Origin: Zoogloea ramigera
GTDB lineage: Bacteria > Pseudomonadota > Gammaproteobacteria > Burkholderiales > Rhodocyclaceae
Assembly: GCF_006539865.1 (NCBI RefSeq)
Contig: NZ_BJNV01000019.1
Coordinates: 1-64,000, forward strand
Direction of reading: 5' to 3'
DNA length: 64,000 nucleotides
Numbering within the stretch: position 1 is the first letter of the stretch; each line of letters opens with the position of its first letter. Below the pieces are notes generated by a model. It had not been told where the DNA came from and made no database searches. It was given only the letters and a program-made list of their open reading frames with translations. A program made the translations under genes and the position numbers. Below are positions 1 to 64,000 of this stretch, one piece after another.

Positions 1-2
1 CC

Positions 3-1463
3 GCGCGGCGCGGTGGTGCCGGCGCGGTGGTGCCGCCGCTCGCGGCGCAGCCCGTGCCGGCGGAACGCCCCCTCGATCTGGCGGTGGTCCGCGAACCCCT
101 CGGCCCGTTGCGCCCGATGCGCCCGCTGGTGCTGGGCAGCATCCCGGCCGGCGACGACGCGCCGCGCAGCGCCGACAGCGGCCTGCAGTCGATCGGCCTC
201 ACCGAGACCCTGGCCCTCGGTCTCGAGAAAGACCCGCGCTATCGCGCCGCCAAGGCCGACTTCCTGGCCAACGCCGAAGCCACGCCCCAGGCCCGCGCCG
301 CCTATCTGCCGACCGCCACCTACGACTTCCAGCGCAACAGCGAGAACCAGCGGATCATCAGCTCGACGATCGACGCCTACAAGGCCGTCCAGGGGCAGAC
401 CCAGCGTTACCCGGTGTTCTCCCACGTGCTCACCATCAGCCAGCCGATCATCAAGGCGCCGGCGTGGGTGAAGATGGAGCAGGCGAAGATCTCCGTCGAG
501 CAGTCGCGCCTCGCCCTCGTGGCGGCCGAACAAGACCTGATCATCCGCGTTGCCGCGGCCTACCTGAACTTGCTGGCCACCCAGGACGGCGTCGAGCTGG
601 CGAAGGCCGAGCGCGAGGCCACCGCCAAGCAGGCCGAGCAGGCCCGCGTGCGGCTCGCCTCGGGCCTCGGCACGGTCACCCAGTTCAACGAGACGGAAGG
701 GCGCTTCGCGCTCACCCAGGCCCGCGAGGTCGATGCCCTCAACAAGCTCGAGGACGCGCGTGCGGCGCTCAAGGAGATCGTCGGGGTCGAGGTGCGCAGC
801 CTCAAGCCCTTTGTGGGCGACATCGACCCGGCAGCGCCGCAGCCGGCCCAGGTGGAGCCGTGGGTCGCCGCTGCGTTGTCGCAGAACCTCGCGCTGCAGG
901 CCCGCGCGATGGCCACCGAGATCGCGGCCCTCGAGGTCAAGCGCCAGAAGGCGGGCTACCTGCCCACCGTGAGCCTCGTCGCTACCCACAGCTACAACGA
1001 CAGCCAGGGCTCGCTGTTCGGCGGCACCAGCAAGATCCAGAACACCGAGCTCGGCGTGCGCCTGAGCATGCCGATCTTCGAGGGCGGGATGACCACCTCG
1101 CTGGTGCGTGAATCCGTCGCCCGCCAGGACAAGGCCCGCGAGGAGCACGAGCAGGAATCCCGCAAGACCGAACGCCTCGCCCGCTCGGCCCTCCTCGGCG
1201 TGCAGTCCAGCGCCCAGACCCTGTCGGCGCTGCGCAAGTCGCTGGTCGCCCAGGAGAGCGCGCTGGAGGCCAAGGAGGAGGGCCTGCGCTCAGGCCTCTA
1301 TTCGGTCGTCCAGGTGGTCGACGCCTACCGGCTGTATTACGCCGCCAAGCGCGACTACCTGCAGGCGCGCTACGACTACCTGCTCAACCGCCTGAAGCTC
1401 AAGCAGTCCGTCAGCTCCCTGTCGCGCAACGATCTCGAAGATCTTGCCGAACTGCTGAAGTAG
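3..1463 (+). CDS. TolC-family outer membrane efflux protein (5' end cut by window edge)
   Basis: Outer-membrane channel of the TolC/OEP family, expected to form the trans-periplasmic exit duct of a type I-like secretion or efflux machine. About 480 residues are visible. The helical-hairpin pattern of the family is clear: a first repeat near LTETLALGLEKDPRYRAA, a long Ala/Glu/Gln-rich coiled segment in the middle, and a second repeat near the C-terminus ending in SLSRNDLEDLAELLK. The frame is open to the left edge. A GTG at 27 could be read as a start, but no signal peptide follows it, so the true start and signal peptide probably lie left of the window. It precedes the giant exoprotein gene by 69 bp, which suggests it serves as that protein's exit channel. 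Family assignment is confident; the substrate is inferred. Confidence 0.85.
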   Translation, partial: ARRGGAGAVVPPLAAQPVPAERPLDLAVVREPLGPLRPMRPLVLGSIPAGDDAPRSADSGLQSIGLTETLALGLEKDPRYRAAKADFLANAEATPQARAAYLPTATYDFQRNSENQRIISSTIDAYKAVQGQTQRYPVFSHVLTISQPIIKAPAWVKMEQAKISVEQSRLALVAAEQDLIIRVAAAYLNLLATQDGVELAKAEREATAKQAEQARVRLASGLGTVTQFNETEGRFALTQAREVDALNKLEDARAALKEIVGVEVRSLKPFVGDIDPAAPQPAQVEPWVAAALSQNLALQARAMATEIAALEVKRQKAGYLPTVSLVATHSYNDSQGSLFGGTSKIQNTELGVRLSMPIFEGGMTTSLVRESVARQDKAREEHEQESRKTERLARSALLGVQSSAQTLSALRKSLVAQESALEAKEEGLRSGLYSVVQVVDAYRLYYAAKRDYLQARYDYLLNRLKLKQSVSSLSRNDLEDLAELLK

Positions 1464-1532
1464 GCCACCACCCGCGCCACCGCAAGCCCGCAGCAACGAT
1501 GACTCCAGCCCGGCAGGGCAGGTAGGAAGATC

Positions 1533-4500
1533 ATGAAGACCACTCCGCTCCGCTCGACGCTCCTCGCCTCCAACACCGCCACCCGGCTGCGCGAGATGCT
1601 CGGCATCCCTGCCCGGGGGCGGCCCCGCAAGGCCCGCCCGGCGGTGCGCGAGCAGATGGTGATCGAGGCCATCGAGCCGCGTGTGCTGTTGTCGGCCGAG
1701 GCGCTGATCGTGCCGCCTCCGCCGCCCGCCGAGGCCCAGGTGGTGGCCGACGCGGCGGAGCTGGCGAAGGCCTCGGGGCAGCAGGCGCTGCTGCTGGCGG
1801 CGGCTTCGGGCAGCCCGGCGATCGATCTGTCCTCGATGGCGGCCGCGCCGCTGATCGACCTGGCCGGCCAGCAGGCGGCCCGCTCGGTGCAGCCCAACGA
1901 GGTCGTGTTCGTCGACCCCCGCGTCGCCGACTATCGCAAGCTCGTCGACCAGACCCTGCAGGGGCGCGGCCAGGCCGAGCCGGCGCGGGTCGAGGTGGTG
2001 GTGCTCGACCTGTCGAGCGACGGCGTCGACCAGATCGCCAACTGGCTCGGCCAGTACCAGGATGCGCCGCTGCAGGCGGTGCACATCCTGTCCCACGGCG
2101 GCAGCGGCGAGCTCAACCTCGGCACCACGGTGCTCGACGGCAGCCGGCTCGACGTCTACGCCGACCGGCTCGCCCACTGGGGCGCCGCGCTGGGCGCCGA
2201 CGCCGACCTGCTGCTGTACGGCTGCAACGTGGCCGAGGGCGAGGCGGGCCAGGCCTTCGTCGAGCGCCTCGCGCAGCTCACCGGCGCCGACGTTGCCGCC
2301 TCCGACGACCGCACCGGCAGCGCGGCGCTGGGCGGTGACTGGCAGCTCGAGACGCGCACCGGCGGCATCGAGGCGCTCGCCCTGACGCCCGGCCTTGCTT
2401 ACGACCACCTGCTGTCGTCGGTCACCCCGTCCAAGGGCGGTGACACCGCCAACGCGGTGGCCAGCGCTGGCGCCCAGGCTGCGTTTCGCGCCGCCGCCAA
2501 CCTCGGCACCCAGCTCGATGTGAGCAGCGAGCTCAGCTACGCGCTGCCGATGGCCGACCTGCCCTTCAGTGGCCTGATCCGCACCGCCGATGGTCGCACC
2601 CTGGGCGATGTGCTGTCCTTCCGCACCACCGCCGGCTCGACGGTGCTCGACGACTACCTGGCAAGCACCGCCAGCCCCACCATGGGCGGGCTGATGGATC
2701 GCCTCGGCGACTACCTCAACGGCCGCGGCGCCTACAGCAGCCTCGAATCGCTGGTCGACAACGCGGCCGGCAGCCCCTCCATCGCCTTCTCGGCGAGCGG
2801 CGACAGCCTCACGGTCAACCTCAGCCTGTCCCGCAGCTTCCTGCAGCCCTTCGGCTTCGGCGAAAAGCTCAAGCCGCTGGGTTTCGATTTCCAGAGCGGG
2901 CAGGGCGTGAGCCTGGTGGCCGACATCCACTTTGGCGCCACCTACGACTTCAGCGTGGGCTCGGTGCAGCTGAACACCCTCGACGCCCGCATCCATGCCC
3001 CGTCGGAAACCTTCAATGCCGGCGTGGTGCTGGGGGTTCTCGACGCCCAGGCCAGCGGCAGCCTGGCCTTCGACACCGGCACCATCGCCTTCGCCGCCAC
3101 TTCTGCGCTGGTGGAGCAGGGTTCCCCGCTCGCGATGTTCTACACCCAGGTCAAGAGCCCCTTCGCGTCCGACTACCAGTCGGGCGACAACCGCATCAGC
3201 CGCTCCGGCAGCCAGCCCAGCGTATTTGCCAACGCCGAGTTCGACATCGGCGGCGCCCTCGGCGGCACGGCCCTGTCCGCCATTGCCGGCGGCACGCCCC
3301 ACGTCAGCCTCAGCTTCGGCGGCCTCACGGTGAACGAGACGATCGTCAACCGCAGCACGCCGGTGCTCAGCGGCACCGCTACGGTGCTGAGCGGGCAGCA
3401 GCTCCTCGTCAGCGTGAGCAACGGCAGCAACACCGTGACCTACGCCGCCACCCCCGACAGCAACGGCAACTGGACCGTCGACATGGCCACGGCCAGCGCC
3501 CAGTCCGGCTCGCTGACCCTGGTGAATGGCCAGACCTACACCGTCACCGCGCAGATCAAGCGCGGCAGCCAGGTGTCGGCATCGGCCAGCGTCGACCTCG
3601 TCGTGGCCACCGGCGGCCTGCAGGCGCAGTCGATCTCCGCCCACACCCTCACGCCCACCCTCGGCGGCGCCGCCACCCTGTTGTCCGGCCAGACCTTCCG
3701 GGTCACGCTCACCGACCAGGCCGACCCGGCCCAGACCGCCACCTACGCCGTCACGCCCTCGGGCGGCGCGTGGGCCCTCAACCTTGCCAGCGCGGTGCCC
3801 GTGGCGGGCGCGCTGACCCTGGTGAACGGGCACAGCTATTCGATCCAGGCGCAGATCCTCGAAGGCGGCCAGGTCTGGTCCGCCGCCACCGCGAGCCTGC
3901 TCGTCAACACCGCCCTCGGCAGCACCACCGTGACGGCCACCGTGAACGGCACGGCCAGCGCCGTGGCGCGGCTCACCGGCTCCCAGAGCGGCTCGGTGCC
4001 GTGGTCGTCGATCCAGCCGGCGCCGCTCACCCTCGCCACCACCCATTTCAGCGGGCTGCAGGCCTTCTCCAGCCTCGACGCCACCGAGCTGGTGGGCATG
4101 CTGCGCGACCTCGGCAGCTACCTTGAGCTGCTGCGTGACTCCGGCCGCTTCGACGCGCTGCTGCCCTTCACCAACGTCAAGCTCGGCTCGGCGCTGGATT
4201 TCAGCGCGGCGATGCGGCAGGTGCTCGACGAGCAGCTCACCGTCACCCTGCTGTCCGGCCTCACCGGCAGCGCAGCGGTGTCGCCGGTGCTGGCGGGCGA
4301 TACGGCCTTCGACCTGTACATCCAGCGCCCGGCCGACGATCGGCCGTCGGTGCTCACCATCACCGTGGCGGCCGCCGAGACGGCCGGCTTCAAGCACATC
4401 GACCAGCTCGCCGCGCTGCTCGGCCAGAAGATCGCCACCGCAGCCAACGGCCTGCTCGGCTGGGACGGCGGCCTGTTCGAAATCAGCGAGACCCTCAAGG

Positions 4501-7500
4501 GCGGCCTCGCCATCGACGCATCCACCCACACCGACGAGGAGCAGACGCTGCGCATCCACGCCACCGCGGGCAGCTACGCGCTGAAGCTCGGCAACGGCGG
4601 TGCGGCCACCGACGCGATCCCGGTGCTGGCCTCGCCGATCGAGGTGCAGCAGGCGCTGGAGGCCGTGCTGGGCGTCGGCAACGTGGTCGTCACCGGCCGC
4701 GCCAAGTATTACCAGGTGCAATTCACCGGCGCGCTGGCGGGCACCGACCAGGCTGCCCTGCAGGTGTTGCCGGGCGGCGACGTGGTGGCCGGCAGCGTCA
4801 TCGACGTCACCGCCAGCGAGCTCTCCCGCGGCAGCGACGGGCGGATGTGGGGCAAGCTCAACCTCAGCCAGGCGGTGCCGGGCGAGTTCTCGGTGCTGCG
4901 GGTGGCCGGGGCGAGCGGCCTCAGCATCCAGCAGGTCGCGGCGGGCACGGATTCCGTCGAGGCGGTCCAGCGCCTGTTCATCGTGCATGGCGGTGCGGGC
5001 ACCTTCACCCTCAAGGGCACCGACACGGCGGGTGTGGCCTTCAGCACCGCCGCGCTGGCCTGGAACGCCAGCACCGCCGACATCGCCAACGCCCTCCACG
5101 CGGCCTTGCCCGGCGTCACCGGGCTGTCGGTGGCCGACGTGTCGCCCGACTACGCCGCCGACAACCTCACCCGCGTCTTCGACATCGCCTTCGGCAAAAA
5201 GAATGCCACCGACTACGGCACCTACGCCGCAATGACCGTCGAGACCGCCGGCTGGGCCAGCAGCGTGCCGGCCCACGCCCTCGTCGTGACGCAGCAGACG
5301 GTGGCCGCCGCCGTCGGCGCCACACCGGCGGCCAATGAGGTCCAGCGCCTGAGCATCTCGAATGCCAACGGCGGCAGCTTCTCGTTCGGCGCCACGCTGG
5401 ATTCGCTGTTTTACCAGAGCGCGAGCCTGGCTTACGGCAGTTCTGCCGCCGCCATGCAGACGGCGCTGGTGGACATGCTCAAGCTGTGGAAGCCCGCGCT
5501 CGGCAGCGCCGACGTGACGGTGACCGCCGTCGCCGGCAAGAGCAACACCTGGGACATCGCCTTCACCGGCGCGCTGGCCGCCACCGACATGCCGCAGCTG
5601 CGGGTCAACTCGCTGGCGCTCACCTCGCCGGCGGGCGGCACCTACGGCTCCATGGCGCGCCTCGGCTTCGCCGTGGCCGGGCAGGAGTTCCAGATCGCCG
5701 GCGTCACCCGCTTCGCCACCCTCAATGAGCTGATGGCCCGCTTCCAGCAGGCGATCAGCGCCAGCGGGCTGTCGGTGAGCCCGGCCTACGACGCCGCCAC
5801 CCGCAGCCTCGTCTTCCAGGTTCGGCTGGCCCTGCCGCAGAGCACCGAGGCGATCGCCATCAGCCTCGGCGAGCAGGTCGGCGAGCTGTCGTCCCTGACC
5901 GTCGATTCAAGCCTCGACTTCACCTCCAGCACCGCCTTCGAAACCCGGATCGGCTTCGACTTCCAGAACCTCAACACCTTCGCCCTGCGCGCGGCCGGTG
6001 CCTACGGCGCCACCCTCACCGCCAACGCCAGCGACACCTCGGCGGTGAAGTGGAGCGCCGGCTTCATGGGGCTGTTCCCGCCGGGCACGTCCAGCTTCTC
6101 GCTGGTGTTCGACGGCGAAAACTACGATCTGAGCCTCGACTCCGCCGCCACCAGCAGCAACACCACCCGCGCCGACCTCGTCGCTGACATCCAGGGCGTG
6201 CTGGGGGGGCAGGCGGTGCTATCGGGTGGCGTGCTCGACCGGCTCGGCTTCCACAATCTGGGCGAGGCGGTGACGGCCGGGCTGAGCTCGGGCAACCAGC
6301 TCCAGCTGTCGTTCGGCGTACCGGTGAGCAACGCCAAGCTCGTCATCGCCAACCCCAACGACGCCCTGCAGGCTGTGTTCGGCTTCAGGACCAGCACAGT
6401 CTATCCGTCCGCCAGGGCGGTCACGCTGGCCACCAACGGGCAGCTCTCGGCCGCCGCCCACTTCCAACTCAAGGTGGACCAGTCCGACGCCGTGGCGGTC
6501 ACCGTTGCGGCGGACGCCGGCAACACCTCGGCCGCCGACCTCGTCGCCGACCTCAACGCTGCCCTCAACGCCACGTCGGTTGCCGGGCACGCCTACCTCG
6601 GCAGCGGCGGGCTCGGTTTCTCCAGCCTCGGCCAGGCCGTGCAGGCCATCCTCAACAACGGCCAGATCGAGCTCGTCACCCAGTCGTCGAAGCTGGCCTC
6701 GCTGCAGATCCTCGTCAGCGGCCGCGACACCGCCACCACCGAGCTGGGCTTCACGCCCGGCCAGTTCGCCAGCACCAACGGCGCCTATGTCTTTCTGCAG
6801 GACGCCAGTGTTGCCGCAAGTTATTCGGCGGTCGTCCACGGCCAGGCCGGCAGCACGCCGGCCAGCCTCGCCACCGCCGGCCAGGCCACCCTCGGCATGC
6901 TCGACCTCAGCTTCACCGGGCTCTTGGCAGACTACGGCGGCAGCATGGCCTTCAGCCTGCGCAACGGCCTCACCGGCGCGGCCCACGACCGCATCAGCCT
7001 CAACGCGCTCTACGACTCCGCCGCCAGCCAGACCGCGCTGCTCGGCCTTGGCAGCGACCTCACCACCTCAAGCAGCGTCTCGGCCACTGCCGCGCCCTTC
7101 CAGAGCAACGGCCAGCTGCTGCGCGACGTGGGCCTGTCGGTCACCGTCGGCACCACCGTGCTCGATGTGGTCGTCACCCAGGCCGCGGCCAGCAACAACA
7201 GCTCCATCGACGACCTCGCCGCCGACGTGGACGCGGCGATCCACGCGGCCCTCGTCAGCCAGCAGGGCGCCGACCCCTACGTTGCCCACAGCTTCGTCAG
7301 CGTCACCGACATCGGCACCGTCGCCAGCCCGCTGCGTGTGCTCAGCTTCACCGCACCCACCACCACCCTGACCCTGGCCGACCACCCCGCCCAGATCTAC
7401 GATGCCGCCACCGGCCGGCTCGCCACCGACCTGCGCCTCTCCGTCGCCGTGGCCGGCCTCGCCAGCCCCGTGGACGTGCTGGTGCGCAGCGCCGACACCA

Positions 7501-10500
7501 GCGCCAACACATCCCTGGCCGACCTGATCGGCAGCGTCTCCGACGCCATCGACCTGGCCCTCGCCGCGGCCCGCAGCAACACCACCGACGTGGCCGTGCA
7601 GGCCAGCATCGACGCCCTCATCGCCGCCACCGACCTGGTCGGGCAGAGCGGCGGGGCGCTCACCCTCAAGGGCGGCGTGGTGACCGCCAAGGCCATCACC
7701 CTCAAGAACCTCGCCGTCGCCGGCCGCCTGCTGGAGGGCGACTTCATCACCGCGCCGGTGTATCGCAACGCGGCCGGTACGCCCGGCAGCGCGCCGCTGG
7801 CGAGCCTGCAGTTCTCTGGCCTCGGGCTGCTCACGCCGGCGGCCATCACCGCCCAGGGGCTTGTGCCGTCCACCACCATCACGATCTCGGTGAGCAACAC
7901 GGCGGCCCTGTTCGCCGGCGCCGAGGCCGAGGCCACCGTGACCGTGGTGCCCAGCAACGGGCTGGGCGTGCTCACCCCGCTCAAGGACATCGCCTGGAGC
8001 GACATCAAGGCCGACCTCGGCCAGCTCGGCAGCCTCGTCGGTGATCTCGGCAAGCTCGGCGCCTTTGGCGAACTTGGCCGCGCCTTGCCGCTGCTGGGCA
8101 CCAGCGTCTCCGATCTGTTCGATTTCACGGCGCGCTTTGCCGCCATCGACAGCACCCTCACCAGCCAGGGCGCCATCGGCCTCAACGGCCTGCAGGCCGC
8201 GCTGGCCAGCGCCTTCGGTGTGGATGCCGCGGCCATCTCCCTCAGCCTCGACAGCACCAGCGGCAGCGAGGCCCTGCGCGTCACCCTGCCTTACCGGGTG
8301 CTCATCGACAGCGCCGTGTCGCTCGAGCTGATCTTCAACGACGAGGCGCTCCTCGGCCTCTTCTCGCCCGCCCAGCAGGCCATGCTGGCCGGGCTGGTGG
8401 GTTCGATCACCCGCCTCAAGGATTCGGCCGGCGCCGCCAAGTTGCAACTGCACGCCGACCTCACCTTCAACCTCGACTTCGGCATCGATCTCAGCAACAC
8501 CGCCAAGAAGGGCCAGGTCTTCCTCTTCGACCGCAGCGACGCCGGCGCCGCCGGGCTGGCCGGCGACAGCGGCACCTTTGCCCGCCTCGACGCGCTCACG
8601 GCCACCGGCGCGGGCCTCGATTTCGAGTCGAGCCAGGGCATCTACCGGCTCGGCATCGCCGGCGGCAGCGCGACGGTGAGCGTGGCCGCCGGCAGCGGCT
8701 TCGCGCTCCAGTCGGATGCCAGCGACGGTGCGGCGGACGGCCGGCTCTACCTGCGCAGCTACGGCCAGCTCGACACGGCCGCCGCCAGCGCGCTGAAGGC
8801 CTCCAACTTCGGGGTCTTCTTCGACGGCAGCGCGTCGGCCACCCTGCCGATGACGCTCAAGGTGTCCGACCAGCTCGGCCAGCTGGCGATGGAGCAGATC
8901 GACGGCTTCATCAACCCGCTGCCCCTGGGCAAGATGGAGATCGCCTACCGCAACCTCGGCGACAGCTTCGCAAAGATGGGCGGGAAGGGCGGTATCGCGC
9001 TGCTCGACGCCAGCGAGGCCATCGACAGCCATGCGGTGATCTCGAGCCAGATCACCCAGGCCGTGCTGCCCGCGCGGCCGGTCATCGCCAGTGGCAGCGG
9101 CACCTCGACACCCGAAGGCGCGCCGGTGGACAACGACAACGAAGGCGGCCTCAGCACCACCAACCCCGACCCCTACATCAGCTCCACCGAGGGCGCCGGT
9201 GCCAGCACGACGCCCTCCGGCGTGTCGGTGGGCAGCGGCAGCCTGTTCGGTAGCGGAGCCGCCAATCCGTCGGCAAGCGGCTTCGACATCAGCCTGGTGT
9301 TGCCCGATTTCGAATACTGGCAGCTCCAGCTCGGCCAGGTGCTCAAGGCCGCCGTTGGCGAGAGCTGCGACCCGGACAAGCCCATCAACGGCCCGCTGAT
9401 CTTCCTGCTGCGCGACCCGACGATCATCGTCAACACCGTCGACAAGGTGCTCGAGAGCATCCAGAAGGGCCTCGACGCCTTCAGCAGCGTGCTCGACCTG
9501 CCCATCATCGGCGACCAGCTGCAGGAGGCCACCCAGTTCGTCGCCAGCCTGCGCGGCAACGTGGTGGACGCCATCAAGACCGCGCTGGCCAACGCGGTGG
9601 ATGTGTACGGCGGGCTCGACAACGCCCTCCGCATGAGCCTGTTCGACATGCTCACCACCGACACCAACGGTGACTACGTCATCCAGGCCGGCGAAATCAA
9701 CAGCAACGTCTTCCTCAACTTCCTGCGCGACTACAACGGCGACCAGCTGATCACCCCCGACGACATCGTCGTAGAGTACCTCGCCGGCTTCAGCCAGCCC
9801 GAGCTCGACCCCGCGCTGGGCGAATACCTTGGCACAAGCGAAGGCAACCCGGTGCCGGCGGTCATTGCCGGCCAGCGCACCGCGTGGGTCACGTCGGGCC
9901 TCAACGTCGTCCAGCGCGACGCCGACGGCAACATCATCTACCACGACGACGGCACGCCCTGCTACGTGGGCGAGGCCGGCCAGGTGGTGCTCGACCAGAG
10001 CCTGTTGCGCATCGTCGACGACATCGCCGACGCAATCGACAGCGTCCAGGCGACGGCCGGTGAGCTCTTCGACCTGTTCAGCGGCATCGCCGAGCAGCCG
10101 AGCTTCTTCAGCAGCCTCACCAAGATCGTCACCTTCATTGCCGACAAGGCCGCCGGCGGCTACGACTACCAGCAGCTGCTCACCGACGTGTTCGGCGCCG
10201 GCGTCACCGCCGCCGTGCTCACCGACGTGGCCGACGGCTTCCGGCCCTCCACCGGCGCGCTGGCCGCCGACGCGGCGGTGCTCAAGGCCAACCTCGTCAA
10301 CGGCACCCACTACGTGCCGAAGGCCGTGCTCAGCGAGTTCAAGCAGGCCATCAAGGACCAGGCCGCCGAGGTCGCCGCCCAGGTGGCGATCAACCAGAGC
10401 ACGGCCATCCAGTTCCGCATGAACCTCGGCCAGACCTACACGCCGAGCCTCGGCCTGTCCTTCGACATCGGCGTGCCGGGCCTCAACCTGGGCCTCGACG

Positions 10501-13500
10501 GCGGCATCGGCCTCGAGCTCAACTGGGATCTCTACCTCGGCTTCGGGGTGGATGTGACCGACGGCTTCTACGTCATCACCAACATGCCCGGCAACGCCGG
10601 CATCGGCCAGCTCACCACCTACAGCAGCGACCCCGCGCTGAAGGGCGTCGCGACGGGCATCGCCGACAACGCCCGCGACGCCTACATCGACAACCTGTGG
10701 CTGGTCGGCAAGCCTGGCCAGACCGCGGCCGTCAAGGAGCTGCAGGCCACCGTTGACGTCTTCCTGGCCCCCGGCGCCGGCAACAATCCGGCCCAGCTCA
10801 ACGCCGAGCTGTTCTTCCTGAACGGCACCATGACCGACAACTGGGACGGCTGGATCAAGGACAACGACACGGGCATCTGGGGCAGCGGCACCGACTCGAT
10901 GGGCCGCCTCAGCGGCACCCAGAACGCCAACTACGGCCGCACCACGTCCATGTTCGACGGCGACAGCGGCGCCGACGGCTCGCGCACCCGGCTGCAGTTG
11001 CACTTCGGGGTCGACCTCAAGGACGTCGGCCTGTTCGGCATCGCGGCGTTGTCGGGCTTCACCAATGGCCGCCTCACCTTCACCGACCTCAGCAACGCCA
11101 AGCTCGCCGACCTCATCAAGGTGGACTGGGACGCCAAGGCCCAGATCAACCTGCATATGGAGCTCGGCGTGTCGCTGGGCGGCGAGGGCTACCTGCCGTC
11201 CATCGTCGGCGACTTCCACATGACGTGGATGGCCAACAACAAGAACCAGTACGTCCAGAAGATCGACCAGTTCTTTGCCTCCGGCTACGACAAGCTGTTC
11301 AAGGTCGGCGCGCCGAGCATCTGGTTCTCGGATGTTTACCTGGACGCGGGCACCTTCTTTACCCGCTTCCTGAACCCGATCGCCAAGGTGATCCAGGACG
11401 TCACCGACCCGATCATGCCGGTCATCAACGCCCTGACCACGCCTATTCCCGGCATCTCCAGCCTCATGGGCCGCGATTATTCGGTGGTCGACCTGGCCTC
11501 CGACATGTCGGCCCTGTTCGGTGGCATCTCCAGGGTGGATTTCATCATCGCCATGGTGCGCCTGCTCGACGTGATCGACGGGCTGCCGACGAGTGCCGCG
11601 CGCATGTTGATCCCGGTCGCCCAGTCGCTCATCGTCTCGGGCACCCGCGACCGCAAGCTCAACCTCGCCGCGCTGCCGGCGCTGCCGGGCATCCCCAACA
11701 TCGACGTGCCGGTCGATCTGCCCTACCTCAATCTCGCCGACGTCGCGGTCAAGGACGGCAGCCTGGAGTTCAGCCTGTCGGCCGGCGTGGGCTGGAAGAC
11801 GGACACGAGCCTGCTCGAGATCTTCAAGGGCAACCTGCCGCCGCTGTCCTTCGATTTCGCGCTCAACGCCGACGTCAAGGTGCCCGCGCCCTACATCGAC
11901 GTGACCCCGGTTAACTTCACCGTCCCGGGCGTCCTCGACCGCAGCGGCAACGTCGCCCAGTTCACCCTCAACATCAAGGCCGGCTGGCCGGATCTGCGCC
12001 TCTCCGACATCCTCAGCGGCAACTTCGCGCCGCGGTTCGACGTGACGGTGGTGATGCCCGACATCGACCTCACGCCCGACCTGCTGCCGCAACTCAAGCT
12101 GCTGCTGCCCAAGATGAGCTGGTCCATCGGCAGCAAGACTTGGGAATGGGCCGCCGGCGGCGAGGTGGACATCCGCTGGCCGGACGCGGTGCAGCCCTTC
12201 GTCAGTGCCAGCAACGTCAAGACCATCGACCTCACCGGCGCGTCCTTCAATGTCGTGCTGCCCACCATCGCCGCCTTCCTGCACACCGTGCAGGTCAAGT
12301 GGCCCACCGTGCATTGGGTCGGCCTCGGCAAGGAGTTCGTCTGGGAACAGACCAGCCACACCAACCTCGGCTGGAGCAGCCTCATCAGCGACGCCGGCCT
12401 GCTGTCGGCCCTCGTCGATCCGTCGAAGACCGTCGTCGTCGAGATGCCCGACGTGTGGCTGCCCAGCATCAGCCTGGCCGACCTGCTGCCCACCATTGAT
12501 TGGTCGATCAGCCTGCCCGGCCTGCCCTCGCTGCCCAGCATCAACATCGGCCTGCCCAACATCGACGTGCCCGGCCAGCAGACCGTCGGCCCGATGGACG
12601 CCCTCAACAGCTTCAAGGACAAGCTCAAGAAGCCGGGCAACGCGCTCACCTTCCCGATCCTCGACGACCCGCTCACCGCGGTCATCAACATGCTCACCGG
12701 CAAGCCCGCCGACCTGATGCTGTTCCGCCCGCAGAACCTCGAGGTGAAGGTCGGCTTCCGGGTGTCCTATCCGATCTACCCGCCGCTCTACGTGGGCATC
12801 GGCGGCGAGATCAAGCTGTCGGCCTCGCTCGCGCTCGGCTTCGATACCTACGGCATCAGCAAGTTCTTCGACAGCCACAACATCGTCGACATCTTCGATG
12901 GCTTCTATGTGAGCGACAACATCGTCAATGGCGTCGACCTCCCCGAGGTGCGCCTCGACGCCAAGCTGGCCGCCTTTGCCGAGCTCAACGCCTTCATCGT
13001 GCGCGGCGGCGTGGAGGGCGGCATCCGCATGACCGGCACCCTCGATATCTACGACGAGAACCGCGACAACAAGTACCGCGCCTCCGAGCTCATCGCCGCG
13101 GTATCCGAAGACCCCCTCGACGTGGTCTCGATGAGCCTGCGCGGCTCGGCCTACATCGCCGCCTACGTCGACATCTTCCTGCTGTTCGACTGGGAGCGGG
13201 TGTGGGAATGGACCTTCATGGACGTCACCCTGTTCACCTGGGAGCACGACCCGGCGGCCAAGAAGCCCATCCTCGGCACCATGGCCGGCTCCACGCTGAG
13301 CCTCAACGCCGGCTCCGGCGTGGGCAGCATCGACGGCCAGGAGTCGGTGACCAACACCTCCGCCGACCGCAAGCGCCGCAGCACCGATGACGGTAACGAG
13401 AGCTACACGCTCACCGGCAGCGGCGGCACCGTGAACATCTCGGCCACCCTCACCAACGGCCAGACCTACACCAAGACCTTCGTCGGCGTCTCCAAGGTCA

Positions 13501-16500
13501 AGGCCTTCGGTGGTGCCGGCGACGACACCTTCGACGCCTCCGGCCTCGACCGCCCGGTGCTCTTCATTGCCGGCAGCGGCAACGACACCCTGATCGGCGG
13601 CTCCGCCGACGACGTGCTGATCGGCTCCGACACCGGCACCGCCACCCTGCGCGGCAATGGCGGCAACGACCTCCTCATCGCCCGCGGCGGCACCACCACC
13701 CTGATCGGCGGCAGCGGTGACGACACCTACCGCGTGCTCGGCAACTGGGGCCAGGCCAGCATCACCGACACCAGCGGCGCCAACATCGTCGACTTCAGCC
13801 GGCAGACCGCCGCGGTCACCGTGGACGACGCCGAGTTCAAGGCCCTGCGCGGCAGCAACACCCTGCAGTGGGCCGCAGCCACCACCCTCGACGAGCTGCG
13901 CGGCGGCGCGGGCGGCGACATCATCGACATCTCCGGCAACACCGCCAACCTGCTGGTCAGCATCACTGGCACCAACGCCGGCTGGGTCAAGGGCAGCGCC
14001 AGCGGCATGACCCAGGCCGCGTTTGCCAGCTCCACCGCCCAGGCCATGAAGGACGCCGGCGACAACGCCGGCCGCGGCTTCCGCTTTACCGGCTTCGAGA
14101 ACGTGGTGGGCGGGCAGGGCAGCGACGTCTTCCGCGTCCGCGACGGGGCCTCGCTCACCGGCTCGCTTACCGGCAACACCGACGGTGGCCGCCACCACAA
14201 CGCCAGCGGCGACGAGATCGCCAACGCCCGTAACACCCTCGACTTCTCCGAATACACGCGCGCCGTGCAGGTGAACGAAGAGGGCAACAGCGCCTTCGGC
14301 AGCGCTGGCGCCAGCAACATCCAGGTGCGTGGCTTCCACAACATTTTCGGCGGCCAGGGCGGCGACTGGCTGGTGGGCGACGGGCGCAACAACCTGCTGG
14401 TCGGCAACGACGGCACCGACACCCTCGAGGGCCAGGCTGCCCACGACCTGCTGGTGGCCGACACCTTCGTCACCTACACCAACCTGCTCGCCGGCCAGAC
14501 CAGGCCCCTCGACAGCTCGCTGAAAAACGTCGCCGACTACCTCAGCCTGCAGGCTGTGGGCGCGGCCGAGTTCGGCGTGGCCGCCCGCAACTGGATCTGG
14601 AAGGGCCAGACCCTCGAAAACCGCAGTCTCACCACCGCTGGCGCCCAGGTGCTCAAGGGCGGCAGCGGCAGCGACGTGATCCTCGGCGCCCTGGGCGGCG
14701 ACATCATCAACATCGGTGGCAGCGGCGAAGGCAACGACACCATCCTCGCCGACCTCGGCCGGGTGCAGATCGACTTTTTGTACCGCAGCGCGCTGTCGGC
14801 CACCAGCTTCGGCAGCCGTGGCGGCGGCAACGACACCATCTACCTGGGCAGCGGCAGCAACCTGCTGATCGCCGGCAATGGCCGCGACACCGTTTACGGC
14901 GCCGATTCCGCCAGCGCCTTCAACGTGGTGCTCACCGACAACGGCACGGTGCAGTACAAGACTGTCGAGGCCGTGGTCGCCGGTCAGACCAAGCTCACCT
15001 TTGCGGTGAGCGGCGCCTACACCCACATGCTCGACTACGTCGAGGCCCCGGTGGCCGAGACCGGCGGCAGCGGCAACGACGACACCCTGCGCATGGGCAG
15101 CGGCTCGGCCATCGTGTTCGGCGGGGCAGGGCAGGACAGCCTCGCCTTCAACGCGGCCAGTTCCACCGGCGCCAACACCCGCTTCATCGCCGGCGACCAC
15201 GCCCGCATCGACACCGACGCCAGCGGCAGCGTGGTCTCCTTCGCCAGCACCGACACCGCGGCCAGCTCCGGCGGCAACGACACGCTCTCGGTCGGCAGCC
15301 CTGCCGACCTGATCGCCCGCCACCTGGGCAGCAACTACCTGATCGGCGGCATGGGCAGCGATACGCTGCTCGTCTCCGCCGCCTACGACGCAGCCACCGG
15401 CATCGCCACCCAGGGCGCTGCCCGCAGCACCGACGTGATCCTCGCCGACAACGGCATCATCACCCGGCCCGATGGCGACGCCCGCCTGAGCCAGGTGCTC
15501 TCCACCCAGATCACCGCCGGCCTCGGCGGCGACGACCGGGTGCTCACCGCCAACGGCGACAAGACCATCATCGGTGGCGTCGGCAACGACACCATCACGG
15601 TCGGCACCAGCAGCACGTCCACGCGCCTGATTGCCGGCGACAACGCCGACATCAGCTACGCCTCGCCGGGCAGCTTCACGAGCTTCTCGACACTGGACAC
15701 GCTGCAGGCCACCGGCGGCATCGACGCCATCAGCGTCGGCACGGCCGCCAGCACCGGCGACCTGGGCGCCAACTACATCTTCGGCGGCATGGAGGTCGAC
15801 TCTGTCCACGTCGCCGCCAGCTGGAGCGCCGGCACCGCCAGCTTCGGCACGGCCACCAGCACCGACGTGATCCTCGCCGACAACGGCGTGATCACCCGCC
15901 CGAGCGGCTCCAGCCTGCTCAGCCACGTCTACTCCACCCAGATCACCGCCGGCCTCGGCGGCGACGACCGGGTACTCACCGCCAACGGCGACAAGACCAT
16001 CATCGGTGGCGTGGGCAACGATCTCGTCCAGGTCGGCACCACCAGCGCCTCGACGCGCCTCATCGCCGGCGACAACGCCGACATCAGCTACGACAGCCTG
16101 GGCGGTTTCCTGGTCTTCCAGACTTCCGACCTCATCGCCGCCACCGGCGGCCAGGATGTGATCCGCATCGGCGACGCCAGTAGCGTTGGTGATCTGGGCT
16201 ACAACTTCGTGTTTGGTGGCATGGCTGCGGACCAGGTCTGGATCTCGGCCGAGTACGACAGCGTCTCCAAGACCGACCGCATGGGCCAGGCCGTCAGCGA
16301 CGACATCGTTATCGGCGACAACGGCCGCATCGAGCGCGCCGCTGGTAGCGCCGGCACGCCTAACCAGCTGCTGCAGGTCGTCACCACTCAGAACGACAAG
16401 GGCGGCGACGACCGCATCCTCACCGCCAACGGCGGCAAGGTGCTGATCGGCGGTTTTGGCGCCGACATCATCCACGCCCGCGACGGCGACAACCTGGTGA

Positions 16501-19500
16501 TGGGCGACAACGCCCAGATCGACTACGACAGCGTCAGCCGCAACGGCGTGCTGCGCAGCATCGTCAGCACCGACATCGTGATCGGCGGCAACGACAACAT
16601 CACCCTGGAGGAAGGTTTCAAGCTGGTCTCCGGCGGCTTCGGCGCCGACACCATCCAGATCGACGCCGACAACCTCGGCAACGTCAGCGGCAGCGCCGCG
16701 ACCAGCGAGGCCATCGGCGCGGCGGTGTGGGCTGTCGGCTCGCTGCTGCGGGTTACCAGCGTGGTCGGCGTGGCCGGTACGCTGCCGACCGGCGGCCTCA
16801 GCGGCGCCGCGCTCACCGCGGCACAGACCGGCAACCGTGGCCGCAACGGCCGCTTCATCGCCGGCGACAACGCCCGCTTCGAGTTCGACGACCAGAGCGG
16901 CCTCACTGCCATGGCCACGATCGACCCGATCGCCGCCACCGGCGGCGCCGACGGCATCACCCTCGGCGCCCAGGGCATCGCCGCAAGCGCCGACCTGGGC
17001 TACCAGGTGGTCATGGGTGGCATGGCGGCGGACACCATCACCGTGCGCGACCAGACCGCCTCCACCGACCTCATCCTCGGCGACAACGGCGAGCTGCTGC
17101 GCAAGGCGCGGGGTTACGCCACCCTGTCGATCACCAGCAGCGTGCCCGAGAGCGGCGGCGCCGACACCATCGTCTCGGGCCGCGGCGACAAGCTCGTCAT
17201 TGGCGGCTTTGGGGCCGACACCATCACCCTGCGCACCACCGACCTGCCGGACGCAAACGGCAATGCCACCGCCACCAACCGCAGCATCGTGCTGGGCGAT
17301 TCGGGCGTGGTCACCTTCGACGCCTCCGGCGGCGGTGCGCTCCAGCGCATCGAGAGCACCAACCTGTCCCTGGGCGGTGACGACAGCGTGAGCATCGGTG
17401 ACGGCGACGTGACTTTCATTGGCGGCTACGGCCGCGACAACCTGGCAGTCAATTCCAACCGCAGCGCCTTCCGCGTCGGCGCAGGCGACAACGCCCGCTT
17501 CAGCTATGCCGGCATCGGCAACACCGCCTGGCAGGCCGAAAACCTCATCTCGGCGCAGACCCTCGACCAGACCTCGTCCACCGGCGATGCCGACACCCTG
17601 CGCTTCGGCGTCTCCGGCAGCCTCACTGGCGTGATGGGGCAGGCCATCCTGCTCGGCGGCATCGGTGCCGACCGCCTCACCGTCACCGGCCAGAGCGCCG
17701 ATGCGCTGCTGATCGGCGACAACGGCCAGGTCTCCATCGTCCAGGGCACCCCGGCCAACGGCCCGAACCTCGCCCAGGTCTCGATGCAGTGGGCCAATGG
17801 CCAGCCTGCGCCGGCCAGCACCTCTTACCTCGAAGGCGTGGCCACCCTGTCGCCCGATCTCGGCGCCGCCGACATCGTCGAAACCACCTCCGGCACCTCG
17901 GTGCTGATCGGCGGCCAGGGCGGCGACAGCCTGCGGGCTGGCCGTGGTAATGGCGTGGTGTTCGGCGACGGCGCCAGCCTCACCTGGTCGTCCGGCGTGC
18001 TGCGCCAGGCCACCAGCTTCGGTGTCGCCCAGGGCGGCGCCGACACCATCGAGCTCGGCGCGGGCAGCGGCGCGGACGACGGCCACAAGCTCGTCGTCGG
18101 CGGCTTCGGCGGCGACAGCATCACCGTCTCGTCGGTGCAGGGTAGCGGCAGCACCCCGGAGACCGCCCGCGAGCGGGCCATCGCCGGCGACAACGCCACC
18201 GTGATCCTCGACGCCAACGGCCGCCTGACCGGTTTCGCTACCCTCGACACCGACGCCGCCACCGGCGGCAACGACACCGTGCAGCTGTCGGTCTCGGCAG
18301 CCAGCCCGGCGGTGGCGGGCCTCACCGACCTCAACGTCGTGGCTGGCGGCGTGGGCAGCGACACCGTCACCATCGGCGCTGCCAACCGCTACGTCGGCGT
18401 GGCCAGCGGCGACAACCTCGACTACCGCCGCAGCGACGGCGGCGCCACCGACCCCGACGCGCGTTACCGCAGCCTGTTTGCCACCGTGCTGCAACCCTTC
18501 ACCGGCGGCGACGACACCCTGCGCCTCGGCTCCGGCGAGCTGCTCGCCTTCGGCGGCGCCGGCAGCGACCGCATCGAGGCCAGCACGGCCTCCGGCGACA
18601 GCGCCATGATCTTCGGCGACGCCGGCACCGCGGCCTTCGACATCGGCGCCTCCGGGCGGCTCGAACAGCTCAACACCCTGGCCGACGCCAGCGGCGGCAA
18701 TGACAGCATCTCGGCCGGCGCCGGCACGCTCTACCTGTTCGGCGGAGCCGGCAACGACACCCTCGGCGCCAGCGCGTCCGACAACGCCACCCGCGTCGTG
18801 CTGGGCGATACCGGCCAGGTCAACTTCGTCGCCGGTCAGCCCGGCCTGATCCAGACCAGCGCCGACGACGCCCCCGCGGCCAGCTCGGCCGACACCATCA
18901 CCGTGCCGCTCACCGACGGCTCCGGCAGCCTGGGCCACAACTTCGTGATCGGCGGGGCAGGGCAGGACAGCCTGATCGGCAGCATCTCGGATGACGATCG
19001 TGTCCTGCCGGGCAGCGGCATGCTCGACGCCGCCGCCAACGGCGGCAAGGGCGTGGTGGTCAGCATCACCGTCCTCGGCGAACACGGCGAGTTCGGCTAC
19101 GGCACCACGCGCGGCGACAGCATCGACGGGATCGTGCTGGTGAGCGCTGCCGATGCCGGCGGTGGCGGCAGTGGCGGTGGCGCGGGCGGTGGCAACACCG
19201 GCGGCGGCGTCACCGAGTACAAGCTGACCGGCGCCGGCGAGGTGCTCGATGGCGCCGCCCAGACGGTTGCCGGGCGCATCGCCTACCCGTCCCTCACCTC
19301 GGGCCTCGCCACCTTCCCGCCGGGCATCCTCGACGGCAGCTTCGGCTCGCTGACCCTCAGCCAGGACGGCTCCTGGTCCTACACCCTGGCCGGCGCGAAT
19401 GCCCTGGCAGCCCGCCTTGCCCAGTCGTCCGCGCTGCAGGCGCTGGCGCCCGCCGAGCTGAGGCAGGAGGTCTTCCACCTCACCACCACCGACGGCAGCA

Positions 19501-22481
19501 GCACCACCGTGACCATCACCGTCACCGGCGCGCCGCTTGAAGTCTTTGCCCACACCACCACCGCTCAAGAGGCCGGCGGCAGCCTCAACGCCACCGCCGG
19601 CGCGGATGCCACCGCCACGGCCGCCCAGGGCGGCGTGCTCGACAACGCGGTCGGCACCCTTGCCAACGGCACGGCGATCGCCCGCGTCATCGCGGTGAGC
19701 AGCGGCAGCACCGCTGGCAGCATCGGCGCGCCCCTCGCCGGGCGCTTTGGCCAGCTCACGCTGAACGCCGACGGCAGCTATCACTACGCCGTCGACAACG
19801 CCGCCACCGCCACCGAAAACCTGGCTGCCGGCGAAACCGGCGTCGACAGCTTCAGCTTCACCGTCACCCGCAACGGCGGCCGCAGCGTCACCACCACCCT
19901 CGACATCCAGGTGGCCGGCGCCGACGACGCACCGGTTGCCACCGGCGAACTCAGCGGCGCGATCACCGAAGCCGCGGCGCCCGCCGGCACGCTCACCAGC
20001 AGCGGCACCATCACCTTCAGCGACCTCGACCTTGCCGACCGCCACCAGGTGGCCGGCGTCACGGCCCCGGCGGGCACGCTGGGCCGCCTCGTCGCCAGCG
20101 TCACCACCCCGGCCAGCGCCGTGGATGGCAGCGGCGGCAGCATTGCCTGGGCCTACACCGTCGATGCCGCCGACGTGGAATACCTCGCCGCCGGCGAGAC
20201 CCGCGTCGAAACCTTCACCCTCGTCATCGACAACGGCCGCGGCGGCAGCACCAGCACGCAGGTCAGCGTGACGATCAACGGTACCAACGACGCCCCGCTG
20301 ATCGCGCTGAGCGGCCTGTCCGGCTCGGTCACCGAGCTGCTGGCCCCGGCGGGCGACCTCGCCACCGGCGGCCGCGTGGCCTTTGCCGACGTCGACCGCC
20401 TGGACAGCCACCGCGTGCTGCCCGACATCATCGCCCCGGCGGACGCCCTCGGCACCCTCACCGCCAGCGTCAGCACGCCCACCAACCCCGCCGACGGGCA
20501 GGGCGGCGAGATCATCTGGGCCTACCAGGTGGCCGCCTCGGCCATCGAATACCTCGCCGCGGGCGAGACCCGGTTGGAAACCTTCACGCTGTCCCTCGAC
20601 GATGGCCACGGTGGCGTCGCGAGCCGCAGCATCAGCGTGACCCTCACCGGCACCAACGACGCGCCCGTCGTCGCCGACAGCGGCCTGGCTGGCGCCGTCA
20701 CCGAAGCCGCCACCCCGGCGGGCAGCCTCGGTGACACTGGCCGCATCGCCTTCACCGACATCGACGCCGCCGATAGCCACCGCGTGCTGCCCGATATCGT
20801 CGCCTCCGACGGTGCCCTGGGCACGCTCGCCGCCAGCGTGGATGGCGGTGCGATCGTGTGGACTTACACCGTCGACGCCGCCGCCGTCGAGTATCTGGCG
20901 GCCGGCGAAACGCGGGACGAGCAACTCACCCTCACGCTCGACGATGGCCAGGGTGGCACCGTGGCGCGCACCGTCGCCATCCGCATCGGTGGCAGCAACG
21001 ACGCACCGGCGGCCGGCGTCGACACCAGCGCGATCCGCGAGGACGACACCCTGCAGATCACCGCCCGCGGCGTGCTCGCCAACGACACCGACGTCGACGC
21101 CAGCGACGTGCTCCGCGTCGGTGCCGTCGCGGTGGCCGGCGCGCTGCCTGCCGCCGACGCGGTCGGCCAGGCGCTTGCCGGCACCTACGGCACGCTCACC
21201 CTCGCCGCCGACGGCAGCTACACCTACCGGGTCGACAGCGCCGCCGGCCAGGCCCTGGGGGCAGGGCAGACGGCCACCGAGGTGTTCACCTACGTGGTGG
21301 TCGACGGCCACGGTGGCAGCGCCACCAGCACCCTCACGCTGGAGATCGTCGGCAGCGACGACCGGCCGGCGATCAGCGGCGACACCCGCGGTGCCGTCAA
21401 GACCGACCGCAACCTGGTCGCCACCGGCAAGCTCACGGCCACCGACGCCGACGCCGGCCAGTCCGGCTTCGTCGCCGGTGGGCTGGACGGCCGCTACGGC
21501 CGGCTGGTCATCGACACCACCGGCCGCTGGGCCTACACCGCCGACCCCGCCCGGGTGCCGGATGGTCTGTTCGCCATCGAGACGATCGCCGTCAGCACCC
21601 TCGACGGCAGCGCGGTCGATGTGCGGATCACCGTCAATGGCCCGGACGCGATCCTCATCGCGGCCCTGTCGCCGGTGCTCAGCGGGCAGGTCCTGGGCAG
21701 CGCGACCCCGCTCTTCGGCGCCGGCCCGTCCGACTCCGCCGGCAGCCTGGGTGTCAGCACGCAGGCTGCCCGCCCGGCGCCCGTGCCGCTGCAGGCCGCT
21801 ACCCCGCCGGGCGAGGGCGGCGCGCTGCCCAACGCCGGCGGCAGCATGGATGGCGGCATCGCCCAGCCCGCCAGCGGCAGCCTCGCCGCCGTTGCGGGCA
21901 GCCGCAGCAGCAGCGAAGCGCAGCCCGCCGGGGCGCTCGGTGGCACCGCCCGGCCCGATGGGGCGACCCTCGGCGGCCTCGTGCCGCCGGTGGTCCAGCA
22001 GGCGCCGGTGGTCATCCCGCAAACTACCGGGACCAGGGTCTTCTCGCCTCCCAGCCCGCCGATCGGGATGCTCGCCTTCGGGCAGAACATCCGCCTCGCC
22101 AAAAGCCCGCTGTCGGTGCCGGGCGAGCTCGACCGCCAGTCGGGCAACAACGGCCTGCAGCAGGATCGTGAAGCGCCTGCGGTCAGCGATGGCGAGCCCG
22201 CCGCGCCCCAGGCCGCCGAGCCTTCGGCCCGCGTGCTGCCGGTGGAGCGCCTCAGCCCGCTGGCTGAGGTGCCTGAAGCGGCCCTCACATCGGCCCTCAT
22301 CCCGGGCACCGATATGGCCACCGCCGGCCCGGCTGAGCCCACCGAAGACATCGACACCGCCACCGGCAGTGCGCTGGTTGCCGCTGCCGGCGTGCTGGCC
22401 GGCGCCGGTCGCATTCAATGGACGCTGCCTGCGGCCGATAAAGCAGCTAACCGCCGCGCATCCGGCCGGCGGGCCGCCTGA
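1533..22481 (+). CDS. Giant LEPR-XLL / DUF4347 / RTX-like / VCBS surface protein (6,982 aa)
   Basis: Very large repetitive protein, probably an exported adhesin or matrix protein. The start follows a TAGGAAGA ribosome site. There is no Sec signal peptide: residues 1-45 are polar and basic, followed by EPRVLLSAE at 48-56, the LEPR-XLL motif. A DUF4347 domain covers about 124-289, with LSHGG (His188) and YGCNVA (Cys231). Two Ig-like modules lie at about 605-795. Three ~100-residue modules lie at about 1000-1370, with recurring VQ.AL and FTGALA signatures. EF-hand-type loops start at D2710, D2733 and about D3841. RTX-like GGxGxD repeats begin near 3993 and grade into GDNG/GGDD-type repeats to about 5830. 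A Gly-rich linker and about seven VCBS/cadherin-like repeats (about 5900-6705) follow, then an Ala/Pro-rich tail. The last ~38 residues are a hydrophobic stretch and an Arg-rich end. It lies between tolC-like and secretion genes, which points to dedicated export. The exact function is unknown. Confidence 0.93.
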   Translation: MKTTPLRSTLLASNTATRLREMLGIPARGRPRKARPAVREQMVIEAIEPRVLLSAEALIVPPPPPAEAQVVADAAELAKASGQQALLLAAASGSPAIDLSSMAAAPLIDLAGQQAARSVQPNEVVFVDPRVADYRKLVDQTLQGRGQAEPARVEVVVLDLSSDGVDQIANWLGQYQDAPLQAVHILSHGGSGELNLGTTVLDGSRLDVYADRLAHWGAALGADADLLLYGCNVAEGEAGQAFVERLAQLTGADVAASDDRTGSAALGGDWQLETRTGGIEALALTPGLAYDHLLSSVTPSKGGDTANAVASAGAQAAFRAAANLGTQLDVSSELSYALPMADLPFSGLIRTADGRTLGDVLSFRTTAGSTVLDDYLASTASPTMGGLMDRLGDYLNGRGAYSSLESLVDNAAGSPSIAFSASGDSLTVNLSLSRSFLQPFGFGEKLKPLGFDFQSGQGVSLVADIHFGATYDFSVGSVQLNTLDARIHAPSETFNAGVVLGVLDAQASGSLAFDTGTIAFAATSALVEQGSPLAMFYTQVKSPFASDYQSGDNRISRSGSQPSVFANAEFDIGGALGGTALSAIAGGTPHVSLSFGGLTVNETIVNRSTPVLSGTATVLSGQQLLVSVSNGSNTVTYAATPDSNGNWTVDMATASAQSGSLTLVNGQTYTVTAQIKRGSQVSASASVDLVVATGGLQAQSISAHTLTPTLGGAATLLSGQTFRVTLTDQADPAQTATYAVTPSGGAWALNLASAVPVAGALTLVNGHSYSIQAQILEGGQVWSAATASLLVNTALGSTTVTATVNGTASAVARLTGSQSGSVPWSSIQPAPLTLATTHFSGLQAFSSLDATELVGMLRDLGSYLELLRDSGRFDALLPFTNVKLGSALDFSAAMRQVLDEQLTVTLLSGLTGSAAVSPVLAGDTAFDLYIQRPADDRPSVLTITVAAAETAGFKHIDQLAALLGQKIATAANGLLGWDGGLFEISETLKGGLAIDASTHTDEEQTLRIHATAGSYALKLGNGGAATDAIPVLASPIEVQQALEAVLGVGNVVVTGRAKYYQVQFTGALAGTDQAALQVLPGGDVVAGSVIDVTASELSRGSDGRMWGKLNLSQAVPGEFSVLRVAGASGLSIQQVAAGTDSVEAVQRLFIVHGGAGTFTLKGTDTAGVAFSTAALAWNASTADIANALHAALPGVTGLSVADVSPDYAADNLTRVFDIAFGKKNATDYGTYAAMTVETAGWASSVPAHALVVTQQTVAAAVGATPAANEVQRLSISNANGGSFSFGATLDSLFYQSASLAYGSSAAAMQTALVDMLKLWKPALGSADVTVTAVAGKSNTWDIAFTGALAATDMPQLRVNSLALTSPAGGTYGSMARLGFAVAGQEFQIAGVTRFATLNELMARFQQAISASGLSVSPAYDAATRSLVFQVRLALPQSTEAIAISLGEQVGELSSLTVDSSLDFTSSTAFETRIGFDFQNLNTFALRAAGAYGATLTANASDTSAVKWSAGFMGLFPPGTSSFSLVFDGENYDLSLDSAATSSNTTRADLVADIQGVLGGQAVLSGGVLDRLGFHNLGEAVTAGLSSGNQLQLSFGVPVSNAKLVIANPNDALQAVFGFRTSTVYPSARAVTLATNGQLSAAAHFQLKVDQSDAVAVTVAADAGNTSAADLVADLNAALNATSVAGHAYLGSGGLGFSSLGQAVQAILNNGQIELVTQSSKLASLQILVSGRDTATTELGFTPGQFASTNGAYVFLQDASVAASYSAVVHGQAGSTPASLATAGQATLGMLDLSFTGLLADYGGSMAFSLRNGLTGAAHDRISLNALYDSAASQTALLGLGSDLTTSSSVSATAAPFQSNGQLLRDVGLSVTVGTTVLDVVVTQAAASNNSSIDDLAADVDAAIHAALVSQQGADPYVAHSFVSVTDIGTVASPLRVLSFTAPTTTLTLADHPAQIYDAATGRLATDLRLSVAVAGLASPVDVLVRSADTSANTSLADLIGSVSDAIDLALAAARSNTTDVAVQASIDALIAATDLVGQSGGALTLKGGVVTAKAITLKNLAVAGRLLEGDFITAPVYRNAAGTPGSAPLASLQFSGLGLLTPAAITAQGLVPSTTITISVSNTAALFAGAEAEATVTVVPSNGLGVLTPLKDIAWSDIKADLGQLGSLVGDLGKLGAFGELGRALPLLGTSVSDLFDFTARFAAIDSTLTSQGAIGLNGLQAALASAFGVDAAAISLSLDSTSGSEALRVTLPYRVLIDSAVSLELIFNDEALLGLFSPAQQAMLAGLVGSITRLKDSAGAAKLQLHADLTFNLDFGIDLSNTAKKGQVFLFDRSDAGAAGLAGDSGTFARLDALTATGAGLDFESSQGIYRLGIAGGSATVSVAAGSGFALQSDASDGAADGRLYLRSYGQLDTAAASALKASNFGVFFDGSASATLPMTLKVSDQLGQLAMEQIDGFINPLPLGKMEIAYRNLGDSFAKMGGKGGIALLDASEAIDSHAVISSQITQAVLPARPVIASGSGTSTPEGAPVDNDNEGGLSTTNPDPYISSTEGAGASTTPSGVSVGSGSLFGSGAANPSASGFDISLVLPDFEYWQLQLGQVLKAAVGESCDPDKPINGPLIFLLRDPTIIVNTVDKVLESIQKGLDAFSSVLDLPIIGDQLQEATQFVASLRGNVVDAIKTALANAVDVYGGLDNALRMSLFDMLTTDTNGDYVIQAGEINSNVFLNFLRDYNGDQLITPDDIVVEYLAGFSQPELDPALGEYLGTSEGNPVPAVIAGQRTAWVTSGLNVVQRDADGNIIYHDDGTPCYVGEAGQVVLDQSLLRIVDDIADAIDSVQATAGELFDLFSGIAEQPSFFSSLTKIVTFIADKAAGGYDYQQLLTDVFGAGVTAAVLTDVADGFRPSTGALAADAAVLKANLVNGTHYVPKAVLSEFKQAIKDQAAEVAAQVAINQSTAIQFRMNLGQTYTPSLGLSFDIGVPGLNLGLDGGIGLELNWDLYLGFGVDVTDGFYVITNMPGNAGIGQLTTYSSDPALKGVATGIADNARDAYIDNLWLVGKPGQTAAVKELQATVDVFLAPGAGNNPAQLNAELFFLNGTMTDNWDGWIKDNDTGIWGSGTDSMGRLSGTQNANYGRTTSMFDGDSGADGSRTRLQLHFGVDLKDVGLFGIAALSGFTNGRLTFTDLSNAKLADLIKVDWDAKAQINLHMELGVSLGGEGYLPSIVGDFHMTWMANNKNQYVQKIDQFFASGYDKLFKVGAPSIWFSDVYLDAGTFFTRFLNPIAKVIQDVTDPIMPVINALTTPIPGISSLMGRDYSVVDLASDMSALFGGISRVDFIIAMVRLLDVIDGLPTSAARMLIPVAQSLIVSGTRDRKLNLAALPALPGIPNIDVPVDLPYLNLADVAVKDGSLEFSLSAGVGWKTDTSLLEIFKGNLPPLSFDFALNADVKVPAPYIDVTPVNFTVPGVLDRSGNVAQFTLNIKAGWPDLRLSDILSGNFAPRFDVTVVMPDIDLTPDLLPQLKLLLPKMSWSIGSKTWEWAAGGEVDIRWPDAVQPFVSASNVKTIDLTGASFNVVLPTIAAFLHTVQVKWPTVHWVGLGKEFVWEQTSHTNLGWSSLISDAGLLSALVDPSKTVVVEMPDVWLPSISLADLLPTIDWSISLPGLPSLPSINIGLPNIDVPGQQTVGPMDALNSFKDKLKKPGNALTFPILDDPLTAVINMLTGKPADLMLFRPQNLEVKVGFRVSYPIYPPLYVGIGGEIKLSASLALGFDTYGISKFFDSHNIVDIFDGFYVSDNIVNGVDLPEVRLDAKLAAFAELNAFIVRGGVEGGIRMTGTLDIYDENRDNKYRASELIAAVSEDPLDVVSMSLRGSAYIAAYVDIFLLFDWERVWEWTFMDVTLFTWEHDPAAKKPILGTMAGSTLSLNAGSGVGSIDGQESVTNTSADRKRRSTDDGNESYTLTGSGGTVNISATLTNGQTYTKTFVGVSKVKAFGGAGDDTFDASGLDRPVLFIAGSGNDTLIGGSADDVLIGSDTGTATLRGNGGNDLLIARGGTTTLIGGSGDDTYRVLGNWGQASITDTSGANIVDFSRQTAAVTVDDAEFKALRGSNTLQWAAATTLDELRGGAGGDIIDISGNTANLLVSITGTNAGWVKGSASGMTQAAFASSTAQAMKDAGDNAGRGFRFTGFENVVGGQGSDVFRVRDGASLTGSLTGNTDGGRHHNASGDEIANARNTLDFSEYTRAVQVNEEGNSAFGSAGASNIQVRGFHNIFGGQGGDWLVGDGRNNLLVGNDGTDTLEGQAAHDLLVADTFVTYTNLLAGQTRPLDSSLKNVADYLSLQAVGAAEFGVAARNWIWKGQTLENRSLTTAGAQVLKGGSGSDVILGALGGDIINIGGSGEGNDTILADLGRVQIDFLYRSALSATSFGSRGGGNDTIYLGSGSNLLIAGNGRDTVYGADSASAFNVVLTDNGTVQYKTVEAVVAGQTKLTFAVSGAYTHMLDYVEAPVAETGGSGNDDTLRMGSGSAIVFGGAGQDSLAFNAASSTGANTRFIAGDHARIDTDASGSVVSFASTDTAASSGGNDTLSVGSPADLIARHLGSNYLIGGMGSDTLLVSAAYDAATGIATQGAARSTDVILADNGIITRPDGDARLSQVLSTQITAGLGGDDRVLTANGDKTIIGGVGNDTITVGTSSTSTRLIAGDNADISYASPGSFTSFSTLDTLQATGGIDAISVGTAASTGDLGANYIFGGMEVDSVHVAASWSAGTASFGTATSTDVILADNGVITRPSGSSLLSHVYSTQITAGLGGDDRVLTANGDKTIIGGVGNDLVQVGTTSASTRLIAGDNADISYDSLGGFLVFQTSDLIAATGGQDVIRIGDASSVGDLGYNFVFGGMAADQVWISAEYDSVSKTDRMGQAVSDDIVIGDNGRIERAAGSAGTPNQLLQVVTTQNDKGGDDRILTANGGKVLIGGFGADIIHARDGDNLVMGDNAQIDYDSVSRNGVLRSIVSTDIVIGGNDNITLEEGFKLVSGGFGADTIQIDADNLGNVSGSAATSEAIGAAVWAVGSLLRVTSVVGVAGTLPTGGLSGAALTAAQTGNRGRNGRFIAGDNARFEFDDQSGLTAMATIDPIAATGGADGITLGAQGIAASADLGYQVVMGGMAADTITVRDQTASTDLILGDNGELLRKARGYATLSITSSVPESGGADTIVSGRGDKLVIGGFGADTITLRTTDLPDANGNATATNRSIVLGDSGVVTFDASGGGALQRIESTNLSLGGDDSVSIGDGDVTFIGGYGRDNLAVNSNRSAFRVGAGDNARFSYAGIGNTAWQAENLISAQTLDQTSSTGDADTLRFGVSGSLTGVMGQAILLGGIGADRLTVTGQSADALLIGDNGQVSIVQGTPANGPNLAQVSMQWANGQPAPASTSYLEGVATLSPDLGAADIVETTSGTSVLIGGQGGDSLRAGRGNGVVFGDGASLTWSSGVLRQATSFGVAQGGADTIELGAGSGADDGHKLVVGGFGGDSITVSSVQGSGSTPETARERAIAGDNATVILDANGRLTGFATLDTDAATGGNDTVQLSVSAASPAVAGLTDLNVVAGGVGSDTVTIGAANRYVGVASGDNLDYRRSDGGATDPDARYRSLFATVLQPFTGGDDTLRLGSGELLAFGGAGSDRIEASTASGDSAMIFGDAGTAAFDIGASGRLEQLNTLADASGGNDSISAGAGTLYLFGGAGNDTLGASASDNATRVVLGDTGQVNFVAGQPGLIQTSADDAPAASSADTITVPLTDGSGSLGHNFVIGGAGQDSLIGSISDDDRVLPGSGMLDAAANGGKGVVVSITVLGEHGEFGYGTTRGDSIDGIVLVSAADAGGGGSGGGAGGGNTGGGVTEYKLTGAGEVLDGAAQTVAGRIAYPSLTSGLATFPPGILDGSFGSLTLSQDGSWSYTLAGANALAARLAQSSALQALAPAELRQEVFHLTTTDGSSTTVTITVTGAPLEVFAHTTTAQEAGGSLNATAGADATATAAQGGVLDNAVGTLANGTAIARVIAVSSGSTAGSIGAPLAGRFGQLTLNADGSYHYAVDNAATATENLAAGETGVDSFSFTVTRNGGRSVTTTLDIQVAGADDAPVATGELSGAITEAAAPAGTLTSSGTITFSDLDLADRHQVAGVTAPAGTLGRLVASVTTPASAVDGSGGSIAWAYTVDAADVEYLAAGETRVETFTLVIDNGRGGSTSTQVSVTINGTNDAPLIALSGLSGSVTELLAPAGDLATGGRVAFADVDRLDSHRVLPDIIAPADALGTLTASVSTPTNPADGQGGEIIWAYQVAASAIEYLAAGETRLETFTLSLDDGHGGVASRSISVTLTGTNDAPVVADSGLAGAVTEAATPAGSLGDTGRIAFTDIDAADSHRVLPDIVASDGALGTLAASVDGGAIVWTYTVDAAAVEYLAAGETRDEQLTLTLDDGQGGTVARTVAIRIGGSNDAPAAGVDTSAIREDDTLQITARGVLANDTDVDASDVLRVGAVAVAGALPAADAVGQALAGTYGTLTLAADGSYTYRVDSAAGQALGAGQTATEVFTYVVVDGHGGSATSTLTLEIVGSDDRPAISGDTRGAVKTDRNLVATGKLTATDADAGQSGFVAGGLDGRYGRLVIDTTGRWAYTADPARVPDGLFAIETIAVSTLDGSAVDVRITVNGPDAILIAALSPVLSGQVLGSATPLFGAGPSDSAGSLGVSTQAARPAPVPLQAATPPGEGGALPNAGGSMDGGIAQPASGSLAAVAGSRSSSEAQPAGALGGTARPDGATLGGLVPPVVQQAPVVIPQTTGTRVFSPPSPPIGMLAFGQNIRLAKSPLSVPGELDRQSGNNGLQQDREAPAVSDGEPAAPQAAEPSARVLPVERLSPLAEVPEAALTSALIPGTDMATAGPAEPTEDIDTATGSALVAAAGVLAGAGRIQWTLPAADKAANRRASGRRAA
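3346..3900 (+). repeat. Two tandem Ig-like modules inside the giant protein
   Basis: Two consecutive ~90-residue modules begin TPVLSGTATVLSGQ and TPTLGGAATLLSGQ. Both end with LTLVNG followed by a YTVTAQI or YSIQAQI strand. The pattern is that of bacterial Ig-like adhesin modules. DNA similarity is clear around the LTLVNG segment (ctgaccctggtgaa in both). Confidence 0.7.
4537..5645 (+). repeat. Three ~100-residue GALAGTDQ-type modules inside the giant protein
   Basis: Three successive modules share the layout QxLxI...A-G-F-L..., then VQ.AL or MQTAL, then a VxVTG or VTVTA strand, and end FTGALAGTDQ, FGKKNATDYG or FTGALAATDM. This module type is common in long bacterial surface proteins. The copies are diverged at DNA level, so the expansion is old. 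Confidence 0.6.
13509..19030 (+). repeat. RTX-like GGxGxD and GDNG/GGDD repeat region
   Basis: About 1,800 residues are built from GGAGDDTF, GGSGDDTY, GDNGxIxR and GGDDxVxxxxGDKxxIGG units. Asp and Gly positions fit calcium-binding beta-roll repeats. The first ~90 residues (13509-13740) are classic RTX. The rest is a looser variant with units of about 140 residues. The strongest DNA repeat is two near-identical ~90-bp segments at about 15505-15595 and 15937-16025, encoding STQITAGLGGDDRVLTANG and continuing DKTIIGGVGND. Confidence 0.8.
19220..21650 (+). repeat. About seven VCBS / cadherin-like repeats in the giant protein
   Basis: Units of roughly 115-125 residues recur with the family hallmarks GxLTLxxDGSYxYxVD, EYLAAGETRxExFTLxxDDGxGG and GTNDAP. 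Boundaries fall near 19560, 19920, 20290, 20660, 21005 and 21360. The three central copies (19930-20990) are most alike, each with HRVLPDI or HQVAGVTAP and EYLAAGET. Such repeats are typical stalk modules of RTX adhesins. Confidence 0.85.
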
Positions 22482-22506
22482 AAACCTTAAACAAGGAGAG
22501 CACTCG

Positions 22507-22803
22507 ATGAGCGATCAAGCCACGGTCCAGAACATGCAGCAGCCCCAGGAAGCACCGACGCTGGTGTGGGACGACAGCGCCATGCAGACCCAATACGCCA
22601 ATGTCTGCAACGTGATGGGCACCCGCGAGGAGATGGCGCTGCTCTTCGGCACCCACCAGACCTGGCAGCAGGACGCCAAGGAGGTGCGGGTGGCCCTGTC
22701 CAACCGCATCGTCATGAACCCCTACGCCGCCAAGCGCCTCCACGCGCTGCTCGAGATCGCGTTGAAGGAGTACGAAGGCCGCTACGGCGAACTCAAGCTC
22801 TGA
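22507..22803 (+). CDS. DUF3467 family protein (98 aa)
   Basis: Small soluble protein with the DUF3467 pattern. A YANVCNV strand comes early and the typical ending is VALSNRIVMNPYAAKRLHALLEIALKEYEGRYGEL, shown here as RIVMNPYAAKRL then ALKEYEGRYGEL. The ATG is preceded by AAGGAGAG with good spacing. It lies 25 bp after the giant exoprotein gene and ahead of a strong terminator, so it is probably co-transcribed with that gene. It has no signal peptide or membrane segment. The family has no assigned function. Its position suggests a cytoplasmic role in handling or regulating the giant protein, for example as a chaperone; this is inference only. Confidence 0.8.
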   Translation: MSDQATVQNMQQPQEAPTLVWDDSAMQTQYANVCNVMGTREEMALLFGTHQTWQQDAKEVRVALSNRIVMNPYAAKRLHALLEIALKEYEGRYGELKL

Positions 22804-22997
22804 TCTCTTGAGAAACAAGCCAGTGTTTCTCCGTCCACGCCGAGGCCGGCATGGCCTTGGAATGCTCTCAAGAAAACGCAGGGCCGCCCTGAAGTTTCCT
22901 TGCCCCCACGGGGCGCGGGCTGGGCGGGGTCTGGCCCTGAGGGTGCCCTGAAGCCGCGGCGGGCCGCGGCGGATTGTAAGAAGCACGCAACAAAGCG

Positions 22998-23027
22998 CAT
23001 CGCCCCCGAGGGGGCGATGACTTTTTT
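22998..23027 (+). terminator. Rho-independent terminator after the DUF3467 gene
   Basis: A perfect 10-bp stem (catcgccccc at 22998-23007 and gggggcgatg at 23010-23019) with a very tight turn is followed by actttttt. It should end the tolC-like/giant/DUF3467 transcript. The GAF-HlyD gene begins about 70 bp later. Confidence 0.8.
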
Positions 23028-23093
23028 GGCTGCCGCCCTCAAGAGTGGCCGGGTTTGGGTCGATTAACCGCCAGTCTTTATCTGGAAATCCCC

Positions 23094-24950
23094 ATGCGCG
23101 CTGCCGAGAATCATCCGTTGACCGACCCGTGGAGCGCCATCGCCCGCCTCGACGACGACGCCGAGTTCGCCCCCGCCTGGCTCGATCGGGCGGTGGTCGG
23201 GCTGGGGGGCGCGGGGCAGGTCCGCGAGGCCGTGCTTGTGCTCGGGCCGGCCAATGCCGGGCCGTTCCAGGCCCGCGCCCTGTGGCCCGCCGGCCAGCCG
23301 TGCTCGGCCGAGCTCGCCACCGCCTGCGAACAGGCGCTGGGCCTGCGCCTCGCCGTCAGCCGTCAGGTGGGTGCCGAGTCGGTGCTCGCCCACCCGGTCA
23401 AGGTCGCCGACGACCTCATCGGCGTGGTCGGCGTGCGCTTTCGCCTAGCCGGTGTCCCCGCCGGTGCCGCCGAGTGGCTGCGCTGGGGCAGCGGCTGGCT
23501 GGCCGTGCGCCTCGGCGCGAGCCACCAGGACGAGGGCGACGCCCTCCGCGAGCGGCTGATGACGGCCCTCGACCTGTTGATGCTGACCCTTGGCGAAGGC
23601 CGGGCCGACGACGCCTGCCGGGCCGTCACCACCGAAGCCGCGGTGCGCCTCGGCTGCGACCGGGTGGCGGTCGGCTTTGCGCGGGGCAAGGCCACGCTGC
23701 GCCTGGCGGCGCTGTCCCACACCGCCGACTTCGCGCGCCGGCTCGATCTGGTGCGGGCCCTCGAGGCGGCCATGACCGAGGCCGCCGACCAGGGTCAGCC
23801 GATCCGCCAGGCCGACCACGCTGACAACGACCCCCAGCCCGACGGACTGGTGCGGCGCGACCACGCCAGCCTGGCCCGCGACTACGGCAACGGCCTGATC
23901 CTGTCGGTCCCCTTCGCGCTGCCGGCGGCCGATGGCCTGGATCGCCAGGAGCACGGCGTGTTCACCTTCGAGTGGCCGGAAGACGCCGGCATCGACCCCC
24001 AGGCCGAAGTTCTGGCGAGCGCGCTGCCGGCCATCCTCGGCCATGCCCTGGTCACCAAGCGCCGCCAGGAGCGCCCGCTCCACCTGCGCCTCGGCGACGC
24101 AGGCCGGCGGCTGACGCAGCGGCTCGTCGGGCCACGCCATGGGGCGTTCAAGCTGGGCAGCCTTGCGCTGGTGGTGGCGGTGCTGGCGGGCGTGTTTGCC
24201 ACCGGTGACTTCCGCATCAGCGGTGACGCGACGCTCGAAGGGCGGGTGCGGCGCCTGATCGTTGCGCCCTTCGATGGTTTCGTGGCGTCGGCCCAGGCGC
24301 GGGCCGGCCAGGTGGTGAAGGAGGGCGACATCCTCGCCACCCTCGACGACCGGGAGCTGCAGCTCGAAGCCTCGCGCTGGTCGAGCCAGCAGAACCAGTT
24401 CAACCAGCAGGCCAACGACGCCGAGGCCCAGCGCAACCTGGCGCAGATCCAGATCGCCCGCGCCCAGAGCCAGCAGGCCGAGGCCCAGCGCCAGCTGTCG
24501 GAGGCGATGATGGCCAAGGCCCAGGTGCGGGCGCCGTTTGCCGGCCTGATCGTCAGCGGCGACCTGTCCCAGCAGCTCGGCGGCGCCGTGCGCAAGGGGC
24601 AGAACCTGTTCGAGATCGCGCCCCTCGACGCCTACCGCATCGTGCTACAGGTGGCCGAGAGCGACATCGCCCACCTCGCGGTGGGGCAGGCCGGCGAGCT
24701 GGTGCTTACCGCGCTGCCCGACCGGGTGATCCCCTTCCGCGTCACGCTGATCACCGCGGTGGCCCACACCGAGGGCGGCCGCAACGTGTTCCGTGTCGAG
24801 GCCACGCCCGAGGCGGCGATCCCCGACCTGCGCCCGGGCATGGCCGGGGTCGGCAAGGTGAGCGTCGGCGAGGCGCGTCTGGTGCGGATCTGGACCCGCC
24901 GCTTCGTCGACTGGAGCCGACTGCAGCTGTGGTCGTGGCTAGGCGTGTGA
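23094..24950 (+). CDS. GAF-HlyD fusion: membrane-anchored periplasmic adaptor with cytosolic sensor-like domain (618 aa)
   Basis: Residues 1-345 are soluble and appear to hold one or two GAF-like folds; the clearer one is about 155-310 (ALDLLML...AVRLGCDRVAVGFA...LSVPFAL). A single membrane helix follows at about 355-372 (LALVVAVLAGVFA). Then comes a HlyD-type adaptor: a lipoyl/barrel half (LIVAPFDGFV), a Gln/Ala-rich hairpin of about 70 residues, the second lipoyl half (VRAPFAGLIVSGDL) and a beta-barrel region. The chosen ATG gives MRAAENHPLTDP; a TTG 39 bp upstream is possible. Standard HlyD proteins have only a short cytosolic tail, so this large N-terminal domain is unusual. The next gene starts 10 bp downstream. 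The role is probably to couple an inner-membrane component to TolC; the GAF ligand is unknown. Confidence 0.85.
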   Translation: MRAAENHPLTDPWSAIARLDDDAEFAPAWLDRAVVGLGGAGQVREAVLVLGPANAGPFQARALWPAGQPCSAELATACEQALGLRLAVSRQVGAESVLAHPVKVADDLIGVVGVRFRLAGVPAGAAEWLRWGSGWLAVRLGASHQDEGDALRERLMTALDLLMLTLGEGRADDACRAVTTEAAVRLGCDRVAVGFARGKATLRLAALSHTADFARRLDLVRALEAAMTEAADQGQPIRQADHADNDPQPDGLVRRDHASLARDYGNGLILSVPFALPAADGLDRQEHGVFTFEWPEDAGIDPQAEVLASALPAILGHALVTKRRQERPLHLRLGDAGRRLTQRLVGPRHGAFKLGSLALVVAVLAGVFATGDFRISGDATLEGRVRRLIVAPFDGFVASAQARAGQVVKEGDILATLDDRELQLEASRWSSQQNQFNQQANDAEAQRNLAQIQIARAQSQQAEAQRQLSEAMMAKAQVRAPFAGLIVSGDLSQQLGGAVRKGQNLFEIAPLDAYRIVLQVAESDIAHLAVGQAGELVLTALPDRVIPFRVTLITAVAHTEGGRNVFRVEATPEAAIPDLRPGMAGVGKVSVGEARLVRIWTRRFVDWSRLQLWSWLGV

Positions 24951-24960
24951 GGGCGGCGCG

Positions 24961-27117
24961 ATGACCTCGGCCCTGTTCTCGTCATCGTGGTACCGGGTGG
25001 CCGAGCTCAGGCCGCGCCTGCGCCGCCAGGCCCGGATTGTCCCGCACACCTACCGCGGGCAGCGCTGGTACGTGATGCAGGATCTCGCCAGCGGGCGGGT
25101 GCTGCGCTTCAACCCGTCGGCCTACCGGGTGCTGGCCCTGATGGACGGGGTACGCTCCCTCGACGAGATCTGGCAGAGCGCCTGCCTGACCCTCGGCGAC
25201 CAGGCACCGACCCAGGACGAGATCCTCGGCCTGCTGACCCAGCTCCACCAGGCCAACGTGCTGCTCACCGACCGCAAGCCCGACCTGGGCGAGCTCGCCG
25301 AGCGCGGCCAGCGCCTGCGCCGCACGCGGCTCAAGCAATACCTGGCCAACCCGTTGTCGCTCAAGCTGCCGCTGTTCGACCCCGACCCGCTGGTGGGGGC
25401 CATCGCCCGGCGGGTGCCGCCGGCCGCGTGGGGCGGCATCCTGCTGGTGTGGCTGGCGCTGATCCTGTTCGGCGCGCTGCTCGTCGGCATGCACTGGGAC
25501 GCGCTCACCGCCGACATCACGGCGCGGGTGTTCACCGGCGACAACATGCTGATCCTGGCCCTGCTGTACCCGCTGCTGAAGGCCTTCCACGAGTTTGGCC
25601 ACGCGCTGGCGGTGAAGGCGCTGGGCGGCAGCTGCCGCGAGATGGGGCTGATGTTCCTGGTCTTCATCCCGGTGCCCTACGTGGACGCCAGCGAGAGCGT
25701 GACCCTGCCCGGCAAGTGGCAGCGGATGCTGATCGGCGCGGCCGGGATGATCGCCGAGCTGGGGCTGGCGGCCATCGCGGTGTGGCTGTGGACCGGGGTG
25801 AGCGGCGGGGTGACGAAGGCGGTGCTGCATCAGGTGGTGATCCTCGCCGGGGTGACGACGCTGATCTTCAACGCCAACCCGCTGCTGCGCTTCGACGGCT
25901 ACTACATCTTGTCGGACGCGCTGGAGATCCCCAACCTGTCCCAGCGCGCCAACCGCTACGTGGGCTACCTCGTCCGCCGTTACCTGTTCCGCAGCGAGGC
26001 CCGACCGCCGCTCCACCTCACCGCCCGCGAGCCGCTGTGGCTCACCTTTTTCGCGGTCGGTTCGGTGATCTACCGCACCGTGGTCACCGTCTCCATCATC
26101 GTGCTGGTGGCGGGGCAGTTCTTTGTGTTCGGGGTGCTGCTGGCCCTGTGGGCGGCGTATGGGCTGCTGGTGCAGCCGCTGGTGAAATTTACCCGCTTCA
26201 TGCTGCGCGACCCGTCGCTGGAGGGGCATCGCCGCCAGGCCGGGCTTGTGAGCCTCACGCTGGGCGGGGTGCTCGCCGGCTTCATCGCCTTCGTTCCGGT
26301 GGCCGACTGGACGATGGTCGAGGGGGTGATCTGGATGCCCGAGCAGTCGCGCATCCGCGTGCCGGCCACCTGCTTCGGCGACCGCATCCTGGCCCGGCCG
26401 GCCGAGGCGGTGGTGGCCGGGCAGCCGCTGTTCAGCTGCACCGAACCCGAGCTCGACGCCCAGGTGGCCCAGGCCGAGGCACTGGTGCGGGAGCAGGAAG
26501 CCCGCCTGGCCCTGGCCGCCACCGCCGAGCGGGTGCAGCTGCAGATGGTGCGCAGCGAACTCGCCCACCAGAAACAACGCCTGGCCGACCTGGCGGCGCG
26601 GCGAGGCGACCTGGTGGTGCGCAGCCCCCACGCCGGCCGCTTCGACATGGAGGCGCTGGACGACTTCTCCGGCCGCTACTTGCCCCGCGGCGAGCAGGTC
26701 GCCTACGTGCTCGATCCGTCCCGCTACACCCTGCTGGCGGTGGTGCCCCAGGGGCGGGTGGACCTCGTGCGGCAGCGCGCCGGCAAGGTCGAGATCCGCT
26801 CGGCCGAGCGCCTGTGGGACGTGCTCCAGGCGCAGATCGTGCGCGAGGTGCCCGGCGCCAGCGCCGAGCTGCCGAGCATGGCGCTGGCCCTTCAGGGCGG
26901 CGGCCAGATCGGCCTCGACCCGGAGGCCAGCGCCGACAACCGGGCGCCCAAGGCCCTGGAGCCGCTGTTCCAGTTCGAGATGCAGTTCACCGGCCCGGCG
27001 CAGCCGCGTTACCTGGGCGGGCGGGTGCATGTGCGCATCAGCCACAACCCGGCGCCGCTGGGCGAGCAGTGGTATCGCAGCCTGCGCCAGCAGTTCATGA
27101 AGCGCTTCGCGGTGTAG
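24961..27117 (+). CDS. PqqD-like / M50 metallopeptidase / HlyD-like fusion (718 aa)
   Basis: Multi-domain inner-membrane protein. Residues 1-105 resemble the PqqD fold (WYVMQDLASGRVLRFNPSAYRVLALMDG). Hydrophobic segments begin near 158. The zinc motif HEFGH is at 210-214, with a second M50-type motif NPLLRFDGYY at 306-315 supplying the expected Asp. Further membrane segments lie at 360-405 and 430-445. The C-terminal third is an adaptor-like lipoyl/hairpin domain (EGVIWMPEQSRIRVP; a coiled Ala/Gln/Arg hairpin at 497-550; VVRSPHAGRF). Such architectures are known near peptide- and protein-export loci. It may be a site-2-type protease, a leader-binding protein or an inner-membrane channel partner. 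The stop lies 3 bp before the SecA-like start, suggesting translational coupling. Confidence 0.88.
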   Translation: MTSALFSSSWYRVAELRPRLRRQARIVPHTYRGQRWYVMQDLASGRVLRFNPSAYRVLALMDGVRSLDEIWQSACLTLGDQAPTQDEILGLLTQLHQANVLLTDRKPDLGELAERGQRLRRTRLKQYLANPLSLKLPLFDPDPLVGAIARRVPPAAWGGILLVWLALILFGALLVGMHWDALTADITARVFTGDNMLILALLYPLLKAFHEFGHALAVKALGGSCREMGLMFLVFIPVPYVDASESVTLPGKWQRMLIGAAGMIAELGLAAIAVWLWTGVSGGVTKAVLHQVVILAGVTTLIFNANPLLRFDGYYILSDALEIPNLSQRANRYVGYLVRRYLFRSEARPPLHLTAREPLWLTFFAVGSVIYRTVVTVSIIVLVAGQFFVFGVLLALWAAYGLLVQPLVKFTRFMLRDPSLEGHRRQAGLVSLTLGGVLAGFIAFVPVADWTMVEGVIWMPEQSRIRVPATCFGDRILARPAEAVVAGQPLFSCTEPELDAQVAQAEALVREQEARLALAATAERVQLQMVRSELAHQKQRLADLAARRGDLVVRSPHAGRFDMEALDDFSGRYLPRGEQVAYVLDPSRYTLLAVVPQGRVDLVRQRAGKVEIRSAERLWDVLQAQIVREVPGASAELPSMALALQGGGQIGLDPEASADNRAPKALEPLFQFEMQFTGPAQPRYLGGRVHVRISHNPAPLGEQWYRSLRQQFMKRFAV

Positions 27118-27120
27118 CCG

Positions 27121-29106
27121 ATGTTCTCGCTCACCCTCCACGCCGACACCTACCCGCAGCGCCGCGACTGGCGGGATCTGCCGTGGCTGGACCGCATCGG
27201 GGAGGGCCTGCGCGTGCGCCTCGCGGCGCGGCTGGCCCTGCGGGTGGGGCGTCGCGAGGCGCTGGTTGCCCGGGTGGACGCCGAGGAGGCAGGCCTCGCG
27301 GCCCTCGACGACAGCGCGCGGGCGGCCGTGCTGGCCGAGCTGCGGCGCCAGCTCCGCCGCGATGGCTTCGCCGACGACGCACTGGTGGCGCGGGCCTTCG
27401 CGGTGGTCCGCATGGCCTCCCGCACGCTGCTCGGCAAGGCGCACTTCGGCACCCAGATCCAGGGCGCCTGGGTGCTGCTGCATGGCAACGTGGCCGAGAT
27501 GAACACCGGCGAGGGCAAGTCCCTGATGGCCACCCTCGCCGCCGCCACCGCGGCGCTGGCCGGCATGAAGGTGCATGTGGTGACGGTGAACGACTACCTC
27601 GCCGGGCGCGACCGGGACGAGTTCGGCCCGCTCTACGCCGCGCTGGGCCTCAGTTGCGCCTTCGTGGGCGAATCGGCGACACCCGAAGAGAAATCTGCGG
27701 CCTACCCGGCGGACATCGTTTACTGCAGCAACAAGACCATCGTCTTCGATTACCTCCGCGACCGCCTGGCCTTGCTCGACCGCATGCAGCCGTTGCGCCT
27801 GGCGCTGGATGCGATGCTCGGCCAGCGGCGGCGCCAGCTGCTCCACGGCCTGCAGTTTGCGATCGTCGACGAGGCCGACAGCGTGTTTGTGGACGAAGCC
27901 CGCACGCCGCTCATCATCTCGGCGGCCCGCCCGAGCGTCGAGGCCGAGGCCTTCTACCGCGAGGCCATCGCCCTGGCCGGCCAGCTGGTGGTGGGGGACG
28001 ACTTCACGCTCGAAGTGCCGCAACGCCAGCCCAGCCTGACCGAGGCCGGCCGCCGGCGTTTGCCCCAACTCGCCGCGGCCGGCGCCGGGTCGCCGGTGTG
28101 GCGCAGCGTGCTGCGCACCGAGGAGGCCTGTGTGCTGGCGCTGCAGGCGCTGCACGCCTTCCGGCGCGACATCCACTACATCGTCCGCGACGGCAAGGTG
28201 ATGATCGTGGACGAGAACACCGGCCGGGTGATGCCCGACCGCTCGTGGGAGCGCGGCCTCCAGCAGCTCATCGAGGTGAAGGAGGGCGTCGCGGTGTCGC
28301 CCGAAAAGGAGACCCTCGGCCGCATCAGCTACCAGCTGTTCTTCCGCCGCTACCTGCGCCTCGCCGGGATGACCGGCACCTGCCGCGAGGTGCGCGGCGA
28401 GATGGCCAGCGTGTACGGGCTCGGGGTGGTGCGGATTCCGCCCTACCGGCCGTCCCGCCGGCTGCGCCTGCCGGCCCGGCTGTTCGCCAGCAGCGAGGCA
28501 CGCTGGCTGGCGGTGGTGGACAGCGTCGCGCGCTACAGCCGGCAGGGCCGCCCGGTGCTGGTCGGCACCCGCTCGATCGCCGCCTCCGAGCACCTCTCCG
28601 GGCGCCTGCAGGCGGCGGGCATTGCCCATCAGGTGCTCAACGCCAAGCAGGACGAGCAGGAGGCGGGCTGCGTCGCCCGTGCCGGCGAGGCCGGGCAGGT
28701 GACCATTGCCACTAACATGGCCGGCCGCGGCACCGACATCAAGCTCGACGACGCGGTACGGGCGGCCGGCGGGCTGCACGTGATCCTCACCGAGCTCCAC
28801 GACGCCTCGCGGGTCGACCGCCAGCTGGCCGGGCGCTGCGCGCGGATGGGCGACCCGGGCTCGTGGGAGGAGATCCTCTCCCTCGACGACGAGCTGCCCG
28901 CCGGCCTGCCGACCCCCCTGCTGGCGCTGCTGGCCGCGCGGCTCGCTGGCGGCGGGCAGCGCGGTGCCTGGCATGGCCTCGCGCTGGCGCTTTATCGCTG
29001 GCGCCAGTGGCGCGTCGAGCGGCGTCATGCGCATTTGCGCGAGCTTTTGCTGCGGGCGGACTTCAGAAACCGGGTCGCCTTGTCGTTCACGGGGGAGATG
29101 GAATAA
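27121..29106 (+). CDS. SecA-like ATPase, truncated paralogue (661 aa)
   Basis: DEAD-type motor closely resembling the SecA core. Visible motifs are Walker A MNTGEGKS (127-134), VTVNDYLAGRD (154-163), Walker B VDEAD (249-253) followed by DEARTPLIISA, GMTGT (416-420), LVGTRSIAASE, ATNMAGRGTDI (530-540) and the arginine-finger segment QLAGRCARMGD (568-578). A short preprotein-crosslinking-like domain lies at about 268-410. It is much shorter than housekeeping SecA (about 900 residues). The helical scaffold and wing domains and the C-terminal zinc/SecB-binding tail are missing after about residue 590. All catalytic motifs look intact. It sits between an M50-HlyD fusion and another adaptor gene, so a dedicated export role is likely. 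This is the only motor ATPase in the locus. It is not the cell's main SecA. Confidence 0.88.
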   Translation: MFSLTLHADTYPQRRDWRDLPWLDRIGEGLRVRLAARLALRVGRREALVARVDAEEAGLAALDDSARAAVLAELRRQLRRDGFADDALVARAFAVVRMASRTLLGKAHFGTQIQGAWVLLHGNVAEMNTGEGKSLMATLAAATAALAGMKVHVVTVNDYLAGRDRDEFGPLYAALGLSCAFVGESATPEEKSAAYPADIVYCSNKTIVFDYLRDRLALLDRMQPLRLALDAMLGQRRRQLLHGLQFAIVDEADSVFVDEARTPLIISAARPSVEAEAFYREAIALAGQLVVGDDFTLEVPQRQPSLTEAGRRRLPQLAAAGAGSPVWRSVLRTEEACVLALQALHAFRRDIHYIVRDGKVMIVDENTGRVMPDRSWERGLQQLIEVKEGVAVSPEKETLGRISYQLFFRRYLRLAGMTGTCREVRGEMASVYGLGVVRIPPYRPSRRLRLPARLFASSEARWLAVVDSVARYSRQGRPVLVGTRSIAASEHLSGRLQAAGIAHQVLNAKQDEQEAGCVARAGEAGQVTIATNMAGRGTDIKLDDAVRAAGGLHVILTELHDASRVDRQLAGRCARMGDPGSWEEILSLDDELPAGLPTPLLALLAARLAGGGQRGAWHGLALALYRWRQWRVERRHAHLRELLLRADFRNRVALSFTGEME

Positions 29107-29122
29107 GAGGGGTGTCATTGCC

Positions 29123-29872
29123 TTGAACGAAAAGACCACGCTATTTACCCTGGCGCTCGCGTTGCTTGCGGGCGGCGCGCTGGCTGCCGACCCGGCGGCC
29201 CCCGCCCGGCCCCGCGCCAATCCGGACGTCAGCTGCCTCATTCAGCCCTCCCTCGAGGTCAATGTCGGCACGCCCGTCGACGGCGTGATCGAGGTGATGA
29301 ACGTGGACCGCGGCGACATCGTCAGCCCGGGGCAATTGCTCGCCCGCCTCAATTCGGCGGTCGAGTCGGCGTCCGTCGACACCCAGGCGGCGAAAGCCGG
29401 CTTCGGCGCGCGAAAGCGCCAGCGCAACGAGGAGCTGCAGCGCAAGCAGCTGATCTCGGCCCAGGAGCTCGACGAGCTCACCACCGAGCAGCAGATGGCC
29501 GAACTCGAGCTGCGCGAGCGGCGCGAGCGGCTCAAGCTGCGCTCCATCCAGAGCCCCATCCGGGGCGTCGTCGTCGATGTTTACCGCCAGCGCGGCGACC
29601 TGGTGAAGCAGGAAAAGATCTTCCGCATCGCCCAGCTCGACCCGCTCTACGTCGAGACCATCCTGCCCTCGCGGATGTTCGGCAAGGTGCGCGGCGGCCA
29701 GACATTCGACGTGCTGCCCGAGCTCGGGCCGTCAGCCCAGAAGGCCAAGGTCAGCCAGGTCGACCGGGTCATCGATGCCGCCAGCGGCACCTTCCGGGTG
29801 CGCCTGCTGCTCTCCAATCCGCGCTTCGAGCTGCCGTCCGGGCAGCGCTGCGCCATCAATTTCCAACTGTGA
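29123..29872 (+). CDS. Short periplasmic HlyD/RND-type adaptor (249 aa)
   Basis: Periplasmic adaptor protein with a clear signal peptide (LNEKTTLFTLALALLAGGALAADP). The start is a TTG with an AAGAGGGG site upstream; no ATG fits the signal peptide. A lipoyl half (VGTPVDGVIEVMNVDRGDIV), an Arg/Glu/Gln-rich hairpin (about 85-150), the second lipoyl half (SPIRGVVVDVYRQRGDLV) and a barrel domain follow. It has no membrane anchor other than the leader, unlike HlyD. Its TGA overlaps the ATG of the two-partner secretion transporter by one base, tying the adaptor module to the TPS module. It is the third adaptor-type domain in the locus. Its partner is unknown; TolC-like or M50-HlyD are candidates. 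Confidence 0.82.
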   Translation: MNEKTTLFTLALALLAGGALAADPAAPARPRANPDVSCLIQPSLEVNVGTPVDGVIEVMNVDRGDIVSPGQLLARLNSAVESASVDTQAAKAGFGARKRQRNEELQRKQLISAQELDELTTEQQMAELELRERRERLKLRSIQSPIRGVVVDVYRQRGDLVKQEKIFRIAQLDPLYVETILPSRMFGKVRGGQTFDVLPELGPSAQKAKVSQVDRVIDAASGTFRVRLLLSNPRFELPSGQRCAINFQL

Positions 29873-31956
29873 TGACTCGTGCCATGGTCACTCTCCGTCG
29901 TCCGCGCGCCCTTGCCCTCGAACGTCTCGCCCGGCTGGGCACCGGCTCCCTGCTGCTCGTCGTGCCCGTGGTCGGCTCGCAGGCGGCGCCGCCTGCGGCC
30001 GACGTCGGCGTCGTCACCGCAGGCCAGGCGCGGGCCAGCCAGGGCACCCCGGCGGGGCGCCTGCCGCTGGCCAGCCCGCTCCGCAAGCCGGAGATCCGCT
30101 CCAGCCTGCCCAAGGCCCGCACCTCCCTGGCGGGTCTGCGGCTGTCGATGCAGGGCTTTCGGGTGGAGGGCAACGTGCGGGTCTCGGAAGACGGCCTCCA
30201 GCAGGCGATGGCGCCCTGGCTCGACCGCGAGCTGAGCTTCCCCGAGTTCGAGAAGGCCGTCCATGCGGTGGCCGACTACCTCCGCCACAACGGGCACCCG
30301 AAGGTGCAGGTGCGCATCTCGCGGACGATGATGAAGGAAGGCCAGATGGCGGTCGCCATCGAGGGCCTCACGCCGCGCTCGGCCGACTACGCCGACGTGC
30401 CGGTGGTGGAGCCGTTGATCCATGTGAAGCGCTTCGAAGTCACCGGCGTGACGCGCCTGAGCCCCGACGAGCTGAAGGCCATCCTCGAGCCCTGGGAGGA
30501 CAAGGAGCTCAGCATTGCGGACATGCAGAAGCCGGCCGAGGCCATCGCTGGCGCGATCCGCGCCAAGGGCTACCCCCTCGCCCAGGCCTTCCTGCCGCCC
30601 CAGCGCGTGGACGGCGGCACGCTGGAGATCCGGGTGCAGGAGGGTGTTGTCGATGGCAGCGTGGGCATCGGCGGCATCGTCACCAGTGGTGCCGACAAGC
30701 GCATCCGGCCGGAGGTGGTGGCCCGGGTGCTCGCCGAGGGCGCACCGGCCGGCCAGCCCCTCGATGGCGAGGCGCTCGAGCGGAGCCTGCTCGTCGCCAA
30801 CGAGTTGCCCGGCGTGAAGAAGATCAAGGCCAACCTCGCCCCCGGCAGCCAGCCCGGCACCACCCAGGTGGAAGCCCAGGTGGAGGAGGGCAGGCTCGTC
30901 ACCGGCAGCGTGTGGGCCGACAACTACGGTAACCACTACACCGGCAGCGGCCGCCTGAGCGTTGCCGCCAACCTCAACAGCCCCACCGGCTACGGCGACC
31001 TGTGGACGCTTACCGCCAGCAAGTCGTCGGGCATGACCAGCGGCCGCTTCGGCGCAATTGTGCCGGTCGGCAGCCGGGGTGGGCGCATCGGTGCGTCGTA
31101 CTCGGAAGTGTCGATGGATTTCGCGGGGCAGGTCATCCCGGTCAACCTCGACGGCAAGGCGCGGGTCGCGTCGGTGTTTGCCAGCTATCCGCTGCACCGC
31201 AGCGCCACGTCCAATGTGCTGCTGTCGGGCAGCTACGACGCCAAGAGCCTCCAACACAACATCGAGGGCAGCACCGACAGCGACCGCCAGATCAGCCTGT
31301 TCACCCTCGGCCTGCTCGGCGACGGGCTCGACCGCTTCGGCGGCACCTACAGCTGGAACCTGTCGCTGGCCAGCGGCAGCGCCGACCTCTCGGGCAACGC
31401 CGCCAACGCGCTGCGCGACAACATCGGCGCCCGCACCGACGGGCATTTCACCAAGACCAACTACGCCGTGAGCCGCCTGGCGCCCATCGGCGGCGCCGGC
31501 AGTCCGTGGAGCTGGTACGCGGCCCTCAGCGGGCAGCTCGCCGGCAACAACCTCGACCCGGCTGAGAAGTTCCAGCTCGGCGGCCCCAACGGCGTGCGCG
31601 CCTACCCGGTCGGCGAGGCCTTCGGCGATTCCGGCTACCTGGCGAACCTCGAGCTGCGCCGCAGCCTGGGCAGCACGCCGCTGGGCGAACTCACGCTGCT
31701 GGGCTTCTTCGACCTGGGCGGCATCACCCAGTACCACAACACCTGGAGCGGCTGGAGCACCGGCAACCGGCCCAACAGCTACACGCTCAAGGGCTACGGC
31801 ATCGGCGCCAGCCTGATGAAGACCGACGTCGCCTCGCTGAAGGCGGTGGTGGCGAAGAAGAGCGGCTCCAACCCGAACCCGACCGTCAACGACACCGACA
31901 GCGACGGGACCGACAAGTCGGCCCGGATCTGGATCATGGGCACGGTCAGCTTCTGA
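29872..31956 (+). CDS. Two-partner secretion outer-membrane transporter, ShlB/FhaC family (TpsB, 694 aa)
   Basis: Omp85-superfamily transporter that should carry the downstream TpsA across the outer membrane. The N-terminal signal region is GTGSLLLVVPVVGSQA. Three POTRA-like segments can be read: about 50-120 (FRVEGNVRVSEDGLQQAM), about 140-215 (VKRFEVTGVTRLSPDELKAIL) and about 218-320 (the ShlB-type region with LERSLLVANELPGV). A beta-barrel follows, with the conserved barrel tetrad as VRAY at about 575-578, and the protein ends in Phe (IMGTVSF), as usual for outer-membrane barrels. Family members usually have two POTRA domains, so the extra one is notable. An alternative ATG lies at 29884. 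It overlaps the upstream adaptor stop and lies 26 bp before tpsA. Confidence 0.9.
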   Translation: MTRAMVTLRRPRALALERLARLGTGSLLLVVPVVGSQAAPPAADVGVVTAGQARASQGTPAGRLPLASPLRKPEIRSSLPKARTSLAGLRLSMQGFRVEGNVRVSEDGLQQAMAPWLDRELSFPEFEKAVHAVADYLRHNGHPKVQVRISRTMMKEGQMAVAIEGLTPRSADYADVPVVEPLIHVKRFEVTGVTRLSPDELKAILEPWEDKELSIADMQKPAEAIAGAIRAKGYPLAQAFLPPQRVDGGTLEIRVQEGVVDGSVGIGGIVTSGADKRIRPEVVARVLAEGAPAGQPLDGEALERSLLVANELPGVKKIKANLAPGSQPGTTQVEAQVEEGRLVTGSVWADNYGNHYTGSGRLSVAANLNSPTGYGDLWTLTASKSSGMTSGRFGAIVPVGSRGGRIGASYSEVSMDFAGQVIPVNLDGKARVASVFASYPLHRSATSNVLLSGSYDAKSLQHNIEGSTDSDRQISLFTLGLLGDGLDRFGGTYSWNLSLASGSADLSGNAANALRDNIGARTDGHFTKTNYAVSRLAPIGGAGSPWSWYAALSGQLAGNNLDPAEKFQLGGPNGVRAYPVGEAFGDSGYLANLELRRSLGSTPLGELTLLGFFDLGGITQYHNTWSGWSTGNRPNSYTLKGYGIGASLMKTDVASLKAVVAKKSGSNPNPTVNDTDSDGTDKSARIWIMGTVSF

Positions 31957-31982
31957 CCGTCCGGACAGCAACGGATACCACG

Positions 31983-34900
31983 ATGAACGCCATCAAATTG
32001 CCCAAAGTCCGCCTCATCGCCTTCATTTTCGCGGTGACCTTCAACCCCGGGTCGGTCGTGCTCGCCGCGCCGCCGGCGGCCGGTGCGTTGCCTGGCGGTG
32101 CGCAGATCACCGCCGGCTCGGGCAGCATCAGCCAGGCCGGCAACGTGATGAACATCCAGCAGAACACCGCCCGGATGATCACCAACTGGCAGAGCTTCAA
32201 CATCGGCCAGAACGCGACGGTCAATTTCGTGCAGCCGAACAGCTCGGCGGTGGCCCTCAACCGGGTGCTGTCGGCCGACCCCTCGCAGATCCTCGGCCAG
32301 CTCAACGCCAACGGCGTGGTGGTGCTGCTCAACCCCAGCGGGGTGCTGTTCGGCGCCAGCGCGCGGGTGGACGTGGGCGGCCTGATCGCCGCGGCGATGC
32401 GCATGAGCGACGCCGACTTCATGGCCGGCAAGTACCTCTTCGGCCAGCCGGTGGTGCCGGGCAAGGTGGAGAACCTCGGCGCGCTGGTCAGCCGCGAGGG
32501 CGGCTTCGTCACCCTCATCGGTGCCACGGTGAACAATGCCGGGCAGATCGTCACGCCGGGTGGCACGGCGGCGCTGGTGGCGGGCGACAAGGTCACCGTC
32601 AACCTGGGCCTCACCGGGCTGGTGAGCGTCGATGTGGCGGCGGGGTCTGACGCGGCCCGCGTGGACAACAGTGGCCTGGTGGCGGCCGATGCCGGCAAGG
32701 TGCTGCTCACCGCCAAGAGCGCGGCGCCGATGCTCGCCGCGGCGGTCAATCAGGGCGGCACCGTGCGGGCCGACAGCATCGCCAGCCGCAACGGCGAAGT
32801 GTGGATCGAAGCCCGCGGCGGCGATGCGCGCCTGGCCGGCACCACCCAGGCGGCCGGCAGCGGCGCCGGGCAGACGGGCGGGCGCATCGTCGCCACCGGC
32901 GACACGGTGACGCTGGCCAGCGGCTCGCTCACCGACGCCAGCGGCGCAGCCGGCGGCGGCCAGGTGCTGTTGGGCGGCGGCTGGCAGGGCAAGGATGCCA
33001 CCATCGCCACCGCCGGCAGCGTTACGCAGGAGGCCGGCGCGGTGATCAAGGCCGACGCCACCACCAGCGGCGCGGGCGGCACCGCCGTGCTGTGGTCGGC
33101 CAAGGCCACCCGGATGGACGGCAGCATCAGCGCCCGGGGCACCGGCAGTGGCGCGGGCGGGCAGGTGGAGACATCCTCCCAGGGCAGCCTCGGCCTTGCC
33201 GGGCAGGTGGATGTGGCGGCCGACAGCGGCCAGGGCGGCAACTGGCTGCTCGATCCGGCCACCCTCGACGTCACCACCACCGGCTCGGCGCTGGTGGGCA
33301 ACACCAACGGCACCAACCCGACAGTTTCCAACACCTCGATCCAGACCGCCCTCAACGCCGGCGGCACCACCGTCACGCTGCAGGCCGACAACCTCATCAC
33401 GGTGAACGCCGACATCTCGAAGACGGTCGGGGCGGCCTCGACGCTGACCTTCAACTCGGCCAGCGGCAACATCGTGGTGAACAACCAGATCTCGTCGATC
33501 GCCGGCGCGCTCAACATCAACCTGGGCGCCGACGCCACCCAGAGCGGCGGCAGCGTCACCCTCAACAACGCGCTGACCACCAACGGCGGCAACATCAATT
33601 TCTACAAGCCGGTCGTGCTAGCCAGCACCACGCCGATCTCCACCAAGATCACCGAGGCCAGCAGCGCCCAGTCGGGCAACGTGAGCTTCTACCAGGACGT
33701 CACCCTGGCGGCGCCCGGCTACGCGGTGACGATCAACGCCCAGGGCCCGCAGAGCGGCGCCAACTTCACCGGCCGCGGCGGCAACATCGACGTGAAGGGC
33801 AACATCGTCTCCGGCACCTATCTGCAGCAATATCCGCAGGCCCTGACGCTGGACACCACCGGCGCCGACGCCGGCGCCCCCGCCAGCGGGCCCGGGGCGA
33901 TCACCCTCGGCACCTCGTCGGCCAACTACGTGGGCGGCGCTGGCACTGCGGGCCTGAAGAGCCTCACCCTGGTCGGCCCGCTCAGCACCACGCTCAACGC
34001 CGGCACGGTCAATATCTTCTCCACCTCGGGTGACGTGATCACCGCCTCGTCGCTGCTCGGCACTCCGTCCATCGTCCTCAATGCCGCCAACACCACCTTC
34101 AACGTGGGCGGCGGCACCTACGGCAGCAACACCGGCTTCACCGATTACCTGCAGAGCACCTTCGACATCGTCAAGGCGGCCGGCGACAAGACCCTCACGA
34201 TCAATGCCGACCGCTCCATCAAGCTCGTCCAGCGCAGCATCGACGGCAGCACCACCAGCGGCAAGCTCGACGTGGCCCTCAACCCCTTCCAGTCGTCGGC
34301 CCACGGCAACAGCGGCGGCGCGGTGATCCTGCAGGGCAGCGATTCGGTCGTCGCCAGCATCAGGAGCAACGGCGGCAGCATCAGCCTCGGTTCGGCCAGC
34401 CAGGCCGCCACCGGCTTCGGCGCCGACCTGTCGGGCATCAAGGACGGCATCTACCTCGAGAACGCGGTGCTCGATTCGCAGGTCGCCGGCAGCGGTGGCG
34501 CCGCCATCACCCTCGTTGGCAGCGCGCCCACCACCACCACCGCTGGCGCCGGCGTGCGCATCAAGGGCGCGCTCACCAACCTGCGCTCGGGCAGTGGCGA
34601 CCTCACCATCACCGGCACGGTGTCCGGCGGCGCCTCGTCCGGCCAGAAGGACGGCGTGGTGATCGGCGAGGACGGCAGCTCCCGCGTCACCCTGGCCACC
34701 ACCAGCGGCGCCATCGCCATCACCGGCGACGCCACCGGCGTAGGCACGTCTCCATCGGTGACGGGCGCCAGCCGCTACGACGGGGTGGTGATCTCCTCGG
34801 CCGCACTGGTCCAGACCGACAGCGGCAACATCACCATCGTCGGCAAGGGCAGCGGCGGCGACCAGAGCTACCTGGTCGAGAACCACGGCATCAAGCTCGA

Positions 34901-37900
34901 GAACGCCAAGACCAGCATCGTCTCCACCTCCGGCAACATCAGCCTCTACGGCAGCTCGGGCGGCAAGACCAGCGATTCGGGCGGCGCCAACAGCTTCGGC
35001 ATTTATTCGGCCGGTGACAGCATGTACATCGGCTCGGCGCCCTCCACCGCGGTGAGCGGCGGGGTGACGGCCGGCGGCATCGTCACCCTGGCGGCCGACA
35101 GCATGCAGTTCATCAACGCCTCCAACCTGCACCTCAACGTCGCCTCCGGCGGCGAGCTGCGCGTGCACACCGAAACCGCGGGGCGCAACATCACCTTCGG
35201 CACCCCGGGCGGCGTGGACAAGCTCTACCTTGGCAGCAACTGGTTCAACGGCGCGTCCACCTCGGTGTTCCAGCCGGGCTTCACCGACATCGTTTTCGGC
35301 CACGCGGCGAGCGCCGCATCGGCCACCGCCACGCCGGTGCTGAGCGCCTCCACCGGCACCCTCACCGTGGCCGCGGCCACCACCCTGCGTGACCACGCCA
35401 TCCTCGAGATGGACGGCACCGGCGGCAACGTCAAGATCAACGCCGCCCTCACCGTGAAGGGCAGCACCGGCGGCGACAACGCGCGCACGCTCACCCTCGA
35501 CACCCAGGCCGGTGCCACCGGAGCCGGCACCATCGAGGCCAGCTCGGTGCAGCTCCTCGGTAGCGGCGACAACGTGCTGACCGGCGCCAACCTGGTGAGC
35601 AAGCTCGCCGCCAGCATCGACGGCAACCTGGCCTTCAACAACGCCCAGGCGCTGGCGGTGGATACCGTCAATGCCCGCGACACCGCCAGCGCCGGCCCCA
35701 ACGGCTGGCTTGGTGGCACCACGCCCAGCACCGTCGGCATCAACACCACCGGCCACGATGCCACCATCGCGCTCAGTGCGGGCGATCTCGCCATCAACAA
35801 CTCGATCACCGCCACCGGCGCCACCGTCAGCCTCACCACCCCCGCCGGCAAGGTGCAGGAAACCGGCGCCACCGGCGCGGCGACGCCGGTCATCACCGCC
35901 GACAAGCTCTACGTGGGCGCCCGCGACAGCTCGCTGCTCAACAACGACAACGTGGTCGGCACCCTGGCCGCCAGCGTCAGCGCCGGCAATCTCGAATTCC
36001 GCGACACCCGCGGGCTCGACGTGGGCCGCGTCACCGTGACCAACCGCGTCGCCCAGGCCGATGGCACGGTGGCCACCACCACAACCACCCGCGACGGCAT
36101 CAGCGCCACCCAACCGGCCAGCGGTAACGTGGCCCTGCAGCTCACCGCCGGCAGCCTCACGCAAAGCCAGGACATCACCGCCACCGGCCTGCATCTGGAT
36201 CTCACCAGCGGCTCTGCCACCTTGTCACGCAGCACCAACGACATCGGCACCGTGTCGGCCAACCTTGCCGGCAGCGGCAGCACCCTCAGCCTCGCCGACC
36301 GCAACGCGCTCAGCGTGGGCACCCGCAGCAGCACGCTGCTGGGCAGCACCAGCGGCGTGAGCACCAACAACGGCAACGTCACGCTGGCCGCCTCGGCCGA
36401 CGCCAGCTCCACCACCGGCAACCTGCAGCTCGACCAGTTCGTGAATGCCGGCACCGCGGTGGTCGACCTCTCGTCGGGCAAGGGCGCGATCCTCGAAAAC
36501 GCCGCGGTGCCCGTCGCCATCGTCACCGCCAGCGCGCTCCGCCTGAGCGCAGCGAATACCTCGCTGCTGAACAACGCCAACCAGGTCGGCACGCTCGCCG
36601 GCAGCATCAGCGGCGACGCCCAGGGGCTCGACTTCACCAACGCCCGGGCGCTCAGCGTCGGCAGCGTGCTTGGCACCGACGGCCTCGCCATCGGCAGCCC
36701 GGCGAGCCGCGGCACGCTCACCCTCGACACCGCCGGCGCGCCTGCTGGCACCGGCACCATCAGCCAGACCCAGTCCATCGCCACCGGCGGCCTGCTGGTG
36801 AAGAGCACCGGCGACGTCACCCTCACCAACCCGGCCAACAACGCCGCCACGCTGGCGGCGGATACCGCCGGCGGCAACCTGAGCTACATGGATGCCGACA
36901 ACCTCGCCGTCGGCACGCTGGCCCCCAACGCGGGCGGCGGCGCGACGGCCGGCATCACCGCCGGCACGACCAGCGGCGGCGCCACCGTGAAGCTCGAATC
37001 CGTGGCCGGCGCCCTCAGCCAGGCCGCCGCCTCGCCGATCACCACCCAGAACCTCTACCTGGGCACGGCCAGCGGCGCGATCCTCGACAACACCACCAAC
37101 GACGTGGCCACCCTGGCCGCGCGGGTGAGCGGGGCCGGCGCGCTGGTGTTCTCCGACAGGAACGCCCTCACCATCGGCACCGTCGCCGACGTGGCCGGCA
37201 CCCCGATGGACGGCGTGCGCACCACCAACGGCGCGATCCGCCTGTCGGCCTCCAAGGACGCCGGCAGCACCAGCGGCGACCTCGCCCTCAGCGACGATGT
37301 GATCGCCGGCGGCAGCACCACCGCCACCCTCGAAGCGATCAAGGGCGCCGTCACCGAAACCGCCAACGTCGACATCAGCGCCACCCGCCTGCTCGTCAAT
37401 GCCCAGGACAGCACCGCCCTCGACAACACCGGCAGCGGCGGCAGGCACCTGGTCGGCACCCTGGCCGCCAACATCACCGGCACGGGCGCCAGCTTCGGCT
37501 TCCGCAACGACCAGGCGCTGACCATCGGCAGCGCCACCGCCCAGGACAGCGCCACCGCCCAGGACAGCGCCACCGCCACCAACGGCATCACCACCGCCGA
37601 CGGCAACATCCGTGTCGCCACCCTCGGCAGCGGGGTAGGGGACGCGATCACCGTCGTCAATAACGTGAGCGCCGGCAACAATGGCGCCATCGACCTGCGC
37701 GCCGGCGGTACGGCGGGCGACATCGCCATCAACGGCGCCACGCTTCGCTCCACCAATGGCGCGGGTGCCGGTAGCGGCACCGTGCAGCTGGTGGCCGGCC
37801 GCGACATCAGCACCAGCACCGCCAACAGCGGCGCGGTGGTGACGCCCGAGATCCGCAGCAGCGGCAGCGTGCTGCTGCAGGCCGCCGGCACCATCGGCGC

Positions 37901-40900
37901 CGACGGGCAGCGCATCGAGATCCAGGAGGCCGCCACCCTGGCCAGCCGCGCCGGTGGCGACACCTGGCTGCGCAAGCTGGGCAGCACCCACGCCGACCTC
38001 ACCCTCGGCAGCGTCGCGGCGATCAACCCGTCGGCCAGCTTCGGCGGCGCGGTGAGCAGCCTCGACGGGCTGGTCACCACCGCCAACGATGGCCGCATCG
38101 CGCTGGTCAATGAAACCGGCGCGCTCACCGCCACCCGCAACCTCAGCGCCAACGGCGCCGGCAGCATTGACCTGCGCACCCACGGCGTCGGGCAGGCCAT
38201 CACCCTCGACGGCGCGACGTTGTCGTCCACCAGCGGCCAGGTTCAGCTGATCGCCGGCGGCAACATCGCCACCACCACCGCTGACGGTAGCACCACCGAA
38301 ATCGCCACCACGGGCAACGCCCTGCTGGTGGCCGGCGGCAGCATAGGCGCCGACGGCCGGCGCATCGAGCTGGCCGGCGTGAACACCCTGGCGGCCCAGT
38401 CAACCGGCGCCCAGTGGCTGCGCCAGACCAGCGGCAGCCTCACCATCGGCGCTGTCACCGGCCTCAAGCCCGCCGACACCGGCGGTCCTGACAAGGCCGG
38501 CCTTGTCTCCACCACCGGAGACGCGCCGATCGCCCTCGACGTGGCGGCCGGTGCGCTCAGCGTGGCCCAGGATGTCTCGGCCCACGGCGCCGGCAGCGTG
38601 GACCTGCGCACCGGCGGTAGCGGCAACGCGATTGCCATCGACGGCGCCAGCCTGCGCTCGACCACGGGCCAGGTGCAGGTGATCGCCAGCGGCGACATCC
38701 GCACCAGCACCGCCGACGGCAGCACTCCCGAGATCAGCACCGCCGGCAATGCCTTGCTGGTGGCCGGCGGGGCGATCGGCAACGAAGGCCGGCGCATCGA
38801 GCTCTCTGGCGTGACGACCCTCGCCACCCAATCGGCCGATACCCAGTGGCTCAGCCACGGCGGCGGCAACCTTGCCCTCGGCGCACTCACCGGCGTAAAT
38901 GCCGGCCCCGTGCTCGGTGGCCTGCAGGCCACCGGCGCTGGCAGCGACATCAGTCTGCGCACCCAGGGCGGCAGCCTTGCCCTCGACCAGGGCGTGAGCA
39001 TCGCCGGGGGCACCGGCACCGTCACGCTGGAATCGGCCGGCGCCATCAGCCAGGCGGCCGACGCCTCGGCACGCATCCTCGCCGACAAGGCCCGCGTGGT
39101 GGCCGCGGCGGGTTCGGCGCGGCTCGACAACAGCGCCAACCAGATCAACACCCTCGCAGCCCAGGCCAGCGCTGGCGACATCAGCTTTGTGAACAGCCAG
39201 GCGCTCAGCGTTGGCGCGGTGAGCACCGGCAGCGCCTCCGGGGCCACGGCCGGCGTCACCGCGGCGTCAAGCGGCCGCAGCGTCACGCTGCAGACCCTGG
39301 CCGGCGACATCACGCTGGCCCAGGCCATCACCGCTGCCGATGTCACCACCTTCGTCTCCGCCGCTGGCGTCGCCCAGGGCGCGGGCAGCGATGCCACCGT
39401 CACGGCCGCGGCGCTGCGGGTGCAGGCTGCGGGCGACGCGATCCTCGAAAACACCGCCAACAGCGTTGCCACCCTGGCCACCAACACCGGCGGCCGCAGC
39501 AGTTACGTGAATGCCGGGGCGCTCCGCGTCGGCAGCGTGAGCACCACGGTCGGGCCCGTTGCCACCCTTGGCACCACCACCGGCGTTACCGCCGTCGGGG
39601 CGACCACGCTCGTGGCGGGCAGCGGTAAGCTGCAGCTCGACAACGCCGTCAGCACCGTCGGCACCGGCGCCGTAACCACCCTCGAGGCGGGCGGCGACGT
39701 CAGCCAGGGGCCGGCTGCCGCGGTCAGCTCCGACGCCGTGAGCGTCCGCGCTGCCGGGGCGGTGGCACTGGAGAGCGCCGGTAACGCGGTGAATACGCTC
39801 GCCGCCGAAGCCGCTGACGGCAACATCAGCTTTGTGAACAGCCAGGCCCTGAGCGTGGGCAGCGTGACCACTGCCACCGCCGCCGCCGCCGGCACCCGCG
39901 CCGGCCTGTTGGCGGCAGGAGCCGGCCGGCACATCAGCGTGCAGACCCTGGCCGGCGACATCACCGTCGCGCAGCAGGTCGCCACCAACGCAGATGCGGG
40001 CGCCAGCGACACCGTGACCCTCGCGGCCGCCGGTGGCATCGGCCAGTCTGGCGACGCCGCCGCTGCCCTGAGCACCTCGCAATTGCGACTGCAGACGGGC
40101 GCCGGCGCCGTCGCCTTGAGCAACACCGGCAACCGCGTGGCCAAGCTGGCCGCCGACGTCACCGGCGGGGCGCTGAGCTTCGCCGGCAGCCAGGCCGTCA
40201 CGGTCGACCGCGTGACGACGCAGACCGCGCTGCTTTCCGGCACCACCGCCGGTCTCCGCACCCGCGGCGAGGCCATCACGCTCACCAGCACCGGTGACGT
40301 CACCCTCGCCACCGACCTCGCCAGCGGCGGGGCCGACATCAATGTGGCGGCCGGCGGCGCGCTCACCCAGGGCGCCGGCAATGTCGATGGCGGCACCGTC
40401 CGCCTAGGCGCCGGTGGCGGTGTCAATCAGGCGGGCGCGGGCGTTGTGCGGGCGGATAGCCTGCTGGTCGAAGCCGGCGCCGACAGCGCCTTGCAGAACG
40501 CCGGCAATGCCGTCGCCAGCCTCGCAGCGCGCAGCGCGGGCGCCTTCGCGTACCGCAACGGCGGCGATCTGGCGATCGGCCGCGTTACCCGTGCCGGTGG
40601 CGCGGCGGTGGATGGCATCGCGGCCGGCGGCAAGGTTTTTGTCGATGTGCCCTCCGCTAATCTGAGCCTCACCCAGCCGGTGTCCGGCACCGGCGACGGT
40701 GCTGGCTCCAACGCCGTCGTGCTCAATGCCGGCAAGCGCTTCTACAACCAGGCTACCCCGGGCAGCGCCGCGGTGGTGGCGAACAACGGCCGCTGGCTGA
40801 TCTACGATGACAACCCGGGTTTCGCCGACAAGGACATGAACGGGCTGGGCCGCGACTTCCTGGTGCTGGCGTCGGGCTACGCGGTGTATGGCCCCGACCA

Positions 40901-41429
40901 GGTGACCCAGGCCGGCAACGGCTACATCACCACCGCCCGCTATCTGCCGCCGGAGCAGTTTGACCGCGTCAGCGGCGGCGCGCCGGGCAGCGGCCCGCTG
41001 TTCAACAACCGCAATGTCTCCTCGGCCAGCCCGGACGGCACTCCGCTGCACGACGCGGCGGCCTTCGTGCAGGTCAGCCCGCCCCTCGAACCGGTCGGCA
41101 CGCTCACCCCGGTTGGCCTCTTCGGCGCGACGCCGGGGGCCAGCGTGCGGCCGCTGATGGTGCCGATCCTGCTGTCGGCAGTGCGCAGCGCCCACTTCCA
41201 GACCTCGCTGGCCCAGATCGCCGGGCGCGGCGAGATCGAGGGCGTGACCCTCGCCAACGGCGATCCGCTGCCGGGCTGGATCAATTTCGACGCCGGCAGC
41301 CGGCGCATCTTCGGCACCCTGCCGGCCAACGCGCCCGAGCAGATCCCGCTGCTGGTGATCGTGCGCGACCCGGACGGCGCGGAGCGTCGCAAGGTGGACC
41401 TGCTGATGAAGGTCAGCATGGCCGAGTGA
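31983..41429 (+). CDS. Two-partner secretion exoprotein, filamentous-haemagglutinin-like (TpsA, 3,148 aa)
   Basis: Large secreted beta-helical protein. The signal peptide spans residues 1-29 (LIAFIFAVTFNPGSVVLAAP). The TPS/haemagglutination domain covers about 30-270 and holds the folding motif NPSGVLFG at about 117. The remainder is Gly/Ala/Ser/Thr/Asn-rich beta-helix with repeated units such as NALLVAGG, RRIELAGVNTLA, ISFVNSQALSVG and LAGDITLAQ. The last ~80 residues (LPGWINFDAGSRRIFGTLP...) match a CADG/He_PIG Ig-like domain. No C-terminal anchor or beta-barrel is visible. The protein is probably released or held by TpsB. It is very likely a surface adhesin or biofilm protein; its ligand cannot be told from sequence. 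Confidence 0.92.
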   Translation: MNAIKLPKVRLIAFIFAVTFNPGSVVLAAPPAAGALPGGAQITAGSGSISQAGNVMNIQQNTARMITNWQSFNIGQNATVNFVQPNSSAVALNRVLSADPSQILGQLNANGVVVLLNPSGVLFGASARVDVGGLIAAAMRMSDADFMAGKYLFGQPVVPGKVENLGALVSREGGFVTLIGATVNNAGQIVTPGGTAALVAGDKVTVNLGLTGLVSVDVAAGSDAARVDNSGLVAADAGKVLLTAKSAAPMLAAAVNQGGTVRADSIASRNGEVWIEARGGDARLAGTTQAAGSGAGQTGGRIVATGDTVTLASGSLTDASGAAGGGQVLLGGGWQGKDATIATAGSVTQEAGAVIKADATTSGAGGTAVLWSAKATRMDGSISARGTGSGAGGQVETSSQGSLGLAGQVDVAADSGQGGNWLLDPATLDVTTTGSALVGNTNGTNPTVSNTSIQTALNAGGTTVTLQADNLITVNADISKTVGAASTLTFNSASGNIVVNNQISSIAGALNINLGADATQSGGSVTLNNALTTNGGNINFYKPVVLASTTPISTKITEASSAQSGNVSFYQDVTLAAPGYAVTINAQGPQSGANFTGRGGNIDVKGNIVSGTYLQQYPQALTLDTTGADAGAPASGPGAITLGTSSANYVGGAGTAGLKSLTLVGPLSTTLNAGTVNIFSTSGDVITASSLLGTPSIVLNAANTTFNVGGGTYGSNTGFTDYLQSTFDIVKAAGDKTLTINADRSIKLVQRSIDGSTTSGKLDVALNPFQSSAHGNSGGAVILQGSDSVVASIRSNGGSISLGSASQAATGFGADLSGIKDGIYLENAVLDSQVAGSGGAAITLVGSAPTTTTAGAGVRIKGALTNLRSGSGDLTITGTVSGGASSGQKDGVVIGEDGSSRVTLATTSGAIAITGDATGVGTSPSVTGASRYDGVVISSAALVQTDSGNITIVGKGSGGDQSYLVENHGIKLENAKTSIVSTSGNISLYGSSGGKTSDSGGANSFGIYSAGDSMYIGSAPSTAVSGGVTAGGIVTLAADSMQFINASNLHLNVASGGELRVHTETAGRNITFGTPGGVDKLYLGSNWFNGASTSVFQPGFTDIVFGHAASAASATATPVLSASTGTLTVAAATTLRDHAILEMDGTGGNVKINAALTVKGSTGGDNARTLTLDTQAGATGAGTIEASSVQLLGSGDNVLTGANLVSKLAASIDGNLAFNNAQALAVDTVNARDTASAGPNGWLGGTTPSTVGINTTGHDATIALSAGDLAINNSITATGATVSLTTPAGKVQETGATGAATPVITADKLYVGARDSSLLNNDNVVGTLAASVSAGNLEFRDTRGLDVGRVTVTNRVAQADGTVATTTTTRDGISATQPASGNVALQLTAGSLTQSQDITATGLHLDLTSGSATLSRSTNDIGTVSANLAGSGSTLSLADRNALSVGTRSSTLLGSTSGVSTNNGNVTLAASADASSTTGNLQLDQFVNAGTAVVDLSSGKGAILENAAVPVAIVTASALRLSAANTSLLNNANQVGTLAGSISGDAQGLDFTNARALSVGSVLGTDGLAIGSPASRGTLTLDTAGAPAGTGTISQTQSIATGGLLVKSTGDVTLTNPANNAATLAADTAGGNLSYMDADNLAVGTLAPNAGGGATAGITAGTTSGGATVKLESVAGALSQAAASPITTQNLYLGTASGAILDNTTNDVATLAARVSGAGALVFSDRNALTIGTVADVAGTPMDGVRTTNGAIRLSASKDAGSTSGDLALSDDVIAGGSTTATLEAIKGAVTETANVDISATRLLVNAQDSTALDNTGSGGRHLVGTLAANITGTGASFGFRNDQALTIGSATAQDSATAQDSATATNGITTADGNIRVATLGSGVGDAITVVNNVSAGNNGAIDLRAGGTAGDIAINGATLRSTNGAGAGSGTVQLVAGRDISTSTANSGAVVTPEIRSSGSVLLQAAGTIGADGQRIEIQEAATLASRAGGDTWLRKLGSTHADLTLGSVAAINPSASFGGAVSSLDGLVTTANDGRIALVNETGALTATRNLSANGAGSIDLRTHGVGQAITLDGATLSSTSGQVQLIAGGNIATTTADGSTTEIATTGNALLVAGGSIGADGRRIELAGVNTLAAQSTGAQWLRQTSGSLTIGAVTGLKPADTGGPDKAGLVSTTGDAPIALDVAAGALSVAQDVSAHGAGSVDLRTGGSGNAIAIDGASLRSTTGQVQVIASGDIRTSTADGSTPEISTAGNALLVAGGAIGNEGRRIELSGVTTLATQSADTQWLSHGGGNLALGALTGVNAGPVLGGLQATGAGSDISLRTQGGSLALDQGVSIAGGTGTVTLESAGAISQAADASARILADKARVVAAAGSARLDNSANQINTLAAQASAGDISFVNSQALSVGAVSTGSASGATAGVTAASSGRSVTLQTLAGDITLAQAITAADVTTFVSAAGVAQGAGSDATVTAAALRVQAAGDAILENTANSVATLATNTGGRSSYVNAGALRVGSVSTTVGPVATLGTTTGVTAVGATTLVAGSGKLQLDNAVSTVGTGAVTTLEAGGDVSQGPAAAVSSDAVSVRAAGAVALESAGNAVNTLAAEAADGNISFVNSQALSVGSVTTATAAAAGTRAGLLAAGAGRHISVQTLAGDITVAQQVATNADAGASDTVTLAAAGGIGQSGDAAAALSTSQLRLQTGAGAVALSNTGNRVAKLAADVTGGALSFAGSQAVTVDRVTTQTALLSGTTAGLRTRGEAITLTSTGDVTLATDLASGGADINVAAGGALTQGAGNVDGGTVRLGAGGGVNQAGAGVVRADSLLVEAGADSALQNAGNAVASLAARSAGAFAYRNGGDLAIGRVTRAGGAAVDGIAAGGKVFVDVPSANLSLTQPVSGTGDGAGSNAVVLNAGKRFYNQATPGSAAVVANNGRWLIYDDNPGFADKDMNGLGRDFLVLASGYAVYGPDQVTQAGNGYITTARYLPPEQFDRVSGGAPGSGPLFNNRNVSSASPDGTPLHDAAAFVQVSPPLEPVGTLTPVGLFGATPGASVRPLMVPILLSAVRSAHFQTSLAQIAGRGEIEGVTLANGDPLPGWINFDAGSRRIFGTLPANAPEQIPLLVIVRDPDGAERRKVDLLMKVSMAE
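37533..37568 (+). repeat. 18-bp perfect tandem duplication in tpsA
   Basis: The unit gccaccgcccaggacagc occurs twice in direct tandem (37533-37550 and 37551-37568), giving SATAQDSATAQDSATA. It is in frame and looks recent. It is a simple way to vary the length of the beta-helix loop. Confidence 0.85.
38080..38910 (+). repeat. Two ~420-bp tandem repeats in tpsA
   Basis: Two adjacent units share AGSIDLRTHG / AGSVDLRTGG, LSSTSGQVQLIAGG / LRSTTGQVQVIASG, ADGSTTEI / ADGSTPEI, NALLVAGGSIG / NALLVAGGAIG and RRIELAGVNTLA / RRIELSGVTTLA. A third, more diverged relative precedes them at about 37620-37990. Confidence 0.75.
39120..40050 (+). repeat. Repeated NISFVNSQALSVG units in tpsA
   Basis: Two copies about 650 bp apart share the DNA string atcagctttgtgaacagcca and the peptide ISFVNSQALSVG, and later LQTLAGDITLAQ / VQTLAGDITVAQ. 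Weaker relatives (LVFSDRNALTIG, LSFAGSQAVTVD) occur on both sides. This shows stepwise amplification of one beta-helical module. Confidence 0.7.
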
Positions 41430-41439
41430 TGATCGCAAG

Positions 41440-42315
41440 ATGATCCGCTTCCGCCTACTTGCCCTGGCGCTGGCGGGCCTCGCTGCGGCCACGCCGCCGG
41501 CTGCGGCCAGCACCGCGATGCCCGACCGTTGGGCGGCCGAGCCGCCGCGGGTGCGTTCGCTGCTCGAGCGCGCCTGGGCGGCGGAGACCGGCAAGGGCAG
41601 CGAGCGCAACGAGCCGCTGGCCGTCGCCCTGTATTGCGAGGCGGCACGCTACGGGAGCGCCGAAGCCCACTACCGCAACGGCCTGCTGCGCGCCGAGGGC
41701 GGGCGCAGCGTGCGCGATGCGGGCCTGGCCAAGTCATTTTTCGCCTTCGCCCATGAACTCGGCCACCCCGCGGCCGGTGAGGCGCTGGCCCGCCATGGGC
41801 TGGGCAATGTTCCCCAGCAGATGCCGGCCTGCCTGAGCGATGAGCGTTCCTACGAGCAGACCGCCGTCGTCAGCGAGGACCGCTACGTCCAGAGCCTGCC
41901 GGCCCGGCGCCAGGACGTGGCGGCGCTGGTCGTGCGCCTGGCCCCCGAGTACGACGTGGACCCTCGCCTGGCCCGGGCCATCGCCGGGGTCGAGTCGAAC
42001 TTCGATCGCCTCGCCCAATCGCCCAAGAACGCCCGCGGGGTGATGCAGCTGATCCCCGAGACGGCTGCCCGCTTCAACGTCAGGAACCCCCTCGATGCAG
42101 AGGACAACATCCGCGGCGGGCTGGCCTACCTGCGCTGGCTGAGCCGCCACTTCAAGGGCGACGTGCTCCGCGTCGTCGCGGCTTACAACGCAGGCGAGGG
42201 CGCGGTGCAACGGCATGGCGGCGTGCCGCCTTACTTCGAGACGCGGGCCTACGTGTGGCGCGTGCTCACCATGGCCGGCATGGGGCACGCGCTGCCCACC
42301 GGGCTCAGGAACTGA
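41440..42315 (+). CDS. Lytic transglycosylase, SLT (goose-lysozyme-like) domain (291 aa)
   Basis: Periplasmic peptidoglycan-cleaving enzyme. The signal peptide is LLALALAGLAAATPPAAA. A Sel1/TPR-like stretch at about 60-120 (AVALYCEAARYGSAEAHYRNG) precedes the SLT domain at about 160-280. This has the catalytic-glutamate motif GVESNFD (Glu185), ARGVMQLIPETAARFNV and AYNAGEGAV. It starts 10 bp after the tpsA stop, so it is probably in the same transcript. Transglycosylases often open the wall for envelope-spanning machines, which fits a role in assembling this secretion system. A general wall-turnover role is equally possible. Confidence 0.88.
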   Translation: MIRFRLLALALAGLAAATPPAAASTAMPDRWAAEPPRVRSLLERAWAAETGKGSERNEPLAVALYCEAARYGSAEAHYRNGLLRAEGGRSVRDAGLAKSFFAFAHELGHPAAGEALARHGLGNVPQQMPACLSDERSYEQTAVVSEDRYVQSLPARRQDVAALVVRLAPEYDVDPRLARAIAGVESNFDRLAQSPKNARGVMQLIPETAARFNVRNPLDAEDNIRGGLAYLRWLSRHFKGDVLRVVAAYNAGEGAVQRHGGVPPYFETRAYVWRVLTMAGMGHALPTGLRN

Positions 42316-42594
42316 GCGCCCCAGAGCCGGGCTCCGCCCCCTGTGGGGGGCAAGAAAACGTTGGGGTGGCCTTGTGCTCACTTGAAAGAGGCGAGTCCCG
42401 CCACCGCATCAGCAGGGCTTTTGTTGCAGTGCAAGCGCAGGCTGCAGACCACAAAATCCGGCCTGTCGCATCCGTGGGAACCGCATTCCGCGCGGGCTTT
42501 TGATCAAGCTCAGAAAGCCGCGTTGCTGCCCTGCACCAAACCGGGTTTGGATGTACGCTTGGTGCCTTGCGCGTTTCACTCAAGGATTCAAGCC

Positions 42595-44103
42595 ATGGCC
42601 AAGACCATCGAGATCACCGAGCTGGCCCTGCGGGACGCCCACCAGAGCCTGCTGGCCACCCGCATGGCGCTGGAGGACATGCTGCCCGCCTGCGAGGACA
42701 TCGACCAGGCCGGCTACTGGTCGGTGGAATGCTGGGGCGGCGCCACCTTCGACGCCTGCATCCGCTTTCTCAACGAAGACCCCTGGGAGCGCCTGCGCAC
42801 CTTCCGTCGCCTGCTGCCCAACTCGCGCCTGCAGATGCTGCTGCGCGGGCAGAACCTGCTCGGCTACCGGCATTACGAAGACTCGGTGGTCGATCGCTTC
42901 GTCGACAAGGCTGCCGAGAACGGGATGGACGTGTTCCGTGTCTTTGATGCCCTCAACGACCTGCGCAACATCCGCCATTCGGTGCAGGCGGTGCGGCGCA
43001 ACGGCAAGCACGCCCAGGGCACCATCTGCTACACCGTGAGCCCGCTGCACACGGTGCAGGGCTTCGTCGACATGGCCCGCGGGCTGGTCGACATGGGCTG
43101 CGACTCGTTGTGCATCAAGGACATGGCGGCGCTGCTCAAGCCCCAGCCGGCCTACGACATCGTGAAGGGCATCAAGGAAGCCTGCGGCGAGGCGGTGCGG
43201 GTGCATGTGCACACCCACGCCACCACCGGCGTGACCCTGGTGAGCCTGATGAAGGCCATCGAAGCCGGCGCCGACTGCGTCGACACCGCCATCAGCTCGC
43301 TGAGCCTCGGCCCGGGCCACAACCCCACCGAGAGCCTCGTCGAGATGCTCGAAGGCACAGACTTTGCCACCCGCGTCGACAAGGCGCGCCTGCACCGCAT
43401 CAAGGACCACTTCGACGCGGTGCGGCCGCGCTACCGGGAGTTCATGTCCAACATCACCGGCGTCGACACCGACATTTTCGACAGCCAGATCCCGGGCGGG
43501 ATGATCTCCAACATGGAGAGCCAGCTCAAGCAGCAGAAGGCCGCCCACCGGCTCAAGGAGGTGCTGGCCGAGGTGCCCAACGTGCGCCGCGACGCGGGCT
43601 ACCCGCCGCTGGTCACGCCGTCGAGCCAGATCGTGGGTACCCAGGCTGTCTTCAACGTGATGATGGGCCGCTACAAGGCGATGTCCGGCGAGTTTGCCGA
43701 CCTCATGCTCGGCTACTACGGCAGCACCTCTGGCGAGCGCGACCCGGAGGTGATGGCGCTGGCCACCCGCCAGTCCGGCAAGGCGCCGATCACCGAGCGC
43801 CCGGCCGACCTGCTCGAGCCCGAATGGCAAACCCTGCGGGACACCGCGGTGGCGCTGCCGGGCTGCGACGGCAGCGACGAGGACGTCCTCACCTACGCGA
43901 TGTTCCCCCAGGTGGGCGCCAAGTTCTTCGAGACCCGCGCCGCCGGGCCGCGCAACCTGGGCCACGCCCCCGATGCCGCCGACGCCGGCCAGCCAGCCGT
44001 GCCGCCGGTGGAGCGGCGCAAGGGGCCGGTGCGCAGCGAGGTGGTTTACGAGGTCAAGCTCAATGGCCGTTCCCACCGCGTGTCGGTGGCGCCGGCCGAT
44101 TAA
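42595..44103 (+). CDS. Transcarboxylase 5S-type subunit (pyruvate/oxaloacetate carboxyltransferase, 502 aa)
   Basis: Biotin-dependent carboxyltransferase of the pyruvate carboxylase/oxaloacetate decarboxylase alpha family. It moves CO2 between carboxybiotin and pyruvate. The TIM barrel opens with ITELALRDAHQSLLATR. The metal site can be read as Asp14, the carbamylated-lysine position Lys175 (CIKDMAALLKP), His206 and His208 (HVHTH), at a constant offset from the known Propionibacterium 5S residues. No biotinyl domain is fused at the C-terminus; biotin is on the separate carrier four genes on. The ATG at 42595 is chosen because conserved sequence starts immediately after it. Without a biotin carboxylase or membrane decarboxylase subunit nearby, true transcarboxylase activity (EC 2.1.3.1) is the best reading. 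Confidence 0.85.
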   Translation: MAKTIEITELALRDAHQSLLATRMALEDMLPACEDIDQAGYWSVECWGGATFDACIRFLNEDPWERLRTFRRLLPNSRLQMLLRGQNLLGYRHYEDSVVDRFVDKAAENGMDVFRVFDALNDLRNIRHSVQAVRRNGKHAQGTICYTVSPLHTVQGFVDMARGLVDMGCDSLCIKDMAALLKPQPAYDIVKGIKEACGEAVRVHVHTHATTGVTLVSLMKAIEAGADCVDTAISSLSLGPGHNPTESLVEMLEGTDFATRVDKARLHRIKDHFDAVRPRYREFMSNITGVDTDIFDSQIPGGMISNMESQLKQQKAAHRLKEVLAEVPNVRRDAGYPPLVTPSSQIVGTQAVFNVMMGRYKAMSGEFADLMLGYYGSTSGERDPEVMALATRQSGKAPITERPADLLEPEWQTLRDTAVALPGCDGSDEDVLTYAMFPQVGAKFFETRAAGPRNLGHAPDAADAGQPAVPPVERRKGPVRSEVVYEVKLNGRSHRVSVAPAD

Positions 44104-44113
44104 CGAGGACGCG

Positions 44114-45664
44114 ATGATGAGCACCATGCAGGATCTGATCGACGACTTGCGCCGCCGCCAGGAGCAGGCCTTTCTGGGCGGCGGGGCCGCGCGTCAGGAC
44201 AAACAGCGCGAGGCCGGCAAGCTCACCGCCCGGGAGCGGGTGGCGGCCCTCGTCGATGAAGGCAGCTTCGAGGAGACCGGCCTGTTCGCCACCCATCGCG
44301 CCACGCTGTTCGGGATGGAAGGCAAGAGTCTGCCCGCCGACGGGGTGGTGACCGGGGCGGCCTCGATCGGCGGCCGGCTGGTGCACCTGGCCAGCCAGGA
44401 TTTCACCGTGGCCGGCGGCTCCGCGGGCGAGGTGCATTCGATCAAGGTGGCCGAGATCATGCACCAGTCCCTCAAGACCGGCTCGCCCTTTGTTTTCATC
44501 AACGACTCGGGCGGCGCGCGGGTGCAGGAGGGCGTCGATTCGCTATCCGGCTACGGCAAGGTGTTCAACGCCAACGTGCTGCTGTCGGGCGCGGTGCCGC
44601 AGATCTCGCTGATCTGCGGGCCCTGCGCGGGCGGCGCCGCCTACAGCCCGGCGCTCACCGACTTCATCATCCAGACCCGCCAGGCCCAGCTCTTCATCAC
44701 CGGGCCGCAGGTGATCAAGCAGGTTACCGGCGAGTCGGTGACGGCCGAGCAGCTGGGCGGGCCGGAAGCTCACATGATCCATTCCGGCGTGATCCACTTC
44801 ATCGCCGAGGACGACCGCCACGCCATTTTGTTGTGCCAGAAGCTGCTCAGCTTCCTGCCCGCCAACAACCTCGAAGACCCGCCGCAGATCGAGGGCGACT
44901 GCACCGTCGACCCCAACCCGCTGCTCGAAACCCTGGTGCCGGTCGACCCCAAGCAGGCCTACGACGTGCTCAAGGTGATCGCCGCGGTGGTGGATTTCGG
45001 CGACTTCCTCGAAGTCCAGGCCGGCCACGCCCCGAACATCGTGGTGGGCTTCGGGCGCATCGGCGGCAACAGCGTCGGCATCGTCGCCAACCAGCCCTCG
45101 GTGCAGGCCGGCGTGCTCGACATCGACGCCTCCAACAAGGCCTCGCGCTTCATCCGCTTCTGCAACGCCTTCAACATCCCGGTCGTCACCTTCGTCGATG
45201 TGCCGGGCTTCCTGCCGGGCGTCAAGCAGGAATACGGCGGCATCATCCGCCACGGGGCCAAGCTGCTGTTCGCCTACGCCTCGGCGACGGTGCCCAAGAT
45301 CACCGTGATCCTCCGCAAGAGCTACGGCGGCGCCTACCTGGCCATGTGCGGCAAGGACCTCGGCGCCGACCGGGTGTTCGCCTGGCCGACCGCCGAGGTG
45401 GCGGTGATGGGCGCCGAGGGGGCCGCCGAGATCGTCTTCCGCAAGGAGATCGACGAGGCCGACAAGCCCGAAGAGAAGCGCCAGGAGCTCATCGCCCAGT
45501 ACCGCGAGGCCTTCTCCAACCCCTACGTGGCGGCCGAGCACCGGTTGGTGGATGCGGTCATCGAGCCCGCGCTCACCCGCCGGCACGTGGCCCAGGCGCT
45601 GGAATACCTGCGCATCAAGCGCCAGCCGCGGCCCCATAAAAAGCACGGCCTGATGCCCCTCTAG
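44114..45664 (+). CDS. Transcarboxylase 12S-type / methylmalonyl-CoA carboxyltransferase subunit (516 aa)
   Basis: Acyl-CoA carboxyltransferase of the crotonase superfamily (PccB/MmdA/12S type). It transfers the carboxyl group between methylmalonyl-CoA (or propionyl-CoA) and carboxybiotin. Motifs are QREAGKLTARERV near the N-terminus, two oxyanion-hole regions (GPCAGGAAYSPALTDF and RKSYGGAYLAMCGKDLGAD) and DVPGFLPGVKQEYGGIIRHGAKLL. Length matches the family (about 515). There are three in-frame ATG codons (44114, 44117, 44126); the first is used. It follows the 5S-like gene by 10 bp and precedes a small gene by 9 bp, so the four genes form one operon. Confidence 0.88.
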   Translation: MMSTMQDLIDDLRRRQEQAFLGGGAARQDKQREAGKLTARERVAALVDEGSFEETGLFATHRATLFGMEGKSLPADGVVTGAASIGGRLVHLASQDFTVAGGSAGEVHSIKVAEIMHQSLKTGSPFVFINDSGGARVQEGVDSLSGYGKVFNANVLLSGAVPQISLICGPCAGGAAYSPALTDFIIQTRQAQLFITGPQVIKQVTGESVTAEQLGGPEAHMIHSGVIHFIAEDDRHAILLCQKLLSFLPANNLEDPPQIEGDCTVDPNPLLETLVPVDPKQAYDVLKVIAAVVDFGDFLEVQAGHAPNIVVGFGRIGGNSVGIVANQPSVQAGVLDIDASNKASRFIRFCNAFNIPVVTFVDVPGFLPGVKQEYGGIIRHGAKLLFAYASATVPKITVILRKSYGGAYLAMCGKDLGADRVFAWPTAEVAVMGAEGAAEIVFRKEIDEADKPEEKRQELIAQYREAFSNPYVAAEHRLVDAVIEPALTRRHVAQALEYLRIKRQPRPHKKHGLMPL

Positions 45665-45673
45665 GAGCCCGCC

Positions 45674-46012
45674 ATGAACGACCGAGACGATCCAAAGGCC
45701 GACGGCGAGCTCGTCGCCACCCTGCAGGCGCTGCGCGACGAAGTGCGCGGCCTGGCTGGACGGGTGGCCGAGCTCGAAGGCTGCCTCGCCGCTGCCGGCA
45801 TCCGGCCGCCGGCTGTCACGCCCGCCATGGAGCCTGTGCCGCCAGAGGCCTCGGCGGGGATCACCGAGGACGAGCTCCTCGCCATCTCGGCGGCGGTGGC
45901 CGCCTACCTGGGCGTGCGCGCCCACATCCGCCAGGTGCGCCTGATCCAGTCCACCACCTGGGGCCAGATCGGGCGGCTCAACGTGCATGCCTCCCACCAA
46001 AGACGCCACTGA
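45674..46012 (+). CDS. Small soluble protein in transcarboxylase operon (112 aa)
   Basis: Not assignable to a characterised family by eye. Residues 10-40 form a Leu/Val/Arg-rich probable coiled coil (VATLQALRDEVRGLAGRVAELEG). After a Pro-rich linker comes a conserved-looking block ITEDELLAISAAVAAYLG followed by VRAHIRQVRLIQS and TWGQIGRLNVHASH. The position (between 12S and biotin carrier) is where sodium-pump decarboxylases carry a small gamma/delta subunit. This protein has no membrane segment, so it is not an OadG. The likely role is as a scaffold or docking subunit for the carrier; this is inferred from position only. Confidence 0.7.
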   Translation: MNDRDDPKADGELVATLQALRDEVRGLAGRVAELEGCLAAAGIRPPAVTPAMEPVPPEASAGITEDELLAISAAVAAYLGVRAHIRQVRLIQSTTWGQIGRLNVHASHQRRH

Positions 46013-46024
46013 CAGGACATCACC

Positions 46025-46414
46025 GTGAAGCTCAACATCACCATCGACGGCAAGACTTACGAAGTGGACGTGGAGGTGGCCGAGGCCGACCACGCCGGGT
46101 TGCCGCCGGCCTACCCGATCGGCTCGGCGCGGCTCGCCGGCAGCGTCGTGGGCAGCCCGGCGCCGGTCGCTGCGCCCAGCGCCGTACCGGTGGAAAACGA
46201 AGCCAAGGTCTGCCGCAGCCCGGTGTCGGGCATCGTCGTCAAGCTCGTCGCCCAGCCCGGCCAGAGCCTCCAGGTGGGCGACAGCCTGATGGTGCTGGAG
46301 GCCATGAAGATGGAGACCAACATCACCGCGCCGGTGGCCGGCAAGGTCGCCACGATCAAGGTCAAGCCCGGCGACACCGTGCAGGCCGACGAGGTGGTGG
46401 TGGAGTTCGAGTAG
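46025..46414 (+). CDS. Biotin carboxyl carrier subunit (1.3S-type, 129 aa)
   Basis: Biotin carrier protein of the transcarboxylase complex. The C-terminal biotinyl domain (about 58-129) has the canonical site EAMKM with Lys95 as the biotinylated residue, flanked by PVSGIVVKLVAQPGQ and APVAGKVATIKVKPGD. The N-terminal segment (MKLNITIDGKTYEVDVE) is the usual carrier lead-in, joined by an Ala/Pro linker. The start is GTG with AGGACA upstream. It shuttles carboxyl groups between the 12S-like and 5S-like subunits. Confidence 0.92.
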   Translation: MKLNITIDGKTYEVDVEVAEADHAGLPPAYPIGSARLAGSVVGSPAPVAAPSAVPVENEAKVCRSPVSGIVVKLVAQPGQSLQVGDSLMVLEAMKMETNITAPVAGKVATIKVKPGDTVQADEVVVEFE

Positions 46415-46554
46415 CCCCGCAGCCGGCTGGCGCCCCGGAGCGCACGTGCTAGCATGAAAATGAGCCTCGGGCCTTGGCTGCCCGGGGGCCGCCATGTGAT
46501 TGCCGCCGGGGCTGCGCCCGCGCCGCCTTCGGCCTTCGACCCGAGGAGTCCATC

Positions 46555-47166
46555 ATGCCCAGCGCTGCCTTCGAAGCCTCCCTGCCTTTCGTGTTGCGCT
46601 GGGAGGGGGGCTTTGTCGATCACCCCAACGACCCCGGCGGGCGCACCAACAAGGGCGTCACCCAGAAGGTTTACGACGCCTGGCGCAAGCGGCAGGGGCT
46701 GCCGGTGCGCGACGTCAAGCGCCTCGACGACACCGAGCTGCATCGTATCTACGAATCCGGCTACTGGATTCCGCCCCACTGCGACCGGCTGGCGCGCCAG
46801 CTCGACCTGGTGCACTTCGACACCGCCGTGAATATGGGCCCCGGGCGCGCCGTGCGCTTCCTGCAGAAGGCCGCCGGCTGCGGTGTGGATGGCGATTTTG
46901 GCAGCCAGACCGAAAAGGCGGTGCAGGCCTGCAGGCCGGGCGATCTCATTGCCAGCTACTGTGCCACCCGTGAGGCCTACTACCGCGAGCTCGTGCGCCG
47001 CAACGCCAGCCTGGGGGTGTTCCTGAAGGGCTGGCTGAACCGCCTCAACGCCCTGCGCCACGAGGTCGGGCTGGCCGGCTTCGAGGCTGCACCGCGGGGC
47101 GGGGTGGATGAAGCCGGGGCCAGGCGCATACCCGACATCGGCGAAGACACCGCCTACGATTTTTGA
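46555..47166 (+). CDS. GH108 family muramidase-like protein (203 aa)
   Basis: Glycoside hydrolase 108 / 'secretion activator' (ZliS-like) family. The signature LRWEGGFVDHPNDPGGRTNKGVTQ is near the N-terminus, with Glu17 the predicted catalytic acid. The C-terminal part carries the peptidoglycan-binding-like segment (GVDGDFGSQTEKAVQA). There is no signal peptide and no adjacent holin or phage gene, so how it would reach the wall is unclear. The ATG at 46555 has GAGGAG 7-12 bp upstream. It is convergent with pgi. It may be a domesticated endolysin or a factor aiding secretion across the wall. Confidence 0.82.
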   Translation: MPSAAFEASLPFVLRWEGGFVDHPNDPGGRTNKGVTQKVYDAWRKRQGLPVRDVKRLDDTELHRIYESGYWIPPHCDRLARQLDLVHFDTAVNMGPGRAVRFLQKAAGCGVDGDFGSQTEKAVQACRPGDLIASYCATREAYYRELVRRNASLGVFLKGWLNRLNALRHEVGLAGFEAAPRGGVDEAGARRIPDIGEDTAYDF

Positions 47167-47176
47167 TGGCCGGGCG

Positions 47177-47197
47177 CGGGCCGCATATCACGGCCCG
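47177..47197. terminator. Possible bidirectional hairpin between the GH108 gene and pgi
   Basis: Inverted repeat cgggccg (47177-47183) / cggcccg (47191-47197) with a 7-base loop in the 40-bp convergent gap. No T-run follows on either strand, so termination strength is uncertain. Confidence 0.4.
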
Positions 47198-47206
47198 CCG
47201 GCCGAC

Positions 47207-48871
47207 TCAAAAGTTGCCGTACTCCCGGCACCAGCCGATCAGGGCCCGGGTGGACGGGTCCAGCCCCTCGGTGCCGACCTCACCGCACAGGGCCGGCAGT
47301 AGCCGCCCGGCAAGCTGCTTGCCGAGCTCGACGCCCCACTGGTCGAAGGAGTTGATCCCCCACACCACGCCCTGCACGAACACCTTGTGCTCGTAGAGCG
47401 CCAGCAGCATCCCCAGGTGGTAGGGGCTGAGGCGAGGCAGCAGCAGGGTGGTGGATGGCTGGTTGCCGGCGAACACCTTGTTCGGCAGCAGTTCGGTGAT
47501 CTTGTCGGCGGGCACGCCGGCGGCCTGCAGCTCGCTGCGGGCCTCGGCTTCGGTCTTGCCGAAGGCCAGCGCGGCGCTCTGGGCCAGGAAGTTGGCCATC
47601 AGCGGCGCCTGGTGGCCGGGCAGCGGGTAGTCGCTGTGGGCGCTGGCGATGAAGTCGCTGGGCACCAGCCAGCCGCCCTGGTGGAGCAGCTGGAAGAAGG
47701 CGTGCTGGCCGTTGGAGCCGATCTCGCCCCACACGATGGGGTTGGCGTGGCAGCTGAGGGGCAGGCCGTCGCGGCCGACGGTCTTGCCGTTGGACTCCAT
47801 CTCGAGCTGCTGCAGGAAGGACGGCAAAAAGCGCAGTGCCTCGTTGTAGGGCAGCACGGCGCAGGTCTCGGCCCCCAGGAAGTTGGTGTTCCAGATGCCT
47901 ATCATGGCCATCAGCACCGGCAGGTTGCGCTCGAGGGGGGCGTGGCAGAAGTGGTTGTCCATGGCCTGGGCGCCGGCCAGCAGGCGCTCGAAGCCGGTCA
48001 TGCCGATGGCCAGGGCGATCGGCAGGCCGACCGCCGACCACAGCGAGTAACGCCCGCCGACCCAGTCCCACATGCGGAAGATGTTCTCGGGCGGCAGGCC
48101 GAACTCGCGCACCTTGTCGACCGCCGAGCTCACCGCCACGAAGTGCAGCGGCAGCGCCCGCGCCGCCTGCTCGCCGGCCGCCGCGCACAGCCACTGGCGC
48201 GCGGTGAAGGCGTTGAGCATGGTCTCCTGGGTGGTGAAGGTCTTGCTGGCGACGATGAACAGCGTGGAGCGCGGGTCGAGGCTGTCGAGCAGCGGCGCCA
48301 GGTGGGCGCTGTCGAGGTTGGACACGAAGTGCATACGCAGCCCTGCGCGCTGGTAGGAGGACAGGGCGCGGACGACCATCTTGGGGCCGAGATCCGAGCC
48401 GCCGATACCGATGTTCACCACGTCGCGGATCGCCTCGCCCGAGAAGCCGCGCCACAGCCCGCCGCGCACCCGCTCGGAGAAGGCCCGCATCTGGGCCCGC
48501 ACCTCGCGGACTTCGGGCATCACGTCGTGGTCGGCGGTCGGGAAGGGGGTGAGCTTGAGGTGACGCAGCGCCGGGTGCATGACGGCCCGGTTCTCGCTGG
48601 TGTTGATCGGCTCGCCCGCGAACATGCGCTCGCGCCAGCGCACGATGTCGGCCGAGCGGGCCAGCTCGATGAGCAGCTCTAGGGTGCGGCCGTCGATGCG
48701 CTGCTTGGAGAAGTCGGCCAGCAGGCCGTCGACGCTCAGGGACAGCCGGGCGAAGCGGTCGGGGTCTTCGGCGAAGAGCTCGCGCAGGTGACGGGTGGAG
48801 AGTTCCTCACGCCGGGCGGTGAGTTCCTGCCAGGCGGCGCTGTGGGTGATCGGCATGACGTTCGCTTTCAT
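47207..48871 (-). CDS. pgi: Glucose-6-phosphate isomerase
   Basis: Interconverts glucose-6-phosphate and fructose-6-phosphate, linking the glycogen genes to glycolysis. About 554 residues, normal for the bacterial enzyme. Family signatures include GIGGSDLGPKMV, the phosphate-binding SKTFTTQETM and the active-site segment EIGSNGQHAFFQLLHQG. The ATG at 48871 gives MKANVMPITHSAAW. An ATG at 48856 (MPITHSAAW) is also plausible. It lies 70 bp downstream of glgP on the same strand, so it is the last gene of the glycogen cluster or has its own promoter in that gap. Confidence 0.95.
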   Translation of the reverse strand: MKANVMPITHSAAWQELTARREELSTRHLRELFAEDPDRFARLSLSVDGLLADFSKQRIDGRTLELLIELARSADIVRWRERMFAGEPINTSENRAVMHPALRHLKLTPFPTADHDVMPEVREVRAQMRAFSERVRGGLWRGFSGEAIRDVVNIGIGGSDLGPKMVVRALSSYQRAGLRMHFVSNLDSAHLAPLLDSLDPRSTLFIVASKTFTTQETMLNAFTARQWLCAAAGEQAARALPLHFVAVSSAVDKVREFGLPPENIFRMWDWVGGRYSLWSAVGLPIALAIGMTGFERLLAGAQAMDNHFCHAPLERNLPVLMAMIGIWNTNFLGAETCAVLPYNEALRFLPSFLQQLEMESNGKTVGRDGLPLSCHANPIVWGEIGSNGQHAFFQLLHQGGWLVPSDFIASAHSDYPLPGHQAPLMANFLAQSAALAFGKTEAEARSELQAAGVPADKITELLPNKVFAGNQPSTTLLLPRLSPYHLGMLLALYEHKVFVQGVVWGINSFDQWGVELGKQLAGRLLPALCGEVGTEGLDPSTRALIGWCREYGNF

Positions 48872-48941
48872 TTCCAACAGACATCGAATTTGTGCGGCAT
48901 TCTACAGGGGCGGCGCGGCGCCATCCGGGGCCCGGCGGCGT

Positions 48942-51401
48942 TCAGGCCGGCTGGGCCGGCGGGGTGTTCCAGATCGTGCGGGCGTACTCCAGGATCGTGC
49001 GGTCCGACGAGAACACGCCCATGCCGGCCACGTTGAGCAGCGCACGCCGGCTCCATTCGTCGGGCTGGCGGAAGACCGCGTCGACCTCGTGCTGGGTGGC
49101 CACGTAGCTGGCGTAGTCGGCCAGTAGCAGGTAGTGGTCGCCGTGGTTCACCAGGGCGTCGTAGATGTTGCGGTAGCGGTCGGGTTGCTGGGGGCTGAAG
49201 AGGCCGTCGCGGATGGCGTCGAGGGTGCTCTTGAGCCGGGGGTCGGCTTCGTAGATCTCGCGGGGGCGGTAGGCGCCGGCGCGGATCGCGGCGACCTGCT
49301 CGATGGTGTTGCCGAAAATGAAGATATTGTCGGCGCCCACCTGTTCGCGGATCTCCACGTTGGCGCCGTCGAGGGTGCCGATGGTGAGGGCCCCGTTGAG
49401 GGCGAGCTTCATGTTGCCGGTGCCCGAGGCCTCGGTGCCGGCGGTGGAGATCTGCTCGGAGAGGTCGGCCGCCGGGATGATCAGCTCGGCCAGGCTCACC
49501 CGGTAGTTGGGGATGAACACCACCTTCAGGCGGTCGCCGATGCGCGGGTCATTGTTGACCGTGGCGGCCACGTCGTTGATGAGGCGGATCACCAGCTTGG
49601 CGAAGTAGTAGGCCGAGGCCGACTTGCCGGCGAAAATCACCACCCGCGGCACCCAGTCGGCGCCCGGGTTGGCCAGGATGGCTTGGTAGCGGGTGACCAC
49701 GTGCAGCACATTGAGCAGCTGGCGCTTGTATTCGTGCATGCGCTTCACGTGCACGTCGAACATGGCGTCGGGGTTGAGCGTGATGCACAGCTGCTTCTGC
49801 ACGTAGGCCGCCAGGCGCTCCTTGTTGGCGCGCTTGATGGCGCGGAAGCTGGCCATGAAGCAGCTGTCGTGCTCGTAGTCGCGCAGGCCGTGCAGCAGTT
49901 CGAGCTGGCGCCGCCAGTCGGGGCCGAGGCGCTCGTCGATCAGCGCGGCGAGGCCCGGGTTGGCCTGGGCCAGCCAGCGGCGCGGGGTGACGCCGTTGGT
50001 CTTGTTGTTGAAGCGCTCGGGCCACAGGCGGGCGAAGTCGCGGAAGATGGAGGTCTTCATCAGCTCCGAGTGCAGCGCCGACACGCCATTGACCGAATGC
50101 GACGCCACTACGGCCAGATAGGCCATGCGCACGTAGCGCTCGCCGCCTTCGTCCACCAGCGAGACCCGGCGCATCAGGTCGGTGTCGTGGCCGTGCCTGG
50201 CGGCGATGCTCTCGAGGAAGTCGGCGTTGATGTCGAAGATGATGCGCAGGTGGCGCGGCAACACCCGGCCGAGCATCGACACCGGCCAGGTCTCGAGGGC
50301 TTCCTGCATCAGCGTGTGGTTGGTGTACGAGAACACCCGGCGGCACAGGCTCCAGGCGTATTTCCAGTCGAGCTTGTGCTCATCCACCAGCAGCCGCATG
50401 AGCTCGGGGATCGCCAGCACCGGGTGGGTGTCGTTGAGGTGGATGCTGACCTTGTCGGGCAGGGCGTCGAAATCCTGGTGGTTCACCTGGTAGCGGCGCA
50501 CGATGTCCTGCAGGCTGGCCGACACGAAGAAGTATTCCTGGCGCAGCCGCAGCTCCCGGCCGAGCAGCGTGGAGTCGTCGGGGTAGAGCACCCGCGAGAC
50601 GTTCTCGGAGTGGTTCTTGGTCTCCACCGCGCCGAAGTAGTTGCCGCGGTTGAAGGCCGACAGGTCGATCTCTTCGGTGGCCTTGGCCGACCACAGGCGC
50701 AGGGTGTTGGTGACCTTGGTGCCGTAGCCGGGGATGATCTGGTCGTAGGCCATCGCCAGCACGTCTTCGGTGTCCACCCAGCGCACCGTCTTGCCGTCCT
50801 CTTCAAGGCGGCCTCCGTAGCGCACCAGCACGCGGATCTCGGGGCGCTGGAATTCCCAGGGGTTGCCGTGGGTCATCCAGTAGTCGGGCACCTCGACCTG
50901 CTGGCCGTCGACGATGCGCTGGCGAAACATCCCGTAGTCGTAGCGGATGCCATAGCCGAAGCCCGCGACGCCCTGGGTCGCCATCGAGTCGAGAAAGCAC
51001 GCCGCCAGCCGGCCCAGGCCACCGTTGCCGAGGGCCGCGTCGGGCTCGAGGTTGAGCAGCTCGTCGAGGTCCACGTCGAGTTCGTGCAGGGCCTGGCGCA
51101 CCGTGGGCATCAGGTCGAGGGCCAGCATGGCGTTGCTGAAGGTGCGGCCGATGAGGAACTCCATCGACAGGTAGAACACCCGCTTCACGTCCTGCTCGTA
51201 GTCGCTGCCGATGGTCTCCATCCAGCGCCCGACCAGGTGGTCGCGCACCGCGTAGGACACCGCGTGGAGCCAGTCTTCGCTGCGGGCCGACTCGGGGTTC
51301 TTGGCGATCTGGTAAACGAGCTTGTTGCAGATGGCACGCTTCAGCGCCGAAACGTCGTGCAGCAGGTGGTCGTACTGGCGGGAGAACTGCTTCAGGTCCA
51401 T
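48942..51401 (-). CDS. glgP: Glycogen/starch phosphorylase
   Basis: Phosphorolyses alpha-1,4-glucan to glucose-1-phosphate. At 819 residues it is the usual length. The pyridoxal-phosphate lysine lies in [11 protein letters not shown] (Lys665). Other hallmarks are [18 protein letters not shown] near the N-terminus, [14 protein letters not shown] and [15 protein letters not shown]. It starts 29 bp after the glgA stop on the same strand. With pgi, it returns stored glucose to central metabolism. Confidence 0.96.
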
Positions 51402-51430
51402 GGCGAATCCGGCGCGGCGGTGGTGTGGGT

Positions 51431-52912
51431 TTACGGGGCGGAGTGGGGCGCGAGTATGCCGTAAAGCGCCATGTAGCGCGACGCGGCGGCGTCCCAGCCG
51501 AAGTGCTGGCGCATGCCGCGCTGGCGCACCAGCTTCCAGTCGGCGCGGCGGCGGTAGAGGGCCAGGGCGCGGCGGATGGTGGCCTCGAGGGCCTCGGCGG
51601 CGAAGGGTTCGAAGACGAAGCCGGTGGCGTCGTTGTCCAGGGTTTCGAGCCGTGCGTCGGCCACCGTGTCGGCCAGCCCGCCGACCCGGCGCACCAGCGG
51701 CAGCGCGCCGTAGGCGAGGCCGTACAGCTGGGTGAGCCCGCAGGGTTCGTAGTGGGACGGCACCATTATCACGTCGCTGGCGGCGATGAGCCGGTGGGCG
51801 AAGGGCTCGTCGTAGCCGATGCGCACCGCCACCGCCGCGGGGTCGGCCTCGGCGGCGGCGCGGAAGGCGGCCTCCAGGGCCGCGTCGCCGCTGCCCAGCA
51901 GCGCAAACTGGGCGCCCTGCTCGACGAGCCGGGGCAGGGCTTCGAGGACCAGGTGCAGGCCCTTCTGCTCGGTGAGCCGGCTGACCACGCAGAACAGCGG
52001 CGCGCTGGCCGCGCGCTTGAGGCCGAGTTCCCGCTGCAGCGCCGATTTGCAGCTGGCCTTTCCGGCCGGGTCGTCGGCGCTGAACGGGGCCGGCAGCAGC
52101 GGGTCGACGGCCGGGTTCCAGACAGCGGCGTCGACACCGTTGAGGATGCCCTCGAGTTCATGGGCCCGGCTGCGCAGCAGGCCGTCGAGGCCGCAGCCCT
52201 GGTCGTGGTGCTGGATCTCGCGGGCGTAGCTGGGGCTCACGGTGCTGATCCGGTCGGCGTAGTACAGCCCGGCCTTCATGAAGTTGAGGCGGCCGTGGAA
52301 CTCGACGCCGTGCATCGCGAAGTAATGGGCCGGCAGGCTCAGCTCGGCAAAGTGGGCAGCATCGAAGATGCCCTGGTAGGCCAGGTTATGCACGGTGAAC
52401 AGGCTGGGCGCGAGGGCCTGCCCGCGCCGCTCGGCCTCGGCGCGCAGGTAGGCGGGGGCTAGCCCGGCGTGCCAGTCGTGGCCATGCACCACGTCGGGCA
52501 CCCAGCTGGCGTCGAGCCCGCCGGCCAGCTGGGCGGCGGTCCAGCCGAGCAGCGCGAAGCGCAGGTGGTTGTCGGCGTAGGGCTGCTGGTGGGCGTCGGC
52601 GTAGGGGCCGCCGTTGCGGGTATAGAAGGCCGGGGCGTTGATCACGTAGGCGTCGACGCCGCAGGCGGGCAGCCGGCCGAAAAACAGACGGGCATCGGCG
52701 GCGGCCATCGCCCCGGGCGGCGCCAGGTGGCTGATTTCGACGCCGCCCTCGAGGCCAGCGAGGATCGCCGGGAAGCCCGGCAGCAGCACGCGCACTTGGG
52801 CGCCCTCGGCGGCGAGGGCCGCCGGCAGCGCGCCGGCCACGTCGGCGAGGCCGCCGGTCTTGAGGAGCGGGAAGATCTCGGCACAAACCTGGAGTACGTG
52901 CATGGCGGTCAT
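51431..52912 (-). CDS. glgA: Glycogen synthase (ADP-glucose type)
   Basis: GT5 glycosyltransferase that extends glycogen from ADP-glucose. The N-terminal ADP-glucose motif KTGGLADV is at about 18-25. The C-terminal GT motif is [19 protein letters not shown]. At 493 residues it is normal in length. The ATG at 52912 overlaps the glgC stop as ATGA, favouring that start. An internal ATG at 52903 ([12 protein letters not shown]) also has an AAGGA site and resembles the common N-terminus. Confidence 0.95.
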
Positions 52913-54183
52913 CCTTGGAGGGCGTCGAGCATCTGCTGGGTGACCAGCACCACGCCGCCTTCGGTGCGGTGGAAGCGGCGCGCGTCGAGCTCGGGGTCTT
53001 CGCCGATCACCAGGCCTTCGGGCAGCTTGCAGCCCCGGTCGATGACCACCTTGCGCAGCCGGCAGTGGCGGTTGATCTGCACGTCGGGCAGCACCACCGC
53101 TTCGCTGATCTCGCAGTAGGAGCGTACCAGGATGCTCGAGAAGAGCACCGAGTTGCGGATCACGGAGCCCGACACGATGCAGCCGCCCGACACCAGCGAA
53201 TCCACCGCCATGCCGCGGCGGCCCTCCTCGTCATGCACGAACTTGGCGGGGGCCAGCTGTTCCTGGTAGGTCCAGATCGGCCAGTCCTTGTCGTACATGT
53301 TGAGGGCCGGGGTGGTGGAGGCCAGGTCGAGGTTGGCGGCCCAGTAGGCGTCGATGGTGCCCACGTCGCGCCAGTAGGGGCCCGAGAAGGGCGGCGTGGT
53401 GATCGCCGACAGGCTGAAGGGGTGGGCCTGGGCCTGGCCTTCGGCCACCGCGCGGGGGATCAGGTCCTTGCCGAAGTCGTGGCTGGAATCAGCGTTGCGG
53501 GCGTCCTCCTCGAGCAGCTGGTAAAGGTAGGGCGCGTTGAAGATGTAGATGCCCATGCTCGCCAGCGACATCTCGGGGTTGCCGGGCATGGCGGGCGGGT
53601 CGGCGGGTTTCTCGACGAACTGGGTGATGTGGCGGGCGTCGTCGATGGCCATCACGCCAAAGGCGTGGGCGTCGCGGCGGGGCACCTCGATGCAGCCCAC
53701 GGTGACCTTGCGGCCGCTCTGCACGTGGTCGCGCAGCATCACCCAGTAGTCCATCTTGTACACATGGTCGCCGGCCAGGATCAGGATGTAGTCGGGCGGG
53801 CGGGATTCGTCGCGGATGATGTCGAGGTTCTGGTACACGGCGTCGGCGGTGCCCTGGTACCAGTGCTCTTCGTCGACGCGCTGCTGGGCGGGCAGCAGCT
53901 CGACGAACTCGTTGAGTTCCTTGCGCAGGAAGCTCCAGCCCCGCTGCAGGTGGCGCAGCAGCGAGTGGGACTTGTACTGGGTGATCACCCCGATGCTGCG
54001 CATGCCCGAGTTGATGCAGTTCGACAGCGCAAAATCGATGATGCGGAACTTGCCGCCAAAGTGCACCGCGGGCTTGGCGCGCACGTTGGTCAGGTCGCGC
54101 AGCCGCGAGCCCCTGCCACCTGCCAGCACCAGCGCCAGGGTTCGGCGGGCATCGCGTCGGTCTATCGTCTTGCCGGTATCCAT
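52909..54183 (-). CDS. glgC: Glucose-1-phosphate adenylyltransferase
   Basis: Makes ADP-glucose from ATP and glucose-1-phosphate, the committed step of bacterial glycogen synthesis and the usual allosteric control point. The N-terminal nucleotide motif is [14 protein letters not shown], then [20 protein letters not shown] split by the expected spacing, and [13 protein letters not shown] left-handed beta-helix C-terminus ([19 protein letters not shown]...) completes 424 residues. A 143-bp gap separates it from glgX upstream, the largest in the cluster, so a second promoter may lie there. None is obvious by eye. Confidence 0.96.
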
Positions 54184-54326
54184 GATGTGCTCTTTTCTGC
54201 TTGCTTGATTTGAACTCTATGCTGTCCGCTCGCGGGCCCGGGGGCAGCGTGCCGGTTGCGGGGCGGAGCGCCGGATCATGTGGATGTGATTTTCCGCAGT
54301 TTGCGCGTCCATGCCCGTAATGTGCC

Positions 54327-56493
<2,167 letters not shown>

Positions 56494-56501
<8 letters not shown>

Positions 56502-58764
56502 GGCGCACCAGCATCAGGGTGGCGAGGGGCGGCAGGGTGAGCTGCACCGACTGGGCCTGGCCCTGCCAGGGCACGGGCTCGCTGGCCAGCGGGCCGTTGA
56601 CGACGTTGGAGCCGCCATACACGTCGGCGTCGGTGTTGATGAGCTCGGCCCAGGTGCCGGCCTGGGGCACGCCGATGCGCCAGCCGTGGCGCACCACCGG
56701 GGTGAAGTTGCACAGCACCAGCACCCGCTCGCCGCTGCGGGCGCGGCGCTCGAAGACGAGGATCGAATGGGCCGCGTCGGCGTGGTCGATCCAGCCGAAG
56801 CCGTCCGGCGAGGCGTCGAGCTCGTGGAGGGCCGGGCAGGCCTGGAGCACCCGGTTGAGGTCACGCACCAGGCGCTGCACGCCCGCGTGGGGGGCGTGCT
56901 CGAGGAGCTGCCAGGGCAGGGCGCGGTCGGCGTTCCATTCTTCCCACGGCGCGAACTCGCAGCCCATGAACAGCAGCTTCTTGCCCGGGTGGCCCCACAT
57001 GAAGCCGTACATCAGGCGCAGGTTGGCGAACTTCTGCCAGTCGTCGCCGGGCATCTTGCCGAGCAGCGAGCCCTTGCCGTGCACCACCTCGTCGTGGGAG
57101 AAGGGCAGCACGAAGTTTTCGCTGAAGGCGTACATCAGCGAGAAACGGATCTGGTCGTGGTGGTGCTGGCGGTGGATCGGGTCGCGGGCCATGTAGGCCA
57201 GCACGTCGTTCATCCAGCCCATGTTCCACTTGTAGTGGAAGCCCAGGCCGCCGCCCTGCAGGTCGTCGCTGGGCGGGCGAGTGACGGCGGGGAAGGCGGT
57301 GGATTCCTCGGCCAGCATCACCGCCTCGGGGCGCTGGGTGCCGACCAGGTGGTTGGTGCGGCGCAGGAACTCGATGGCCTCGAGGTTCTCGCGGCCGCCG
57401 TGGCGGTTGGGCACCCACTCGCCCGCCTTGCGGCTGTAGTCGCGGTAGAGCATCGAGGCGACGGCGTCCACCCGCAGCCCGTCGATGGCGAAGCGCTCGA
57501 TCCAGTACAGCGCGTTGCTGGCCAGGTAGCTGCGCACCTCGTTGCGGCCGTAGTTGTAGATGAGGGTGTTCCAGTCTTGGTGAAAGCCCTCGCGGGGGTC
57601 GGCGTGCTCGTACAGGTGGGTGCCGTCGAACTCGGCGAGGCCGTGGGCGTCGGTGGGGAAGTGGGCCGGCACCCAGTCCAGGATCACGCCGATGCCGGCG
57701 GCGCGGGCGGCCTCGACGAAGGCGCGGAAATCCTCGGGGCGGCCGAAGCGCGAGGTGGGCGCATAGAGGCCGGTGGGCTGGTAGCCCCAGGAGCCGTCGA
57801 AGGGGTGCTCGTGCACCGGCATCAGCTCGATGTGGGTGAAGCCCATGTCGACCACATAGGGGATCAGCCGCCCGGCGAGCTCGGCAAAGCTGAGCCACTC
57901 GCCCTGCGCGTTGCGCTGCCAGGAGCCCAGGTGCACCTCATAGATGCTGATCGGTGCGTCGAGGGCGTTGGCGCGGCGGCGGGTGTCGTCGATGGCGACG
58001 CCCGGCAGCAGGCGCTGCACCACCGACGCGGTGCGCGGGCGCATCTCGGCGCGGAAGGCGAAGGGGTCGGCCTTGATGCGCAACTGGCCGTCGGCGCCGA
58101 GCACCTCGAACTTGTAGAGGTCGCCTTCGCCCACGTGGGGGATGAAGATCTCCCAGGTGCCGCATTCCACCCGCAGCCGCATCATGTGGCGGCGCCCGTC
58201 CCAGTTGTTGAAGCTGCCCACCACCGACACCCGCCGCGCCGCCGGGGCCCACACGGCAAAGCGCGTGCCGGCGACGCCGGCGACGACGATGGGGTGGGCG
58301 CCCAGCCATTCGTAGGGCCGGTGATGGCGGCCCTCGGCCAGCAGCCACACGTCGAGGTCGTGGATGAGCGGGGGGAAGGCGTAGGGGTCGATGAGCTCGG
58401 AGCGGTGGGTGGGGGCGCCGTCTTCGCCGGCCCAATCGACCACGAGGCGGTAGGCCTCGGGGCCGAAGCCGGCGGGCAGGGCGCCGGTGAACAAGGCGCT
58501 GTCGTCCTGGCGGGCGAGCTTGGCGATGGGCTGACCGGCGGCGTCCACCACGCTCACCGCCAGCGCGCCGGGCAGCAGCGCCCGCAGCACCGTGTGTGCG
58601 CCGGCCGGGTGGGGGCCGAGCACCGCGAAGGGGTTGCCGTGGGTGGCGTGCATCAGCGCAGCGAGCTCTTCGGGCGAGATGCGGCCGGTGTCGACCTGGC
58701 TTGCCGCGGCCTGCGGGGCGCTGGTCTTGTTGCGGGGGCTGCGGCGCTTCTTTGCGTGGGTCAC
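56494..58764 (-). CDS. glgB: 1,4-alpha-glucan branching enzyme
   Basis: Introduces alpha-1,6 branches. Residues 1-40 are a basic, low-complexity head. Then come two N-terminal beta-domains ([39 protein letters not shown]) and the GH13_9 barrel. Catalytic residues are readable as Asp433 ([11 protein letters not shown]), Glu486 ([10 protein letters not shown]) and Asp558 ([20 protein letters not shown]). 756 residues, close to the long-form family. The start is GTG within GTGA overlapping the glk stop, a translational-coupling arrangement. Confidence 0.96.
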
Positions 58765-59768
58765 TTGGTGGCCTCGGGTGGCATGGGTGGTGCTGGGGTG
58801 GCGCGATCAAGGGCCTCGCTAGCGCCGGACAGCGCAGCATAGGGGGCCCGGATGACATAAGTGGGAACGCCCGCGAGATAGGCCGAAAAACGGCCCTTGG
58901 CCTCGAAGCGCGCCCGGAAGCCCGAGCGCTCGAAGAAGCCGCCCAGGGCCGGCACGATGCCGCCGCCCACATACACACCGCCGCGGGCGCCCAGCGTGAG
59001 GGCCAGGTCGGCGGCGACGCTGCCGAGCAGGGCGCAGAACACGTCCAGCGCCTCGCTGCAATAAGGGCAGCTGCCGGCCAGCGCCCGGGCGCTGATCTCG
59101 CGGCTGTCGAGCTGGCAGGGCGGCGCGCCTTCGAGCTGGCGGATGGCGTCGTGGAGGGCGGCGATGCCGGGGCCCGACAGGGCACGCTCGGCCGACACGT
59201 GGCCAAAGCGGGCGGCCAGCACCGCGATGATCGCCGCCTCGCGGGCGTTGCCGGCGGCGAGGCTGACGTGCCCGCCCTCGCCGGCCAGCGGCTGCCAGCC
59301 AGCCCCGCAGGGGATCAGCCCCGATACGCCGAGGCCGGTGCCGGCCCCCAGCAGCGCCAGGGGCGCATTCGGCTGGGGCGTGCCGCCGCCGATCTGCTGG
59401 ATGTCGGCGCGCTGCAGATGGGGCAGGGCCAGCGCCAGGGCGGTGAAATCGTTGATGAAGACGAGCCGCTCGAACCCCAGCGCCAGCCGCAGCGCCTCGA
59501 TGGAGAAGGCCCAGGCGTGGTTGGTCATGCGCACGGCGTCGCCCGCGAGCGGGGTGGCGATGCCGAAGGCCGCCACGGGCGGCAGCGCGAGGTGCTCGGT
59601 GGCGAGGTAATGGAGGATGGCCGCGTCGAGCCCGGGAAAGCTTGAACAGGCGAAGCTGCGGATCTGCGCCGGCGCCTCACCCGCTGCGGTAATCACCGCG
59701 AGGCGGATGTTGGTCCCGCCGATGTCGCCCACCAGGCGGGGGAAGTTTTGAGACGCGACGTTCTGCAT
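58761..59768 (-). CDS. glk: Glucokinase
   Basis: ATP-dependent phosphorylation of glucose to glucose-6-phosphate. The bacterial glucokinase fold has the N-terminal phosphate loop [27 protein letters not shown] and [13 protein letters not shown], with [13 protein letters not shown] later. Length (335) fits the E. coli Glk group. It is the first gene of the - strand glycogen cluster and its TGA overlaps the glgB GTG. It would capture glucose released by debranching and by the divergent alpha-glucosidase. Confidence 0.95.
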
Positions 59769-59836
59769 GATCGGGCGCCACGTGCTGCCGGCCTGTGATG
59801 CCTGCGGTCGGCCCGCTGCGTGGCTTGGTGTATGGT

Positions 59837-59852
59837 GTTGTCAAAAGACAAC
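59837..59852. promoter_or_regulatory. Inverted repeat in the glk / alpha-glucosidase divergent gap, candidate operator
   Basis: GTTGTC-AAAA-GACAAC forms a perfect 6-bp inverted repeat. It lies 17 bp before the alpha-glucosidase ATG and about 70 bp before the glk ATG. This is a plausible site for a sugar-responsive repressor acting on one or both genes. No regulator gene is adjacent, and no strong -35/-10 pair was seen. Confidence 0.45.
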
Positions 59853-59868
59853 GGGAACAACAGTGATC

Positions 59869-61581
59869 ATGAGCACCTCACCGGATTCTGTCCAGCGCTT
59901 CCGCCACGCCTGGTGGAAGGACGCCGTGGCCTACCAGATCTATCCGCGCAGTTTCATGGATTCCAACGGCGACGGCATCGGCGACCTGCCGGGCATCCTG
60001 GCGCGGCTGGATTACCTGCAGTGGCTGGGCGTTGATGTGATCTGGATCTGCCCGATCTACCGTTCGCCCAACGACGACAACGGCTACGACGTGAGCGACT
60101 ACCAGGCCATCATGGCCGAGTTCGGCACCATGGCCGACTTCGACCGCCTGCTCTCCGAGGTGCACCGCCGCGGCATGCGCCTGATCCTCGACCTGGTGCT
60201 CAACCACACCAGCGACGAGCACGCCTGGTTCGTCGAGTCCCGCACGAGCCCCGAAAGCCCCAAGCGCGACTGGTACATCTGGAGAGATGGCAAAACCGAT
60301 GGCAAGGCCGGCGGCCCGCCCAACAACTGGGAGAGCATCTTCGGCGGCCCGGCCTGGGAGCTGGACGAGGCCAGCGGCCAGTATTTTCTGCACCTCTTTT
60401 CGCGCCGCCAGCCCGACCTCAACTGGGAATGCGCGCCGATGCGCGAGGCGCTCTACGGCATGGTGCGCTGGTGGCTCGACAAGGGCATCGACGGCTTCCG
60501 CCTCGACGCGGTGAGCCACATCCGCAAGGCCCCCGGCCTGCCCGACATGCCCAACCCCAAGGGCCGGGCCCAGGTGCCGTGCTTTCCGCTGCACATGAAC
60601 GTGGACGGCGTGCTCGATCACCTGGACGCGCTGTGCGAGCACACCTTCCGCCACTACGACGTGATGACGGTGGGCGAGGCCAACGGCGTCGGCCCCGCCG
60701 AGGCCGTCGAGTGGGTGGGTGAGCGCCGCCGCCGGCTCGACATGATCTTCCAGTTCGAGCACCTCGCCCTGTGGTCCCGCAACCCCCGCGCCGGGCTCGA
60801 CGTGGCGGGCCTCAAGCGGGTCTTCGGGGCCTGGCAGAAGGCGCTTGGCGGGCAGGGCTGGAACGCGCTGTTCATCGAGAACCACGACATCCCGCGGGTG
60901 GTGTCGCTGTGGGGCGACGTGGAGCAGCACTGGCGCGACAGCGCCACCGCGCTGGCCACGGTGTATTTTTTGCTGCAGGGCACGCCCTTCATCTACCAGG
61001 GGCAGGAGATCGGGATGACCAACACCGTCTTCGACGGCATCGCCGACTTCGACGACGTGCTGGCCCGTAACCGCTGGCAGGAGCGCGTCGCCGCCGGCGA
61101 GCGCCCCGCCGACGTCCTCGCCGACCTCGCCATCACCGCCCGCGACAACGCCCGCACCCCGATGCAGTGGAGCGCCGCCCCCGGCGCCGGCTTCACCACC
61201 GGCACCCCGTGGCTCAAACCCAACCCCAACCACGCCCGCATCAACGTGGCCGCCCAGGAGGCCGACCCGGATTCGGTGCTCAATTACTACCGCCGCCTGA
61301 TCGGCCTTCGCAAGGCCGAGCGGGTGCTTGTCGAAGGCGCCTACCACCCGCTGATGGCCAGCCACAGGCAGATCTACGCCTACTGCCGCGGCGAGGGGGC
61401 CGGGCGGCTGGTGGTGATCGTCAACCTCGGCAAACGCCCCGCCCGCTACTGCCACGCCGGGCTGATGCTGGCCCACGAAGGGCTGCTCCTCGCCAACCTG
61501 CCGGTGGCCCCCCACGCCCCGCGGGACAGCCTGCAGCTGCGGCCCTATGAGGCGCGGGTGTATCGGGTGGGGGCGCGGTAG
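59869..61581 (+). CDS. GH13 alpha-glucosidase (oligo-1,6-glucosidase/maltase-like, 570 aa)
   Basis: Cytosolic GH13 enzyme cleaving short alpha-glucosides from the non-reducing end. The start MSTSPDSVQRFRHAWWKDAVAYQIYPRSF is the family's normal beginning, here after about 15 polar residues; no signal peptide. Catalytic residues are Asp213 (GFRLDAVSH), Glu270 (MTVGEANGV) and Asp340 (ENHDIPRVV). DLVLNHTSDEHAWF and RTPMQWS also fit. It is divergent from glk and so probably feeds glucose to it. The alternative of a sucrose or trehalose hydrolase in the same family cannot be excluded. Confidence 0.9.
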   Translation: MSTSPDSVQRFRHAWWKDAVAYQIYPRSFMDSNGDGIGDLPGILARLDYLQWLGVDVIWICPIYRSPNDDNGYDVSDYQAIMAEFGTMADFDRLLSEVHRRGMRLILDLVLNHTSDEHAWFVESRTSPESPKRDWYIWRDGKTDGKAGGPPNNWESIFGGPAWELDEASGQYFLHLFSRRQPDLNWECAPMREALYGMVRWWLDKGIDGFRLDAVSHIRKAPGLPDMPNPKGRAQVPCFPLHMNVDGVLDHLDALCEHTFRHYDVMTVGEANGVGPAEAVEWVGERRRRLDMIFQFEHLALWSRNPRAGLDVAGLKRVFGAWQKALGGQGWNALFIENHDIPRVVSLWGDVEQHWRDSATALATVYFLLQGTPFIYQGQEIGMTNTVFDGIADFDDVLARNRWQERVAAGERPADVLADLAITARDNARTPMQWSAAPGAGFTTGTPWLKPNPNHARINVAAQEADPDSVLNYYRRLIGLRKAERVLVEGAYHPLMASHRQIYAYCRGEGAGRLVVIVNLGKRPARYCHAGLMLAHEGLLLANLPVAPHAPRDSLQLRPYEARVYRVGAR

Positions 61582-61896
61582 CGGCGCCACGCCGCCGACC
61601 CTCTGGGGCGACTTCAGTCGCCCGCGGAGGCTGATCACGGATCTACCCCGGTTTTGCCCGACGGGTGCGGCGGAAGCCGTACACATCTTCAAGGCCAGCA
61701 GGCACGCGCCTCGAATTCCCGCCTCAAACAGCCCTCCGCGTGGCAGACGAGATCACTATCGAAGCCGGTTCTCCCTCGAAAATTGAACTAGATTGAAGCA
61801 GAGGGGGTGAAGTTTTCCCATGCGCCCCAGGCGGCGGGGCTTGCCCGGGTCGTATTTGCCGCTGCCGTCATCCGATTCCTGCAACGAGGGGTAAAC
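61582..61896. other. Intergenic region without a supported gene (315 bp)
   Basis: It holds a short hairpin (gggcgac at 61606-61612, gtcgccc at 61617-61623, 4-base loop) 25 bp after the alpha-glucosidase stop. This could be a weak terminator, but no T-run follows. A readable frame runs from 61807 into the next gene, but the ribosome site favours the later start. Nothing else is evident. Confidence 0.5.
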
Positions 61897-62385
61897 ATGA
61901 ATCCCGAAGATGGCCATGCGGCGAATTTTGCCCGCAAGATGAGCAGCGTCACGTCGTCCGAGTACGCCAACCTCAGCGGCATGATGTGCTGGGACGCGGT
62001 GATGTATTGCGCGCTCAAGGCCGGCATCATCGACCAGAAGAAATTTGACCGCCTGCGCGGCGACCAAGACCTCGTCGCCCTCACCGACTTTGCGGTGGCG
62101 GGGCCGAACGCCATGTACCGGCTCGAGCCCGGCAACGTGATCGACTTCTTCGAGGGCGCCCAGATCGTGCACGCCATGCTGTGCGTGGGCAGGGGCCTGG
62201 CGGCCGGCAACAAGAACGACTGCGTGGGCGTCGGCCACTGGGTGGGGTGGGAGATCCTCGACCTCAGCAACAGCCTCGCGTGGCAGGCCGCCGCGCCCGA
62301 CACGATCAGCGCCCCGTCCCCCACCCACGGCACCCGCCTCCTGCTGGTCCGCCGCTGCCCGATCAGCTATCTGGCTTACAAGTAG
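61897..62385 (+). CDS. Putative NlpC/P60-like (papain-fold) cysteine hydrolase (162 aa)
   Basis: No firm family assignment. The pattern resembles NlpC/P60-type hydrolases. MMCWDAVMYCALKAG (Cys31) looks like the catalytic-Cys helix. LEPGNVIDFFEGAQIVHAMLCVGRG (His92), read as two shorter pieces LEPGNVIDFF and IVHAMLCVGRG, matches the usual PGD-x-FF ... H-x-G-I-x-x-G strand pair. A second His (GVGHWVGWEILDL) follows. There is no signal peptide, so it would act in the cytosol or be delivered by another route. The ATG has ACGAGGGG upstream. Similar small cysteine hydrolases include contact-dependent effectors, but no immunity partner is seen beside it. Function is uncertain. Confidence 0.55.
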   Translation: MNPEDGHAANFARKMSSVTSSEYANLSGMMCWDAVMYCALKAGIIDQKKFDRLRGDQDLVALTDFAVAGPNAMYRLEPGNVIDFFEGAQIVHAMLCVGRGLAAGNKNDCVGVGHWVGWEILDLSNSLAWQAAAPDTISAPSPTHGTRLLLVRRCPISYLAYK

Positions 62386-63176
62386 GCGGCGGGGGAGGGC
62401 TTGGTTAGCGGATGAGCGGAGGGGGCTGCTGTGACGCAGCCCGCGCAGTCATTGAGCTGCGGGTTGCGATTTTTTCGATGCGTGGCCCAATGGCCGAGGG
62501 GCTCCGCGCGATCCTTGCGTCAAGATTAGCGGATCTTTTTCCGCTCCACATAATGGCCGGGTGATGTGGCGCAATCATCGAGGGGCGTGACGCAGGCTCT
62601 GCGAGATGTGTAGAAAAATCTTGGAGGCTTCACGCGATGGCCGAGAGGTGTGGCGCAGCGATCGAGATTTGTGGCGCTGTGACGGAAAGTCGTCACTCAG
62701 TGACGGAAAGATGTCTCTCCGTGTCAAAGGGTCATCCCTCCGTGGCGGAGTGACAAGCCGCAACGGCCGCGAGACATCACGCTGTGTTGACTGGATGTCG
62801 CGCAGTGGCAGCGAGACGTGATGCGGTCATCGAGAGGCATGAGGGATTGATCGGGTGACACCGCCCGGTCTTCGAGGGGCTTCACCCAGGATCAGGGGCA
62901 TGCCCCTCGGGGGCGGCGTCCCGCGAATGAATGGCGGCGCCACGCGTCGCGAGGCTTGCGCGGCGGCCCGCAAGTGCTCCACGCTGGCCTGCGCCTCGTC
63001 AGCCAGCCGATACCGCGCCGCAGGGCACCGGCCCTGGCAGCCCGTTGAGAGGCGGGTGTATCGGGTGGTGGGATGCAGCCGAAGACAAGGTGCGCGCCGC
63101 GCCCGGCCAGCGCGGCGGGCGTTTGTCGTCGGAGCCTGCAGGCGACCCGCCGCGTGGCGGGCGGCCTGCAGGGCGG
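62386..63176. other. Non-coding stretch dominated by a 21-bp phased repeat (791 bp)
   Basis: No convincing gene on either strand. Short frames in it are by-products of the 21-bp periodicity, which reads as 7-residue repeats. The right part (about 62930-63176) is GC-rich and holds no clear feature, apart from a short copy of the alpha-glucosidase 3' end at 63051-63068. Confidence 0.6.
62427..62909. repeat. Degenerate tandem array, 23 units of exactly 21 bp
   Basis: Cutting the sequence every 21 bp from 62427 keeps the units aligned with no insertion or deletion. Units tend to begin GTG or ATG, carry CGAGA or GGA/GAG around positions 7-11, GTG or TG around 12-15, and end GCA, GCG or similar. 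The clearest members are 62553-62573, 62574-62594, 62637-62657, 62679-62699, 62700-62720 and 62805-62825. Two neighbours (62679 and 62700) share gtgacggaaag at the same phase. Sequence is strongly diverged but length is kept. The array may run a few units further on both sides. Confidence 0.75.
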
Positions 63177-63464
63177 TCAGCCTTCGTAGGCCGTCAGCAC
63201 CACGTCTGCGGCGGCGTCCCGCAGCGGGATCAGCGCCTGGTAGGCAGGCGAGTCGAACCAGCTCTTGACCGCCTCGGGGCTCGGAAAACGCAACACAACC
63301 ACCGCCGGGTGAGGGCAGTTCCCGGCGAGGGCTTGAAACTGCTTGCCCCGCAGCACCAGCTCGCAGCCCCAGGGGCCGAAGGTCTCCGGAACCCGCTGCT
63401 GATACTCCGCCCATTTCTCGGCGTCCTTGACGCTGACCTGCCCGATCACGTACGCAAAACCCAT
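63177..63464 (-). CDS. DUF1330 family protein (95 aa)
   Basis: Small dimeric alpha/beta-barrel (ferredoxin-like) protein family of unknown function. The DUF1330 pattern is clear: AYVIGQVSVKDAEKWAEYQQ at the start, VLRGKQFQALAG in the middle, VVVLRFPSPEAVKSWFDSPAYQALIPLRDAAA near the end (given here in part). Length is typical. The ATG is preceded by AGGGAG. It is on the - strand, isolated from neighbours, so probably single-gene. Confidence 0.9.
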   Translation of the reverse strand: MGFAYVIGQVSVKDAEKWAEYQQRVPETFGPWGCELVLRGKQFQALAGNCPHPAVVVLRFPSPEAVKSWFDSPAYQALIPLRDAAADVVLTAYEG

Positions 63465-63909
63465 CTCGTTCTCCCTGTGGAATTAGCCTGATCCAGCCGC
63501 CGGGGGCGGTGAGCCTGTCGCCCGCTGACCCGTTTGCCCGGGCGGCGGCCCGGATTGCGCCCGCGTGCCCCGGCTGTCGGGATTCTCCACGAACAGTCGG
63601 CGCAGGGTCAAACCGCGCCGCCGCTGGCTAGTCTTCGACGGACGGGGCCGGGGCAGCGGCGCAGACGCCTTGCCCAGCGCGGCCTGACGGCAGTGACCTG
63701 CCACACGGAGCGCGTCCGCGAACGAACGCAGAGCAGGCCGCGCTCGTAAGCATGACTGGCGCTTTGGTGGGGGTTTGCCTAATTTGACAAATGAAACACC
63801 TTGCTATTATTGCGTGAGACGTGCAATCCCCCGGACACCCGGCCTTGAGAGTGTGATGCCGCCAGGTGCCGTGGTCGCAGTGGTTCAAACCGAAGCAAGG
63901 AATCTGTCG
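63465..63909. other. Intergenic region carrying a promoter for the rightmost gene (445 bp)
   Basis: No gene is supported. 63480-63750 is GC-rich without clear features. From about 63770 the base composition drops towards A+T, and a promoter-like pair is seen (reported separately). Confidence 0.5.
63784..63810 (+). promoter_or_regulatory. Sigma70-like promoter
   Basis: TTGACA (63784-63789) and TATTAT (63805-63810) separated by 15 bp, in a locally A+T-rich segment. This lies about 100 bp before the ATG at 63910. The spacer is slightly short. It is the clearest sigma70-like promoter noticed in the window. Confidence 0.6.
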
Positions 63910-64000
63910 ATGGATGTACGTGAAGGTAAGCTTGGCCTCTCGACGAGCGTTTTTGCTGTGGTGTTGACTTACGCCTTCCTGGCCAGTGTCTGGATTCTGC
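63910..64000 (+). CDS. Start of a membrane protein, cut by window edge
   Basis: Thirty codons are visible: MDVREGKLGLSTSVFAVVLT followed by YAFLASVWIL. A short polar head is followed by a hydrophobic segment, as at the start of a membrane-bound sensor kinase, GGDEF protein or transporter. Upstream is AAGGAATC at 63896-63903. The family cannot be told from this length. Confidence 0.6.
   Translation, partial: MDVREGKLGLSTSVFAVVLTYAFLASVWIL

Follow-up and report, generated by a model that had tools for sequence, protein, structure and literature searches.

Among the described systems closest to the present locus is the module of SecA_DEAD, M50-HlyD, GAF-HlyD and HlyD proteins reported by Kamneva et al. 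in 2015, which lacks an ABC transporter, whose biological role was left open, and whose M50 protein was suggested to be a pore for SecA_DEAD (PMC4452313). A text search of that paper returned none of the terms PqqD, LEPR, giant and adhesin. A related architecture is known from daptides, where MpaP, a site-2 protease with a fused RRE, is credited with removing a leader that carries the motif ELExMEAP (PMC10036551), and cleavage comes after ELExxxxx (PMC12338566). As for the giant proteins that bear the LEPR-XLL tag, one of a Vibrio has been mentioned without an export system (PMC10868602).

The window analyzed here (the whole stretch of 64,000 nucleotides from Zoogloea ramigera) begins with a run of genes encoding, in this order, a TolC-family channel, a LEPR/DUF4347 giant, a DUF3467 protein, a GAF-adaptor, a PqqD-M50-adaptor fusion, a truncated SecA, a small adaptor and a two-partner secretion pair. 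The window cassette holds no ABC transporter; the contig starts just upstream of TolC, and the sequence is readable from there on. The features are as follows:

27-1463, + strand: TolC-family outer-membrane channel (TIGR01844, 271.8 bits, cut-off 225.15)
1533-22481, + strand: giant LEPR-XLL/DUF4347 protein of 6982 aa with RTX and cadherin-like repeats, the proposed substrate (profile matches)
1656-1712, + strand: LEPR leader segment MVIEAIEPRVLLSAEALIV, giant residues 42-60 (NF012209, 25.5 bits, cut-off 17; family consensus)
22507-22803, + strand: DUF3467 protein of 98 aa (Pfam PF11950, 78.8 bits)
23094-24950, + strand: GAF-containing adaptor (GAF-HlyD), a second membrane-anchored adaptor of near-equal hairpin length (Pfam; AlphaFold2, pLDDT 90.5)
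24961-27117, + strand: PqqD-M50-adaptor protein of 718 aa, whole ORF (Pfam, relatives, AlphaFold2)
25003-25272, + strand: PqqD/RRE winged-helix domain, residues 15-104 (PF05402 above cut-off, AlphaFold2, conservation)
25420-26292, + strand: M50 site-2-protease membrane core, residues 154-444, with 7 predicted TM helices (PF02163 above cut-off, AlphaFold2, hydropathy)
25588-25602, + strand: HEFGH zinc site, residues 210-214 (H, E and H identical in 54/54 relatives)
25876-25905, + strand: NPLLRFDGYY, residues 306-315, with D312 as the presumed third metal ligand (P307, D312 and Y314 identical in 54/54)
26293-27114, + strand: periplasmic adaptor, residues 445-718, of MexA/AcrA type at 446-699, hairpin 496-519/524-549 (AlphaFold2, Foldseek, profile matches)
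27121-29106, + strand: truncated SecA-like ATPase with DEAD, preprotein-crosslinking and P-loop domains (Pfam, synteny)
29123-29872, + strand: small periplasmic HlyD-like adaptor with a signal-peptide-like N-terminus, TTG start inferred (Pfam, sequence)

The adjacent SecA_DEAD, M50, GAF-HlyD and HlyD genes are those of the 2015 module; the SecA-like protein shows no scaffold or wing match in Pfam and scores below the SecA2 equivalog cut-offs (434 against 930 for TIGR03714, with the others below too). In 80 named loci of PqqD-M50-adaptor relatives that we took for comparison, the GAF-adaptor, the M50 protein and the SecA-like protein occur together nearly always and the small adaptor in most cases, and DUF3467, which lies between the giant and the adaptor in the window, is present in part of the related loci. 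The two-partner secretion pair that follows the cassette (29869-41429; TpsB at 29869-31956, TpsA at 31983-41429, 3148 aa) is kept wholly or in part in the closest relatives (L036-L041, L193). Between the DUF3467 and GAF-adaptor genes there is, at 22998-23019, a strong hairpin that with its T run resembles a terminator and could set the expression of the giant apart from that of the machinery.

The initial annotation had described the fusion as an M50 protease with a complete metal site, preceded by a PqqD-like domain and followed by a HlyD-like hairpin, and each part of this description was borne out, the ORF, its frame and the positions of HEFGH and NPLLRFDGYY being exact. PqqD (PF05402) scores 26.5 bits against a Pfam gathering score of 23.4, and the AlphaFold2 model, built on 64 relatives and with a mean pLDDT of 87.7, places a three-strand, three-helix winged helix there in the order b-b-b-a-a-a (b24-31, b34-41, b47-50, a52-59, a67-81, a85-97), the fold expected of a PqqD/RRE domain. 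Peptidase_M50 (PF02163) reaches 32.1 bits against 27.2, and seven TM helices are predicted (154-177, 193-220, 252-279, 284-304, 357-386, 388-416 and 424-444), of which the second bears HExxH; this motif and the distal NPxxxxDG form a metal site located in TM helices, as in M50 site-2 proteases. The adaptor was harder to recognize, HlyD_3 remaining below the Pfam cut-off in a single-sequence search (16.2 against 22.2) and a PDB sequence search with the 718-aa protein alone giving no match. However, the modeled hairpin, lipoyl and barrel fold, typical of tripartite adaptors of the HlyD/MexA type, matches MexA, AcrA and MacA in Foldseek at E about 1e-10, and the family profile matches MexA and MacA across about 445-635, so that, judged by model and profile, we regard the adaptor as real. 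The same profile, searched against the PDB, found the PqqD domain weakly (5sxy, E 0.68) in addition to the adaptors. Charged segments flanking the TM helices agree with a PqqD domain inside and an adaptor outside; with the predicted seven-helix topology, a single chain would thus join a reader of leaders in the cytoplasm to a conduit in the periplasm.

Of 200 genomes of the phylum, 75 encode relatives of the fusion, and several paralogues are often present; many of the relatives come from frames about 700-760 aa long and align with all of residues 1-718. The named genomes with relatives belong to the alpha-, beta- and gammaproteobacteria, to deltaproteobacterial groups, to the Nitrospiraceae and to the Rokubacteria, and one is an Omnitrophota MAG; Methylobacterium aquaticum DSM 16371 (L159) and Neptuniibacter caesariensis (L147) are among the hosts of such a system. 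These 75 genomes together with the 80 named loci rule out that the architecture is an ORF artefact or arose by chance fusion. H210, E211, H214, N304, P307, D312 and Y314 are the same in 54 of 54 aligned relatives, even where identity drops to about 25%, and an unvarying metal site at such distances argues for retained protease activity. In the PqqD domain, R49 of strand b3 is invariant in 64/64 close relatives. The Z. ramigera genome carries a second, divergent cassette (L049, G000:C66:2501-22500), whose M50 protein is about 35% identical to the window protein and which has its own giant downstream with the tag SFEPRIMYSAG.

The giant in the window carries a LEPR-XLL N-terminus according to NCBIfam NF012209, and we searched this family and the M50 protein over the same 200 genomes. 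Both were found in 65, only the M50 protein in 10, only LEPR in 10 and neither in 115 (p about 9e-31); in the phylum of the Desulfobulbaceae MAG L127, the corresponding counts were 6, 2, 12 and 128 (p = 3e-5). These p-values overstate the independence of genomes that are related to one another, but many families in two phyla show the pattern; the Omnitrophota MAG group, with 14 genomes, is too small for such a test. In the LEPR-only genomes the match lies mostly in a short frame, and where an M50-negative genome had its match in a frame shorter than about 800 aa, we took it as chance. If only LEPR frames of 800 aa or more are counted, the 200 genomes divide into 64 with both, 11 with M50 only, 2 with LEPR only (G028 and G189, which keep a longer-frame match) and 123 with neither. 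From the other side, 6 of the 10 M50-only genomes have near the M50 gene a giant with the variant tag LE[PQRA]RxxFD[GA]A (for example LEPRQLFDGAA, LEQRIAFDAAG, LEARMMFDGAV or LERRIAFDAAA), and the NCBIfam search missed these variant-tag giants at L242, L244, L246, L248, L251 and L253. Among the 44 named M50-positive genomes, 42 have a LEPR match. Where the giant and the M50 gene share a contig, 42 of 44 LEPR giants lie within about 11 kb of the M50 gene, 36 on the same strand. One LEPR match, at G061:C115:112865-112924, is situated inside a frame that runs for 19,427 aa without interruption. We may conclude that the PqqD-M50-adaptor fusion is real and conserved, and that it is hardly ever separated from LEPR-tagged giants.

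The tags fall into two classes, with the consensus h-E-A-[LM]-E-[PDE]-R-x-[LM]-L-S-[AG]-[DE] in class I and L-A-L-E-P-R-x-[LM]-F-D-[GA]-A in class II; among the leaders picked by pattern, G105a in the covariation set and L094, L099 and L100 in the consensus set were mis-picked, which adds noise and not signal. The SecA-like gene follows this division, being present in 11 neighbourhoods with S-type leaders and absent from 1, and present in none and absent from 9 with D-type leaders (p = 3e-5); the sole S-type locus without it, G186, has an intermediate LFSA leader. The distance between leaders correlates with the distance between M50 proteins (r 0.65-0.75, 38 pairs), also when re-pairing is allowed only among paralogous systems within one genome (p <= 0.0006), so the tag type tracks the M50 protein of its own locus even among paralogues. 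We asked of this covariation whether it singles out the PqqD domain and rejected the idea; the PqqD, M50 and adaptor parts covary alike, co-inheritance of the cassette explains the signal without binding, and what it shows is matched cassettes. The SecA-like protein and DUF3467 were likewise rejected as general LEPR receptors, because both are absent from many LEPR loci in which the M50 protein persists. Taken with the co-occurrence and the gene adjacency, the covariation within genomes strongly supports the earlier proposal that the LEPR region is the cognate substrate region.

Because the fusion almost always occurs with LEPR giants, its probable role in their secretion is to recognize them, trim them and hand them over. 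We consider it the inner-membrane processing-and-adaptor subunit of an ABC-transporter-free secretion system for LEPR-tagged giants, which would bind the leader, cut it and pass the chain on, with a probability of roughly 60%. Leader binding, the cleavage and its site, the co-assembly of adaptors and the route across the inner membrane we infer as follows. The cytoplasmic PqqD/RRE domain would bind the LEPR leader of the giant, and the membrane M50 core would cut the chain at or just past this leader; if the daptide rule of a cut five residues past ELE holds, the site would lie behind the R of LEPR or in front of S[AG]D. In assembly with the GAF-adaptor, the periplasmic adaptor would then hand the unfolded chain to the TolC channel; in the AlphaFold2 models the hairpins are of near-equal length (26+26 residues in the GAF-adaptor, 24+26 in the fusion) and a C-terminal helix ends both proteins, which is consistent with mixed rings of the two. 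In class I (leader LLSAD or LLSGE), the truncated SecA would give an ATP-driven push, probably via SecYEG, while class II (leader LFDGA), lacking the truncated SecA, may use the housekeeping SecA instead. That PqqD binds LEPR and M50 trims it, as the initial annotation had suggested, is the best-supported reading; taken singly, specific recognition of LEPR by the PqqD domain is slightly favored, and for cleavage of the giant by the M50 core the odds appear about even. To our knowledge, the mature N-terminus has been established for no LEPR giant.

The membrane part could also be imagined as a pore that replaces the ABC transporter, its proteolysis being incidental or lost, which would suit the absence of ABC transporters from the loci and the pore role proposed for this M50 protein in 2015 (PMC4452313). 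Yet a pore has no need of HExxH and D312, which are invariant in 54/54 proteins. We know of no M50 structure that is a protein-conducting channel, and we consider the pore improbable. It is also conceivable, though unlikely, that the LEPR tag is read by SecYEG/SecA or by an adaptor and that the PqqD-M50 part acts on some other substrate, such as a short peptide secreted alongside or a regulatory protein: the covariation with the leader lacks specificity for PqqD, the GAF domains suggest regulation, and the presence of the SecA-like protein follows the leader class. Against this, class II loci without the SecA-like protein still have LEPR and the M50 protein, and in a non-exhaustive look at the neighbourhoods we noticed no recurrent small precursor gene.

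A further explanation accepts the PqqD domain as the RRE for the leader and lets the M50 core only gate or release the chain after export, or cut elsewhere, for example by removing a membrane anchor and so shedding the giant. It draws on the LEPR segment itself, which is only mildly hydrophobic (19-residue GRAVY 1.44) and, by its sequence, would form no clear TM helix, the usual M50 substrate; this counts against trimming by the M50 core. In principle, other proteases are known to free giant adhesins from the surface, as LapG does with LapA. However, the active sites of site-2 proteases are embedded in the membrane close to its cytoplasmic face, here beside the PqqD domain, and inspection of the giant's C-terminal sequence by eye reveals no apparent TM anchor, so that we give this explanation little likelihood.

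For an M50 and HlyD combination with PqqD or an adhesin, and for an export route for LEPR giants, we found nothing in the open-access literature searched; as this literature is incomplete, the link between LEPR giants and the fusion is likely, rather than certain, to be novel. The SecA/M50/HlyD module has been known since 2015 (PMC4452313), and what is new is the genome-wide co-occurrence, adjacency and covariation of LEPR giants with the fusion, together with its homology to daptide MpaP. The link gives this module a substrate, points to a function of the LEPR-XLL domain carried by very large bacterial proteins, and ties protein secretion to the leader recognition of RiPPs. Tentatively, and at somewhat less than even odds, we propose a distinct secretion class in which an N-terminal RiPP-like leader, LE[PQDE]R, is read by an RRE and removed by an adaptor-built intramembrane protease, with a truncated SecA motor in one subclass. 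If this holds, RiPP-type leader recognition would also serve the secretion of proteins thousands of residues long.

Compared with known systems, the window cassette has the same gene set as the secondary SecA_DEAD/type-I-related module, likewise without an ABC transporter (PMC4452313). The PqqD-M50 part is homologous over residues 18-404 to daptide MpaP/DapP, in which an M50 intramembrane protease likewise follows a fused N-terminal RRE: the daptide RRE-metalloprotease family NF041824 matches the window protein at 143.2 bits (1e-41), below the equivalog cut-off of 300, and is matched by 64/64 relatives (best E 3e-52). MpaP offers a homologous precedent for the proposed binding by PqqD and trimming by M50. 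The daptide leader ELExMEAP resembles hEALEPR in residue type and spacing, a likeness only suggestive in a short motif of about six residues. Unlike the window protein, the NF041824 profile (379 positions) contains no adaptor domain, and daptide proteases act on short peptides, whereas the substrate proposed here is a giant; no daptide genes were seen in the window's cassette. NCBIfam LEPR-XLL, for its part, describes the substrate tag only and does not cover LEQR, LEAR and LERR with FD[GA]A. With the type I systems that export giant adhesins (HlyBD-TolC, LapBCE), the locus shares an adaptor, TolC and giant RTX repeat proteins; it differs in having no ABC transporter, whose signature (Walker A plus LSGG) is absent in 38 of 39 other neighbourhoods, in carrying an N-terminal tag instead of a C-terminal signal, and in the fusion of a protease to the adaptor.
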